A stretch of DNA of 47,095 nt from Rubripirellula obstinata (lineage in GTDB: Bacteria > Planctomycetota > Planctomycetia > Pirellulales > Pirellulaceae). The notes below the pieces were generated by a model. It ran no database searches and was not told where the DNA came from. It worked only from the letters and a program-made list of their open reading frames with translations. Of this stretch, positions 1-47,095 are shown piece after piece (positions within the stretch are counted from its first letter, which is position 1; each line of letters opens with the position of its first letter). The stretch lies in assembly GCF_001642955.1 (NCBI RefSeq), contig NZ_LWSK01000040.1, positions 1 through 47,095 of the forward strand. The letters are read 5' to 3'. The position numbers and the translations under genes are program-made.

Positions 1-72
1 GATCCCTGCACAGAGCGGGCTGGTCCCAACGCAATGGATCGACCTCGGAAGAAAGAAGTGAAAACCAAATTC

Positions 73-198
73 TAGCGCGATCCGCATCCGATACAATCAG
101 TCAGCAAGGCAATAAATCAACAAGCCGCCAAGAGTTTCGGCTACGAGGGGGACGCCGAAAGTCTACGCGACTTCCGCTACCTCCTAACCGAAGATTGA
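73..198 (+). other. possible coding remnant at window edge
   Basis: An open stretch in frame 1 runs from the TAG at 73-75 to a TGA at 196-198. Its last ~30 codons read like ordinary protein (for example AAKSFGYEGDAESLRDF). There is no start codon or upstream continuation, because the same frame is closed at 73. It may be the 3' remnant of a decayed gene. The family is not recognised and a chance open frame is quite possible. Confidence 0.2.
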
Positions 199-223
199 GC
201 TGACATGGACAGCTAGTAGTGGA

Positions 224-277
224 CTGAACCCTGGCGGGACCAGCTACGGGAAAACCGGGAAGTTATTTCGGGACAGT
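224..277 (+). repeat. 54-bp dispersed repeat, copy 1
   Basis: A 54-bp sequence starting CTGAACCCTGGCGGG and ending TTCGGGACAGT recurs at 39143-39196 with a single mismatch (A versus C). The copies are almost 39 kb apart, on the same strand, both outside genes. Both lie near a copy of the AACCGCTAA-type inverted repeat. Function is unknown; it behaves like a dispersed intergenic repeat. Confidence 0.75.
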
Positions 278-1030
278 TCCTAGTTCCGGCAATCCAACAT
301 GTAGGCGGGTGGTTAACGAGAAATCCTGTTGGTTGACGAAGCTACGAAACACTCGAAACGCCGGGATTCGTCGCCTGCTCCACTTCGATTTATGACAAGC
401 AACCCGCCGATCACGTTAGAGTCCTGTTAGCGTAAATTAGCGGTTTGCTTTACTCCGCCAACAAAACGCAAACCGCTAATCTCCACTAACAGAACGCTAA
501 CAAGAGTGTGGATGATTTTACTCGCGGGCGTCGAGTTCAAGGCGGCGGTAGATGAGAGCTTCCCGGGAGTGAACGACGCAACGTATTTGCCGACCGCGAG
601 ACTCGCAGCCCCGTCCGCTACGCCTTGGCTCGAAATAATCTGCTGTTCACCTGAACTGCATCATTGCCGGAACTTCGCGGCGTTTTTTCCGGCCTATTTC
701 ACAAACTCGCCAAATTGCACAAGAAAACTAAAAATGCCCTGGCCGATAACTCCGTTCTACAAAAGCTTGCTCAAAGGTAGACTGAGAGGATTGTGAGGGC
801 TGGGTAGCCTTTGCCTGCACGAAAGGGTGATTTGTTTTGCTTAGGTACGTTGTAACGTGACCGGCAATGGATCATCCTTAGCGAAGAATTCAAAACATAA
901 GCCGAGAATCGGACGGGCGAACCGCCCAGAGGATGATCGGCGTTCCAATTATTAGTCCAAACCGACTCACATCAGCAAGTTTCCAACAAGATTGGTCACC
1001 CACGTGGACGAAGTCCGCGCCGACTGAAGC
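278..1030. other. intergenic stretch without a convincing gene
   Basis: No convincing gene was seen here. An imperfect inverted repeat lies at about 418-506, with arms CTGTTAGCG...TAGCGGTTT and AAACCGCTAAT...CTAACAG. It is a rearranged relative of the repeat at 5184, 5710, 8013 and 38996. A short open stretch ending at the TAG at 778-780 contains FHKLAKLHKKTKNALADNSV, which looks protein-like but has a stop just upstream; it may be a decayed gene end. A 96-codon frame at 506-796 has an unlikely composition and was not accepted. Confidence 0.5.
995..1023 (+). repeat. 29-bp direct repeat, copy 1
   Basis: GTCACCCACGTGGACGAAG and the following ten bases to 1023 recur identically at 9063-9091. 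This copy ends just before the start of the nucleotidyltransferase-like gene at 1031. In one frame it would encode VTHVDEVRAD, so the copies may be fragments of a repeated coding sequence. Confidence 0.6.
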
Positions 1031-1804
1031 ATGTTACCCCCTTTTAACTCACCCGAGTACTTCGCTGCCCGACACGCCGCAATGCTGGCACAAGACGGAT
1101 TCAAGGGCGTCGATGAGACAGATCCCACCGCAGCCAGAGGTCATGCGTACGGGCTACATAAAAGCCGTATGCTGACGACCGACTACCGAACTCGATTAAA
1201 GAGAGGCAGCGTGGACGTTACACCTCATGAAGTCATCGATTGCTTACGAGCAGCCGGCGTCAAAGACTGGGTCTTGATGGGTTTGCATGGATACGTTGGC
1301 TATCTGCCGATGCCTCGCGCGACCCAAGACGTCGATGTGATGGTTCCCTACAGCCAAAAACAGAAAGCCAAAAAAGCGATCGCCACGCAGTGGCCAATGT
1401 TGACGATCGTGGAACTTTCGCAAGTCATTCGTTTCTTAGACCCAGAAGACTTGGACCACGACGGCAAACCGCAACCGGTGATCGACATCATGCTGCCCTG
1501 GAGCCCCTTTCAAGAAACCATTTTGAAAGAGTGTGTCATCGAGGATGAAGAAACCGGTAGCCGCTATCCCAATATCGAAGCCGCGATCGTATCCAAGTAC
1601 GCACCGCTGGTATCGCCCTATCGAACAATCGAAAAGAAAGAGCAGGACTCCAGCGATCTAAGAAAGATCGTTAAAGGCAGCCCAGCCGAAGACCTTGACC
1701 ATGATCTCATCCACCGCTTAGCCGACCAGGTCTGGGAAGGCGGCGGCGATGAACTACTGCACTTCATCCAACTAGCCCTTGATGGCAAACCTTTCCCGAT
1801 CTAG
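1031..1804 (+). CDS. nucleotidyltransferase-fold protein (AbiEii/MNT-like)
   Basis: This 257-residue protein carries a nucleotidyltransferase signature near residues 84-105: a glycine-rich segment (GLHGYVGY), then RATQDVDVMV with acidic pair Asp100 and Asp102, the expected metal ligands. A further acidic residue sits in VIDIMLPW. Fold-family proteins of this kind transfer nucleotides in resistance or toxin systems, but the substrate cannot be predicted. The start is uncertain: ATG 1031 gives a 46-residue extension before a second in-frame ATG at 1169, and the recognised domain begins only after about residue 65. No partner gene is visible. It lies alone between repeat-rich DNA and the polymerase-like gene at 1970. 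Confidence 0.7.
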   Translation: MLPPFNSPEYFAARHAAMLAQDGFKGVDETDPTAARGHAYGLHKSRMLTTDYRTRLKRGSVDVTPHEVIDCLRAAGVKDWVLMGLHGYVGYLPMPRATQDVDVMVPYSQKQKAKKAIATQWPMLTIVELSQVIRFLDPEDLDHDGKPQPVIDIMLPWSPFQETILKECVIEDEETGSRYPNIEAAIVSKYAPLVSPYRTIEKKEQDSSDLRKIVKGSPAEDLDHDLIHRLADQVWEGGGDELLHFIQLALDGKPFPI

Positions 1805-1969
1805 CGGTTAGCGACAGTTAAAAATCAGAGTTCGTTGTAGTGGATCATGCAAAAGATCCCACAGCGAAAGGATCTTTAGCAAGATCCACTGGCTTGAAAA
1901 TGACCTGTCCCAATCCACTAGCGATCTCTTTCACTTAATCGCAACCACCATTTCCTTTTCTCAAATCTC

Positions 1970-4627
1970 TTGAAATACGTCCGTCACCTAACGTCCATCT
2001 CTACCGCCCTTTCGGCCGTGATCCTGGCACTGCTGCCAATCTTCGTCGCGATCGACTTTGGCGGTGTGCTTTGGTGGACCCAATACGTTGCTGGACTTGC
2101 GATTGTCGCCGCCTTCGTGCTGGCGTTACCGTCATTGGTAGACTGGCACCGCCACGCGCGACCTCGTCAATTGCTGGTGATCATCCCGCTGTTGCTGTGG
2201 CTGGCGTATTCATTCTTCCAGACCATCACATTGCCGCCGTCACTCGTCGCAGTACTAAGCCCCGGATCTCACGCCGCTTACACTGAGTGGTTAGAACCGA
2301 TTTTGCCAGCGACGAAACTGCCGGGCAGCTTTCCGATCTCGATTTCGCAAGATGACACCGTTCACGCGGTCGCACTCTTTGGAATACTGTTCATTCTTGC
2401 TTGGACATCACTTCGCGTCTTCAACACCCGCAACCGTCTGATTGGACTGCTTTCGTGTGTTGCGATCACGGGTGCTACCGTGGCAATCCTTGGGGTCGTC
2501 GGCTTGATGCTTCCCGAGATCCCATTCTTCGATGGAATGGACAGCCACTTTTCCACATTCGTCAATCGCAACAATGCTGCGTTGACAATGAACCTGGGAA
2601 TGGCAGCCAGCTTGGGATTGTTGTCTTGGAGACTTTCTGCGCTGACCGGACAAGAACTAGACGGCGAGGAGTTTGAGTTTAATGATCTACTTGCATTAAC
2701 AAGCGACCGCAATTCGGCAGTGGGTGTGATTTGCGCTCTGCTTTGCATCATCGGACTTCTCGTTTGTGGATCGCGTGCTGGTTTGGCGACTGTCCTGTTC
2801 GCAAGCCTGCTTTCCCTCGGTTGGGTCCGAAAACGAAGAGGATTTAGCACCATCCCAGTCGTTTTGATCACGACTGCGATCCTCGCGGCCCTTTTAACAG
2901 TTCCATTGCAGTTGGATCTGGAATCCATCCAGCGAATGAAGTTCTTCTCCGATAGCGCTGAGACGATCCTCAACGACGGTCGCTTTGAACATTGGCCAGA
3001 AGGCTGGCAAGCCGCCATGGCCCACCTCCCCGGTGGCTCCGGCTTAGGCACCTACAATTACGCCTATCTACCGCACCAAATCGAAACGCCGAAGGCCTGG
3101 TTCGTTCACGCCGACAACCTTTGGCTTGAATTGTTGGTGGAACAGGGTTTCGTCGGAATCGGATTTACCTGCCTGCTGTTCGGCGTGCTGATTTGGTGCC
3201 TTCACCGAATGTCATACTCGCATGATGCGTTTGACCACGGCCTTAGAGTGGCTGGATGGTATTCAGTCGGAGCGATCTTATTCTCACAGTGTTTCGATTT
3301 CGGTTTGATCATCCCGGCGAACTTGGTTCTTTGCATCCCGATCCTCGCGGCGGTCGTTACACGATCAGTCGAGTCAGACCTCATTGCACCCGACGCATCG
3401 ACCAAAACTGAAAACATGTGGTCACGATTCACCGCAAGTCAATCGTTTTCGCTCAGCATGCTTGGCCTGCAGTGCGTCGGTGTACTGGGCACATTGATAG
3501 CCGCTGCAACCTGCACCGGTGTCCTTCATAACGATGCGGTGGTCGATACCTTTAAACGAACCGCCGAGTATCAACTGCAATCCTCCGGCCCGGGATCCAG
3601 CTCAATCGAAGATCTGGGCAAAGAGATCCAATCGTTTAACGATTCGCAGCCACATTCTGTCTTAATCTACAGCTTATCGCAAATTGAACATCGTCGGGGC
3701 CGTTTGGCAGAAGTGGTTTCAGCAAACCCTGAAGACGTTGCGCAAGCGAGAGCGATTTACGAGGCGACTTCACCAAAAGTCAGACGCTTGGCCGGTAAAA
3801 GTCCTGAAGGTTTTGTCGCCAAATTCCCAGCGGAATTATCGAAGTTAAAACTCACCCAACTGCCCGACGAATACCAGACCGCAATCAGACTTAATCAGTC
3901 CATGCTTGCCCGTACGCCGCTTAGCCGCGAAGCACGAGCGGGCCTGCTGTACCTCGACTTTGCAAGCGATGACTTAGCAAGCGATCCGGCAATCGACCAA
4001 GCAATCGATACCCCAGCATTGCTAAAACAGCTTGGCGAATTGTATCGATCGAACCCTCGGCAGTTGTTGGCGATCGCAAACCTCGCCGCGCAAAGCCAAT
4101 CCAACGAGCTGGCGATCAAATTCTGGAAATCGGCAATCGATCAGATGCCCCAATTGACAGTATCTGCGATGAACACGATCAAAAATTACAAATCAGTCAG
4201 CCTAATCGACACACTACCCGAGGACCGAGTAGTGATGCGAAAAGCTGCCAAGCGAGTCATCCAAACCCGCGATAAGGGCAACGCAGACTCTGTGCCCGGC
4301 ATGGTGGCGTTGTTTGATTGCGATCAATGCGAAAACTCAGCCGACGAAGCCGCTTGCCTGGTGCTCGCAGCAGACGCGATGGTATTCGCAAGCAAAGACG
4401 AGGACGCGTTGCCGTACTATGAACAAGCACTAGAACTACGCCCCTCGAACGTTTCGATGCGAATGAAGTACATCGCCGCCCTCCGGCGACTCGGGCAAGG
4501 CAGCGACGCCCTAAAACAAGCCCGCCTGGGTCGCCAAATCGTCCCTGGGGAAAAGCGTTTCGACACCGTCATTAAACAAATGGCCCAGCTAGAAATCGAT
4601 CAATTGAATCAAGGCTCCAATCCCTAA
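1970..4627 (+). CDS. O-antigen ligase/polymerase-like membrane protein with C-terminal TPR region
   Basis: An 885-residue polytopic protein. The N-terminal ~510 residues hold a dozen or so hydrophobic segments. Between them lie motifs of the Wzy_C/O-antigen ligase family: CGSRAGLAT at about residues 266-274, and a long loop with GGSGLGTYNYAYLPHQ followed by HADNLWLELLVEQGFVG at about 350-393. The family joins lipid-linked glycans in the periplasm, either polymerising them or passing them to an acceptor. Residues ~530-885 are soluble and look like TPR helices (for example DEDALPYYEQALELRPSN), roughly doubling the usual family length. The start is TTG at 1970; no better ATG is nearby. It lies 5 kb upstream of the main glycan cluster, separated by repeats and nucleotidyltransferase genes. 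Ligase versus polymerase cannot be decided, since another Wzy-like protein is encoded at 21283. Confidence 0.8.
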   Translation: MKYVRHLTSISTALSAVILALLPIFVAIDFGGVLWWTQYVAGLAIVAAFVLALPSLVDWHRHARPRQLLVIIPLLLWLAYSFFQTITLPPSLVAVLSPGSHAAYTEWLEPILPATKLPGSFPISISQDDTVHAVALFGILFILAWTSLRVFNTRNRLIGLLSCVAITGATVAILGVVGLMLPEIPFFDGMDSHFSTFVNRNNAALTMNLGMAASLGLLSWRLSALTGQELDGEEFEFNDLLALTSDRNSAVGVICALLCIIGLLVCGSRAGLATVLFASLLSLGWVRKRRGFSTIPVVLITTAILAALLTVPLQLDLESIQRMKFFSDSAETILNDGRFEHWPEGWQAAMAHLPGGSGLGTYNYAYLPHQIETPKAWFVHADNLWLELLVEQGFVGIGFTCLLFGVLIWCLHRMSYSHDAFDHGLRVAGWYSVGAILFSQCFDFGLIIPANLVLCIPILAAVVTRSVESDLIAPDASTKTENMWSRFTASQSFSLSMLGLQCVGVLGTLIAAATCTGVLHNDAVVDTFKRTAEYQLQSSGPGSSSIEDLGKEIQSFNDSQPHSVLIYSLSQIEHRRGRLAEVVSANPEDVAQARAIYEATSPKVRRLAGKSPEGFVAKFPAELSKLKLTQLPDEYQTAIRLNQSMLARTPLSREARAGLLYLDFASDDLASDPAIDQAIDTPALLKQLGELYRSNPRQLLAIANLAAQSQSNELAIKFWKSAIDQMPQLTVSAMNTIKNYKSVSLIDTLPEDRVVMRKAAKRVIQTRDKGNADSVPGMVALFDCDQCENSADEAACLVLAADAMVFASKDEDALPYYEQALELRPSNVSMRMKYIAALRRLGQGSDALKQARLGRQIVPGEKRFDTVIKQMAQLEIDQLNQGSNP

Positions 4628-4790
4628 TGCGTGGCTCTAGCAACGCATCAATATCAATCGAAGTAGCGGATGAGGTTACACATCCTGAGACTTCAAACGG
4701 CCACTGAACACTCACGATACCAGGAAAAAGCCGAATATCGAATCGTGCGTCCAAGACTCTTATTAGCGTCCAGTTTGCGGTTTCAATTGC

Positions 4791-4861
4791 GGCAAAACGA
4801 TGGAAGGGCAAAACGATACCAAGTACGACTCAACATCGTTTTGCCCTCCCATCGTTTTGCC
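4791..4861. repeat. family B palindrome, 27-bp arms
   Basis: The left arm 4791-4817 (GGCAAAACGATGGAAGGGCA then AAACGAT) is the reverse complement of the right arm 4835-4861 with one mismatch, around a 17-nt loop. Each arm itself contains two copies of GGCAAAACGAT. Full or partial copies occur at 5301-5360, 5825-5899, 8128-8200, 8797-8830 (half), 33028-33180, 34284-34424, 34843-34875 (half) and 38938-38970 (half). Confidence 0.85.
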
Positions 4862-4969
4862 CATTCCCCAACACCTTTGCGTCCCCGCGTCTCTTGCGAC
4901 TCTGCGTGAACCTCTTCCCCAGAAAACCTCCTCGCGCAACCCGCACCGCTTCTTAAAACCAGAAATCAA

Positions 4970-5054
4970 CCACGGAGTCACAGAGAACCACAGAGCCAAA
5001 ACACTCACTCAAAAATACCAAGCACCTTCTCTGTGTTCCTCAGTGCCTCTGTGG
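4970..5054. repeat. family C 85-bp palindrome (copies also at 7796-7880 and 8308-8392)
   Basis: The arm starting CCACGGAGTCACAGAGAACC and the arm ending GTGCCTCTGTGG pair imperfectly over 26 bp. Three copies of exactly 85 bp lie at 4970-5054, 7796-7880 and 8308-8392, each followed by TAGCCCCG. They are in the same orientation and sit in repeat mosaics only. Confidence 0.8.
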
Positions 5055-5459
5055 TAGCCCCGCATCATCTTTCGCCAACAATTTTTTGCCAATCTCGTCC
5101 TGCCATACATGATCTCATCGTCCCCTAAACGCAATTCTCAAGCACCACCACATCAGACAAACCAGTCAAGGCAAAGCCTGAGATACTAAACCACTAATGG
5201 ACGCTAATAAAACGCTAATAGAGACGGCTACAGATTTGCTTAAGCCCCCGTCCAAGACTCTTATTAGCGTCCTGTTAGCGAAAATTAGCGGTTTCAATTG
5301 CGGCAAAACGATACCAAGTACGACTCAACATCGTTTTGCCCCCCAATCGTTTTGCCCATTCCCCAACACCTTTGCGTCCCCGCGTCTCTTGCGATTCTGC
5401 GTCAATTTCTTTCCAACACACAATCCAACCAAAGCCGTGAAGGGCTTTAAACTGTTTAA

Positions 5460-5520
5460 CCGCGTGGGCATCGCCCCGCGCGTTCGGGGAAGCGCGACGC
5501 GCGGGGCGATGCCCACGCGG
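5460..5520. repeat. G+C-rich hairpin, 23-bp perfect stem, copy 1
   Basis: Bases 5460-5482 and 5498-5520 are perfect reverse complements (CCGCGTGGGCATCGCCCCGC then GCG), around a 15-nt loop. The stem extends outwards as GTTTA(A/G)C with one mismatch. It lacks a T-run, so it is not a canonical terminator. A near-identical copy lies 540 bp downstream. Confidence 0.85.
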
Positions 5521-5999
5521 CTAAACGAACTAACACGTGTTTTCCCGAACCAAAACTCTTCACGGCGTCGCGATCCACCCCAAGCGACCGCTACGCCCCG
5601 ACATCAAAACAATTCAAACTCCAATTCCGTACCTAACACCTTTCTCCCCTAAACCCAATTCTCAAGCACCACCACATCAGACAAACAAGTCAAGGCAAAG
5701 CCTGAGATACTAAACCGCTAATGGACGCTAACAAAACGCTAATCAAAACAGCAACAAATTTGTTGAAGCCCCCGTCCAAAACTCTTATTAGCGTCCTGTT
5801 AGCGAAAATTAGCGGTTTCAATTGCGGCAAAACGATGGAAGGGCAAAACGATACCAAGTACGACTCAAAATCGTTTTGCCCCCCAATCGTCTTGCCCATT
5901 CCCCAACACCTTTGCGTCCCCGCGTCTCCTGCGACTCTGCGTCAACTTCTTTCCAACACACAATCCAACCAAAGCCGTGAAGGGCTTTAAACTGTTTAA

Positions 6000-6060
6000 C
6001 CGCGTGGGCATCGCCCCGCGCGTTCGGGGAAGCGCGACGCGCGGGGCGATGCCCACGCGG
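6000..6060. repeat. G+C-rich hairpin, 23-bp perfect stem, copy 2
   Basis: Identical stem and loop to the hairpin at 5460-5520. The flanking DNA (AAAGCCGTGAAGGGCTTTAA upstream, CTAAACGAACTAACACGTG downstream) is also duplicated. The second copy therefore arose by duplication of a segment running from about 5184 to 5545. Confidence 0.85.
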
Positions 6061-6194
6061 CTAAACGAACTAACACGTGTTTTCCCGGACCAATTCGTAT
6101 CGAACCGCTCAACAATTTTCACACCCACCAATTTTCAGCCCCAGAACACTTACCGGTGGCTGGTTGCAAAACGCCAGACAAGGATCGCGTGTCG

Positions 6195-6827
6195 ATGATT
6201 TTCAAAGAACGATCCCTTACCTTTCACGAGTTTGCGATGAACCAATCGGTTCCCTTATCGTCAATACAGGATGCGGTACTGGAGTTCATGCAGGACCGCG
6301 AAGATTCCGCCGTGTTCGGGGCCCAGGCCGTCAACGCGTATGTCGATGAGCCTCGAATGAGCCAGGATGTCGATATTTTGACAATTGACGCTGAGAAATT
6401 GTCCGAGGAGATACGATCACTGTTAAATGACCGATTCAACATTGCCGTGCGAGTTCGATCAGTCGCAAGCGGAAAAGGATTTAGGGTTTACCAGATCAGC
6501 AAGCCGAAGAACCGCCATCTCGTTGACGTTCGTGAGGTCTCCCAGTTGCCGCCTTGTCAGCGCGTGGAAAGAATACTGGTGCCCACTCCACCTCAGCTAA
6601 TCGGACAAAAGGTCATCAGCATGGTGAGTCGATCCAGAACGGCGAAAGGAATGACAGATATCGCTGATTTAAGAAGGCTTCTTTTGATGTTCCCTGAACT
6701 AAAAACAGATCATGGCGCCGTCGAGGATGCGTTGAGAGAATCCGGTGCCGACGAAAAAGTCTACCAAAGCTGGCAAGAACTGGTCGCGCAGGAGATTGAA
6801 GTCGAAGACGATGACGCTGGGTATTAG
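6195..6827 (+). CDS. nucleotidyltransferase-fold protein
   Basis: With the ATG at 6195 the protein has 210 residues. It carries FGAQAVNAYVDEPRMSQ followed by DVDIL, with acidic pair Asp58 and Asp60, as in AbiEii-type and related nucleotidyltransferases. A second acidic strand is visible at HLVDVREV, and a C-terminal helical part follows. The frame is open from 6156, but the upstream codons run into repeat DNA, so 6195 or ATG 6237 is more likely. No overlapping antitoxin-like gene is seen upstream; the 72-residue gene at 6943 begins 115 bp downstream and couples to the next nucleotidyltransferase. Function may be defence or toxin-like, or a small-molecule nucleotidyltransferase; the sequence does not decide. 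Confidence 0.7.
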   Translation: MIFKERSLTFHEFAMNQSVPLSSIQDAVLEFMQDREDSAVFGAQAVNAYVDEPRMSQDVDILTIDAEKLSEEIRSLLNDRFNIAVRVRSVASGKGFRVYQISKPKNRHLVDVREVSQLPPCQRVERILVPTPPQLIGQKVISMVSRSRTAKGMTDIADLRRLLLMFPELKTDHGAVEDALRESGADEKVYQSWQELVAQEIEVEDDDAGY

Positions 6828-6942
6828 TCACGGTTCCGCCAAGACCAGCCATCTTCTGCCCCATTTCGTACCAAAAGCTCTCTCTGCCGTGCCGCGCAAT
6901 TGTATCAATCACGAAACACACCAACGACACGAAACAAGCCCC

Positions 6943-7161
6943 ATGCTCTCTCCTGAAACACTCGAAGCCTATCGGCAGATGACTCCCAGCGAGCGTTTGG
7001 TTTTAACGCTAGCGATGATGAAAGAAAGCGAGCCATACTTACTGCTGGGGTCATCAGCACAGGTTTCCCGAAAGTTCCAAAGAATCAACGAGCAAAACGA
7101 TGAACGCAATTCAGCGATGCTAAGCCAATTGGCGAGATCCCAACGCCTGGACCATGATTGA
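6943..7161 (+). CDS. small protein translationally coupled to nucleotidyltransferase
   Basis: A 72-residue protein beginning MLSPETLEAYRQMTPSERL, charged and probably helical, with no membrane segment. Its frame extends upstream to 6745, but that part overlaps the previous gene out of frame, so ATG 6943 is chosen. Its last 8 nt (ATGATTGA) contain the start of the next gene, a tight overlap that suggests translational coupling. A small charged protein directly before a nucleotidyltransferase resembles the antitoxin or accessory subunit of two-gene nucleotidyltransferase modules. That role is inferred from arrangement only; the family itself is not firmly recognised. Confidence 0.65.
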   Translation: MLSPETLEAYRQMTPSERLVLTLAMMKESEPYLLLGSSAQVSRKFQRINEQNDERNSAMLSQLARSQRLDHD

Positions 7162-7726
7162 ATTGGCCATGAGTGAACTAGAACGGACGCTGTTCGTGAT
7201 CACATCGCTGTTAACGCAATCCGGATACGAATATGCGGTGATGGGTGGCTTGGCCGTTCGGGTCCACTCCATCCCACGTCCAACGCACGACGTTGATTTG
7301 ACTGTCACCATTGATCGTAGCGACCTACCAAAACTCTTTGCCTCATTGGAATCGCTGGGGCACACCATTGCGGGTTCGTATCAACGCGGCTGGGTGGATG
7401 AAGTCGGAGGCATGCCGCTGGTCAAGGTCAGGACTTATTTGAACGAATCAACAGGCATCGATATTGACATTTTTCTCAACGAGACAGAATTCCAGAAGTC
7501 CTATTTGGCTCGTCGTATTGAAGTGAATATTGGCGAGAAGTCGCTGTGGGTGGTAACCCCCGAAGACTTGATTTTGCTTAAGCTGTTGGCTTCGCGTCCT
7601 CGTGACCTACTCGATGTGGCCGACATACTATTTACCCAGGGCCAGCTCGACGAAGTCTACATGCAACACTGGGCAAAGGAGCTAGGCATCATTGATCGAC
7701 TAAAGGTTTCGTTTAAAGATACCTAA
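7154..7726 (+). CDS. nucleotidyltransferase-fold protein, second gene of a coupled pair
   Basis: This 190-residue protein has the clearest nucleotidyltransferase signature of the three in the window. It shows YAVMGGLAVRVHSIPRPTHD followed by VDLTV, with Asp46 and Asp48, and a third acidic strand GIDIDIFL. A C-terminal segment EDLILLKLLASRPRDLLDVA is typical of this group (nucleotidyltransferase AbiEii/DUF6036-like). It starts at ATG 7154 inside the end of the upstream 72-residue gene (8-nt overlap); a second ATG (codon 6) is possible. The pair could be a type IV-like toxin-antitoxin or another defence module. The substrate and any abortive-infection role are unproven. Confidence 0.75.
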   Translation: MIELAMSELERTLFVITSLLTQSGYEYAVMGGLAVRVHSIPRPTHDVDLTVTIDRSDLPKLFASLESLGHTIAGSYQRGWVDEVGGMPLVKVRTYLNESTGIDIDIFLNETEFQKSYLARRIEVNIGEKSLWVVTPEDLILLKLLASRPRDLLDVADILFTQGQLDEVYMQHWAKELGIIDRLKVSFKDT

Positions 7727-8935
7727 GAGTCTCATTTGCAACCCACAAATTTCACACCCAAATCCAAAGTACTGTTTCTTCAAACCAGAAATCAACCACG
7801 GAGTCACAGAGAACCACAGAGCCAAAACACTCACTCAAAAATACCAAGCACCTTCTCTGTGTTCCTCAGTGCCTCTGTGGTAGCCCCGTATCATTTTCCT
7901 GCCAACAATTTCTTGCCAATCTCGTCTCGCCATGCACGATCTGATCATCCCCTAAACCCAATTCTCAAGCACCACCACATCAGACAAACAAGTCAAGGCA
8001 AAGCCTGAGATACTAAACTGCTAATGGACACTAATAAAACGCTAATAAAAACAGCAACAAATTTATTTAAGATCCCGTCCAAGACTCTTATTAGCGTCCT
8101 GTTAGCGAAAATTAGCGGTTTCAATTATGGCAAAACGATGGAAGGGCAAAACGATACCAACTACGACTCAACATCGTTTTGCCCCCCAGTCGTATTGCCA
8201 ATTCCACAACACCTTTACGTCCCCGCGTCTCTTGCGACTCTGCGTCAACCTCTTCCCCAGAAAACCTCCCCGCGCAACCCGCACCGCTTCTTCAAACCAG
8301 AAATCAACCACAGAGCCACAGAGAACCACAGAGCCGAAACACTCACTCAAAAATACCAAGCAGCTTCTCTGTGTTCCTCTGTGCCTCTGTGGTAGCCCCG
8401 TATCACTTTTCTGCCAACAATTTTTTGCCAATCTCGTCCTGCCATACATGATCTCATCGTCCCCTAAACGCAATTCTCAAGCGCCACCACATCAGACAAA
8501 CCAGTCAAGGCAAAGCTTGAGATACTAAACCGCTAATGGACGCCAACAAAACAGCTACAGATTTGCTTAAGGAACGTGCGACTTTTATAGTCGCCTTTCG
8601 CTCCGCGAAAGCAGCGGATTCGCTACTTTCGCGGAGCGAAAGGCGACACTAATTTCCCGCTCGTTCCTAAGATCCCGTCCAAGACTCTTATTAGCGTCCT
8701 GTTAGCGAAAATTAGCGGTTCGACTCGATGGGCCAAACCACATTCACTACCAACAATTTCCCGACCTATTCCTCGCACGACCAATACCGTATCACTCAAA
8801 TCGTTTTGCCCTCCCATCGTCTCGCCCATTCCCCAACACCTTTGCGTCCCTGCGACTCTGCGTCAACTTCTTCCCCACAAAACCTCCCGCGCAATCCGCG
8901 TCGCTGAGCCAGACGATAAGACCGCTACGCATGGC
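7727..8935. repeat. second repeat-packed intergenic mosaic
   Basis: No gene was seen. It carries the same repeat families as 4.6-6.1 kb, in the same order: family C (7796-7880, 8308-8392), family D (about 7915-8012, 8432-8524), family A (8013-8126, and 8525-8722 interrupted by a 97-bp element) and family B (8128-8200; half copy at 8797-8830). The recurrent string CTTGCGACTCTGCGTCAA is also present. The repeated order suggests that composite blocks, not single repeats, were copied. Confidence 0.8.
8571..8667. mobile_element. 97-bp MITE-like palindromic element inserted in a family A repeat
   Basis: The element begins GGAACGTGCG and ends CGCTCGTTCC, giving 10-bp terminal inverted repeats with one mismatch. 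Inside is a perfect 22-bp stem: 8590-8611 pairs with 8626-8647. It interrupts a family A copy: uninterrupted copies read ...TTTAAGATCCCGTCC, here ...CTTAA[element]TAAGATCCCGTCC. The direct repeat TAA flanks it, as expected of a target-site duplication. It has no coding capacity, so any movement would need a transposase in trans. Confidence 0.7.
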
Positions 8936-9585
8936 CCCAACGCACCCCAATCACTGAATACCGACCGACATTTCCCTAGAAATCGTCTCATTCCCAATCA
9001 AACTGCCCCTCAAGGTCGCTGTGAAATCACCCGTAACCATTAACAAGTTTAAAACTCCGTCAGTCACCCACGTGGACGAAGTCCGCGCCGATCAAATTAC
9101 GAAAACTCTAAATTCAGCCCATGGATCACGTAAATCGCAACAAATGCAATCTAGAAGAGACGATCCTCGGTTCCGACGAATCAGAAAGCTCTCAGCCCAC
9201 ATGCACCCCAGACCACCAATTCGGAATCAGGCAGCTTTTTTATCAAAGGTCCGAACTTCCACAACCCGATTAGCGTCACTGAGCGGTTTCACTGCTGCCG
9301 AGAGAACGCAAACTTCAAGCCAGAGCGTTGTCTCGGAGTTTGAGATTTTGATCGCAAACATTTATCAATCGAATGCGAACCAAACCAAACGCAAGTCAGC
9401 TTAAAAAACAATTGAACTGTGCTGGCGGGCCGTTCGCGTCGAGAAGAAGCTGTTTTTTTTGGCGTTCTTCTTACAAACGCCAGCAGGATGGTACCTGACA
9501 CCTTTCCCACCTAAAAGCCACGGGGAAGAACGTCGCAAACGGTGCCTGACATCTTAACTTATTGCTATTCCGAAGAACAAATAAA
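8936..9585. other. intergenic stretch with short repeats, no accepted gene
   Basis: This stretch contains the second copy of the 29-bp repeat (9063-9091), and an inverted repeat TGCTGGCG (9420-9427)/CGCCAGCA (9478-9485) enclosing AGAAGAA/TTCTTCT arms. Two related strings, GGTACCTGACACC and GGTGCCTGACATC, lie upstream of the epimerase. A 127-codon frame at 9021-9404 has low-complexity basic composition and reads through the repeat; it was not accepted as a gene. No clear promoter could be read. Confidence 0.5.
9063..9091 (+). repeat. 29-bp direct repeat, copy 2
   Basis: Identical to 995-1023 (GTCACCCACGTGGACGAAG and the next ten bases). The flanking DNA differs, so only this core is shared. 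Confidence 0.6.
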
Positions 9586-10572
9586 TTGCCGAATCCAATC
9601 TTAGTAACTGGATGTGCCGGTTTCATCGCGTCAAGAACATGTGAAATGCTGCTTGATGACGGACACGCCGTCATCGGCGTTGACAACATGAACGATTATT
9701 ACGATGTCCGGCTCAAGCAGTATCGACTTGAGAGGCTTGAGGATCGCGATAACTTTGAATTTCGTCGGCTGGATGTTGAGTCCACTGGTTGCATTGACAG
9801 ACTGTACGCGGAATTTGAATTTGAAACCGTTCTGAATTTGGCAGCTCGAGCCGGTGTCCGATACAGCATGGTCAATCCAACGGTCTACATGATGACTAAT
9901 GGAATGGGCACCCTGAACCTATTGGAGGCCATGAAAAAGTATGGCGGTAAGAAGTTTGTCTTGGCTTCTACAAGTTCTCTTTACGCTGGGCTGCCAATGC
10001 CGTTCTTAGAGACTCTGCCTGTCAACACGCCCATTTCGCCGTATGCTGCCAGCAAGAAGTCCGCAGAAGCAATGGCCTACACTTACCAACATCTTTATGG
10101 CATTGATTCAACAATTTTAAGGTACTTCACGGTATACGGCCCTGCTGATCGCCCCGATATGGCAATCCATCGTTTTATTCAATGGATCGATAAAGGAGTT
10201 CCAATCAAGTTGTACGGAGATGGTTCCCAATCGCGAGACTTCACCTACGTCGATGACATTGCGAAAGGGACGATCGCTGCGATGAAGCCGCTGGGACACC
10301 AGGTAATCAATCTCGGCGGTGGCAACAACCCGATTGAGCTCAAGGCCGTTATCACAAAAATCGAACAACTGCTGGGCAAAAAAGCGGTTATCGAACATCT
10401 ACCGATGCATAAAGCCGACATGATCTCAACTTGGGCGGATATCAAGAAAGCTCAATCCCTTCTGGATTGGCAACCTGTCGTTTCACTGAATGACGGTTTG
10501 GAACTTTGCGTGACATGGTACCGTGAAAACTTGCCTTGGAGCTCGCAAATACAACTCGGCACGGCAAACTAG
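9586..10572 (+). CDS. NAD-dependent nucleotide-sugar epimerase (UDP-glucuronate 4-epimerase-like)
   Basis: An extended short-chain dehydrogenase/reductase of about 328 residues. The nucleotide-binding motif reads ILVTGCAGFIAS, VDNMNDYYD ends the second strand, and LASTSSLYAG supplies the catalytic Ser. YAASKK gives the catalytic Tyr and Lys, followed by RYFTVYGPADRPDMA. The ending of the NDYYD strand and RYFTVYGP are characteristic of UDP-glucuronate epimerases. The third glycine of the usual GxxGxxG is Ala here. Two TTG starts are possible (9562 and 9586); 9586 gives the normal N-terminus (MPNPILVTG). It opens the polysaccharide cluster and could epimerise the uronic acid nucleotide made by the dehydrogenase at 31663. 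Substrate is inferred from family resemblance. Confidence 0.85.
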   Translation: MPNPILVTGCAGFIASRTCEMLLDDGHAVIGVDNMNDYYDVRLKQYRLERLEDRDNFEFRRLDVESTGCIDRLYAEFEFETVLNLAARAGVRYSMVNPTVYMMTNGMGTLNLLEAMKKYGGKKFVLASTSSLYAGLPMPFLETLPVNTPISPYAASKKSAEAMAYTYQHLYGIDSTILRYFTVYGPADRPDMAIHRFIQWIDKGVPIKLYGDGSQSRDFTYVDDIAKGTIAAMKPLGHQVINLGGGNNPIELKAVITKIEQLLGKKAVIEHLPMHKADMISTWADIKKAQSLLDWQPVVSLNDGLELCVTWYRENLPWSSQIQLGTAN

Positions 10573-10631
10573 CAATTCCATCTACGCTCGCTATTCCAAG
10601 TCCTCCTTGCTTTGAAGTAACCATTTAAAAA

Positions 10632-12158
10632 TTGGATAAGTCCCGAACTCTAATACTAAACTCTTTAGCCAATGCCGTGAATTTATTCTCGAGCATCGCG
10701 ATCGGGGTCGTGATAACGCCGTTCTTGATCGCACAGCTAGGCGTGGATGGATTTGGACTGTTCGCGACGATAGGCGCTTCCGGATTTTTATTTGGAATCT
10801 TCACGACAACGATCAGTCAAAGCATATCGCGCGAACTTTCGTTTTCCCTTGGTCAGCAAAAGAGCGATCTGCTTTCGAGGGTGTTTTCGACCATTTTCAC
10901 AGTGCAGCAGTTGGTGGCTATTGTTTTTTGCGGAGCTTTTTTTCTATCTGTCCCAAGGATCCTAGACACGATCCAAATACCGACTGGCTGGGAACTCGCG
11001 TGTGAAATATGCCTCTATATCCAGGTCGCAAAGTTTGGTTTAGCTATTTGCACAAGTCCTTTCCGCTCACTTTTCTATGCCCATCAACAGCATGGTTTTC
11101 TTGCGATCACAGGCATTTTCACAAGTTTTGTGAGACTTCTTGCATTGGTCGCGGTCGTTTTTATTGAGGGAAACCCGCTATTGGTTTACGTCAGTAGCGT
11201 TTTCTTTTTCAGTCTTCCTGTCGACATGGCAACGATCTTGTTTGCCAGAAAGAGATTCCCAGAGACTCGATATGAATTTTCCAACTTTGACACAAAAATC
11301 TTAAAGTCCATTCTTAACTATGGGGCGTCTTCTTTCCTATTGACGATGAGCTACCAGATAAGGAACCAAGGCTTAATTCTCTTTTTCAACGTATTTTTTG
11401 GAAACGCTGTCGCTGCTGCACAAGGTATTTCGAATCGCGTGAACAACGTCATTCGCTCGGGCTGCCAAGTTTTCGCCAACTCACTGCAACCAGCGATCAC
11501 GTCAAGTGCTGGAGCCGATGACAGTCTGTTGACGTTTCGCCTTTCAAATTTAAACAGCGCAATTTCATCGGTAGTAGCCATTACCTTGGTAACCCCTTTC
11601 CTTGTAGATGCTGAGGCTATTCTAAGAATCTGGCTGGGAGAATACCCGGTTCTCGCCCCAACTTTTATTCGAATTGTCTGTTTAACAATCGTGACAACCC
11701 AAATTAGTATCGGCCAAGCAGCTGCCATGCATGCTCACGGAAGAATCGGCCTATACGTTGCCATAACTCAATTGGCAATTCTTGTCCCGTTTCTCGCCTC
11801 GATGGGGTTTGTCTATTTCAAATCGTTGAGTGCAGCATACGTCTTATTCGGTGAGCTGGTTGGCATCGTCGTCGTCGCTCTTTCGCTCCAGATCATTTGG
11901 CCGCAAGTTCAGTTTTCGTTCCCTACTAAGCTCTGGTTAACCGATGTGGTTTTCCCTGTCCTGCTAATGATCGTAGTAACTACTTTCCTCAGCCTTGTCC
12001 TTTCAATCGCAGTACCAAGCGGCTTGGCAAGGGCATCCACGCTAGGGATTTGCGTTACTCTGGTCGGAGCCCTTATCATCTTGAGAACTGTTTTTTCGTT
12101 GGACGAACGTGCAAAGTTTTTAGAAATAATATCAAGAATCGCTAAATCTTCGAACTGA
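10632..12158 (+). CDS. polysaccharide flippase (Wzx/MATE-like)
   Basis: A 508-residue integral membrane protein with about 12-14 hydrophobic helices and short polar loops, beginning KSRTLILNSLANAVNLFSSI. It has the general form of PST/Wzx flippases of the MOP superfamily, which move undecaprenyl-linked oligosaccharides across the inner membrane. Near residues 225-260 it has the common pattern NYGASSFLLTMSYQIRNQG. The start is TTG at 10632; no ATG lies close. It sits 59 bp after the epimerase gene, probably in the same transcription unit. Together with the Wzy-like protein at 21283 it supports a Wzx/Wzy-dependent route. Assignment is by topology and context; the substrate is unknown. Confidence 0.85.
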   Translation: MDKSRTLILNSLANAVNLFSSIAIGVVITPFLIAQLGVDGFGLFATIGASGFLFGIFTTTISQSISRELSFSLGQQKSDLLSRVFSTIFTVQQLVAIVFCGAFFLSVPRILDTIQIPTGWELACEICLYIQVAKFGLAICTSPFRSLFYAHQQHGFLAITGIFTSFVRLLALVAVVFIEGNPLLVYVSSVFFFSLPVDMATILFARKRFPETRYEFSNFDTKILKSILNYGASSFLLTMSYQIRNQGLILFFNVFFGNAVAAAQGISNRVNNVIRSGCQVFANSLQPAITSSAGADDSLLTFRLSNLNSAISSVVAITLVTPFLVDAEAILRIWLGEYPVLAPTFIRIVCLTIVTTQISIGQAAAMHAHGRIGLYVAITQLAILVPFLASMGFVYFKSLSAAYVLFGELVGIVVVALSLQIIWPQVQFSFPTKLWLTDVVFPVLLMIVVTTFLSLVLSIAVPSGLARASTLGICVTLVGALIILRTVFSLDERAKFLEIISRIAKSSN

Positions 12159-12465
12159 ACGAGAACTTGGTCAAGTTTTCACTTGTGACTAGATCAAAGA
12201 AACCTTATTCGAAAATACAACGGTGACACGCAGCTTAGAAATCCCGCCGGTCTCATGCCTGTATTTTCCAACGCCGATCCTGGGGCTTAATAAGCAACAA
12301 AACAATAGATGACCTTTCCTTTTTTTCCCAGTTGACCGAATACGAGTAACTGTGTGAGCGACTTCGGCTTGATTGCTCGGAACACGCGGGAAGGCTTTGA
12401 GTTGTAATGGGGCTTATGAGCCGAATTTTATGGCACTATTTTGCAAGCTAACGATTGGAGACATC
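12159..12465. other. intergenic gap, possible promoter region
   Basis: About 300 bp without a gene after the flippase. No stem followed by a T-run and no repeat family seen elsewhere in the window was found. It is the longest gap among the first genes of the cluster, so an internal promoter is possible, but no -35/-10 pair stands out. Confidence 0.3.
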
Positions 12466-12510
12466 ATGAAACAAACTGACTCAAACAAAGAGGAGCACTT
12501 TGGTGGCTGA
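12466..12510 (+). CDS. 15-codon leader ORF overlapping the methyltransferase start
   Basis: ATG 12466 opens a 14-residue reading frame (MKQTDSNKEEHFGG) ending at TGA 12508-12510. GGAG at 12457-12460, 5 nt before the ATG, is a good ribosome-binding site. Its end overlaps the GTG start of the next gene (12503), and the AGGAG for that gene (12491-12495) lies inside it. This is the geometry of translational coupling. Whether the peptide itself matters is unknown; it could also be chance. Confidence 0.35.
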   Translation: MKQTDSNKEEHFGG

Positions 12511-13156
12511 GAGAATATCGCCGGATTCACCTTCATTCAAAAACAGTTGGTTTCGACTTCGGAAAGGCTTTATTCCGTGGGTTTCATTTAAAGGAAATCC
12601 TTACCGGAAAGCATTTTTTCGAAGATATGAATGGGTGAGTCAATATTCTGATGGAGTACGTGTTCTAGATGTCCCATGTGGAATGGGTTGGGGCACTTCA
12701 CTGATAAAGGGCAGCAGTGAACTTGTTGGGATGGATCTGGCGGAGGATGCAATCTCTGAAGCGCAAAACAGGTATGGTAACCTCGCCCGCTTCATCCTTG
12801 GTTCGATGGCAAGTTTTCCGTTTGAAGAAAATTCATTTGAAGTGGTTGCGTGCCTCGAGGGAATTGAGCATGTGCCACAAGACGTTGGGGATCAATTCAT
12901 ACACGAATCTCATCGAGTCCTTTCGAAGAATGGTCTCCTGCTTATCTCTTCGCCTCACACCAAGAGCGGTCAGCACAGTGGAAACGAATTCCATATCTAC
13001 GAGTACTCAACGGAGGAAATCCGACGAAAACTCGAAATGAAGTTTAATGTAATTGATTTTTACCAATTGCCCGTCGGCAACTTGATCGTCGATTATTTCA
13101 CATGTTCAAAGAGCAGTAGTTGCGACACTGAAAACATCACAAACAACCAGAATTAG
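12503..13156 (+). CDS. class I SAM-dependent methyltransferase
   Basis: A protein of about 217 residues with a Rossmann methyltransferase core. Motif I is VLDVPCGMGWGTSL, the acidic end of strand 2 is GMDLAEDAISEA, then LGSMASFPFEENSFEVVAC and EGIEHVPQ, as in Methyltransf_11 proteins. It probably methylates a sugar, a nucleotide sugar or a lipid-linked glycan. AGGAG at 12491-12495 is 7 nt before GTG 12503, which is preferred to TTG 12500 (4 nt). The stop codon TAG shares its G with the GTG start of the next gene, so the two are likely translated together. Confidence 0.85.
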   Translation: MAERISPDSPSFKNSWFRLRKGFIPWVSFKGNPYRKAFFRRYEWVSQYSDGVRVLDVPCGMGWGTSLIKGSSELVGMDLAEDAISEAQNRYGNLARFILGSMASFPFEENSFEVVACLEGIEHVPQDVGDQFIHESHRVLSKNGLLLISSPHTKSGQHSGNEFHIYEYSTEEIRRKLEMKFNVIDFYQLPVGNLIVDYFTCSKSSSCDTENITNNQN

Positions 13157-14361
13157 TGAATCTCAAATTGGAAATAGAAGACACTCAATATCTACAAGAC
13201 GGAATAAAAGACAGCTTGGGATGCGTGCGCTCGTGGCATCGAGGTTATTTCAACGACGCTTTTATTGGACTTTATTCGGACGGTGAGCCGAATCTCATGG
13301 CGACATCTTTTGCGATTCTTGGTGCTGAATGCTGCGGTGTCCTCGATCAGCTAAGTACAAACTCCAAGGCGAACCTGGTCGATAAAATCCAAAAGTGTCA
13401 AGACAAGAACAGCGGATTCTTCAAAGCCTTTGATATCAAGCGTAATGAACTTTCGAGCCACAGCGCTACTTACATTAGAATGCAAACGACTTACTTTGCG
13501 ATCCACGCCTTAGATTCGCTTTCGGCTAAGCCGTGTTATCCCATCCCGATGCGCAGTGAGTTAAGAAATACTGACTATTTAAGAGGTTGGATCGATAGCG
13601 GTGACTGGAGCAATCCGTGGCTGCACAGCAACAACATCATGTTTGCATTGACGTTCTTGCAAACAGATCCTGCATTCTTAAATGATCCGCACGAATCAGA
13701 TGCCGCAAAGGCGTTCGATTACATCCTTGACTATTTAGATGCGAGGCAAGATCCGGTTTCAGGTTTGTGGCAGCCCGATGATGAGAGAGAAGATCGTAAC
13801 GCGGTATTTGCAGCGTATCATTTCTTTCCCTATTACTATTTCCGTAACCGCACCGTCCAATATGTAGAGCAAATAATAGATACCCTTTTAACGATGATCC
13901 AACCGGATGGTTTTTTTGGTTATGGAGTTGGCAAGAGCGGTGCCTGCGAAGATTTGGATGTTATTCACTCCCTGATTCTGATTGCGTCATCATCTGAGCA
14001 TCGAAAAAAAGAAGTAGAATCAGTTCTGCGAAAAACATTATCGTCGCATTTTGCGATCCAATCAGAAGATGGCGGTTTTCCAAATTACCTGAAACACAAA
14101 GTACCGTTAAAGAAAATCGTTAGGAATCCTCGACTGATCAAAGCGAGAATCTTCCCGCAAAGGTGCTGGCGTTATAGCGGTTGGAAACGATTAGCTTGTC
14201 CCTACGGGGTTTCCGACACGTGGGGTGGCTGGTTCAGACCTCTCAGTATTCGATTGATCGCTGATTATCTGTTTCCGAACACTCAGCTATCTCAGCCAGG
14301 GAAGTACCGACAGTTGCCTGGGTTGGGTTGGCATTTCAGTTCGCAAACGCTTGCCAAGTGA
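13156..14361 (+). CDS. uncharacterised alpha/alpha-toroid-like protein of the polysaccharide cluster
   Basis: A 401-residue soluble protein without signal peptide or membrane segment. It is rich in paired helices and in aromatic residues, with repeated segments such as SGFFKAF, SGLWQPDDE, DGFFGYGVG and DGGFPNYL spaced through the chain. Such turns recall the alpha/alpha toroids of terpene cyclases, prenyltransferases and some polysaccharide lyases/hydrolases. CEDLDVIHSL is a possible acidic active-site stretch. No specific family is recognised. It starts with GTG overlapping the methyltransferase stop by 1 nt, so it probably acts with that enzyme on the same glycan. Activity is unknown. Confidence 0.75.
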   Translation: MNLKLEIEDTQYLQDGIKDSLGCVRSWHRGYFNDAFIGLYSDGEPNLMATSFAILGAECCGVLDQLSTNSKANLVDKIQKCQDKNSGFFKAFDIKRNELSSHSATYIRMQTTYFAIHALDSLSAKPCYPIPMRSELRNTDYLRGWIDSGDWSNPWLHSNNIMFALTFLQTDPAFLNDPHESDAAKAFDYILDYLDARQDPVSGLWQPDDEREDRNAVFAAYHFFPYYYFRNRTVQYVEQIIDTLLTMIQPDGFFGYGVGKSGACEDLDVIHSLILIASSSEHRKKEVESVLRKTLSSHFAIQSEDGGFPNYLKHKVPLKKIVRNPRLIKARIFPQRCWRYSGWKRLACPYGVSDTWGGWFRPLSIRLIADYLFPNTQLSQPGKYRQLPGLGWHFSSQTLAK

Positions 14362-14417
14362 CTGTGAGAGGACGGTTGAGCCTCTGATGATTCGTGTGAC
14401 CGATTCTGGAAACCATT

Positions 14418-15371
14418 TTGAATAAGCATTCCATTACTGCAATTATCCCGGCATACAATGCCGAAGAGTATCTCGCGGAATCGATCGAATCAGTGCTTGC
14501 GCAGAATCGCCCAGTCGAGCGAATCATTGTTGTTGACGATTGTTCGTTAGACCGTACGCCAGATATCGCTCAAAGCTATTCTAAAGTGCTCTATCTGCGA
14601 ACGCCAAAGAACTCTGGCCACGCAACCGCTCGTAACATTGCAATCGACCATGTCCAAACTCCTTTGACTGCGTGGATCGACGCTGATGATCTTTGGGAGC
14701 CTGAACACTTAGAAACCGTAGCCGCGTTACTTGACGAACACGAAGAAGCTGGAGTCGCTTGCTCACCAGTGATTAGATTTGGTGCAAGCAAGGGCGTCCA
14801 AGGTTGCATTTTCACGGACAATAAACCAGTCAACGCTGTTGATGAGTGTTTTCATTCGACTTGCGTTCCCGCGATGTCAGCAGTCACACGAACTTCCACA
14901 ACAAAGGCCGTCGGAGGGTTCGATCCATCTTACCGCTACGCGCCAGATTTCGATTTTTGGCTAAGAATGTCACTCCATTGTCCGTTCATTTCAGTTCAAA
15001 CACCAACTGCTAAGTATCGTTGGCACTCTCGGCAGATTAGCACAAACACCTCGGGCTTACCGGTAACGATGAGGCAACGCGAGTCGATCTACCGCAGCAG
15101 GTTTCATTTTGCAAACGGTGACATAAAAGGAACTGAGGGTTTCGACCTCGAAAAGTACCGGAGATGGATTCGGGAATTCTACCAGCAAGATCTACCATTG
15201 ATCATAGCGAACTCCTCCCCGGAAGACTGCCGGAAATTCGATCAGATTGCGGGCAATTACGTGCCGGGAAGTGAAGCACTCAGTTTTCGACGGGCATTAC
15301 TCGGGGTAACTCCAAAAATTGCTATTCGCCTGTATTTAAAGGCCCTTCGTGCCAAAGCCGAGTTCGCTTGA
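14418..15371 (+). CDS. glycosyltransferase family 2
   Basis: A 317-residue GT-A enzyme. The N-terminus reads SITAIIPAYNAEEYLAESIE, followed by IIVVDDCSLDRTPDIA and NSGHATARNIAIDH. The DxD-type motif is in TAWIDADDLWEPEHL, and DFDFWLRMSL gives the acceptor-side acidic residues. This is the inverting GT2 pattern; it transfers a sugar from a nucleotide donor to the growing lipid-linked glycan at the cytoplasmic face. The start is TTG at 14418; the motif begins within five residues of it. The C-terminal ~100 residues are less conserved. Sugar and linkage cannot be predicted. Confidence 0.88.
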   Translation: MNKHSITAIIPAYNAEEYLAESIESVLAQNRPVERIIVVDDCSLDRTPDIAQSYSKVLYLRTPKNSGHATARNIAIDHVQTPLTAWIDADDLWEPEHLETVAALLDEHEEAGVACSPVIRFGASKGVQGCIFTDNKPVNAVDECFHSTCVPAMSAVTRTSTTKAVGGFDPSYRYAPDFDFWLRMSLHCPFISVQTPTAKYRWHSRQISTNTSGLPVTMRQRESIYRSRFHFANGDIKGTEGFDLEKYRRWIREFYQQDLPLIIANSSPEDCRKFDQIAGNYVPGSEALSFRRALLGVTPKIAIRLYLKALRAKAEFA

Positions 15372-15477
15372 TCCTGCATTCCCAGCGGTTGCCAGAAAAT
15401 CGCTCAGACACTTCGATCGTAAGCTCGTAGGAATTATTCTGTGATTGATATCCGTTGCAGAAATTTTCATTGCCCCA

Positions 15478-16590
15478 ATGAATAGAACACCAAACCCTGG
15501 GATTTCGATTATCGTCTGTTGCTATAACAGCGAACAACGAATCGTAACGACGCTTGAGCATTTGGCGAGGCAAAAAATGAATTTGGGGGTCGATTGGGAG
15601 GTCGTCCTTGTCGACAATCGATCGGCTGACAAGACAGTTGATATAGCAAGTCGAAAGTGGACAGAACTGGGCGATCCAGCACCACTCTCGATTGTTTTTG
15701 AAGAGCAGGCTGGACTGTCATTTGCTCGAAAAAAAGGAATTGCTAGCTCAAGTTTCGATCTCCTAATTCTTTGTGATGACGACAACTGGCTTGATGAACA
15801 ATATGCCCAAATTCTGTTCGATATTTTTGAAGCGGATCAAGAAGTTGGAGCATGCGGAGGCTTGGGGACATCAGTAACCAGCAAAAGCATCGATGTCCCT
15901 CAATGGTTTCTAAAGTTTGAGCATCAATACGCCGTTGGGTCTCAGAACACTGGTGAAGGAGAGGTTAAACGCGACTGGGTTTTTGGTGCTGGCATGGGAA
16001 TTCGCCGCGATGCCTTGAATCACATCGAGAACAACGGATTTGTAAGTTTGCTAAAAGATCGGACGGGAGCGTCACTTTCGTCTGGCGGCGATGTTGAATT
16101 GTGTTACGCCCTCAGACTCGCTGGCTACAAAATTTGGTATTCGCCTCGATTAAAATTTAAACATGAAATCCCCGAAGCGCGGCTGACATGGGCATACATC
16201 ACAAATCTAATGACCAGCAAAGGTCAAGCAATTGATGGTCTTCAACCGTACAGGAATGCCATTTCGGGAAGCATCCAGCAGAAAGCTCCACACTGGATCC
16301 AAATTTTGATGTTTAGACTGTTGAAACATCTGATCGCTACATTGAAGCATCTGGTCAGCCTTGGAGAGAGTCGCCAGTCCAGGCATCTGAGCAGGCTTTC
16401 GTCCAAAGGAAATTTGCAGAGTATCTTGAAACTCAGAAGTCGTATCAGAGCCAACTATGAACAAGTATTTCGACTGTCTGAAAATCTGAAGAGTAGTAGA
16501 AAAGGCGAGTCTTGCCGGCCACTCTTACCGCTTGACCGTGTAACGCACAAAATCACGAAACGAGTATCCGTTGATGATGAATCTGTTTAA
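15478..16590 (+). CDS. glycosyltransferase family 2
   Basis: With ATG 15478 the protein has 370 residues; a TTG at 15445 would add 11. GT2 signatures are GISIIVCCYNSEQRIV, EVVLVDNRSADKTVDIA, AGLSFARKKGI and the DxD-type LLILCDDDNWLDEQYA. GACGGLG and a GGDVELCYALRLAGY stretch mark the acceptor half, in the style of family-2 enzymes with an ExDxxxxxR-type C-terminal motif. About 100 residues at the C-terminus are basic and helical, perhaps membrane-associating. Its end overlaps the start of the FkbM gene. Donor and acceptor are unknown. Confidence 0.87.
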   Translation: MNRTPNPGISIIVCCYNSEQRIVTTLEHLARQKMNLGVDWEVVLVDNRSADKTVDIASRKWTELGDPAPLSIVFEEQAGLSFARKKGIASSSFDLLILCDDDNWLDEQYAQILFDIFEADQEVGACGGLGTSVTSKSIDVPQWFLKFEHQYAVGSQNTGEGEVKRDWVFGAGMGIRRDALNHIENNGFVSLLKDRTGASLSSGGDVELCYALRLAGYKIWYSPRLKFKHEIPEARLTWAYITNLMTSKGQAIDGLQPYRNAISGSIQQKAPHWIQILMFRLLKHLIATLKHLVSLGESRQSRHLSRLSSKGNLQSILKLRSRIRANYEQVFRLSENLKSSRKGESCRPLLPLDRVTHKITKRVSVDDESV

Positions 16591-17329
16591 GCAATTAGCA
16601 GTAAATATGTTGCAACGAAATGGTTACGCCATAACCAATATAAAACGTAGGAATGTGAGGCCAAAGGATTTAAGACATGGTCTCTTTCACCTGCTTCGTG
16701 AGATGGGTTTTCGCCCAAACCACATCGTAGACATTGGAGCCAATCGTGGACTGTGGACTCGGGACGCTGTCGATTTTTTTCCACAATGCCAATACACGTT
16801 GCTGGAACCGAACAAGCAACTAGTTCCCCATTTTGAAGACCTACTCGAAAAAGACAATGTGAACTGGATTGAAGCAGGAGCTGGACGAAAGAAAGACACA
16901 CTGCGTTTCACCATTGCTGAACGCGACGACTCAAGCAGCTTTGTCATTTCGGATGAAGAAGCCCTCAAAAGAAACTTGCAACAGGTCGAAGTTCCGATCT
17001 ACAGCCTCAATGAGTTGATAGCGGAAAGAAACCTACCCATTCCGGAATTGGTCAAGGTTGACGCTGAGGGGCTAGATGTAGACGTTCTGAATGGAGCAAC
17101 CGATTTGATGGGGAAAACAGAGTTTTTCCTGGTGGAAGTCGGCTTTGCCCCGGCTAGTGAAGAAACTTCGCTGCGAAACGTCGTGAACGTTATGCATGAC
17201 TTTGGCTATTTGCCTTTCGATATCACCGAAAACAATCGTTCGGTGAAATCTCGTGTTCTCTGGCTGTGTGAGTTCTGCTTTATCCGAAAGGATTCAGAAC
17301 TCCTAAAGGGATTGCAGTACAGCAATTAG
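16574..17329 (+). CDS. FkbM-family methyltransferase
   Basis: A protein of about 251 residues with the FkbM pattern: HIVDIGANRGLWTRDAV (SAM-binding), YTLLEPNKQL, IEAGAGRKKDTLRF, then LVKVDAEGLDVDVLNGA and FFLVEVGF. FkbM-type enzymes commonly O-methylate sugars in surface glycans or secondary metabolites. TTG 16571 and ATGs 16574 and 16577 are all possible starts, and all overlap the end of the upstream glycosyltransferase by 14-20 nt, implying coupled translation. It is one of two FkbM genes in the cluster. Confidence 0.87.
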   Translation: MMNLFKQLAVNMLQRNGYAITNIKRRNVRPKDLRHGLFHLLREMGFRPNHIVDIGANRGLWTRDAVDFFPQCQYTLLEPNKQLVPHFEDLLEKDNVNWIEAGAGRKKDTLRFTIAERDDSSSFVISDEEALKRNLQQVEVPIYSLNELIAERNLPIPELVKVDAEGLDVDVLNGATDLMGKTEFFLVEVGFAPASEETSLRNVVNVMHDFGYLPFDITENNRSVKSRVLWLCEFCFIRKDSELLKGLQYSN

Positions 17330-17342
17330 CGGATCCTTTCAC

Positions 17343-18185
17343 TTGTCCAAAGTTGTCATTCTGATATTCCATCATTCGGCCCATTTGAAATGGTTCGAGA
17401 GGATATCACTGCTGCAATGCTTCAATGTTTTGGGTGATCATCCGATTCGCTTGGTTTGCCCTGAGGGAACCAATGTCGACGAGTTCAGAAAGCTTGTTCC
17501 AGAGATCGAAGTGGATCCTGTACCGGCACACTGGATGAATTCAATCCGCGAATACAATCGCATGAAGGTTTCGCCATCGCTTTACAATCGCTACCGAGAT
17601 TATGAATACATGCTCACCTATGAGCTTGACGCGTTTGTGTTTCGAGATGAACTGGCGCAATGGTGTGAGCAAGGCTACGATTACATCGGGGCCCCGTGGG
17701 TTACCCGAGATGAAGATGGCGAACCCGAATTGACGGGGGTGGGCAATAGCGGCTTTTCGTTGCGGAACATCCAGTCGGCGCTGAAAGTAATGAACTCGTT
17801 CGGTTGGGTCAAAAGTCCATGGGGATCGGCAAAGCGGTCTTGGGCTCGCGGACAAAAGCTGCAAGCCCTCGGAAAGCTGTTGGCGATGACGACCATCTAC
17901 AACAATACTCACCGATGGTTGATGCGTTTCTTTATCGATCACGAAGATGGATTTTGGTCGAGCGTGGGCCACAGAAGGCCTTCGTTCAAACTCGCCAGCA
18001 ATCAAAAGGCTCTAGCTTTTTCGATCGAAAAGGAACCAGCATGGTTCCTTGAACAGCTTGGTGGAAACCTTCCGTTTGGATGCCATGCCTGGCAAAAGTA
18101 CCAGCCGGATGCATGGCGGCGGCATATTGAGGCATGTGGCTACGATTTCCCGGATGCGAAAGGGGCAGGCGTCAGCGATGGCTGA
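17343..18185 (+). CDS. DUF5672-like glycosyltransferase
   Basis: A 280-residue protein resembling the DUF5672 family of putative glycosyltransferases. It starts KVVILIFHHSAHLKWFERIS, has YMLTYELDAFVFRDEL with a DxD-like acidic stretch, then YIGAPWV, GNSGFSLRN and, near the end, EDGFWS and PFGCHAWQKY. These elements and their order match that family as known from surface-glycan loci. The start is TTG at 17343, 13 nt after the FkbM stop. Donor and linkage are unknown. A few basic residues but no membrane helix are seen. Confidence 0.8.
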   Translation: MSKVVILIFHHSAHLKWFERISLLQCFNVLGDHPIRLVCPEGTNVDEFRKLVPEIEVDPVPAHWMNSIREYNRMKVSPSLYNRYRDYEYMLTYELDAFVFRDELAQWCEQGYDYIGAPWVTRDEDGEPELTGVGNSGFSLRNIQSALKVMNSFGWVKSPWGSAKRSWARGQKLQALGKLLAMTTIYNNTHRWLMRFFIDHEDGFWSSVGHRRPSFKLASNQKALAFSIEKEPAWFLEQLGGNLPFGCHAWQKYQPDAWRRHIEACGYDFPDAKGAGVSDG

Positions 18186-18270
18186 CCCAACGCATGAAAT
18201 TCTCTTTAAGCCCTGGTTTGCCTAATATTGATCAAGTTTTTTTGATCAGCATTTCCGGATTTGAATCACC

Positions 18271-19482
18271 GTGAATACAAAAAGTGATATTCTCATCGTC
18301 GAGCCAGACCATGGTGGCCATCGCGTCAACCATGTGGGCATCATTACGCGGCACCTGCGATCCAAGGGTATCGAACCTAGATTGTTGACTAGTGCAAAAA
18401 GCAGAACCGCAGGTGCATTTGACCAATTTGAGTTGACGACCTCTTGTTTTGACGAAGAAACGAAAACCGCGATTCCAATTTACACTCGTGTGCTGCCCAA
18501 ACTCCTACGCCAACAATTCATGATCTTTCAGAAGATCTCCGAGCACTTGCAGTCGATTCGAGACACAACAAGATGTGCGATTTTCCCAACGCTTCAAGCC
18601 TCGGGCTTGATAGCAGCAGGCGTGGATCGGGAAGGCTTTTCAGTTCCTTGGGTCGGAGTCGTCATGGCACCTGGAGCTCATCTGCGAGAATGCAGCATCA
18701 AGACTCATCACTGGGCGGCCGAGCTTTGGTTGCAGCGAAAAGCTTATCGAGGCTTAGTGAAGCAGTCCAACTGCCTTTGCATTGGTTCGTTTGATCCACT
18801 TTTTGCTCAGTGGATGAATGATCCCAAAGTGGTTTACTGCCCCGACCCCGTTGAAATTACTTCATCGGAGAAGGAGCACACGCTCGTAACGAACACTGAT
18901 CAACCTGTGGTTCTAGTCGCCGGTTCGATAGATAAACGAAAGTCTGTTTGTGAACTGGCAGCATTGTTGGAAGAAGTCAGTCGAACCAGCCCGCTTCATT
19001 TGGTTATTGCAGGAAAGCCAAGTGAAGCAATCCGTGCGAAACTTGAAAGCTCGCCCGCCATTAAATCGCTACAGCAAACCAATAGCATTGACTTGATTCT
19101 GCGCAGGCTCACGGACTTTGAGATGGATCATCTCTTTCAGCGAGCCGATATCGTTTGGTCGGGAAACTTGCGAGCTTATGGATCCTCCGGTGCGGTCGTT
19201 CGGGCGGGCATGCATGGCAAACCGGTTGTGACGATGAAAAATAGTGTGCTGGGGAACTGGATGGAAGGCGTTGGTGGTGGTCCCGTTGCAGATTTGAACT
19301 CAGCAACAGAACTGCGGGGCCTCTTTGAAAAACTTGTCAGTGACCCCGTGTACCGAAGGTTGCTAGGAGAGCAAAACTATCATCTCTTCGGTGGAAACAC
19401 GGAACTAAATTATTGCAGCGTACTGCTAAATCAGATCGGACTTACAAGACCTTTGCCAAAGGTGGCTTGTGCCAAAGATTAA
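18271..19482 (+). CDS. GT4-like (GT-B fold) glycosyltransferase
   Basis: A 403-residue protein with two Rossmann-like halves. The N-terminal half begins DILIVEPDHGGHRVNHVGII. The C-terminal half has PVVLVAGSIDKRKSV, LHLVIAGKPSEAI and AYGSSGAVVRAGMHGKPVV, the last replacing the usual E-x7-E stretch of GT4 with a small-residue turn. GTG 18271 is the only start close to the first strand. It follows the DUF5672 gene after 85 bp. It likely adds a sugar to the repeat unit, but the E-x7-E deviation makes the exact GT family uncertain. Confidence 0.75.
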   Translation: MNTKSDILIVEPDHGGHRVNHVGIITRHLRSKGIEPRLLTSAKSRTAGAFDQFELTTSCFDEETKTAIPIYTRVLPKLLRQQFMIFQKISEHLQSIRDTTRCAIFPTLQASGLIAAGVDREGFSVPWVGVVMAPGAHLRECSIKTHHWAAELWLQRKAYRGLVKQSNCLCIGSFDPLFAQWMNDPKVVYCPDPVEITSSEKEHTLVTNTDQPVVLVAGSIDKRKSVCELAALLEEVSRTSPLHLVIAGKPSEAIRAKLESSPAIKSLQQTNSIDLILRRLTDFEMDHLFQRADIVWSGNLRAYGSSGAVVRAGMHGKPVVTMKNSVLGNWMEGVGGGPVADLNSATELRGLFEKLVSDPVYRRLLGEQNYHLFGGNTELNYCSVLLNQIGLTRPLPKVACAKD

Positions 19483-19508
19483 TTCGCATCAAAGAAAGTC
19501 AGACCGCA

Positions 19509-20357
19509 ATGGCTCAATGTAGTGTACATGCGGTGTTGCCTCGCACCGGTCTAGCGAATCGCCTGTTGGTCTGGGGGCGTGCGGTTGTTTACGCTCGACG
19601 ATACGGGCTTCCTATTTACACGCAGGGCTGGGGGCATGTTCACATTGGTCCTTTGTTGCGTCGAGAGAAATCGATTCGCTACTACGGAAGATTCTTCACA
19701 TGCCCTCGATCCATAAGGGGGGCGATTCGTCTGAAGCGGAACAAGGTGTTCCAATCTCAAAAAGTATTCGTAGAACCTGAGTTCAATCAACCACCTCCAG
19801 AAAATGCCAAGTGCGTCATTTTTAAGGAAGTGCCTTCAAAAAACGATTACTTCAGAGACCTTCGTGGCCATGAGGACTTTATTTCAAGCGAATTTTTCGG
19901 CTCGGTACGGGAACGCTGGAAGCGCCGGTTATCGCCCAAAACGGATCCTTTCATCGCCCTTCATGTTAGGCGAGGGGATTTTGGCATCACCGGGATTCAA
20001 TTAAGTCCCGAATCGTATTTCACCACGACACTTTCACGTCTTAGAGCGAAAACAGGAATTGAAAAAGCTGTTGTCTTCTCCGACGCACGTCCAGCAGAAC
20101 TGGTCGAGCTTTCGGCAATCTCACAAGTATCCTTTGCCGAACATGGCAGCGAGATTCTGGACCTTTTGGAAATGTCACGTGCAGACATCATCGTCACGTC
20201 CCTGCGAAGCACGTTCGGTTATTGGGGAGGTTTCGTTTCCAATGCATCAATTATCTTGGACCCCGAACATGATTTCGGAGCGATCCGTGCTGGCAACGGG
20301 CGATGGTTTGAAGGCAACATCGATCAGTTTGAATCCTATGTAGAAAAATCAACTTAG
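19509..20357 (+). CDS. GT11-like (alpha-1,2-fucosyltransferase-type) glycosyltransferase
   Basis: With ATG 19509 the protein has 282 residues. An early GLANRLLVWGRAVVYARRYG stretch matches the N-terminal donor region of GT11-like enzymes. FIALHVRRGDFG carries the HxRRGDF motif that binds GDP in fucosyltransferases of the GT11/GT10/GT23 superfamily, and DIIVTSLRSTFGYWGGFV resembles the family's third motif. It would move a GDP-linked deoxyhexose, but no GDP-fucose synthesis genes lie in this window. The frame is open further upstream (to 19413) but overlaps the previous gene there, so 19509 is chosen. Confidence 0.78.
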   Translation: MAQCSVHAVLPRTGLANRLLVWGRAVVYARRYGLPIYTQGWGHVHIGPLLRREKSIRYYGRFFTCPRSIRGAIRLKRNKVFQSQKVFVEPEFNQPPPENAKCVIFKEVPSKNDYFRDLRGHEDFISSEFFGSVRERWKRRLSPKTDPFIALHVRRGDFGITGIQLSPESYFTTTLSRLRAKTGIEKAVVFSDARPAELVELSAISQVSFAEHGSEILDLLEMSRADIIVTSLRSTFGYWGGFVSNASIILDPEHDFGAIRAGNGRWFEGNIDQFESYVEKST

Positions 20358-20470
20358 TAGCCTTTAGTTTTCGTTCGCAGTCCTGCTACTTTCTTCCGTT
20401 GAGTAACAGGACACAACGACACTCTTGTTTTCCAAGAATTCGCATATTCTAATCAAAATAGATCACAAAG

Positions 20471-21085
20471 ATGAACCGTCAAAAATCTGACCTTGCAGCT
20501 CTTGCTGGACATGGCAAGGACTTGTGGAAGCTTTTTCGTTTCGATGTCGCCAACCCTCACAGCTGGTCCAAATATCGGCAACTCAAGGCAGTTGGGCGTC
20601 GCACGGGAGCTAAAATGTTGATCGAAACCGGTACCTTCCTTGGAAACACTTCTATGAGATGTTCCAAAGCGTTCGATCAGGTCGTCACCATCGAACTAGA
20701 TCCCGAGCTCCATCAACGAGCGAAATCATTTCTCTCAACTAGAAGAAACGTCGAGTGCATTCTTGGCGATGCGACCAAAAAACTGCCTGAAGTTTTAGTT
20801 CGGGAAGAATGCAGTCAAGCGGTTGTTTTCCTTGACGGACATTTCTCCAGTGGCGAGACAGCGCATGGTGATGTCCCCGAACCTGCATGCGAACTGCTGT
20901 CAAGTCTTGGTCAATTCAAGGACAAAATCTGTGCGATTGTCGTCGATGATTTCCGATTGTTTGGAGTCGAAGCGGGCTGGCCACGAAAGTCTGAGCTTTT
21001 GATCGCAGCAGAAGAAATTTTTGGTGACTATCGCCTAGCCGTTCATCTCGACCAACTTCTCATTGAACGGATCTCAGCCAACTGA
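20471..21085 (+). CDS. class I SAM-dependent methyltransferase
   Basis: A 204-residue protein with a Rossmann core: KMLIETGTFLGNTSMR (motif I), VVTIELDPELHQRAK (acidic strand-2 end), ECILGDATKKLPEVL and AVVFLDGHFSSGET. CAIVVDDFRLFG follows. The pattern resembles small glycan-associated methyltransferases that read 'ETGTYLG' at motif I. Substrate unknown. ATG 20471 gives a compact domain with a ~50-residue N-terminal helix region. The 113-bp gap upstream and 197-bp gap downstream leave room for promoters, but none is recognisable. Confidence 0.75.
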   Translation: MNRQKSDLAALAGHGKDLWKLFRFDVANPHSWSKYRQLKAVGRRTGAKMLIETGTFLGNTSMRCSKAFDQVVTIELDPELHQRAKSFLSTRRNVECILGDATKKLPEVLVREECSQAVVFLDGHFSSGETAHGDVPEPACELLSSLGQFKDKICAIVVDDFRLFGVEAGWPRKSELLIAAEEIFGDYRLAVHLDQLLIERISAN

Positions 21086-21282
21086 ATTCACTGAACATGG
21101 AAGACGGAAACGCGAGTTTGATTGCCTTACTAGATGTTTGCTTACCGAAATTCTATTTTAGTACACACTCGGTTTCTTGCCTTCATCGCATCATCACCCT
21201 GCGTTTTTAAGAGAGTGAATACTTGATTGATCGACCTTCATCAACTTTTTTACAACCATGACTTAGGCTTGGACCTAAAATT

Positions 21283-22620
21283 ATGCTTCAAATATCTGCC
21301 GCAATCGTTGGACTATTACTTGTCTGTCTTGCCATGATGACAAGAAAAAATCCTGGCATCGCGCTAGGACTGGTCTGGTGTCTTTATGCAACTGAGCAAG
21401 TGCTGCAAGCTGCGTTTCCGTTTTTTCTTGCTCACGGTTCATTGATTAACTATTCATTTTTCGGCATGAGCTGTCTGGCGGCTTTTAACGTCGCAATGCG
21501 GACAAACTTTTTTGCAGGCATCGAGATCCCTCGTGAACACCTTTGGTTTGCTGCCCTTTTCGGATTGACCGTCTGCAGCATCTTCTGGGCTCCAAATTCC
21601 GGTGGCTCATTCAACCGTTTGAAGAATATTGCTCCTTATGTCGTCCAGTTTATTCTTATCGCCCCGCTGTGCGTGCTCGAGCGTGACCAGTTGGACAAGG
21701 CCATTAAAGTGCTTCTATACTTTGGATTTTTCGTATTGATCGGTCTTGCACTTTGTCCAATCTCCAACCGAAGCATCGTGATGGATGTCGGGCGTCTAAA
21801 CAGGAGCAGTGTCAGCGGCAATCCCTTGGCGGTAGCAAGCTTTGCTGGCCTCGTAATTTTAGCCGCCGTATTTAAAATTTACGGGATGGAGCGAAAAAGA
21901 GGTGGACTATTCTTAATCCATGTTGCAGCTGCGATCCTAGGATTTTTGGTCTTGGCCCGCAGTGGTTCGCGTGGACAGGTGATTGCATCAGGAATTTCTC
22001 TGCTGATCTGGCTGCCGATTACCGCTCGAGTCGCTGCCAAGCGTTCGTCGATGATGGCGTTGGGGACAGTTCTCGTAGTTGCATTAGGAATGTTTTATTT
22101 CGTCAGCAACGGAAAGGATGTTGGGCGTTGGAATTCGGAACACTTACGAAATCATGCGGAGGGAAGGCTTCTCTTGTCGAACCAATTACTTGACGCTTGG
22201 TATGATGCTGGCCCAATTCATTGGCTCATTGGACTTGGAAACTCGGCAGCATGGGATATTATCGGTTTTTATCCTCACGTAGTTCCCCTAGAAATCATCG
22301 CAGAGGAAGGTGCGTTGGGAATCATTTTCTTTATCGCATTTTGTTACGCAACGGTATTTGGAGGCCTTGCGATTCTCCGGCAAGATGGGCTTGATGCTGG
22401 TTCGAGAGTCAACCTCGGACTGGTGTTAGCGTTATTCACCTTCCAATTTGCATTATGTTTTAAGCAAGGAAGTATGATCGGCAGTCAGGCGCTATTTGGC
22501 TTTGGTTTGACCGCTGGGTGGTACACTGCCTTTATGAGAAAGGAAAACGAAACAAACAAGCTTCGAGGTATTTTCCCTACCACAACGCAGCGGTCTGCAT
22601 CGAACGCGGCAACTCGGTAA
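21283..22620 (+). CDS. Wzy-like O-antigen/exopolysaccharide polymerase
   Basis: A 445-residue protein with about 11-12 hydrophobic helices. It has the O-antigen ligase/polymerase (Wzy_C) layout: LARSGSRGQVIASGISLLIW at about residue 225, and a long periplasmic loop ending in WLIGLGNSAAWDIIGFYPHV then PLEIIAEEGALGIIF. This corresponds to the G.G...H...L...E.G motif of the family. It would polymerise flipped repeat units in the periplasm. ATG 21283 is well placed. It has no TPR extension, unlike the related protein at 1970, and its place inside the cluster makes it the better Wzy candidate. Confidence 0.85.
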   Translation: MLQISAAIVGLLLVCLAMMTRKNPGIALGLVWCLYATEQVLQAAFPFFLAHGSLINYSFFGMSCLAAFNVAMRTNFFAGIEIPREHLWFAALFGLTVCSIFWAPNSGGSFNRLKNIAPYVVQFILIAPLCVLERDQLDKAIKVLLYFGFFVLIGLALCPISNRSIVMDVGRLNRSSVSGNPLAVASFAGLVILAAVFKIYGMERKRGGLFLIHVAAAILGFLVLARSGSRGQVIASGISLLIWLPITARVAAKRSSMMALGTVLVVALGMFYFVSNGKDVGRWNSEHLRNHAEGRLLLSNQLLDAWYDAGPIHWLIGLGNSAAWDIIGFYPHVVPLEIIAEEGALGIIFFIAFCYATVFGGLAILRQDGLDAGSRVNLGLVLALFTFQFALCFKQGSMIGSQALFGFGLTAGWYTAFMRKENETNKLRGIFPTTTQRSASNAATR

Positions 22621-22951
22621 GAACTCCAATTCACCTTGCTTTGATAAGAGTTCCGAACGTCACGCTGGCTTCGTCCTTCGTTGAGTGCCAACACCTCGCA
22701 ATCTCTAATACCAAGTTTTGATTGTGCGGGAATTGTAACCGAGCGATTGATTAGAGCGTTGGACGTAACAATGGTTTTTTGGTCACAATCATCGTTCCGT
22801 TCTTTGTCGTTAATTGTGGATAAAGGATTAGGTCCAATCGTTTTCTCCTCAACAGTCCTACGGCCTAATTGCTGCAAACCTGGAACCAATTTGCCAGGAC
22901 AATTGATGGTCGGGATTCACCAAGACAACCAAACAACGAGAACTGGTAATT
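22621..22951. other. intergenic gap, no gene accepted
   Basis: About 330 bp between the polymerase and the sulfotransferase. A 95-codon frame (22681-22968) runs into the sulfotransferase start but has unlikely composition and no family resemblance, so it was not accepted. No repeat family or hairpin of note is seen. The gap may carry a promoter for the downstream genes. Confidence 0.35.
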
Positions 22952-23743
22952 ATGACTATGTACCGTGAAGGCTTGGGTTCTAAGAAACCTGAGACCGCAG
23001 GCAGTGGACAACCGTGTGGTGAGGAAGCGAGGATCGAAACCTTCGTTGCCTCCCATAGACGGTCCGGTACGCATCTAACTCTTGATAACCTTGTTGCGAA
23101 CTTCGATGCATTTAATTCAGGATTCAAAAACTTTGACGATCCGAGGTTGGATCAAAATGTTGCGCTCTACAAAACTCATTTGGATGGGTTTCAGGCAGCA
23201 ACAAAACTGAACAATCGAGCGAAAATAGTTTACGTGATCCGAGACGGGCGGGATGTCATGGTATCTTTGTACAAATACGCGAAGACTCATGATTCGGAGG
23301 TTCGCAGCATGGATTTCTCGGAATTCTTACGCAGCCCCAACCCGTACAGTCACTCCGAAAAATCGAGGGGACTAAATCGAGTTGAATACTGGAACTATCA
23401 TGTGGAATCTTGGCTCACTCAGACCAAATTCTCAATCAAATGTGTCACCTTTGATGGATGGAAATTTTCATTCCACGAAAACTTGGCCGCATTGGGGCTG
23501 TTTCTCCAACTGGCTCCAAAATCAGTATCAAAGTCAATGGTCATGAAGCCGAGTCAACGTTGGACCAAAAACATACTCAGAAAATTCGGGTTTTCCAAAA
23601 ACACAGCAATACAGTTTCAAGGTGGACACTCTCAGGCTTGGAAGAAACACTTTGACTCTGATTCTCTTGGTTATTTCTGCCATGAGTCGAAAAAGACTTA
23701 TGAGATGGTATCTGAAAACCTGGGATTCGATTTTGAACTTTAA
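22952..23743 (+). CDS. sulfotransferase
   Basis: A 263-residue cytosolic-type sulfotransferase. The 5'-phosphosulfate-binding loop reads SHRRSGTHL at residues 34-42, close to the family's YPKSGTTWL. The 3'-phosphate-binding segment is IVYVIRDGRDVMVSLYKY at about 91-108, with the conserved Arg and Ser. KTHLDGF (about residue 70) could supply the catalytic base region, and a C-terminal GGHSQAWKKHF matches the typical RKG...W-like PAPS site. It would move sulfate from PAPS to a sugar hydroxyl or to a small substrate. Inside a glycan cluster the repeat unit is the likely acceptor. The first ~28 residues look disordered, so a later start is possible. Confidence 0.85.
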   Translation: MTMYREGLGSKKPETAGSGQPCGEEARIETFVASHRRSGTHLTLDNLVANFDAFNSGFKNFDDPRLDQNVALYKTHLDGFQAATKLNNRAKIVYVIRDGRDVMVSLYKYAKTHDSEVRSMDFSEFLRSPNPYSHSEKSRGLNRVEYWNYHVESWLTQTKFSIKCVTFDGWKFSFHENLAALGLFLQLAPKSVSKSMVMKPSQRWTKNILRKFGFSKNTAIQFQGGHSQAWKKHFDSDSLGYFCHESKKTYEMVSENLGFDFEL

Positions 23744-23792
23744 GCGATTTAAGCCGTCACTCGCCGTCGGTAATTAAACCTCGGAATACTCT

Positions 23793-24515
23793 ATGGAAAT
23801 TAAGAGAAGTCTACGCCGCATAAAAACTAGGTTTTTTGGGAACCGGCCAGATGTCAAAATTGACGCTTCTTTGGCAACCGAATTCCATGGTAGCGAATAT
23901 GGCGGTTGGACAATTGAGCGAGAGAGCCTCCGCTCGAAAAGTACGGTTTATTCTTTTGGAATTGGTCATGATGTCAGCTTCGATCTATCTTTGATTAATC
24001 GATATCGGTGTGCTGTACATGGCTTCGATCCAACTCCACGGGTTGTGTCTTGGGTCGAGAAGCAGAATCTCGATCCTAATTTTAAGTTTCACCCTTTAGC
24101 TTTGTCTCACGAGCCTGGACATCTGCAGTTCTTTGAGCCCGATAACCCGACCCATATCTCGCATTCGAAGCATCCGTCATCCAAGTCTGGGAAGCCAATC
24201 GAAGTCGCGTGCTCAAACCTTAGAACCATTCGCACAGACCTTGGACACGACTCAATCGATCTGATCAAAATGGACATTGAAGGTTTTGAATACGATGTAT
24301 TGAATGAAACCTTCCTTGATTTGCCAATAAGGCAGTTGCTGATTGAATTCCATCATTTTCTTCCTCATTGCTCCAACGAAATGACAACGAGAACGATTGA
24401 CCTACTGCGTCAATTCGGTTTCAAGCTTTTTCATATCTCGCCAAATTACTGCGAGTACTCGTTCATAAACGAAAGCGTCAACCAAGAGGCGAATCAGAGT
24501 ACTGCTAGAAGTTAA
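23793..24515 (+). CDS. FkbM-family methyltransferase
   Basis: A 240-residue protein with FkbM-like motifs: VYSFGIGHDVSFDLSLI at the SAM site, VHGFDPTPRV, FHPLALSHEPGHLQF and IDLIKMDIEGFEYDVLN. The motif I glycine pattern is looser than in the FkbM protein at 16574 (GIGHDVSFD rather than GANRG). The two enzymes are distinct, not recent duplicates. It starts 49 bp after the sulfotransferase and ends just before the IS element. It probably O-methylates a sugar of the repeat unit. Confidence 0.82.
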   Translation: MEIKRSLRRIKTRFFGNRPDVKIDASLATEFHGSEYGGWTIERESLRSKSTVYSFGIGHDVSFDLSLINRYRCAVHGFDPTPRVVSWVEKQNLDPNFKFHPLALSHEPGHLQFFEPDNPTHISHSKHPSSKSGKPIEVACSNLRTIRTDLGHDSIDLIKMDIEGFEYDVLNETFLDLPIRQLLIEFHHFLPHCSNEMTTRTIDLLRQFGFKLFHISPNYCEYSFINESVNQEANQSTARS

Positions 24516-24582
24516 CGCATGGATCTAAGAGCAGGAATCGAAGAATGGGTTTCACATTAGGCTGGATGCATGAAGGGAACCC

Positions 24583-25846
24583 CACGGCCATCGCATCAAA
24601 TTCAGCAGAAGTATTCGCGTAGGCCTTGCCCAAATCCATAGACAACTCGAAAGATTGCGGCATTACGGATAGGTTTCACGCTGCAGTCACGGATTGGGTA
24701 TCAATGTTCCAACAAGTTGCTTCCTTCGAGTCATGTTTTGAAATTGTAGAAGATCCTCGCGTTCCCGGACGCAGCGATCATCCGCTCAGTCGGTTCTGTT
24801 TTTGGTGGTCTCGGCCGTCATTACTGGAGCGGATGGTCCATCGGAAATTGAAGACTTCGGCATCGAAAGAGAAGATTGGTTTAGCCAATTCGTTGACTTG
24901 CCCAGTGGCGTTCCCTCGCACGACACAATTGGCCGAATTCTCTCAATCATCAAGCCCGTGCAGTCCCAAGAAGCATTGCTCGTTTGGCTGAGTGAACTTC
25001 GTCAAAGCTGCCAATCAGACGGACCTTTGGTCGTTCCGATTGATAGAAAGAAAGCACGCGGTTCTTACACCAAGTCCGATGCACTTCACATTGCCAGCGC
25101 GTGGGCGACCGACAATGGCTTGACCTTGGGGCAAGTCGCCGTGGGCTCGAAGTCGAATGAAATTACCGCAGTGCCACAACGAGTCGATATGCTTGAATTG
25201 GAAGGAACGATCGTCACGCTCGGTGCCATGGCCTGTCGGAAAAAGATTGCCAAGCAGATCACCGACGGAGGCGGCAACTGCACTTTTGCGGTGAAAGACA
25301 ATCATCCCAAACTGGCTGCTGCGATCGAAGCGGCGTTCATGGATGCCTACCAAGTGGGCTTGGTTGAATCAGGGTTTCGCTCCAAAATGATTCGCGGCAA
25401 AGGGCACGGTCGGATCGAAGTACGCGACTACTGCGTCGCGGCGATTCCGGACTCATTGAAGGCACTGGCGAAAGATTGGCCAGGACTCAAGAGCATTGGG
25501 CAAGCGATCAACTCGACGAAGGTGGTGACAAAGAAACCAGCGAAGTCCGCTACTACATCAATAGTCACGCTGCGAAACTTGGTAAGTTTGCAGACTCAGT
25601 CCGAAAGAACTGGGGGGTTGAAAGCATGCATTGGATTTCGGACGTTGTTTTTAGCGAAGATGCCAGCCGCATTCGCACAGGCCACGCCACCGAGAGCATG
25701 AGTTTCATACGAAGATTCGTCACCAGCCTTCTTAAGCAAGACAGTTCCAAGACGAGTTTGAAGGGCAGACGAAAACGGGCTGGATGGAACACCGATTTCC
25801 TCGAAAAACTCCTGTTTGGACAATGATTTTGATTTGATGGCCGTGG
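24583..25846. mobile_element. degenerate ISAs1-family insertion sequence
   Basis: A transposase-like coding region is bounded by imperfect inverted repeats: 24583-24605 (CCACGGCCATC...) pairs with 25824-25846 (...GATGGCCGTGG), 11 terminal bases perfect and about 20 of 23 overall. The 1264-bp size fits ISAs1-type elements. No target duplication is evident beside the proposed ends, so the ends may be slightly misplaced or eroded. It sits between the FkbM gene and the SGNH/MBOAT pair, splitting the cluster without breaking a gene. Two frameshifts and a lost catalytic Asp make it immobile on its own. Confidence 0.65.
24626..25826 (+). pseudogene. ISAs1-family transposase, frameshifted and missing a catalytic Asp
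   Basis: The transposase is spread over three frames. The N-terminus (EIVEDPRVPGRSDHPLS) shifts near 24790 into EDFGIEREDWFSQFVDLP and the DDE domain, then shifts again near 25515 into ETSEVRYYINSHAAKLGKFA and EDASRIRTGHATESM. Both shifts look like single-base losses. ISAs1 elements normally have D (in IDGK), D (in IDAM/LDAM) and E (in HWGIEN). Here these read PIDRKK, TLGAMAC and NWGVESMHW, so the second Asp is Gly at codon 25222-25224. A likely start is ATG 24704. Confidence 0.85.
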
Positions 25847-25909
25847 ACGGATCAATCTGTCGAATGTGCTTTCAAAACTCGAACTACTCGATTCAAATTG
25901 ACCAATAAG

Positions 25910-26995
25910 ATGGCAGAGTACAACAACATACTAGATATCCATGACAATAAGCCCTCAGGCGGATCAATTTATTGTTTTCTGGCGGCTGTTTTTGGATTCG
26001 TGATAGCATCTGCATCGATCAACGCTTTCGTTACAAAGCCGTTTTGGAATCCACTGATCCCTGTTCTATCAGACCGCATCGCAGATTACCGAAAAAACTC
26101 AGAGCATATTGACGTCGTCGCGATCGGTTCCAGTCATGTGTACTATGGTTTTCATGAAGATACTTTTGACCAGGAGCTCGTTCGCAAACGTGCAAAGCCG
26201 ACACGTGGCTCGTTTAATTTTGGTATTGAAGCGTTGTCAATCGCTGAGCGAAAGTCAGTGGTTGAATTGATCTGCAAAGAACCGCCCAAACACCTGAAGT
26301 GTATATTACTGGAGCCAGAAATCCGCATGATATCTCGTGCAAAGGATTTGTGGACGCGACGGTCTCGCTTCTTCTTCACAGCAGATAATGTCGTCGAATT
26401 AGCGAAAACTAAACTCATCTCTAATCGCCCCATCGGCAAACGCTTTGCAGCAAGTTTAATTCCGATCATTGGAACACTACTGAATCAAGCTAACTTGGGC
26501 GTCATTCCGGATATCGTTTATCCTACCGTCCTGCGTCCCGCTAAAATTGATCTTGCAGCTAAGGAAGCTAGGCCATCTCGATGGCTTGGGCAAAAACGGT
26601 ATGAGGCAGCCGGCATTGTTATCACAGCGAAGCTGGCTGAGATTGACAGCTTTTTTGCAGACGGCTTTGCCTCCCCAGACGCATTTACGGAGTTCGAGTT
26701 TGCGACGATTGCCCGTGATCTAAAGAACCTTAAGTCACTTCGGGTGCCAGTCGCCTTGGTATTTCCCCCAACGACAGAAGGGCCTTTAGAAGATATGGCA
26801 ATTCGCGATTACGCTTCTAAGCTAGGGCATGGTTGGATCATTTCATGCATGCCGGACAACACCGCTTGGAAACTCTTCGATAATACTGAGTGTTGGTATG
26901 ATGCCACTCACTTAAACGAAAAGGGCGCACGTCTGTTTTCTAAATTACTGGCGGACGAAGTCGCGAGCCAATTGGCTTTGCAAAAATCTGAATAA
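25910..26995 (+). CDS. SGNH-hydrolase-like partner of MBOAT acyltransferase (AlgJ/AlgX/DltD-like)
   Basis: A protein of about 361 residues: one N-terminal membrane helix (about 20-42, CFLAAVFGFVIASASINAF), then a periplasmic domain. The SGNH block I appears as DVVAIGSSHVYYGFH with Ser74 (ATG numbering). The C-terminal block V is WYDATHLNEKGARLF with Asp331 and His334. Such proteins accept acyl groups delivered by an MBOAT protein and pass them to a polysaccharide. ATG 25910 is preferred to TTG 25898. The stop TAA shares one base with the ATG of the MBOAT gene, a strong sign that the two act together. Confidence 0.83.
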   Translation: MAEYNNILDIHDNKPSGGSIYCFLAAVFGFVIASASINAFVTKPFWNPLIPVLSDRIADYRKNSEHIDVVAIGSSHVYYGFHEDTFDQELVRKRAKPTRGSFNFGIEALSIAERKSVVELICKEPPKHLKCILLEPEIRMISRAKDLWTRRSRFFFTADNVVELAKTKLISNRPIGKRFAASLIPIIGTLLNQANLGVIPDIVYPTVLRPAKIDLAAKEARPSRWLGQKRYEAAGIVITAKLAEIDSFFADGFASPDAFTEFEFATIARDLKNLKSLRVPVALVFPPTTEGPLEDMAIRDYASKLGHGWIISCMPDNTAWKLFDNTECWYDATHLNEKGARLFSKLLADEVASQLALQKSE

Positions 26996-28446
26996 TGCTA
27001 TTTACTGACCTTGCGTATTTTTTCTTTTTTCCAATGGCGTTTTTCGTGCATTGGACACTGCCTAAGCAGAGCCTACGGAAACTCTGGCTGCTTTCCCTAA
27101 GCTACATCTTCTATGCAGCTTGGGACTGGCGTTTTCTATCTCTTATTATCCTCTCAACGGCTTTCGATTTCGTGGCTGGAAGACAGATATACCAATCAGA
27201 GAAAGAGAGTCGACGCCGAAACTGGTTTCTTGGGAGCCTGTTTCTCAATCTCGGAATGCTTGCGATTTTCAAGTACTTCAACTTTTTCGTCGACAGTTTA
27301 AACCAGTTGTTTATTTCCTTTGGTTCTGAATCAAGCATTTCTAATTTAAATATTATTCTTCCAGTTGGAATCAGCTTCTATACTTTTCAGACACTTAGCT
27401 ACACGATCGATATCTATCGACGACAACTTAGGCCAACGAAGAGTTTGCTGGATTTTTCCCTTTTTGTTGCCTTTTTCCCACAGCTAGTTGCTGGGCCTAT
27501 CGTCAGAGCGATTGACTTTCTAAAGCAGCTTGATTCTCCGCGTTGCTGGAATTCAATTGACGTAAGAGGATGCTTGGTGCTCTTCGCTTCAGGATTTTTT
27601 AAGAAGGCTTGCGTATCTGATAATCTTTCCCCTTATATCGATGCTTTTTACCAATCGCCTACAGGTTATGATGTTTTCAGCACTTATTTGATGGTCGTTG
27701 CTTACTCGATTCAGATCTATTGCGATTTTTCGGCATACACTGAGATGGCAATTGCCTCTGCCGGTTTGCTTGGCTATCGCTTGTGCAACAACTTCAATTT
27801 TCCTTACTTCGCTACGAATATTGGTGATTTTTGGCGGCGTTGGCACATCAGTCTGTCGACATGGTTGCGTGATTACCTTTTCATTACGCTTGGAGGCAGT
27901 CGTGGGACACGTTGGCTATCGTACCGCAACTTAATGCTCACAATGTTGCTAGGCGGCCTTTGGCATGGTGCGTCGTGGAATTTTGTTCTTTGGGGTGGAT
28001 TACATGGCTTCGCACTGATTGCCTTACGCGTATGGACTGAGATGCGTTCCTCTGCAAGTAAGAAGGGGAGCAATGAAACGTTGACTTCAACACCGTCCAA
28101 GTGGATGGCTGCAAACGGCCAGCTTTTGACATTCATGTTGGTATGCCTTGCATGGATTCCCTTTAGAGCCAGCAGTTTTGCTGACACGATGGTCGTGCTT
28201 GGAAACTTGATCGGACATACATCACCTTCTTCAGTCACTATTGCAGGAGAACGCACCTTCATTCTTGTTGTTGCATTATCGTGCTTGATGCTCTGCCACC
28301 GTCATAACTATGTGTCGAACGAAAAACGAAAAGTCTGGCGAAACTTGCCTCCGTTTGCATTCGCTTTATTGTACGGATTCCTGTGGAGTTTTCTGCTAGC
28401 ATCGCGTTCGATGCAATCAACACCCTTTATTTACTTCCAGTTCTAA
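26995..28446 (+). CDS. MBOAT O-acyltransferase (AlgI-like)
   Basis: A 483-residue polytopic protein of the AlgI/DltB MBOAT family. Diagnostic stretches are YTFQTLSYTIDIYRR, FFPQLVAGPIVRA, IQIYCDFSAYTEMAI and FPYFATNIGDFWRRWHISLS (His284), then LLGGLWHGASWNFVLWGGLH with the catalytic His324. It carries acyl (probably acetyl) groups across the inner membrane for transfer to the glycan by the SGNH protein encoded just upstream (1-nt overlap). Length is normal for the family. Acetyl as the acyl group is inferred from AlgI. The pair adds O-acylation to the list of modifications encoded here. Confidence 0.92.
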   Translation: MLFTDLAYFFFFPMAFFVHWTLPKQSLRKLWLLSLSYIFYAAWDWRFLSLIILSTAFDFVAGRQIYQSEKESRRRNWFLGSLFLNLGMLAIFKYFNFFVDSLNQLFISFGSESSISNLNIILPVGISFYTFQTLSYTIDIYRRQLRPTKSLLDFSLFVAFFPQLVAGPIVRAIDFLKQLDSPRCWNSIDVRGCLVLFASGFFKKACVSDNLSPYIDAFYQSPTGYDVFSTYLMVVAYSIQIYCDFSAYTEMAIASAGLLGYRLCNNFNFPYFATNIGDFWRRWHISLSTWLRDYLFITLGGSRGTRWLSYRNLMLTMLLGGLWHGASWNFVLWGGLHGFALIALRVWTEMRSSASKKGSNETLTSTPSKWMAANGQLLTFMLVCLAWIPFRASSFADTMVVLGNLIGHTSPSSVTIAGERTFILVVALSCLMLCHRHNYVSNEKRKVWRNLPPFAFALLYGFLWSFLLASRSMQSTPFIYFQF

Positions 28447-28479
28447 TTTGAACCGAATCATCGTGGTATAACTAAAATT

Positions 28480-29628
28480 GTGATAAAAAAAGTCGCATTT
28501 GTCGAAAATACTGTTCCGCAGTACCGACAAAATTACTGGGAAAGACTCGGTCGTGCATCTGGGTACGAATTCACAGTCTTTTTAAATGAACCGAGAAAAA
28601 CGGATTCTATTCCGCGAATAACGCCGGTGCAGGGAGTTCGGTTTGCTCCTGTTCGATCTTTGGGCAGCGAGCATTTCCTTACGTTTCAGTGTCTTCCCAT
28701 GCGTCGCCTTCTAAGTGACTATGATTGCGTAGTTTTCTACAGCAACCCTCGCTACCTTTCGACGGTAATGGCCGCATCCCTTCGTGAAGCGATGGGACGA
28801 CTCACGGTGCTTCGAAATCACTTCAAAACGGCTGGGGCTTCGAGGCTAACAGAAAAGATTCGGCTACGATGGTCAAAGCGTTTTAAGAACCACTTGGTCT
28901 ATATGCCACTTGAGATCGATGAAATGCGAGCCAGCGGATTTTGCAACCACAACCTCGCGGCCTGGGGCAACGGACTAGACTCAGATCGTATTCTTGAAGC
29001 GCGTGCCAAGTGGAGTTCAGAGAAACTGTATCGATGGCAGGTAGATCGCGGGTTAAACTCGCGGCCGAGCCTCCTCGCGGTTGGTCGGCACATTGCAAAG
29101 AATCAATACGAATTGCTATTCGAGCTTATCTCTGCAATGGAAGTGGACGCCCGTCCCAATCTTATTCTTATCGGTTCTGGCCCTTTGACTGATCAATATC
29201 GGTCTTGCATTGAAGAACTGGAACTGGATGATCAGGTTTCGCTCCCAGGGGAGATCTACGATGAAGAGGAACTTGCCCCCTATTTTCTATCTGCGGATTT
29301 ACTAGTTCATCCTGGTGCAATTGGGTTAACTGCCATCCATGCATTGAACTATGGCCTGCCTGTCGTAACTCACTCTTCCCGCACAATGCAGATGCCAGAG
29401 TTCACCAGTTTAAAAGATGGTGTTAACTCGTTTTTGTTTCCAGCAAACGGCGGAATTGAGGAGTTGCGAGCTGCCGTAGAGCGAGGTCTTACGGTCGTTG
29501 CAAACCATTCCTATGATGATCGAAAACAGAGTCGAAACGAAATCAGCAAAGAAGTTGCAGCGAACTTCAGCACGGAAGCCATGGCCAACAGGACCCTACT
29601 CATGCTTGATCAGTTGCTAGCCCGATGA
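28480..29628 (+). CDS. glycosyltransferase family 4
   Basis: A 382-residue GT-B protein. The N-terminal half starts KKVAFVENTVPQYRQNYWER. The C-terminal half shows LLAVGRHIAKNQYELLFELI, NLILIGSGPLTDQY, QVSLPGEIYDEEELAPYF, then ADLLVHPGAIGLTAIHALNY followed by GLPVV, where the usual E-x7-E glutamates are partly replaced. It starts with GTG 28480 after a 33-bp gap and ends in a 4-nt ATGA overlap with the next GT4 gene, so the two glycosyltransferases are co-translated. Donor sugar unknown. Confidence 0.87.
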   Translation: MIKKVAFVENTVPQYRQNYWERLGRASGYEFTVFLNEPRKTDSIPRITPVQGVRFAPVRSLGSEHFLTFQCLPMRRLLSDYDCVVFYSNPRYLSTVMAASLREAMGRLTVLRNHFKTAGASRLTEKIRLRWSKRFKNHLVYMPLEIDEMRASGFCNHNLAAWGNGLDSDRILEARAKWSSEKLYRWQVDRGLNSRPSLLAVGRHIAKNQYELLFELISAMEVDARPNLILIGSGPLTDQYRSCIEELELDDQVSLPGEIYDEEELAPYFLSADLLVHPGAIGLTAIHALNYGLPVVTHSSRTMQMPEFTSLKDGVNSFLFPANGGIEELRAAVERGLTVVANHSYDDRKQSRNEISKEVAANFSTEAMANRTLLMLDQLLAR

Positions 29629-30818
29629 GCGTGAATAACCAACCATCTGTGCTAAATCCGAAAGTTTCCAAGTATCTCCTGGTAGGCCCAAGGTGCCTCG
29701 CGTTCCCGACCGGCGTTTCAATCGCATTTGGCTGTTTGACCGAGCACTTGTCGAACAAACGATACTGTAAGACAACGGTAGTTGACACCAATCTCGAATC
29801 TTCAGTTGCTAAAACCGGAACGCTGCAACTCAATAAACTTTTGTTTTTGCTAAGGCAAATCACCTTTGCGTGGTGGTCACTTCCAGGTAAGCACCTCGTC
29901 TATATCGTTATCTCCAGCAGTTTCCTGGGGTTCCTCAAAGACGCTTTCCTGATTTGGCCAGCCGTTTTGCTGGGCAAACCGTGTGTCTTGCATTTACATG
30001 GCGGTGGTTACGCTGGCTTTTACGGCAACGCTGGGAAGTTACAGCGTTTTTGTATTCGCCATACCCTTCGGCGTGCCAGCGGAGTTATTGTTCTGGGAGA
30101 GCTGCTGCGGGAGCAGTTTTCGTTCTTAAAAGATAGTGACAAAATCATTGTGATCCCAAACGGTGTACACGACGTCTCTAGTTCAAACGCGAGAACTCTT
30201 GATGGTCCGTTTCGTTTTGTATTTCTCTCAAACTTGATGGTATCGAAAGGCTATCTAGAAGCCGCAAAAGCAATCAAGAGCCTGTTACTAGAGGGACTCG
30301 ACGTCGAGCTTCACCTCTGCGGGAAATTCCTTTACTCAGCTTGTGAGGGAGCACCCAGCGATTCACAGACTGCTCGTGAAGAATTTGAGCGTATGCTCGA
30401 TGATCCTACGCTTCGAGGCCGAATCGTCCATCATGGCATCGTGATGATGCAAGAAAAGGACGACATTCTCGCAAGCAGCCACTGCCTACTTCTCCCGACC
30501 CAATACCCGGGCGAAGGTCAACCCCTTTGTATTCTAGAGGCAATGGCGAGCGGTTTACCGGTCATTGCCAATGTTCATGCGGGCATTCCTGACATGATCG
30601 CTGACGGCAAGACAGGCTTCTTGGTAGCGAAAAACCAAGACGACAATCTTACCCACGCGATGCGGAAGATCGCATGCATGGGAACCGCGGAATTTGAGTC
30701 GCTATGCCATAACGCGCGGGATGCTTACGAGCGTCAGTATACGCTCGGACTCCACTTGCAGCGCATGGACAATTGTCTTTCCTCGATGAGCAATATCAAG
30801 GAAAGCGTCAGCCCATGA
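29625..30818 (+). CDS. glycosyltransferase family 4
   Basis: A 397-residue retaining GT-B enzyme. A hydrophobic stretch precedes PCVLHLHGGGYAGFYG. The donor-binding half has IIVIPNGVHD, FRFVFLSNLMVSKGYLEAAK, VELHLCGKF and GEGQPLCILEAMASGLPVIA, the classical GT4 motif with Glu at the start of QPLCILE. It is typical of capsule and exopolysaccharide mannosyl- or glucosyl-type transferases. The start ATG overlaps the preceding stop (ATGA). Donor sugar unknown. Confidence 0.9.
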   Translation: MSVNNQPSVLNPKVSKYLLVGPRCLAFPTGVSIAFGCLTEHLSNKRYCKTTVVDTNLESSVAKTGTLQLNKLLFLLRQITFAWWSLPGKHLVYIVISSSFLGFLKDAFLIWPAVLLGKPCVLHLHGGGYAGFYGNAGKLQRFCIRHTLRRASGVIVLGELLREQFSFLKDSDKIIVIPNGVHDVSSSNARTLDGPFRFVFLSNLMVSKGYLEAAKAIKSLLLEGLDVELHLCGKFLYSACEGAPSDSQTAREEFERMLDDPTLRGRIVHHGIVMMQEKDDILASSHCLLLPTQYPGEGQPLCILEAMASGLPVIANVHAGIPDMIADGKTGFLVAKNQDDNLTHAMRKIACMGTAEFESLCHNARDAYERQYTLGLHLQRMDNCLSSMSNIKESVSP

Positions 30819-30861
30819 GCCCGTTCATGCAATTCAATCGCGGATCGAATTGGAAGCCTCT

Positions 30862-31614
30862 ATGAAGATATCCGTCGTCACCGCCGTCTACAATCGAGAA
30901 CGAACCATTGGCGACACGTTTGATAGTGTCGCGAAACAGCACCATACCGACATTGAGCATATCGTGGTGGATGGCATGTCAAGCGATCGGACTGGTGATG
31001 TCATTGCAGCCAATTCGGATCGAATCGCGATATCCGTTCGAGAACCCGACGATGGAATTTACGATGCAATGAACAAGGGGATTAGGGTAGCTACTGGTGA
31101 TGTCGTTGGTTTCTTGCATGCAGATGACATGCTAGCTTCCCCAACTGCATTGGCATCCGTTGCGGACAAGTTTTCGAGTGGAAATTTTGATGCGATTTAC
31201 GCCGATTTGGAATACGTTCAAGGAAAGAATACGGACCAAGTTGTCCGTTATTGGCAATCTGGCGAATATGATCACCAAAGAATGAGGTGGGGATGGATGC
31301 CGCCTCATACAACGGTTTTTGTTCGGCGAACCGTGTACGAACGCCTGGGGGGATACTTGACTGAATTTGGTTCGGCAGCAGACTATGAATGCATGGTTCG
31401 TCTAATGTTTCGGCACAAGATTCAAGTGGGCTATATTCCGGAGGTTACGGTCAAAATGCGAGTAGGTGGCAAAAGTAACGCGTCGCTGAGAAACAGGCTC
31501 ATTGCCAATCAATTGGATCGGCAAGCTTGGCGAGTCAACGGGCTGAGGCCGCCAATGTTTCTTCGTATCTCCAAACCGCTCCAAAAACTCCCACAGTATT
31601 GGAAACGAAGATGA
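30862..31614 (+). CDS. glycosyltransferase family 2 (WcaA/colanic-acid-like)
   Basis: With ATG 30862 the protein has 250 residues (TTG 30850 would add four). The motifs are a textbook small GT2: KISVVTAVYNRERTIGDTFD, IEHIVVDGMSSDRTGDVI, EPDDGIYDAMNKGIRVATGD, then VVGFLHADDML containing the DxD-type acidic pair. WGWMPPHTTVFVRRTVYERL and ADYECMVRLMF complete it. The ADDM and PHTTVFVRR combination is common in enzymes of colanic-acid and other exopolysaccharide loci. It is the last glycosyltransferase before the dehydrogenase gene. Confidence 0.9.
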   Translation: MKISVVTAVYNRERTIGDTFDSVAKQHHTDIEHIVVDGMSSDRTGDVIAANSDRIAISVREPDDGIYDAMNKGIRVATGDVVGFLHADDMLASPTALASVADKFSSGNFDAIYADLEYVQGKNTDQVVRYWQSGEYDHQRMRWGWMPPHTTVFVRRTVYERLGGYLTEFGSAADYECMVRLMFRHKIQVGYIPEVTVKMRVGGKSNASLRNRLIANQLDRQAWRVNGLRPPMFLRISKPLQKLPQYWKRR

Positions 31615-31662
31615 TAGACGGATCTTGTTTTTCAAGAAAACAGTAACATTTGGAGCACTTAA

Positions 31663-33006
31663 TTGAGTTCGTCAGACACATTGGCAGCACTTTCCCAGCG
31701 GATATCAAGTGGCGCTGCAAAAATTGGCATCGTGGGGCTTGGGTATGTGGGGCTGCCGCTGATTAGTGCTTTTACTAACGCGGGGTTTGGTTGCATTGGG
31801 TTTGATGTTGATAAGAAAAAGATCGATGCGCTGGCGAAGGGGCAAAGTTATATCAAGCATATCGAAGGGACGACGATCGCTGGGTGGCTGGAAAAAAAGA
31901 TGCTTGAACCAACCGCGGATATGTCAAGGCTCTGTGACGCCGATGTCATTCTGATCTGCGTGCCCACGCCGCTGACGGGAACGCGTGATCCCGACTTGAA
32001 GTATGTCACCGGAACCGCCAAAGCCATCGCCAAGGTGCTGCGGCCTGGTCAGTTGATCGTGCTAGAAAGTACGACCTATCCGACAACCACTCGCGATGTG
32101 ATGCTGCCAATCTTGGAAAAGAATCCGGCGGGTTTGAAAGCTGGCGTGGATTTCTTTGTCGCTTATAGTCCCGAACGAGAGGATCCAGGGAATGTGGACT
32201 TTACCGCTGCCGGGATCCCAAAAGTGGTCGGTGGCTGCGATGAAGCTTCGACGCGTTTGGCGTGCCAGTTGTACGAGAAAGCGATCGTCAAAGTTGTGCC
32301 AGTTTCCAGCGCGGAGATCGCGGAAGCTTGCAAGATTCTGGAGAACACTTACCGCAGCGTGAATATCGCCTTGGTCAACGAACTGAAGACACTGTTTGAC
32401 CGGATGGGGATTGATATCTGGGAAGTGGTGGATGCGGCGAAGACTAAGCCGTTTGGGTTTCAGGCGTTTTATCCTGGTCCGGGTTTAGGCGGACATTGCA
32501 TTCCGATTGATCCATTTTATCTGTCGTGGCTCGCGCGCCGCGAAGGCATGACTACACGATTCATTGAATTGGCCGGTGAAGTCAACACCCGGATGCCCGA
32601 GTACGTGATCACTCGACTCAGTGAAGCTCTGAACCAAAAGGGCAAACCGATCAAAGGTAGCCGCATTCTGATTTTGGGGATGGCCTACAAGAAGGACGTG
32701 GATGATTCGCGGGAAAGCCCATCGTTTGAATTGATGGACATGTTGCTCGATCGCGGCGGCGACGTTTCCTACAACGATCCCTACATCCCTGAACTGCCGG
32801 CCAAACGTCGGTATCAAAATCTGCCATCGCTGGCCAGCGCACCGCTAACGGCCGAATACCTGCGAGCGATGGACTGCGTCCTGATCGCCACCAACCACAG
32901 CGATTATGACTACGATTTCGTCGTCAAACATTCGTCGCTGGTCATCGACACTCGCAATGCAACGTCAGGTGTGACCGAGGGTCGAGAGAAGATCGTTAAG
33001 GCGTAG
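31663..33006 (+). CDS. UDP-sugar 6-dehydrogenase (UDP-GlcNAc/UDP-Glc dehydrogenase family)
   Basis: A 447-residue NAD-dependent dehydrogenase that oxidises C6 of a UDP-sugar to the uronic acid. The dinucleotide site is GIVGLGYVGLPL (Gly24, Gly26, Gly29). VAYSPEREDPGN and GGHCIPIDPFYLSW with catalytic Cys279 follow, then LGMAYKKDVDDSRESPS in the C-terminal UDP-binding domain. The SPEREDPGN form is typical of the UDP-N-acetylhexosamine branch (WbpA-like) rather than plain UDP-glucose dehydrogenases, but substrate should stay open. It starts with TTG 31663; GGAG at 31652-31655 is 7 nt upstream. It closes the cluster and supplies an acidic sugar, perhaps with the epimerase at 9586. Confidence 0.92.
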   Translation: MSSSDTLAALSQRISSGAAKIGIVGLGYVGLPLISAFTNAGFGCIGFDVDKKKIDALAKGQSYIKHIEGTTIAGWLEKKMLEPTADMSRLCDADVILICVPTPLTGTRDPDLKYVTGTAKAIAKVLRPGQLIVLESTTYPTTTRDVMLPILEKNPAGLKAGVDFFVAYSPEREDPGNVDFTAAGIPKVVGGCDEASTRLACQLYEKAIVKVVPVSSAEIAEACKILENTYRSVNIALVNELKTLFDRMGIDIWEVVDAAKTKPFGFQAFYPGPGLGGHCIPIDPFYLSWLARREGMTTRFIELAGEVNTRMPEYVITRLSEALNQKGKPIKGSRILILGMAYKKDVDDSRESPSFELMDMLLDRGGDVSYNDPYIPELPAKRRYQNLPSLASAPLTAEYLRAMDCVLIATNHSDYDYDFVVKHSSLVIDTRNATSGVTEGREKIVKA

Positions 33007-33038
33007 AAAGTTTGTTCGCAATTTTGGGCAAAACGATG

Positions 33039-33575
33039 GAGGGGCAAAACGATTGTAGACTCAGGTTAGTGGCCTTCGGATAACGTCGTGAGATATCTGA
33101 GATATCGAGGGTCGATCAACGAAATTCTGTTTAACTCAACGACCGCGCACCATCGTTTTGCCCCCTCATCGTTTTGCCAGATTCCTGACGCTATGCACAA
33201 CGTCGCCATTTTCAAACTAACAAGTTTTCAAACCTATTTTTCAGACAGGACTATTCCAAGTCAGCGAGACTAGGAAATTTGGCAAGAACATCGGGGGCAA
33301 GACCATGTTGCACTGCCAATCCACTGCCGGCTTCATCAAGGGAAAATCACCTTTTGAAGCTGGCATTTTTTGTGAGCCGCTGGCGGTAACGCCTCGGGCA
33401 TTTACGTCAGCCCGGCTACCGCAGTGTTGATACGGAGGCCCGGCCGCTTACGCGATCACGGCTCACGAACCGGTTTGAAAAACTGACTTCCCTCAAATCT
33501 GAATCCTTGCGTCCTTGCACCCCCGCGCCCCCGTGTCTCCGCGCCCCCGTGTCTCTGCGTCTCTGCGTCAATTTT
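33039..33575 (+). repeat. ~0.5-kb direct repeat flanking the Uma2 gene, left copy
   Basis: From GAGGGGCAAAACGATT to CTGCGTCAATTT this segment matches 34284-34793 with scattered substitutions. It contains a family B palindrome with a long loop (33028-33180). It also holds an inner element bounded by GTGAGCCG (about 33371) and CGGCTCAC (about 33468), and a CTTGCGTCC...CTCTGCGTC tract. No gene is seen in it. Confidence 0.8.
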
Positions 33576-33678
33576 CTTCTCTCCCCTCGGCTTTCTCTGT
33601 TATCATTCAATCTTGGTTTTCAGTCATTCTTTTCACCCTCGAGCGTTCTCAGTGTCCGCACAAATTGAATCTGAATCG

Positions 33679-34245
33679 ATGTCTTCGCAACCGGCGTTTC
33701 CCGTCCGGCACTTTTCTGTCGAAGAGTATCACCGACTAGCTGAGGTGGGTGTTCTGACCGAGGCAGATCGCGTCGAATTACTAGAGGGAGTGATTTCGCC
33801 CAAGATGGTTCATTCTCCAATTCATGATGCAACCGTTTCGATCATTGAGCAGTTGCTTCGCCCGTTTTTGTTGCCGCAGTGGTTTCTCCGTATTCAGAGT
33901 TCGATCACACTTCAATCAAGTGAACCCGAACCGGATATCGCTGTTGTCAAAGGACCACCCCAGCAATATGCGTCGCGTCACCCTGGCGGATCCGACATTG
34001 CACTTGCCATTGAGGTCGCCGAGACGTCACTGCTGCGTGACCAAGCAAAGGCGACAACGTACTCGGGTGGCAGAATTGGCTGCTATTGGATTGTTGACCT
34101 ACGAAACCGAGTGATCGAGGTACATGATGGTATCGAAAATGATGCCTACAGTCAGTGTCGCCGCTTCCAAGTCAAAGAATCAATCAAGGGCGGCATCGCG
34201 TTTGAAGGCGGCACCGAATTTTCCGTAAGTGATTTGTTCTTGTAG
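33679..34245 (+). CDS. Uma2-family (DUF820) PD-(D/E)xK-fold protein
   Basis: A 188-residue protein with the usual Uma2 order. RHFSVEEYHRLAEVGVL and DRVELLEGVISPKMVHSPIH come first. EPEPDIAVV follows, with Asp86 as the PD-type acidic residue, then ALAIEVAETSLLRDQAKA with Glu112 and Lys124 of the (D/E)xK part, and GCYWIVDLRNRVIEV. Uma2 proteins adopt a restriction-endonuclease-like fold and are strongly expanded in cyanobacteria and planctomycetes; their role is mostly unknown. The start is ATG 33679; GTG 33652 would also be possible. The gene sits alone between two 0.5-kb direct repeats, as if carried in as a cassette. Confidence 0.85.
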   Translation: MSSQPAFPVRHFSVEEYHRLAEVGVLTEADRVELLEGVISPKMVHSPIHDATVSIIEQLLRPFLLPQWFLRIQSSITLQSSEPEPDIAVVKGPPQQYASRHPGGSDIALAIEVAETSLLRDQAKATTYSGGRIGCYWIVDLRNRVIEVHDGIENDAYSQCRRFQVKESIKGGIAFEGGTEFSVSDLFL

Positions 34246-34283
34246 CGTTTAGATCCTCTTGCTTCGCTTGAAGATCACAAGGT

Positions 34284-34793
34284 GAGGGGCAAAACGATTT
34301 TAGACTCCGGTTAGTGGCCTTCGGACAACGTTGTGGGATGTCTGAGATGCCGAGGGCCGATCAACAGAAATTCTGTTTAACTCAACGACCGCGCACCATC
34401 GTTTTGCCCCCTCATCGTTTTGCCAGATTCCTGACGCTATGCACAACGTCACCATTTTCAAACTAACAAGTTTTCAAACCTATTTTTCAGACAAGACTAT
34501 TTCAAGTCAGCGAGACTAGGAAATTTGGTAAGAACATCGGGGGCAAGACCATGTTGCGCTGCCAATCCACTGCCGGCTTCATCAAGGGAAAATCACCTTT
34601 TGAAGCTGGCATTTTTTGTGAGCCGCTGGCGGTAACGCCTCGGGCATTTACGTCAGCCCGGCTACCGCAGTGTTGATACGGAGGCCCGGCCGCTTACGCG
34701 ATCACGGCTCACGAACCGGTTTGAAAAATTGACTTCCCCTCAAATCTGAATCCTTGCGTCCTTGCGCCCCCCGCGTCTCTGCGTCAATTTCCC
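34284..34793 (+). repeat. ~0.5-kb direct repeat flanking the Uma2 gene, right copy
   Basis: Matches 33039-33575 over most of its length, including the family B palindrome, the GTGAGCCG/CGGCTCAC element and the CTTGCGTCC tract. The left copy carries an extra CGCGCCCCCGTGTCTC stretch near its end. A third, partial fragment follows at 34843-34875 (half of family B). Confidence 0.8.
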
Positions 34794-35107
34794 TTCCAAA
34801 GTAGTTTCAGTGTCCACGCAAAGTGAATACAAATCGACCGCGCACCATCGTTTTGCCCCCTCATCGTTTTGCCAATCTCTTCACAACATGCACGAGTGTT
34901 TAACGAGTTCGAGCTTGATTGGGGCGTCTGGTCGATTCACGGCATAGATTTCTTAGACAAGTCCCTCGAAAAGAGGACCAGAACTAGAGGAATATGCTGC
35001 TCGCTTTGACCACGGAGCGTGGTCTTACCACCGATGGTTTTGCCAATCCACTGCCGGCCTCCGCTTCCGAGCCTGACGACTGGCGATTGAGTGACTAAGA
35101 TTTGGGG
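34794..35107. repeat. repeat remnants upstream of the exosortase
   Basis: About 310 bp without a gene. It holds a half family B palindrome (34843-34875) and TTGCCAATCCACTGCCGGC (about 35040), which also occurs inside both 0.5-kb repeats. A short inverted repeat CCACGGAGCGTGG is seen near 35012. A promoter for the exosortase must lie here or further upstream, but none is clear. Confidence 0.5.
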
Positions 35108-36850
35108 ATGAGTTCTTCTACAACTTCCGAATCGACTTCGGCTGGCTTTCAGCTTGACCGCCGTGATCACGTTGCCGCTTTGTTTTGGGGCGGGATGCTG
35201 GTCGCTTTACTGCCGTTTTTGGTGAAGTATTGCCGGGCGATGTGGTTTCAAAGCCTGTACCAGTATTTCCCGTTCTTGCTGGCCGCCGTTTTTGGTTTGG
35301 CATACGTGCGATTCGATCGGCGGATTCGGTTGCCGCACGGATGGTTTTCCAAAACAGCAACGATCGCCTCGCTGATCTTCATGGTGGGGGCGGCGATCCT
35401 TGCATCGAGTTGGCTTGGGGCAATCGCTTTTGCGTTGGCAACCGGCGGCTTTTTGTCTGCTCAGCGTGATCACGCTGGAAATTCGCTGGGCTATTTGGCC
35501 GTTCCGATGTTGATGTTCATTCGGGCACCATTGCTAGGCACCTATACGGTGATGCACCGACTGCAGTTGGCGACAACTTACCTGGGCAGCACGCTGCTGG
35601 ACGTCTTGGGGGTGATCCATGTCAAATCAGGGAACACGATTGAATTGGTCAACAAGAGTTTGTTTGTGGCGGAAGCATGCAGCGGAGTTCAATCTCTTTT
35701 CACAATGTGCTTTTTGACGCTGCTTCTTTGGGCATACAAGCGACGACCGTATTTTTTGGTACCGGTGTATTTGTTGTTTGCCTTTTTCTTTGCCGTCGTT
35801 GGCAACGTCATTCGCGTGACTTCGATTGCAGTTGCCGAGGCTTGGTTTTCGTTTGACTTGACGGAGGGACTGACCCATGAATTGGTGGGTTACGCGGCGC
35901 TCGCAATTGCTGCAGGCATGATGGCGTCACTGGATCATGTGTTGGGATTGATGCTTGGCAAGTTTCGTCCTACTGGAAAACAAACTTCACCTTCCGATGA
36001 TCCCATTAGCCGTTTTGGCGATAGCCACGGTTTCGACACTGATTCTCAAAAAACCGTGGCTAGCGCAAATACGGCTAATCAGAGTGCGAGTAACGAAGCA
36101 GCCGCGAGCGATTTCAATTTCAAGACTGCGTTCAATCAACTACCGAAGCTTGCCAAATTTGCGTTTGTAACTTCGCTGGCTTGCGGGGCGATGATGACGG
36201 CGTGGATGCTGCTGCGAGAACCCGACAAGCGGCCGGTTGTGGCAAAAGATGAAGTGCTATTTGAACCGAAGGCAAATTTCTTATCCGGGTTAGATGCTCC
36301 GATCCAGGTGGTCAATCATGAACATCGTCGGGACGCCCATGCTGACCGTAACGCTCGTCACGGCATGAATTCAGATGCGTGGCAGTGTGGAATCAATGCA
36401 ACGCAGGGCCAATTTGCGTTGAGCCAGCCCTACATGGGATGGCACGAATTGACGGTGTGCTATCGAGTACTCGATTGGAAGCTGGTCGCCAGGACACCCA
36501 CCATGCCGACATCAGGTTCAGATCCAGTGGTCGTGGCAGAATTCACGAACGATTCTGGGGAACACGGAACACTCTTTTTCACGGCGGTCGATTCGGACGG
36601 CAGCATTCCGAGGGCACCCGGGCATTCAAATTTCTCACGGTCGCTTGCGCCGTTGGAGCCGCTAATTTTTGACGACTTCGCCGAACTGACCGGAAGCGCG
36701 CAGACGATCATGCTGCAGTACTGGGTAACCGGAACTGAACCGCTTTCCAGTGAAACCAAGCAGCAGGTTATCGACATGATGGACCAAATCCGAGGTTACA
36801 CCAGTGAACAGGTAGCCGAGTACACGGACGACTTGCTTGGGGGCTCCTAG
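35108..36850 (+). CDS. exosortase with C-terminal EpsI-like domain
   Basis: A polytopic protein of 580 residues (ATG 35108; TTG 35102 possible). The exosortase core spans about residues 25-285, with eight or so membrane helices. It shows the catalytic triad: Cys191 in AEACSGVQSL, Arg236 in GNVIRVTS and His257 in LTHELVGYAAL. Exosortases cut and process proteins bearing C-terminal PEP-CTERM-type signals and occur with exopolysaccharide genes. After residue ~350 one more membrane helix and a periplasmic domain follow (QCGINATQGQFALSQPY, WHELTVCYRVLDWKL), resembling the EpsI/DUF3485 domain fused to some exosortases. It probably belongs to the planctomycete exosortase branch, but the subtype is not certain. 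It is followed after 216 bp by a membrane-anchored helical protein. Confidence 0.9.
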   Translation: MSSSTTSESTSAGFQLDRRDHVAALFWGGMLVALLPFLVKYCRAMWFQSLYQYFPFLLAAVFGLAYVRFDRRIRLPHGWFSKTATIASLIFMVGAAILASSWLGAIAFALATGGFLSAQRDHAGNSLGYLAVPMLMFIRAPLLGTYTVMHRLQLATTYLGSTLLDVLGVIHVKSGNTIELVNKSLFVAEACSGVQSLFTMCFLTLLLWAYKRRPYFLVPVYLLFAFFFAVVGNVIRVTSIAVAEAWFSFDLTEGLTHELVGYAALAIAAGMMASLDHVLGLMLGKFRPTGKQTSPSDDPISRFGDSHGFDTDSQKTVASANTANQSASNEAAASDFNFKTAFNQLPKLAKFAFVTSLACGAMMTAWMLLREPDKRPVVAKDEVLFEPKANFLSGLDAPIQVVNHEHRRDAHADRNARHGMNSDAWQCGINATQGQFALSQPYMGWHELTVCYRVLDWKLVARTPTMPTSGSDPVVVAEFTNDSGEHGTLFFTAVDSDGSIPRAPGHSNFSRSLAPLEPLIFDDFAELTGSAQTIMLQYWVTGTEPLSSETKQQVIDMMDQIRGYTSEQVAEYTDDLLGGS

Positions 36851-36901
36851 TGGACAGAGCAACTTTGATGAGCCGTTTTGGGGATCGCGGATTGTTTTCT
36901 T

Positions 36902-36926
36902 GAGCCGCGACGCGTGAGCGGCCGGG
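36902..36926. repeat. dispersed G+C-rich repeat (unit also in the 45.7-kb tandem array)
   Basis: GAGCCGCGACGCGTGAGCGG followed by CCGGG is the same core as the 55-bp tandem repeat at 45.7 kb (there GTAAGCGG). Here it occurs once, between the exosortase and its downstream partner, with a related CCGCTGGCCGTGAGGCC complement nearby. Confidence 0.6.
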
Positions 36927-37066
36927 CATACCGCGTCGGCCCGAGGCCTCACGGCCAGCGGTTCACCGTTCTTGTTCCAAGCTCAATTAAAACGACAGGC
37001 CTCTGACGCGGCATCGCTACCAAAGTCAGCTTTCTATTCTTATCTTTTTCGGTTCTCGCAATCACC

Positions 37067-38887
37067 ATGAACGACCTTTCAACCTCCGGATCCGAGGAGA
37101 CGGTAACCCAGGACGGCGCGATAGGGCGCAAGCGCGATCTAGGGTTCGCGATTGCCGTCTTGCTCTTCGCTGCGATGATTGCCGGCGTCCTGTTTTATGG
37201 AAACTGGTGGCGAAAAGAACATCTCGACGAAGCCTACGAAACACGTTTACAAAAAAGCCTGCAGTCATACCAGCAAGTCGTTGCCAGCAAGAATCCCGAT
37301 CGCGATCAAGTCTATCTGCTTGGTGCTGAGATTGACGTTGTTATGCGTCGTATTGCCGATCAGATGAATGAACCTGAAGTTGTTTGGAGAAACTTCCAGT
37401 TTTTGCGGCAGCATGCTCATCGCCTCAATTCGTTGTTTTCCAGTACGCCAAATTGGAATGACCCGACGTTGCTGAGTGTCCGATTGGGTGAGATCAAGCG
37501 TCGTATTGATGGCTATCAAGGCCGCAGCGATAAGTATCTGGCGGAAGTCGTGAAATCGGATTCGACGTTCGGCAGTTTTGCCAAGTTGCAGCAAATCGAA
37601 GACTCCGTGGTCCGAAGTGGTTGGGACCAGAATTCGCTCGATGATCTTTTAACGCAAGCATCCGTCGTGCTGGTCGATTGCCTGGCCCGATCAGCTCAAG
37701 AGCAGGAAGGTCAACCAGAGTCCTCTCAACTACAGCCTATTGAATTGCAGCCCACTGAATTACAGCCCGCTGCAATACAGCCTTTTGGCGGAGATTCAGA
37801 AGAGAACACGCTCAGCGATGAAGATGTTTTTTTGCGTGGGATGGCGATCGCCACTTGGTTGATCGGGCACCAGGACCAGCCAGAAAAGCTAGCCGAGCTC
37901 GAAACGCTTCTCAAAGATCAAAGTGGCAGTTCCGCTGAATCGGAAACTTTACTGCGACTGACGGATAGTAGAACCGAAGCTCTGTTGGCGATTTCGAAAT
38001 TGATGGTTTCCGTGGCCGATGATAGTGACGAACGATCCATCCAAGACGCGTTGAAACGATTTGATCGGAGTTATCGTTACAACGCGAAAGATACCGATGG
38101 GATCCTTGGGCAAGCGATGGCGATTCGCTTTCAAGCAGCGACGGCGGATTGGCCTAGCATCGTCGATACGATTGGCGAGCTGTCGGAAACCGAAACGGTT
38201 GGTAAGCAAGAAGTCGCGTTTTTGAGGCGTGATTCCTCTTACGCAATTTTACAATTATTGAAGTCCGAGTCTTGGCTGGATCGGATCAAGACTCAGTTTC
38301 AGATCGAGAAAGGTTTGGAAACAGCGGTGAACCTTTCTAGGTATTCAACGGATTCGTTTGAGATGCTGATGGCGATCGGGGTGGCGAGAGGCATGGCAGC
38401 GAAGAACGCTTTAAAGCTGGACGACTTTCCGCCGATCGACGACAGGGTAGTCGAGGCAGCGAAGGCAAGCCCGAGTAGTATCATCGCGATGACGACCGAG
38501 GCAATTTCGGCGGGGATAAAACGGGACGATGTGCAGCTTAATGATGTGGTCGCTAGCGAAGCGATGTTGAATGTGGGTTTGATCGATATGTTGGCCAGCA
38601 TCGCGACTTGGCGATTGTTCGCCGAGCCTGAACCGGATCCCGCGGAAGTAAAGCTGTGGATGATGCTGATGGAGTCGATCACTCTTGATCCTGAAAAAAT
38701 TCGCCAACAAAAAGGCGGTAGTGCTTTGTTGGCTCTTGCGGGGTGGCAAAGCCAAGCAGGGGATCAGGATTCCGCCACTAAAACGCTTGAAGCAGCAGAA
38801 CCGCTGGTTGGCGATACGCAGCTTTTCATCCAGATCGAAGATCTTATCAACCGCCTCGAAAAGAAGACTCTCGGCAAAGCCGAATGA
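37067..38887 (+). CDS. membrane-anchored helical-repeat protein, exosortase partner
   Basis: A 606-residue protein with a ~23-residue polar N-terminus, one membrane helix (about 25-45, LGFAIAVLLFAAMIAGVLFY), then a long mostly helical, acidic domain, presumably periplasmic. TPR-like helix pairs are visible but degenerate. A four-fold QP repeat (LQPIELQPTELQPAAIQPF, about residues 224-242) makes a linker. No enzymatic motif is seen. ATG 37067 is clear. Its place downstream of the exosortase parallels the TPR protein after the second exosortase-like gene, so the two may play the same part as scaffold or assembly factors. That role is inferred from layout only. Confidence 0.75.
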   Translation: MNDLSTSGSEETVTQDGAIGRKRDLGFAIAVLLFAAMIAGVLFYGNWWRKEHLDEAYETRLQKSLQSYQQVVASKNPDRDQVYLLGAEIDVVMRRIADQMNEPEVVWRNFQFLRQHAHRLNSLFSSTPNWNDPTLLSVRLGEIKRRIDGYQGRSDKYLAEVVKSDSTFGSFAKLQQIEDSVVRSGWDQNSLDDLLTQASVVLVDCLARSAQEQEGQPESSQLQPIELQPTELQPAAIQPFGGDSEENTLSDEDVFLRGMAIATWLIGHQDQPEKLAELETLLKDQSGSSAESETLLRLTDSRTEALLAISKLMVSVADDSDERSIQDALKRFDRSYRYNAKDTDGILGQAMAIRFQAATADWPSIVDTIGELSETETVGKQEVAFLRRDSSYAILQLLKSESWLDRIKTQFQIEKGLETAVNLSRYSTDSFEMLMAIGVARGMAAKNALKLDDFPPIDDRVVEAAKASPSSIIAMTTEAISAGIKRDDVQLNDVVASEAMLNVGLIDMLASIATWRLFAEPEPDPAEVKLWMMLMESITLDPEKIRQQKGGSALLALAGWQSQAGDQDSATKTLEAAEPLVGDTQLFIQIEDLINRLEKKTLGKAE

Positions 38888-39414
38888 CCTCGCAACATGG
38901 TATTGCCACCCACCGTCTTGCCCAAAAAAACGACCGCGCAACATCGTTTTGCCTCTCCATCGTTTTGCCAATGTCTTCGAGTAATTGAGACTTTGAACCG
39001 CTAATGGACGCTAACAAAACGCTAACAAAGCAAGTTTTAAACCGTTTGTTGAATCTTTGCGGAGTTTCTTGTTAGCGTCCTATCAGCGTCAATGAGCGGT
39101 TCTATGTAGTGCTACGCGGAGGCGTTTAGAGCTCCTGATGGTCTGAACCCTGGCGGGCCCAGCTACGGGAAAACCGGGAAGTTATTTCGGGACAGTCTCC
39201 TAAAGCTATTGCTGGACACTCACGTAAATCTTCCCACTATCGCAGCATCGACCTGGAAAGCCTGGAACGAATGGGACGGTTATTTCGGCGGTTGGCTGGG
39301 GGAATGCAATCTTCGGGCCAGATTTAGGGATTGATTTTGGCCGCTGACCGCTAGAATTGGTGGATTGTCCCTCAGGCATTCCTTTCTTCTCGATCTCGAA
39401 TTGGTTTCTCTCGA
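38888..39414. repeat. intergenic region with repeats of families A, B and the 54-bp repeat
   Basis: About 530 bp without a gene. It contains a family B half (38938-38970), a family A inverted repeat at 38996-39101 (outer arms AACCGCTAAT and ATGAGCGGTT) and the second 54-bp repeat (39143-39196). This region precedes the BY-kinase gene and should carry its promoter, which could not be recognised. Confidence 0.6.
39143..39196 (+). repeat. 54-bp dispersed repeat, copy 2
   Basis: Matches 224-277 with one mismatch (CTGAACCCTGGCGGGCCCAG here). It lies 42 bp after a family A inverted repeat, as the first copy also lies near a family A relative. Confidence 0.75.
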
Positions 39415-41868
39415 ATGCAAGCTACTGCACCTCCTTCACCTCAGTTAGCGCAAAAACTCGATCCGTTTTCGACGGCTCCGGGTACCAATGCCCAGCCAGT
39501 CAACGTTGCCGAGGTCCTTTGGCGTTACCGCTGGGCTGTCGCCTTGCCCGTTGTCGTGGGTGCGGTTGTTGGCCTGCTGATCTATCTGCAATTACCTGAA
39601 ACCTACCGCAGCACCACGCGGTTAATGATCGAATCCGATCAAGCCGCTGTGCTGGATCCTATCAACGGGGACATGGTCGGCGGTGTACCAAGTCTGGATA
39701 TCGTTCAATCGCAACTGTTTAGCGATCGCGTGATGCAAATGACGTTTAACGCACCACGTCTGCGTCCATTTCAGGAAGAGTTCGAGGGTAGAGTTGGTGC
39801 ATTCGTGGAAGAGTCCCTGGAGTCTCTTGAGTTAGAACCCGAAGTGGAAGACGTTAAGACTGCTCAGTCAGTTGTGACGTTGATGCACTTCGAAAGCGAG
39901 AATGAGGAGCTTTGCAAGGCGGCCGTTGAATCGTTTAGCGAATCTTTGCAGTCTTTTTACAACGAGAACTACAAGAGCAATCGTGGTGATTTGATTCGAT
40001 TGATTTCGACGGGGATGGAACAGCTTCATCCAAAGATGTTGGAACTTGAAAACCGTTATCGCACCTTCCGACGCGATGCACCGCTAGCTTGGAATGCGGA
40101 GGGTCTTGCGATCAACCCGCACCGTGAACGCCAATTGTTTTTGGTTGGAAGACGAAGCGAGATCGATGAGATTGCACGTCAAAAGAAAACTGAAGTTGCC
40201 GCATTGAAGTCGATTGTCAGCCAATCAGGCCAGGATCCGATTTTGGGACTGAACATCATTGGCGAGCTTTTGGGCAAGCAGTTTTCGCTGCCAAATTCTG
40301 GCAGTCGATTGGGTGAGTTGCAGCAGGGTGACCGCATTCTTGCGACCATTGGTTTGGACAAGGAACTTGTCCCGATGATCATCGAACGCGACAAGTACGC
40401 GGCCGAGTTTGGTCCAGAGCACCCAACGGTTCGCAACCTGGATGCTCAGTTGGAATCGATGAAGACGGAAATGAAGAAACTGGTGGAAGACCAAACTGAC
40501 CGCGTGATGGAGCTGATTGGCGAAACACTCGTTGACCCGGTTCAAAGAGCCAAAGAGGCACTAGCTGCAATTGTCATGGCTTCGGAAGCTCAAGTGGATT
40601 TGCTAACGGAACAGCGGAAAGAACTTGATGATCAAATCAGCGAAGAGCGTTTGGGTGCATCTAAGCTGGCTCAATATGAACAAGAAAATCAAGCTCAGCT
40701 TCGTGAAATCGAGCGGACTCGCGAGTTGCTGGAACAACTTGAAGAGCAGATGGCGAAAGTTAGTATCGGCAAGGATGAGCGTGGTACTCGCGTGATTGAG
40801 TTGACCGCGCCGTCGCTTGCTTACAAGGTTGGCCCCAGCATTTTGAAAACAGTAGGACTGGGTAGCTTGCTGGGCATTATGCTTGGCTCCGGACTTGCTT
40901 TGCTGCTTGAGAAGAATGCGAATACCTTCCGCGATCCAGATGAGATCTCTGAAGAATTGGGCGTGCCTGTGTTGACGCACATTCCGTTCTTCAAGGGCAA
41001 GCTGAAGAAGCTTGGGAAAGACGAGGTCAATCCCTACGAGAAGCTGGATCCGGCACTTGCGGTGATCCACATGCCTGCATCAGTTCCGGCTGAGGCAATT
41101 CGATCGTTCCGCACGTCAGTATTCTTTGAAACCTCGGGACCGGGCTGTAAAGTCATTCAGGTCACCAGCCCATTGCCGGGTGATGGTAAGAGTACGATCG
41201 CGGGCAACTTGGCCTGTTCGATGGCGCAGAGTGGAAAACGCGTTCTCGTGATTGATAGTGACCTTCGACGTCCTCAATTGACCGACTTCTTCAGCTTGGC
41301 TGAACAGAAGGGTTTGACCGATGTGCTTAACGGAGACTGCGAAGTTTCCGACGGGTGTCATTCAACCCCGTTGAATAACTTGTTTGTCATGCCAAGTGGT
41401 CCGGTTCCTGCTAACCCAGCCGAAGCTTTGACGCTTCCCGAAATGGGTTCGATGCTGGAAGTGCTGAAGCAGAAATTTGACTACATCATTGTCGATACTC
41501 CACCGTTGTTGGTGGTCACCGATCCAAGCATCATCGCCAGCTTGGTTGATGGTGTTGTGATGGCTCTTCGGGTTCGTCGCAAGAGTCGCCACAACTCGAA
41601 GGAATCGATCAATATCCTTCGCAGCGTCGGTGCTCGCGTGCTTGGTGTTGTTATCAACAACTCCGACGAAGCTGGTGCCAGCGATGGATACCGCGGATAT
41701 GGCTATTACCGCTACGCCCGACACACCAGTCGGTACTACCGGTCGGCCAAGGGCAACAAGGTGCGTCGCGACAAAGAGCCGCTGATCATCTCCGGAAAGG
41801 GGTCCCAAACCTCGAGCAAACCGGTTGCCGCTGTTTCAGCGTCGAATTCCGATGAGCTTGATGGCTAA
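39415..41868 (+). CDS. polysaccharide co-polymerase/tyrosine autokinase (Wzz-BY-kinase, Wzc-like)
   Basis: An 817-residue inner-membrane protein. A Wzz domain has helix 1 at about 43-60 (ALPVVVGAVVGLLIYL); a long periplasmic coiled-coil part with GNVR-like features runs to about 455, and helix 2 lies at about 480-500 (LGSLLGIMLGSGLALLL). The cytoplasmic BY-kinase domain follows. Walker A is PGDGKST (residues 588-594), Walker A' is VIDSDLRRPQ (Asp614, Asp616) and Walker B is IIVDTPP (Asp694). The tail holds a Tyr cluster (YRGYGYYRYARHTSRYYR from about 759), the autophosphorylation site expected of Wzc. It controls chain length and export in Wzy-dependent systems. It lies between the two exosortase modules. 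ATG 39415 is a sound start. Confidence 0.93.
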   Translation: MQATAPPSPQLAQKLDPFSTAPGTNAQPVNVAEVLWRYRWAVALPVVVGAVVGLLIYLQLPETYRSTTRLMIESDQAAVLDPINGDMVGGVPSLDIVQSQLFSDRVMQMTFNAPRLRPFQEEFEGRVGAFVEESLESLELEPEVEDVKTAQSVVTLMHFESENEELCKAAVESFSESLQSFYNENYKSNRGDLIRLISTGMEQLHPKMLELENRYRTFRRDAPLAWNAEGLAINPHRERQLFLVGRRSEIDEIARQKKTEVAALKSIVSQSGQDPILGLNIIGELLGKQFSLPNSGSRLGELQQGDRILATIGLDKELVPMIIERDKYAAEFGPEHPTVRNLDAQLESMKTEMKKLVEDQTDRVMELIGETLVDPVQRAKEALAAIVMASEAQVDLLTEQRKELDDQISEERLGASKLAQYEQENQAQLREIERTRELLEQLEEQMAKVSIGKDERGTRVIELTAPSLAYKVGPSILKTVGLGSLLGIMLGSGLALLLEKNANTFRDPDEISEELGVPVLTHIPFFKGKLKKLGKDEVNPYEKLDPALAVIHMPASVPAEAIRSFRTSVFFETSGPGCKVIQVTSPLPGDGKSTIAGNLACSMAQSGKRVLVIDSDLRRPQLTDFFSLAEQKGLTDVLNGDCEVSDGCHSTPLNNLFVMPSGPVPANPAEALTLPEMGSMLEVLKQKFDYIIVDTPPLLVVTDPSIIASLVDGVVMALRVRRKSRHNSKESINILRSVGARVLGVVINNSDEAGASDGYRGYGYYRYARHTSRYYRSAKGNKVRRDKEPLIISGKGSQTSSKPVAAVSASNSDELDG

Positions 41869-41917
41869 TCCTGGCTTTGCTCGCTGAATCTCTGATGCTC
41901 AGCGAAGTTTCCGTACT

Positions 41918-41958
41918 CGCTGTCGAGAACTTAACCTTTGGTTTAACCCTCGACAGCG
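41918..41958 (+). terminator. stem-loop after the BY-kinase gene, possible terminator
   Basis: CGCTGTCGAG (41918-41927) pairs perfectly with CTCGACAGCG (41949-41958), with a second inner stem AACC/GGTT around a TTT loop. It begins 50 bp after the BY-kinase stop. No T-run follows, so a Rho-independent terminator is not assured. Confidence 0.35.
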
Positions 41959-42060
41959 ATGGCGGTCCCGTCCGAAAATAAAAAGTCGGAAACCAGGGCG
42001 ACTCAAAACTCGCAGGCGAGGGGCACTCATGGTATCCTAACCGGTCAGCGATTCTTTAAA

Positions 42061-42124
42061 TTAGCTGTTTCGGCGTTTGTTACGGGTCTGATCGAAAAAC
42101 CGCGGCGAGCGCCGAAACGGCTAA
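42061..42124. repeat. inverted repeat in the BY-kinase/exosortase gap
   Basis: TTAGCTGTTTCGGCG (42061-42075) pairs with CGCCGAAACGGCTAA (42110-42124) over 15 bp, with one mismatch, around a 34-nt loop. It could be a transcript stem-loop or a dispersed repeat. The surrounding 416-bp gap has no accepted gene; a 60-codon frame at 41959-42141 reads through this hairpin. Confidence 0.45.
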
Positions 42125-42153
42125 GACGATTAGGAACATGAATCTTGAGTGCA

Positions 42154-42185
42154 TTTTGCACACTTTACTGTGACACGGTGCAAAA
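42154..42185. promoter_or_regulatory. 8-bp inverted repeat upstream of the second exosortase-like gene, possible operator
   Basis: TTTTGCAC (42154-42161) and GTGCAAAA (42178-42185) are perfect inverted half-sites with 16 nt between them, ending 99 bp before the ATG at 42285. The spacing would suit a dimeric regulator. No protein can be named and no other copy was noticed. Confidence 0.25.
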
Positions 42186-42284
42186 AGTAACAACTGCCGT
42201 TAGCCCCCGCAGTTATCATCGATTCTTGCCCTGTTCCTTTCGTACCAACGTACAAGCTCCCCCCTTACTAGCGAACGAAATAGA

Positions 42285-44141
42285 ATGACTTCGGTTGAAT
42301 CTCAAACGACCGCCTCGGATGACTTTAGGTCAGCTCAATCGGCGAGTGAAAAACCCTGGTGGAGTCAATCTGGCGGACCAGTGTTTTGGTTGGTTTGCCT
42401 AGTGCCCGCACTTCCGCTTGCTCTCGCACATTGGATTGGTCTGCTCGGCGATTCCCAATACGCATTCTTGCCTTTGCCTTTTTTGGTGATTGGATTCCTT
42501 TACTGGCAACGAGCGGAGGGGACCATTAGCCGACCGGAGACTCTTTCCAAGTGGATCGTGGTAGCCTTGGGATTACTTGCTGTATTGCTGGGCGGGCTGA
42601 TTGCATTTCCATGGCTGGGGGCTTTGGGATTTTTGTTGATCGCCGCAGCGGCACTTTCCAATGTCCGCGGCACCATTCAGAAATCACTTGTAGGCTTGAT
42701 CGCCCCGCTGTTGGCAATTTCACTCCCGTCCGGCGTGACGGGTATCTTTGCCAGCACGATCAACCGTAGCACGGCTTGGCTGTCCAGCATTTTCTTGGAT
42801 TACTTTGAAATGCCGCACTCGGTTTCAGGCAGCGTGATCCGATTGTTTGAATCAGAGGTGATCACCAGCCGAGTTTGCGGCGGATTGGTCGCATTTCCAT
42901 TCTTTCTATTTATTGCATTCTCGTTGCTCGCATGGAAACGGATGAGCTTGTGGCTGTTGCCGCTTTACGCTGTTGCCGCGTTGATCACGACCTTGGCGGT
43001 CAATTCGCTAAGGCTGGTGCTAAGTGTGATTGCTGCGGAATCGATGGAAATGGAATTGACTGAGGGTTGGTACCCGTTCGCAATGTCGGCCATTGCAGCA
43101 CTGATTGGATTCGGACTTCTGTATTCCTTTCATCACCTGTTTGCGATTGCTTTTCACTACGTTGAACCCAACACCGATGCCGGATCAAATCCATTCGTAC
43201 AGTTTTGGAACAAGTTTTCATGGATGAATGACAATCGAGCCTCGGAGGAATTGTCCAGGTCGAGCAATCGCGATGACTATGATGACTTCGCCCCCGATTT
43301 GGCATTGTCACCTTGGTACGGCTTGCTTGGCACGGCAGCTCTCTTGAGCGTTCTGTCGATCGTAGGCGTATTTCGCGGAGGCAGCGACGACGTGCAAGAA
43401 ATCGTGTCATCTGGACCGCTGTTCAATCCAACTGAAAACCTGTTTTCCGAAATCAGCAGTAACGAAAACTTTCAAATCAATGACTACCAATCATCTGCCG
43501 ATGACACCTCTTCGGACCCAGCGGGTTCAAGCTCCAGTCGCCGCGATGATACTTGGACAGGGAAGTTTCGCGGTGGAAATTTAACGATTCAAATTACTCA
43601 ACCCTTAGCTAAATGGATTGAGCTTTCCAGAGCCTATGAAAACTCGGGCTGGGAAGTCATTGACCGCAACAACGAGTCAATGGAACTGGTTGTCACAGAT
43701 GAGAACGACGAGGATGCTGAAGCGGACAACGATTCAGATTTGGACGACTTGGCGGAAGCACCCGAGGAGTTCAATGCTTTCGCAACCGCCCGCATGCGCA
43801 GCGGAGATGGCTCGGAACTGGAAGGCTATCTCTACTTCTCAGCCATCGATAGCGATGGCAAAATCATGGAGACTCCGACCGCCGTCGGTTCGTTATCGCA
43901 AAGCTTTTGGCTTAGACTAGGAATGGGCGATAGTAGCACCACAAAACCCGCCGCGATGATACAGTTTCTAGTAGTCACACCCGAAAAATTGTCGCCGAGT
44001 GACATCCGAGTATTGAAACGAGAATTCGTCAAACACCGCGAAGAGGTCGCCCGAGCGATCGCTGGTGACGAATCAGCCGCGTCAAAGCCGGGACCATTTG
44101 ATCAGACACAAACCCAATCACTGCGGGGGCCTCAATCATGA
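42285..44141 (+). CDS. exosortase-like protein lacking the catalytic His
   Basis: A 618-residue polytopic protein related to the exosortase at 35108. From PLYAVAAL to about residue 290 the two align without gaps. Cys198 (SRVCGGLVAF) and Arg243 (NSLRLVLS) are kept. The catalytic His position, 21 residues after the Arg, is Pro264: ELTEGWYPF here versus DLTEGLTHEL in the other. A soluble acidic C-terminal part from about residue 355 ends in an EpsI/DUF3485-like stretch (GGNLTIQITQPLAKWIELSR, SGWEVIDRN). Without the His it may be inactive as a protease, may act as a pseudoenzyme partner, or may use another residue. Its end overlaps the TPR gene by 4 nt (ATGA). Confidence 0.8.
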   Translation: MTSVESQTTASDDFRSAQSASEKPWWSQSGGPVFWLVCLVPALPLALAHWIGLLGDSQYAFLPLPFLVIGFLYWQRAEGTISRPETLSKWIVVALGLLAVLLGGLIAFPWLGALGFLLIAAAALSNVRGTIQKSLVGLIAPLLAISLPSGVTGIFASTINRSTAWLSSIFLDYFEMPHSVSGSVIRLFESEVITSRVCGGLVAFPFFLFIAFSLLAWKRMSLWLLPLYAVAALITTLAVNSLRLVLSVIAAESMEMELTEGWYPFAMSAIAALIGFGLLYSFHHLFAIAFHYVEPNTDAGSNPFVQFWNKFSWMNDNRASEELSRSSNRDDYDDFAPDLALSPWYGLLGTAALLSVLSIVGVFRGGSDDVQEIVSSGPLFNPTENLFSEISSNENFQINDYQSSADDTSSDPAGSSSSRRDDTWTGKFRGGNLTIQITQPLAKWIELSRAYENSGWEVIDRNNESMELVVTDENDEDAEADNDSDLDDLAEAPEEFNAFATARMRSGDGSELEGYLYFSAIDSDGKIMETPTAVGSLSQSFWLRLGMGDSSTTKPAAMIQFLVVTPEKLSPSDIRVLKREFVKHREEVARAIAGDESAASKPGPFDQTQTQSLRGPQS

Positions 44142-45709
44142 TTCAGTACTTAAATCCAATCTCTTGGCTGAAGTGGGGCGGACAGTTTGTTTCGGGGTGG
44201 CTGATGTCATTCCCGGTTCGCGATACACCTAAATCTTTCCCAGCGGTAGCCATCTTGCTGTTGTTGATTGTCTGTACGATTGCTGCGTTTTCTCAAAATT
44301 CTGACTGGCGCGGTCGTCTGCTGGACCGACAACTCGGCGCGGCCTTTGAAAAAGATGATTTTGGCACCGCCGAATTGGTGCTCGCCCGACAACTGGAACA
44401 GAAACCCAACGACACTCAAGTCTTGTTTCGTATGGGAATGACTAAAGATGCATTGGGCGAAGAAGAAGAAGCAATCGAACTGATGCAACGACTCGTCAGC
44501 GTCAAACGAGACGACAGTGCCGCTCGCTGGTTGCTGGACAAGAAGTACTTGAGTCAAAAAAAGAAATTGAACGTTGCGGACGATGAGGCAGACGAATTCG
44601 GAGAACTGCTAAAGCTGGTCCACAAAGAAACGCCACAAGACTTACGGATCAAACAGTTATTGGTCAACTATTTGATGGCGACCCAGGATTACAACAAGGC
44701 GATTCCATTGCTGGATGACCTTTCGCGGTATCAGCCGATGCGTGGGTTGCAGGCAGCCGCACTTTCAAAGCAATTGGGCAATACCGCAACGGCGAATCGG
44801 TTGGCCAACCGTACGCTTGAAAAAGTCCAGAAGCTTTACGAGGAAGAACCCACGAACCCGACGCTCGCTCTTGCCGTCGCTCAGAGTCAACTGTTCCTAG
44901 AACAGCACTCGGAAGCAGTGCAGACACTCTACAAAGCAATTGGTAGAGCTCGCAAAGACGACCAAAAACGAACGCTATCGATTTCGATGGGTGATGCGAT
45001 CGTGGCCTGGGTGGGCTTTCTTGAAAACTCTGAAACCACAACCTCCAAAGACCGCGTACGCGTCTTGAAAATGTTGCAAGTGGCACTGCGATACGCCCCC
45101 AACAACCCGCGTGTTGTCAGCGTGATCGCCGACCAAGTTCTCGCAACCATGGACGAAAAGAGCGAAGAGATGGCGGCGCTTCGCAAGGCGCTCGTCTCCG
45201 GCACCTCGCCCGGGATCGCTCACTTCCTACGCGGCACGGCGGCCTTGATGAAGAACAAGTACAAGATCGCGGAACGCGAACTGGAACTGGCGGCGAAGGA
45301 TCTACCCAAGAGCGGAGCGATTTTGAACAACTTGGCCGTTGTGATTGCACTGCAAGAAGATGGCGATCTGGAGCGAGCGTTGAAGGTGTCAGAAATGGCG
45401 ATCAAGCAAACGCCCGGCGCAAGCCCGCACTTCTTTGAAACACGCGGACAGATCTTGTTCCGAATGAAAAAGTACGAGAAAGCAATCCCCGATCTCGAGC
45501 ACGCGTTGATCATTGATTCACTCGCCAAGAACGCTCATAAATCACTGGCAGTCTGCTATGACGAAATCGGCGACACCGCGATCGCCGACATGCACCGCCA
45601 GGGCGCGGAAGACCCGGAAAGCATGAAGGTTGATCTAAGCATCGACACCGACGTTGAAGACCTTTCCGAAAAGGTCAAGGAAGTAGAAGAAGCCGAGGCA
45701 GAAGAGTAG
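44138..45709 (+). CDS. membrane-anchored TPR protein, partner of the second exosortase-like protein
   Basis: A 523-residue protein: a ~30-residue N-terminus, one membrane helix at about 33-52 (SFPAVAILLLLIVCTIAAFS), then TPR units throughout. Clear units include GTAELVLARQLEQKPND, EEAIELMQRLVSVKRDD, YNKAIPLLDDLSRYQP and YEKAIPDLEHALIIDSLAKN; the tail is very acidic. The start ATG overlaps the preceding stop (ATGA), so it is translationally coupled to the exosortase-like gene and probably works with it. TPR proteins commonly scaffold export or assembly machines; here that is inferred. Overall design (short N-terminus, one helix, long helical domain) matches the protein at 37067. Confidence 0.85.
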   Translation: MIQYLNPISWLKWGGQFVSGWLMSFPVRDTPKSFPAVAILLLLIVCTIAAFSQNSDWRGRLLDRQLGAAFEKDDFGTAELVLARQLEQKPNDTQVLFRMGMTKDALGEEEEAIELMQRLVSVKRDDSAARWLLDKKYLSQKKKLNVADDEADEFGELLKLVHKETPQDLRIKQLLVNYLMATQDYNKAIPLLDDLSRYQPMRGLQAAALSKQLGNTATANRLANRTLEKVQKLYEEEPTNPTLALAVAQSQLFLEQHSEAVQTLYKAIGRARKDDQKRTLSISMGDAIVAWVGFLENSETTTSKDRVRVLKMLQVALRYAPNNPRVVSVIADQVLATMDEKSEEMAALRKALVSGTSPGIAHFLRGTAALMKNKYKIAERELELAAKDLPKSGAILNNLAVVIALQEDGDLERALKVSEMAIKQTPGASPHFFETRGQILFRMKKYEKAIPDLEHALIIDSLAKNAHKSLAVCYDEIGDTAIADMHRQGAEDPESMKVDLSIDTDVEDLSEKVKEVEEAEAEE

Positions 45710-45723
45710 GCGTAGGCCTGGCG

Positions 45724-45979
45724 ATTAAAGTGAGCCGCGACGCGTAAGCGGCCGGGACTACTGCTGAACGGCCTATCCAATAAAGTGAGCCACGACGCGT
45801 AAGCGGCCGGGACTACTTCTGAACGGCCTGTCCAACAAAGTGAGCCGCGACGCGTAAGCGGCCGGGCCTACTTCTGACCGGCCTATCCAATAAAGTGAGC
45901 CGCGACGCGTAAGCGGCCGGGCCTACTTCTGACCGGCCTGTCCAACAAAGTGAGCCGCGACGCGTAAGCGGCCGGGCCT
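45724..45979. repeat. 55-bp tandem repeat, about 4.6 copies
   Basis: TGAGCCGCGACGCGTAAGCG recurs at 45731, 45786 (one change), 45841, 45896 and 45951, exactly 55 bp apart. The unit continues GCCGGG(C/A)CTACTTCTGA and ends AATAAAG or AACAAAG, the two endings alternating. It fills most of the 349-bp gap between the TPR gene and deoC, which converge on it. It holds no gene; the G+C-rich half of each unit can fold (CCGC...GCGG). Confidence 0.9.
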
Positions 45980-46058
45980 TCGCTCATTTCCCGGTAAACC
46001 CAAAGAGCGCCTTCCGGCCTACTTCACTTCCGGTCAGCGACTGACAAGCTACTGGCTA

Positions 46059-46790
46059 CTAGTAATTCGGATTCGCACCGGCCGAAGAATTTGCTGAATT
46101 GATTTCGGGCATACCGAGTTGCCTCCGAAGCGGGTCCAGCATCCCTGGCGTTCGGCTGGATCCACAACGGGTCACGCCAACCTTCTTGACCTCAATCAGC
46201 GCGTCTAGGTCTCGCACGCCGCCTGCGGCTTTGACCTGAACATTGTCAGCGGCATGCTGGCGCATCAATTTCAAATCTTCCATCGTGGCACCGCTGCTGC
46301 CGAAGCCGGTGGACGTCTTCACCCAGTCAGCACCGAGATCGTTACAGATCTCGCAGAGCTTGATTTTGTGCTCGTCTTGCAAATAGCAATTCTCGAAAAT
46401 GACTTTGACCTTTCGATCGGCCGCGTGAGCGACCTCGATAACCGCAGCGATATCACTACGAACGTAATCCCAATTGCCGCTAAGAACTTGATTGACATTG
46501 ACCACCATGTCGAGTTCCTCGCAACCTTCAGCAATGGCTTGCTGGGCTTCCGCTCGCTTGGTAGCGGTTGTCTGACCGCCATGCGGAAAGCCAATCACAG
46601 TTGACGCTTTGACGTCGGTGCCTGAAAGCAATTCGGCACATCGTTTCAAATAAAAGGGCATGATGCAAACGCTGGCAACGTCGTACGAAATCGCCAGCTC
46701 GATACCCCGGTCAAAATCTGACACCGGCATGTTGGGATTGAGCATCGAGTGATCAATCATCTTTGCGAGGTCTTGGTAGCTGTATTGCAT
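46059..46790 (-). CDS. deoC: deoxyribose-phosphate aldolase
   Basis: A 243-residue class I aldolase, cleaving 2-deoxyribose-5-phosphate to acetaldehyde and glyceraldehyde-3-phosphate in nucleoside catabolism. Family marks are IDHSMLNP near the start, EELDMVVNVNQVLSGNW (Asp94), KVIFENCYL, ADWVKTSTGFG with the Schiff-base Lys158, and VKAAGGVRD with Lys187. The phosphate-binding end GVTRCGSSRTPGML is slightly unusual. The start is the ATG at 46790 (minus strand); the frame stays open further upstream but without family sequence. It is the only minus-strand gene and is unrelated to the polysaccharide cluster. Confidence 0.95.
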   Translation of the reverse strand: MQYSYQDLAKMIDHSMLNPNMPVSDFDRGIELAISYDVASVCIMPFYLKRCAELLSGTDVKASTVIGFPHGGQTTATKRAEAQQAIAEGCEELDMVVNVNQVLSGNWDYVRSDIAAVIEVAHAADRKVKVIFENCYLQDEHKIKLCEICNDLGADWVKTSTGFGSSGATMEDLKLMRQHAADNVQVKAAGGVRDLDALIEVKKVGVTRCGSSRTPGMLDPLRRQLGMPEINSANSSAGANPNY

Positions 46791-47095
46791 GATGAGGTTC
46801 CGGTCACAGGGATTCGATTGGCTGATGTTTTCACCAGGATACCGGTCAGAATACGACTGGCGTAGTGGTTGTTCTTCGCAACTCGCGGTGGCGAGTGCAA
46901 GAAGCTGTGGGGGCGGCACGCAACGCCCGGCCTGATGAAAATCATTGCAACGCAGCAGATTGGGCAAGCGGCACCATGGCAGACAACACAAACTGTAGCG
47001 CTGGGAAGCATTGTGGCAACGGCGCATTTCCCTGATCGCCAGCACGTAGGCCGTAGCGAGCCTTAGCGAGTTACGGCAATGCACGCACCGCCGTA
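46791..47095. other. upstream region of deoC, no gene accepted
   Basis: The open frame continuing upstream of deoC on the minus strand has no family resemblance and an odd composition, so it is regarded as non-coding leader. The deoC promoter should lie here. No clear -35/-10 pair, repeat or RNA gene was seen. Confidence 0.4.

Follow-up and report, generated by a model that had tools for sequence, protein, structure and literature searches.

An intact and a degenerate exosortase U around a Wzc-like tyrosine kinase in Rubripirellula obstinata: a possible division of labour

The Locus

The stretch of DNA analysed here (the window, 47,095 nucleotides of contig NZ_LWSK01000040.1 of Rubripirellula obstinata) carries five open reading frames (ORFs), all on the forward strand, in the order that an earlier note, made from the letters of this DNA, had given them, and with the ATG of the first gene where that note had placed it (Table 1).

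Table 1. Features of the window discussed in the text (P0001 to P0005 are the five genes in order).
Feature	Position	Strand	Remarks
Surface-glycan gene cluster	9562..33006	+	Upstream of the five genes; Pfam scans
P0001, intact exosortase U	35102..36850	+	TTG start, ATG at 35108; exosortase membrane domain and XrtU_C (36302-36820)
P0002, long domain, probably helical, behind a hydrophobic N-terminal stretch	37067..38887	+	
P0003, Wzc-like BY-kinase, Wzz-like N-terminal part, tyrosine-rich C-terminal tail	39415..41868	+	
P0004, degenerate exosortase U	42285..44141	+	Membrane domain and XrtU_C (43473-44063)
P0005, membrane-anchored TPR protein	44138..45709	+	TPR_19 repeats

The glycan cluster encodes an epimerase, glycosyltransferases, methyltransferases, a sulfotransferase, an MBOAT acyltransferase and a UDP-sugar dehydrogenase, together with a weakly Wzy-like protein that falls below the cut-off. 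Family models bear out the kinase and the TPR protein of the earlier note: P0003 scores 171.1 bits against TIGR01007 (polysaccharide tyrosine autokinase; cut-off 108.05) and 25.1 bits against Wzz, slightly below the cut-off of 25.5, its tyrosine-rich tail being read from the translation, and P0005 matches TPR_19 in four stretches (67.3 bits, cut-off 25; E 1.5e-18). P0005 begins four bases inside the end of P0004 (44138-44141), and the ORF coordinates give the same 4-base overlap of degenerate exosortase and TPR gene at loci L078, L079, L081 and L083. An Rfam scan of positions 30000-47095 returned nothing above the gathering score. Gene orders, here and below, were derived with a simple longest-ORF script.

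The Intact Exosortase and Its Genome

The homology of the two exosortase-type proteins, as first proposed, is plain: P0001 and P0004 score above the cut-offs of both PF09721 (Exosortase_EpsH) and NCBIfam NF033780 (XrtU_C), and an alignment of their profiles gives a probability of 100% (pairwise, 22% identity, E 5e-25). They belong to a subfamily that NCBI has already named, exosortase U (XrtU). P0001 reaches 84.0 bits with PF09721 (cut-off 25.7), 108.0 with TIGR02602 (cut-off 105.55) and 149.7 with XrtU_C (cut-off 40). The EpsH family, according to the text of PMC1569441 available to us, has six invariant residues in the motifs CxG, NxxR and HxxxG; P0001 aligns with all of them, as CSG, NVIR and HELVG, and its triad is C193/R238/H259 (35678, 35813, 35876). 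XrtU_C contributes an otherwise near-invariant His/Cys pair, here His448 and Cys453 (36443, 36458). The C-terminal parts had been called EpsI-like, and while their position agrees with that description, neither P0001 nor P0004 matches a DUF3485 or EpsI model of Pfam or NCBIfam at E <= 1, and NCBI models the region as XrtU_C. DUF3485 was also absent, at E <= 10, from the families found for 12 XrtU proteins (set A5); a single match, E 0.33, came from locus L073. A search by sequence for solved relatives of XrtU found none at E <= 1.

At E <= 0.001 the assembly yields only two PF09721 matches, P0001 and P0004. Among the 43 PEP-CTERM matches listed for the genome, 32 exceed the cut-off, two solely in combination with neighbours in frame; none of 14 control genomes has a match above it and 13 give weaker ones, all of these counts resting on 24-position matches.

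The Degenerate Copy

P0004 is homologous to the exosortase membrane domain (PF09721, 57.0 bits) and carries XrtU_C (72.9 bits); with TIGR02602 it scores 57.3 bits, below the cut-off. Against a profile of 123 intact XrtU proteins it aligns over almost its entire length (E 9.2e-96). Its triad columns hold Cys198, Arg243 and Pro264 (42876, 43011, 43074), so that CGG and NSLR are kept and HxxxG, with Pro at the His column, is gone, leaving the six invariants incomplete; the XrtU_C pair is replaced by Ile445 and Ala450 (43617, 43632). Because P0004 lacks HxxxG, and three of the four other second copies described below lack the Cys, we class it as a homolog and not as an exosortase enzyme. That P0004 itself retains Cys and Arg and has lost the His motif alone is an observation that counts against calling it dead.

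An AlphaFold model of P0004 (pLDDT 82.2, pTM 0.82) shows a helical membrane part and a soluble domain; Foldseek with this model gave no match at E < 0.001. A candidate comparison for the XrtU_C fold is the Eag/DUF1795-like group of Mog1/PsbP-like folds (the Eag chaperones SciW and EagT6, DcrB and PsbP).

The frame of P0004 has been maintained. Four frames compared for it, of 588-618 codons, are free of stops and 39-57% identical, and differences are more frequent at the third position than at the first or second in all six pairs. dN/dS is about 0.16, 0.20 and 0.22 in the three of six pairs with a computable dS, which at 2.07-3.05 is near saturation. The clade evolves fast, orthologs being 39-41% identical to P0004 as against 53-55% for those of P0001. 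In scoring genomes with the P0004 profile, at most five candidates per genome were considered, and scores above 1000 bits are the profile's own rows.

The Two Partner Proteins

The earlier note had seen in each exosortase and its downstream neighbour a duplicated module. The exosortase genes are indeed paralogs; the partner proteins have no significant similarity. BLASTP detects none between P0002 and P0005, and the alignment of their family profiles gives a probability of 3.6% with four P0002 rows and of 52% with eight, a weak hint. The membrane-anchored helical character ascribed to P0002 holds for its one N-terminal hydrophobic stretch, read from the translation, while the helices come from a low-confidence single-sequence AlphaFold model (all-helical, mean pLDDT 39.7). 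Scans of Pfam and NCBIfam gave P0002 no family above a cut-off, and a search for TPR repeats with Pfam no match. The best TPR match in its eight-member family is TPR_12 in one member (E 0.0017), and the gene in the P0002 slot of genome G799 matches TPR_14 below the cut-off (E 1.8e-4).

P0002 had been taken for an orphan, present in one of 397 genomes of the class (its own), in a sample that lacked the congeners bearing the locus. Orthologs were then found at L079, L081 and L083 (24-27% identity), and a profile search extended the family to L143, L146, L129 and L138; its members sit directly 3' of intact XrtU genes.

Conservation in the Genus

The five-gene order recurs outside this genome; its absence elsewhere would, by the earlier note, have told against the reading offered there. 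The order is present in five of 22 genomes of the genus, namely its own and G799, G800, G801 and G815; among the other 17, 14 have no XrtU_C among the matches listed, in G811 and G647 the arrangement is a different one, and G806, whose XrtU_C match is weak, stands outside the comparison. The upstream copy has the triad CRH in all five. The second copies read CRP, SRP, NRP, NRA and CKS: the Cys is lost in three (S, N, N) and kept in P0004 and the G799 copy, the Arg is kept in four, the His column (P, P, P, A, S) has no shared substitute, and the XrtU_C pair is lost in every one. The orthologs at L081 and L083 are among those without the Cys, and at L083 none occurs within the ten residues that follow the lost one. 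With triad residues missing from the second copy in all five genomes, no more than one member of each pair can count as a protease under the published criteria, as far as the available text of PMC1569441 states them, and the dedicated two-exosortase machine of the earlier note finds no support here.

The upstream exosortase of G799 belongs to a different XrtU clade, so the intact and degenerate copies need not be co-evolved partners. A single clade uniting the P0004 clade with the G799 copy was considered, and its support, 50/74, falls short of showing it. An origin of P0001 and P0004 as sister duplicates inside the genus was considered and is disfavoured at a borderline AU p of 0.0455.

XrtU in Related Genomes

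A contig scan for relatives with a narrow alignment found none; a second run gave 79 loci. Sugar gene clusters in which XrtU is accompanied by a TPR gene, and in many cases by a BY-kinase too, are widespread in the family. In the loci collected, a kinase lies directly upstream of 25 of 122 intact XrtU genes and a TPR gene directly downstream of 72, and the slot between kinase and TPR gene usually holds a single intact XrtU. Six of 17 degenerate genes immediately follow an intact XrtU in the same orientation. Motif columns were read in 17 degenerate copies besides P0004 and, less surely, in those of L269, L271 and L272. Most places in the survey of 119 loci came from the best XrtU_C-scoring matches, and lone degenerate copies are consequently under-sampled. 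Rows left out were L092 (the same place as L090), L064 (where a longer ORF overlapped and masked the XrtU), a frame in L100 truncated at its 5' end, and frames shorter than 380 residues.

A census of 28 genomes was made to counter this ranking bias, the genomes being chosen because they have few contigs and their XrtU content was known, with the four congeners among them and near-identical genomes counted separately. It found 53 XrtU-like proteins, 11 of them degenerate and spread over nine genomes, all nine of which also hold an intact XrtU; the count omits several weak matches, and a lone copy with an unrecognised XrtU_C would escape it. Every one of the 11 lacks the Cys of the XrtU_C pair. 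Another XrtU lies within 10 kb of eight of the 11 degenerate copies as against 11 of 42 intact ones (Fisher p 0.010), or, leaving aside the four congeners, four of seven against seven of 35 (p 0.063); three degenerate copies have no such neighbour.

On a quick family tree of 76 rows, in which long branches meet, at least six changes between the intact and degenerate states took place with long frames retained, and degenerate rows are often on long branches. The triads of L072 (CRQ) and L073 (CCH) depart from the canonical one with the XrtU_C pair intact in both; these proteins may be active, or may reflect assembly errors.

Interpretation

The loss of the triad, the loss of the XrtU_C Cys and the co-occurrence with an intact copy together suggest that the locus holds not two exosortases but an active enzyme with a catalytically dead partner. 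In that case the two exosortase U proteins would divide the work between them. P0001, the only catalytically competent exosortase seen in this genome, would process the PEP-CTERM proteins encoded there. P0004, whose slot is filled by an intact XrtU in related genera, has lost catalytic residues and probably catalysis while keeping its membrane and C-terminal domains, and would most likely serve as a non-catalytic subunit that docks the active exosortase, PEP-CTERM substrates or both to P0005 and the Wzc-like export machinery. Docking of this kind would couple PEP-CTERM sorting to glycan export, two processes whose link has long been noted. To this division of labour we would give an even chance; the activity of P0001, the inactivity of P0004, their interaction and the docking role are what we infer.

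The same evidence bears on several other readings. P0001 might sort PEP-CTERM proteins while P0004, the TPR protein and the kinase form a purely glycan-exporting unit that never meets it, and the placement of P0004 behind the kinase with its overlap into the TPR gene, the three degenerate copies remote from any other XrtU and the foreign clade of the intact partner in G799 would all fit; yet an intact copy accompanies the degenerate one in every census genome that has one, most degenerates lie near another XrtU, and over a third of those surveyed directly follow one. We regard such independence as doubtful. It is improbable that P0004 is a decaying gene heading for loss and kept only by its neighbours: its greater divergence and the long branches of degenerate rows might suggest decay, but full-length, stop-free frames in five genomes, dN/dS well below 1 where computable, the conserved overlap and the repeated changes of state with long frames kept all speak against it.

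A shade less probable again is a P0004 that is still proteolytic because its active site has been rearranged, the His being replaced by another residue or a different Cys taking over. The Cys of P0004 and the G799 copy and the widely kept Arg would allow it, but not the three copies without Cys, the want of a replacement nearby at L083, the unshared substitutes at the His column or the uniform loss of the XrtU_C pair. The original reading, in which both copies are active on two substrate classes, can draw on intact-triad XrtU modules elsewhere, side by side at L074-L077 and around the kinase in Rhodopirellula rubra (L201); at this locus, two active exosortases were discarded on the triads, the second copy being degenerate in all five genomes, and we give the reading very little credence.

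For the active enzyme with a dead partner, a broader formulation may be offered, tentatively and at somewhat less than even confidence: that the Pirellulaceae have repeatedly turned one XrtU copy into a dead partner, a pseudo-exosortase class; that XrtU_C carries a second functional site, implied by the joint decay of its His-Cys pair and the membrane triad, which works together with that triad; and that the dead copy, as an allosteric, docking or substrate-holding subunit, ties PEP-CTERM sorting to glycan export of the Wzc type.

Among known systems, the exosortase U and PEP-CTERM-EpsH system is alike in its two-domain protein and glycan-cluster setting, and P0001, with its triad and genomic PEP-CTERM proteins, fits it; P0004 differs in failing the catalytic motifs. 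The XrtA system (TPR protein PrsT, chain-length protein and tyrosine kinase) likewise places exosortase, TPR protein and BY-kinase in a glycan cluster, but its models TIGR02917, TIGR03007 and TIGR03018 match P0005 and P0003 weakly, at 73.5 of 312.2, 60.2 of 278.85 and 121 of 230.65 bits, all far below the cut-offs. Inactive rhomboids (iRhoms) are pseudoenzymes paired with active paralogs, similarly a membrane protease fold without catalytic residues beside active family members, although that fold is unrelated to the exosortase one and any such function of P0004 is putative. We found no description of a paired dead exosortase copy in the literature searched, as far as its text was available.

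To our knowledge the mechanism of exosortases is poorly understood, and dead copies, with the residues that vanish alongside the triad, point to what is important in the enzyme, which makes the XrtU_C His and Cys targets for mutagenesis. Were the dead copy indispensable as a subunit, exosortases could be added to those membrane proteases that have catalytically dead relatives with regulatory roles, and a physical candidate would be at hand for the link between sorting and export. On a contig of a metagenome-assembled genome (L244), a single frame of 1045 residues runs from an exosortase domain with intact motifs into TPR repeats, a fusion that supports a physical coupling of exosortase and TPR protein.

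An Intact and a Degenerate Exosortase Flank the Kinase

The five ORFs of an earlier note (P0001 to P0005; see the table) were borne out in their places by an ORF reading of the window, all of them on the + strand. The exosortase family is defined by six invariant residues in the motifs CxG, NxxR and HxxxG, of which the Cys, Arg and His are presumed catalytic (PMC1569441); a review gives the same three residues (PMC4343526). All six are present in P0001 (alignment), whereas P0004 is missing HxxxG and carries Pro in the His column. The idea of two exosortases around the kinase stands with respect to homology, both proteins carrying the exosortase U (XrtU) C-terminal domain (XrtU_C), but not with respect to an intact HxxxG motif in P0004. 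The two proteins share 22% identity, and no other protein of the 6.58 Mb assembly matches Exosortase_EpsH (PF09721) at E <= 0.001. XrtU itself is already known, as are PEP-CTERM sorting and exosortase-kinase-TPR neighbourhoods. No description of dead exosortase copies was found among the titles and abstract starts listed, which is weak evidence of absence given that most subscription papers lay outside the search.

Features of the window and of two fetched loci
Feature	Sequence	Position	Strand	Assignment
P0001	window	35102-36850	+	exosortase homolog with XrtU C-terminal domain (family models)
P0002	window		+	no family over cut-off (Pfam and NCBIfam scans)
P0003	window		+	BY-kinase (family models)
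P0004	window	42285-44141	+	exosortase homolog with XrtU C-terminal domain (family models)
P0005	window		+	TPR protein (family models)
Uma2-type gene	window	33613-34245		putative endonuclease (PF05685), between sugar dehydrogenase and first exosortase
Transposase-like gene	window	24802-25701		DDE_Tnp_1-associated, within glycan cluster
Nucleotidyltransferase-like genes	window	6156-7726		two adjoining, AbiEii / DUF6036 type, close to cluster start
O-antigen-ligase-like protein	window	1970-4627		885 residues, Wzy_C over cut-off, weak TPR matches towards C-terminus
Second Wzy-like protein	window	21283-22620		weaker
Exosortase-TPR fusion	L244	8807-11944		single 1045-residue frame
Divergently transcribed XrtU-TPR modules	L066 (G622)	4730-15011		two, adjoining a BY-kinase

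Conservation and Maintenance of the Gene Order

XrtU is widespread in the Pirellulaceae, with a match over the cut-off in 141 of 241 genomes, and the relatives recovered by contig profile search fall in Rhodopirellula, Stieleria, Roseiconus, Mariniblastus, Pirellulaceae MAGs and other members of the family. A common order in these relatives is kinase, single intact XrtU, TPR gene; among 122 intact XrtU genes in the fetched loci, a kinase lies directly upstream of 25 and a TPR gene directly downstream of 72. The five-gene order was found in the window genome and four congeners (G799, G800, G801 and G815), or 5 of 22 genomes of the genus. G800, G801 and G815 include a recognisable P0002 ortholog, but the corresponding slot in G799 holds a different gene with a weak TPR match. 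The congener G811 has one intact XrtU only, between kinase and TPR gene. Across the five genomes the upstream copy invariably retains the Cys/Arg/His triad (CRH), and the one lying between kinase and TPR gene is invariably degenerate (CRP, SRP, NRP, NRA and CKS).

At the level of sequence, the degenerate copy P0004 is kept: its orthologs in four genomes share 39-57% identity with no stop across 588-618 codons, and dN/dS is about 0.16, 0.20 and 0.22; dS, itself near saturation, was computable for these three of six pairs. In 5/5 genomes, the degenerate copy and the TPR gene share 4 bases. An AlphaFold model of P0004, from an alignment of 65 proteins (the window and relatives of the contig profile search), shows helices throughout the N-terminal half and an alpha/beta domain after it (pLDDT 82.2, pTM 0.82). 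A profile from four P0004-type rows scored >1000 bits only on its own four genomes and <= 352 elsewhere among the 241, so this search of the family added no close member to the lineage.

Degenerate Copies Across the Family and Their Origins

The locus survey took in the window plus 118 fetched loci and counted 141 XrtU ORFs at least 380 residues long (123 CRH, 18 degenerate), a sample biased because the list was ranked by XrtU_C score. A degenerate copy occurs in 16 of the 21 multi-XrtU loci, each time with an intact one, and in 1 of 98 single-XrtU loci. All 18 degenerates match an intact-XrtU profile at E 2e-20 or better; five (L128, L131, L133, L147, L169) give no PF09721 match at E <= 1, and L153 scores below the cut-off of that model. 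A census of 28 genomes chosen for few contigs held 53 XrtU-like proteins (42 intact, 11 degenerate), and all nine genomes with a degenerate copy also had an intact one. Another XrtU lies within 10 kb of 8/11 degenerate versus 11/42 intact copies (Fisher p 0.010), or 4/7 versus 7/35 without the four congeners (p 0.063); degenerates L269, L271 and L272 have none at that distance.

Other arrangements were also seen. In L124, L128, L131, L133, L147 and L153 the degenerate XrtU directly follows an intact one, and the fetched locus has neither a recognised TPR gene nor a recognised kinase gene. The L066 pair comprises one intact and one degenerate (C/H/N) copy, and L074-L077 carry tandem XrtU-TPR modules with full triads in both exosortases.

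On a 76-row quick tree the intact/degenerate label needs at least six changes, a rough number because several long branches meet. A more careful 29-row tree unites both clades, that of P0001 and that of P0004, within a single XrtU group (100/99); a kinase occurs in the fetched locus of 9 of the 12 other rows there, and a sister relationship of the two clades is disfavoured (AU p 0.0455). P0004 may or may not group with the degenerate G799 copy (support 50/74). The upstream intact enzyme of G799 falls outside the XrtU group that holds both clades, such that different intact enzymes accompany a degenerate kinase-slot copy.

Partner Proteins and Proposed Roles

The P0002 family has members in a further genus, at four loci (L143, L146, L129 and L138), each time directly 3' of an intact XrtU, so P0002 occupies the place that a TPR gene has elsewhere. 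P0002 may, judging by sequence, be a strongly diverged TPR protein; its family matches that of P0005 by profile at 52% probability. L146 (intact XrtU, P0002-like gene, a putative sugar-nucleotide dehydratase recognised by eye, degenerate XrtU, TPR gene) echoes the window's order, but lacks the kinase. Rhodopirellula rubra (L201) has a kinase with an XrtU-TPR module on either side, both with intact triads. The single L244 frame supports a coupling of exosortase with TPR protein: it joins an exosortase domain (13-322, membrane-domain motifs intact) to TPR repeats (350-1040), apparently without an intervening XrtU_C domain; frames of 1045-1099 residues at some exosortase matches may be further such fusions.

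We infer, with about an even chance of being right, a division of roles: P0001 would process PEP-CTERM proteins, and P0004, as a non-catalytic subunit, would connect either P0001 or the substrates of P0001 with the TPR protein and the Wzc-like export machine. The strongest rival holds that P0004 serves glycan export only. The genome has one exosortase with an intact triad (P0001) and 32 PEP-CTERM matches flagged over the cut-off, and upstream of the five genes lies a glycan cluster of glycosyltransferases, a sulfotransferase, an MBOAT acyltransferase, a weakly Wzy-like protein and a UDP-sugar dehydrogenase.
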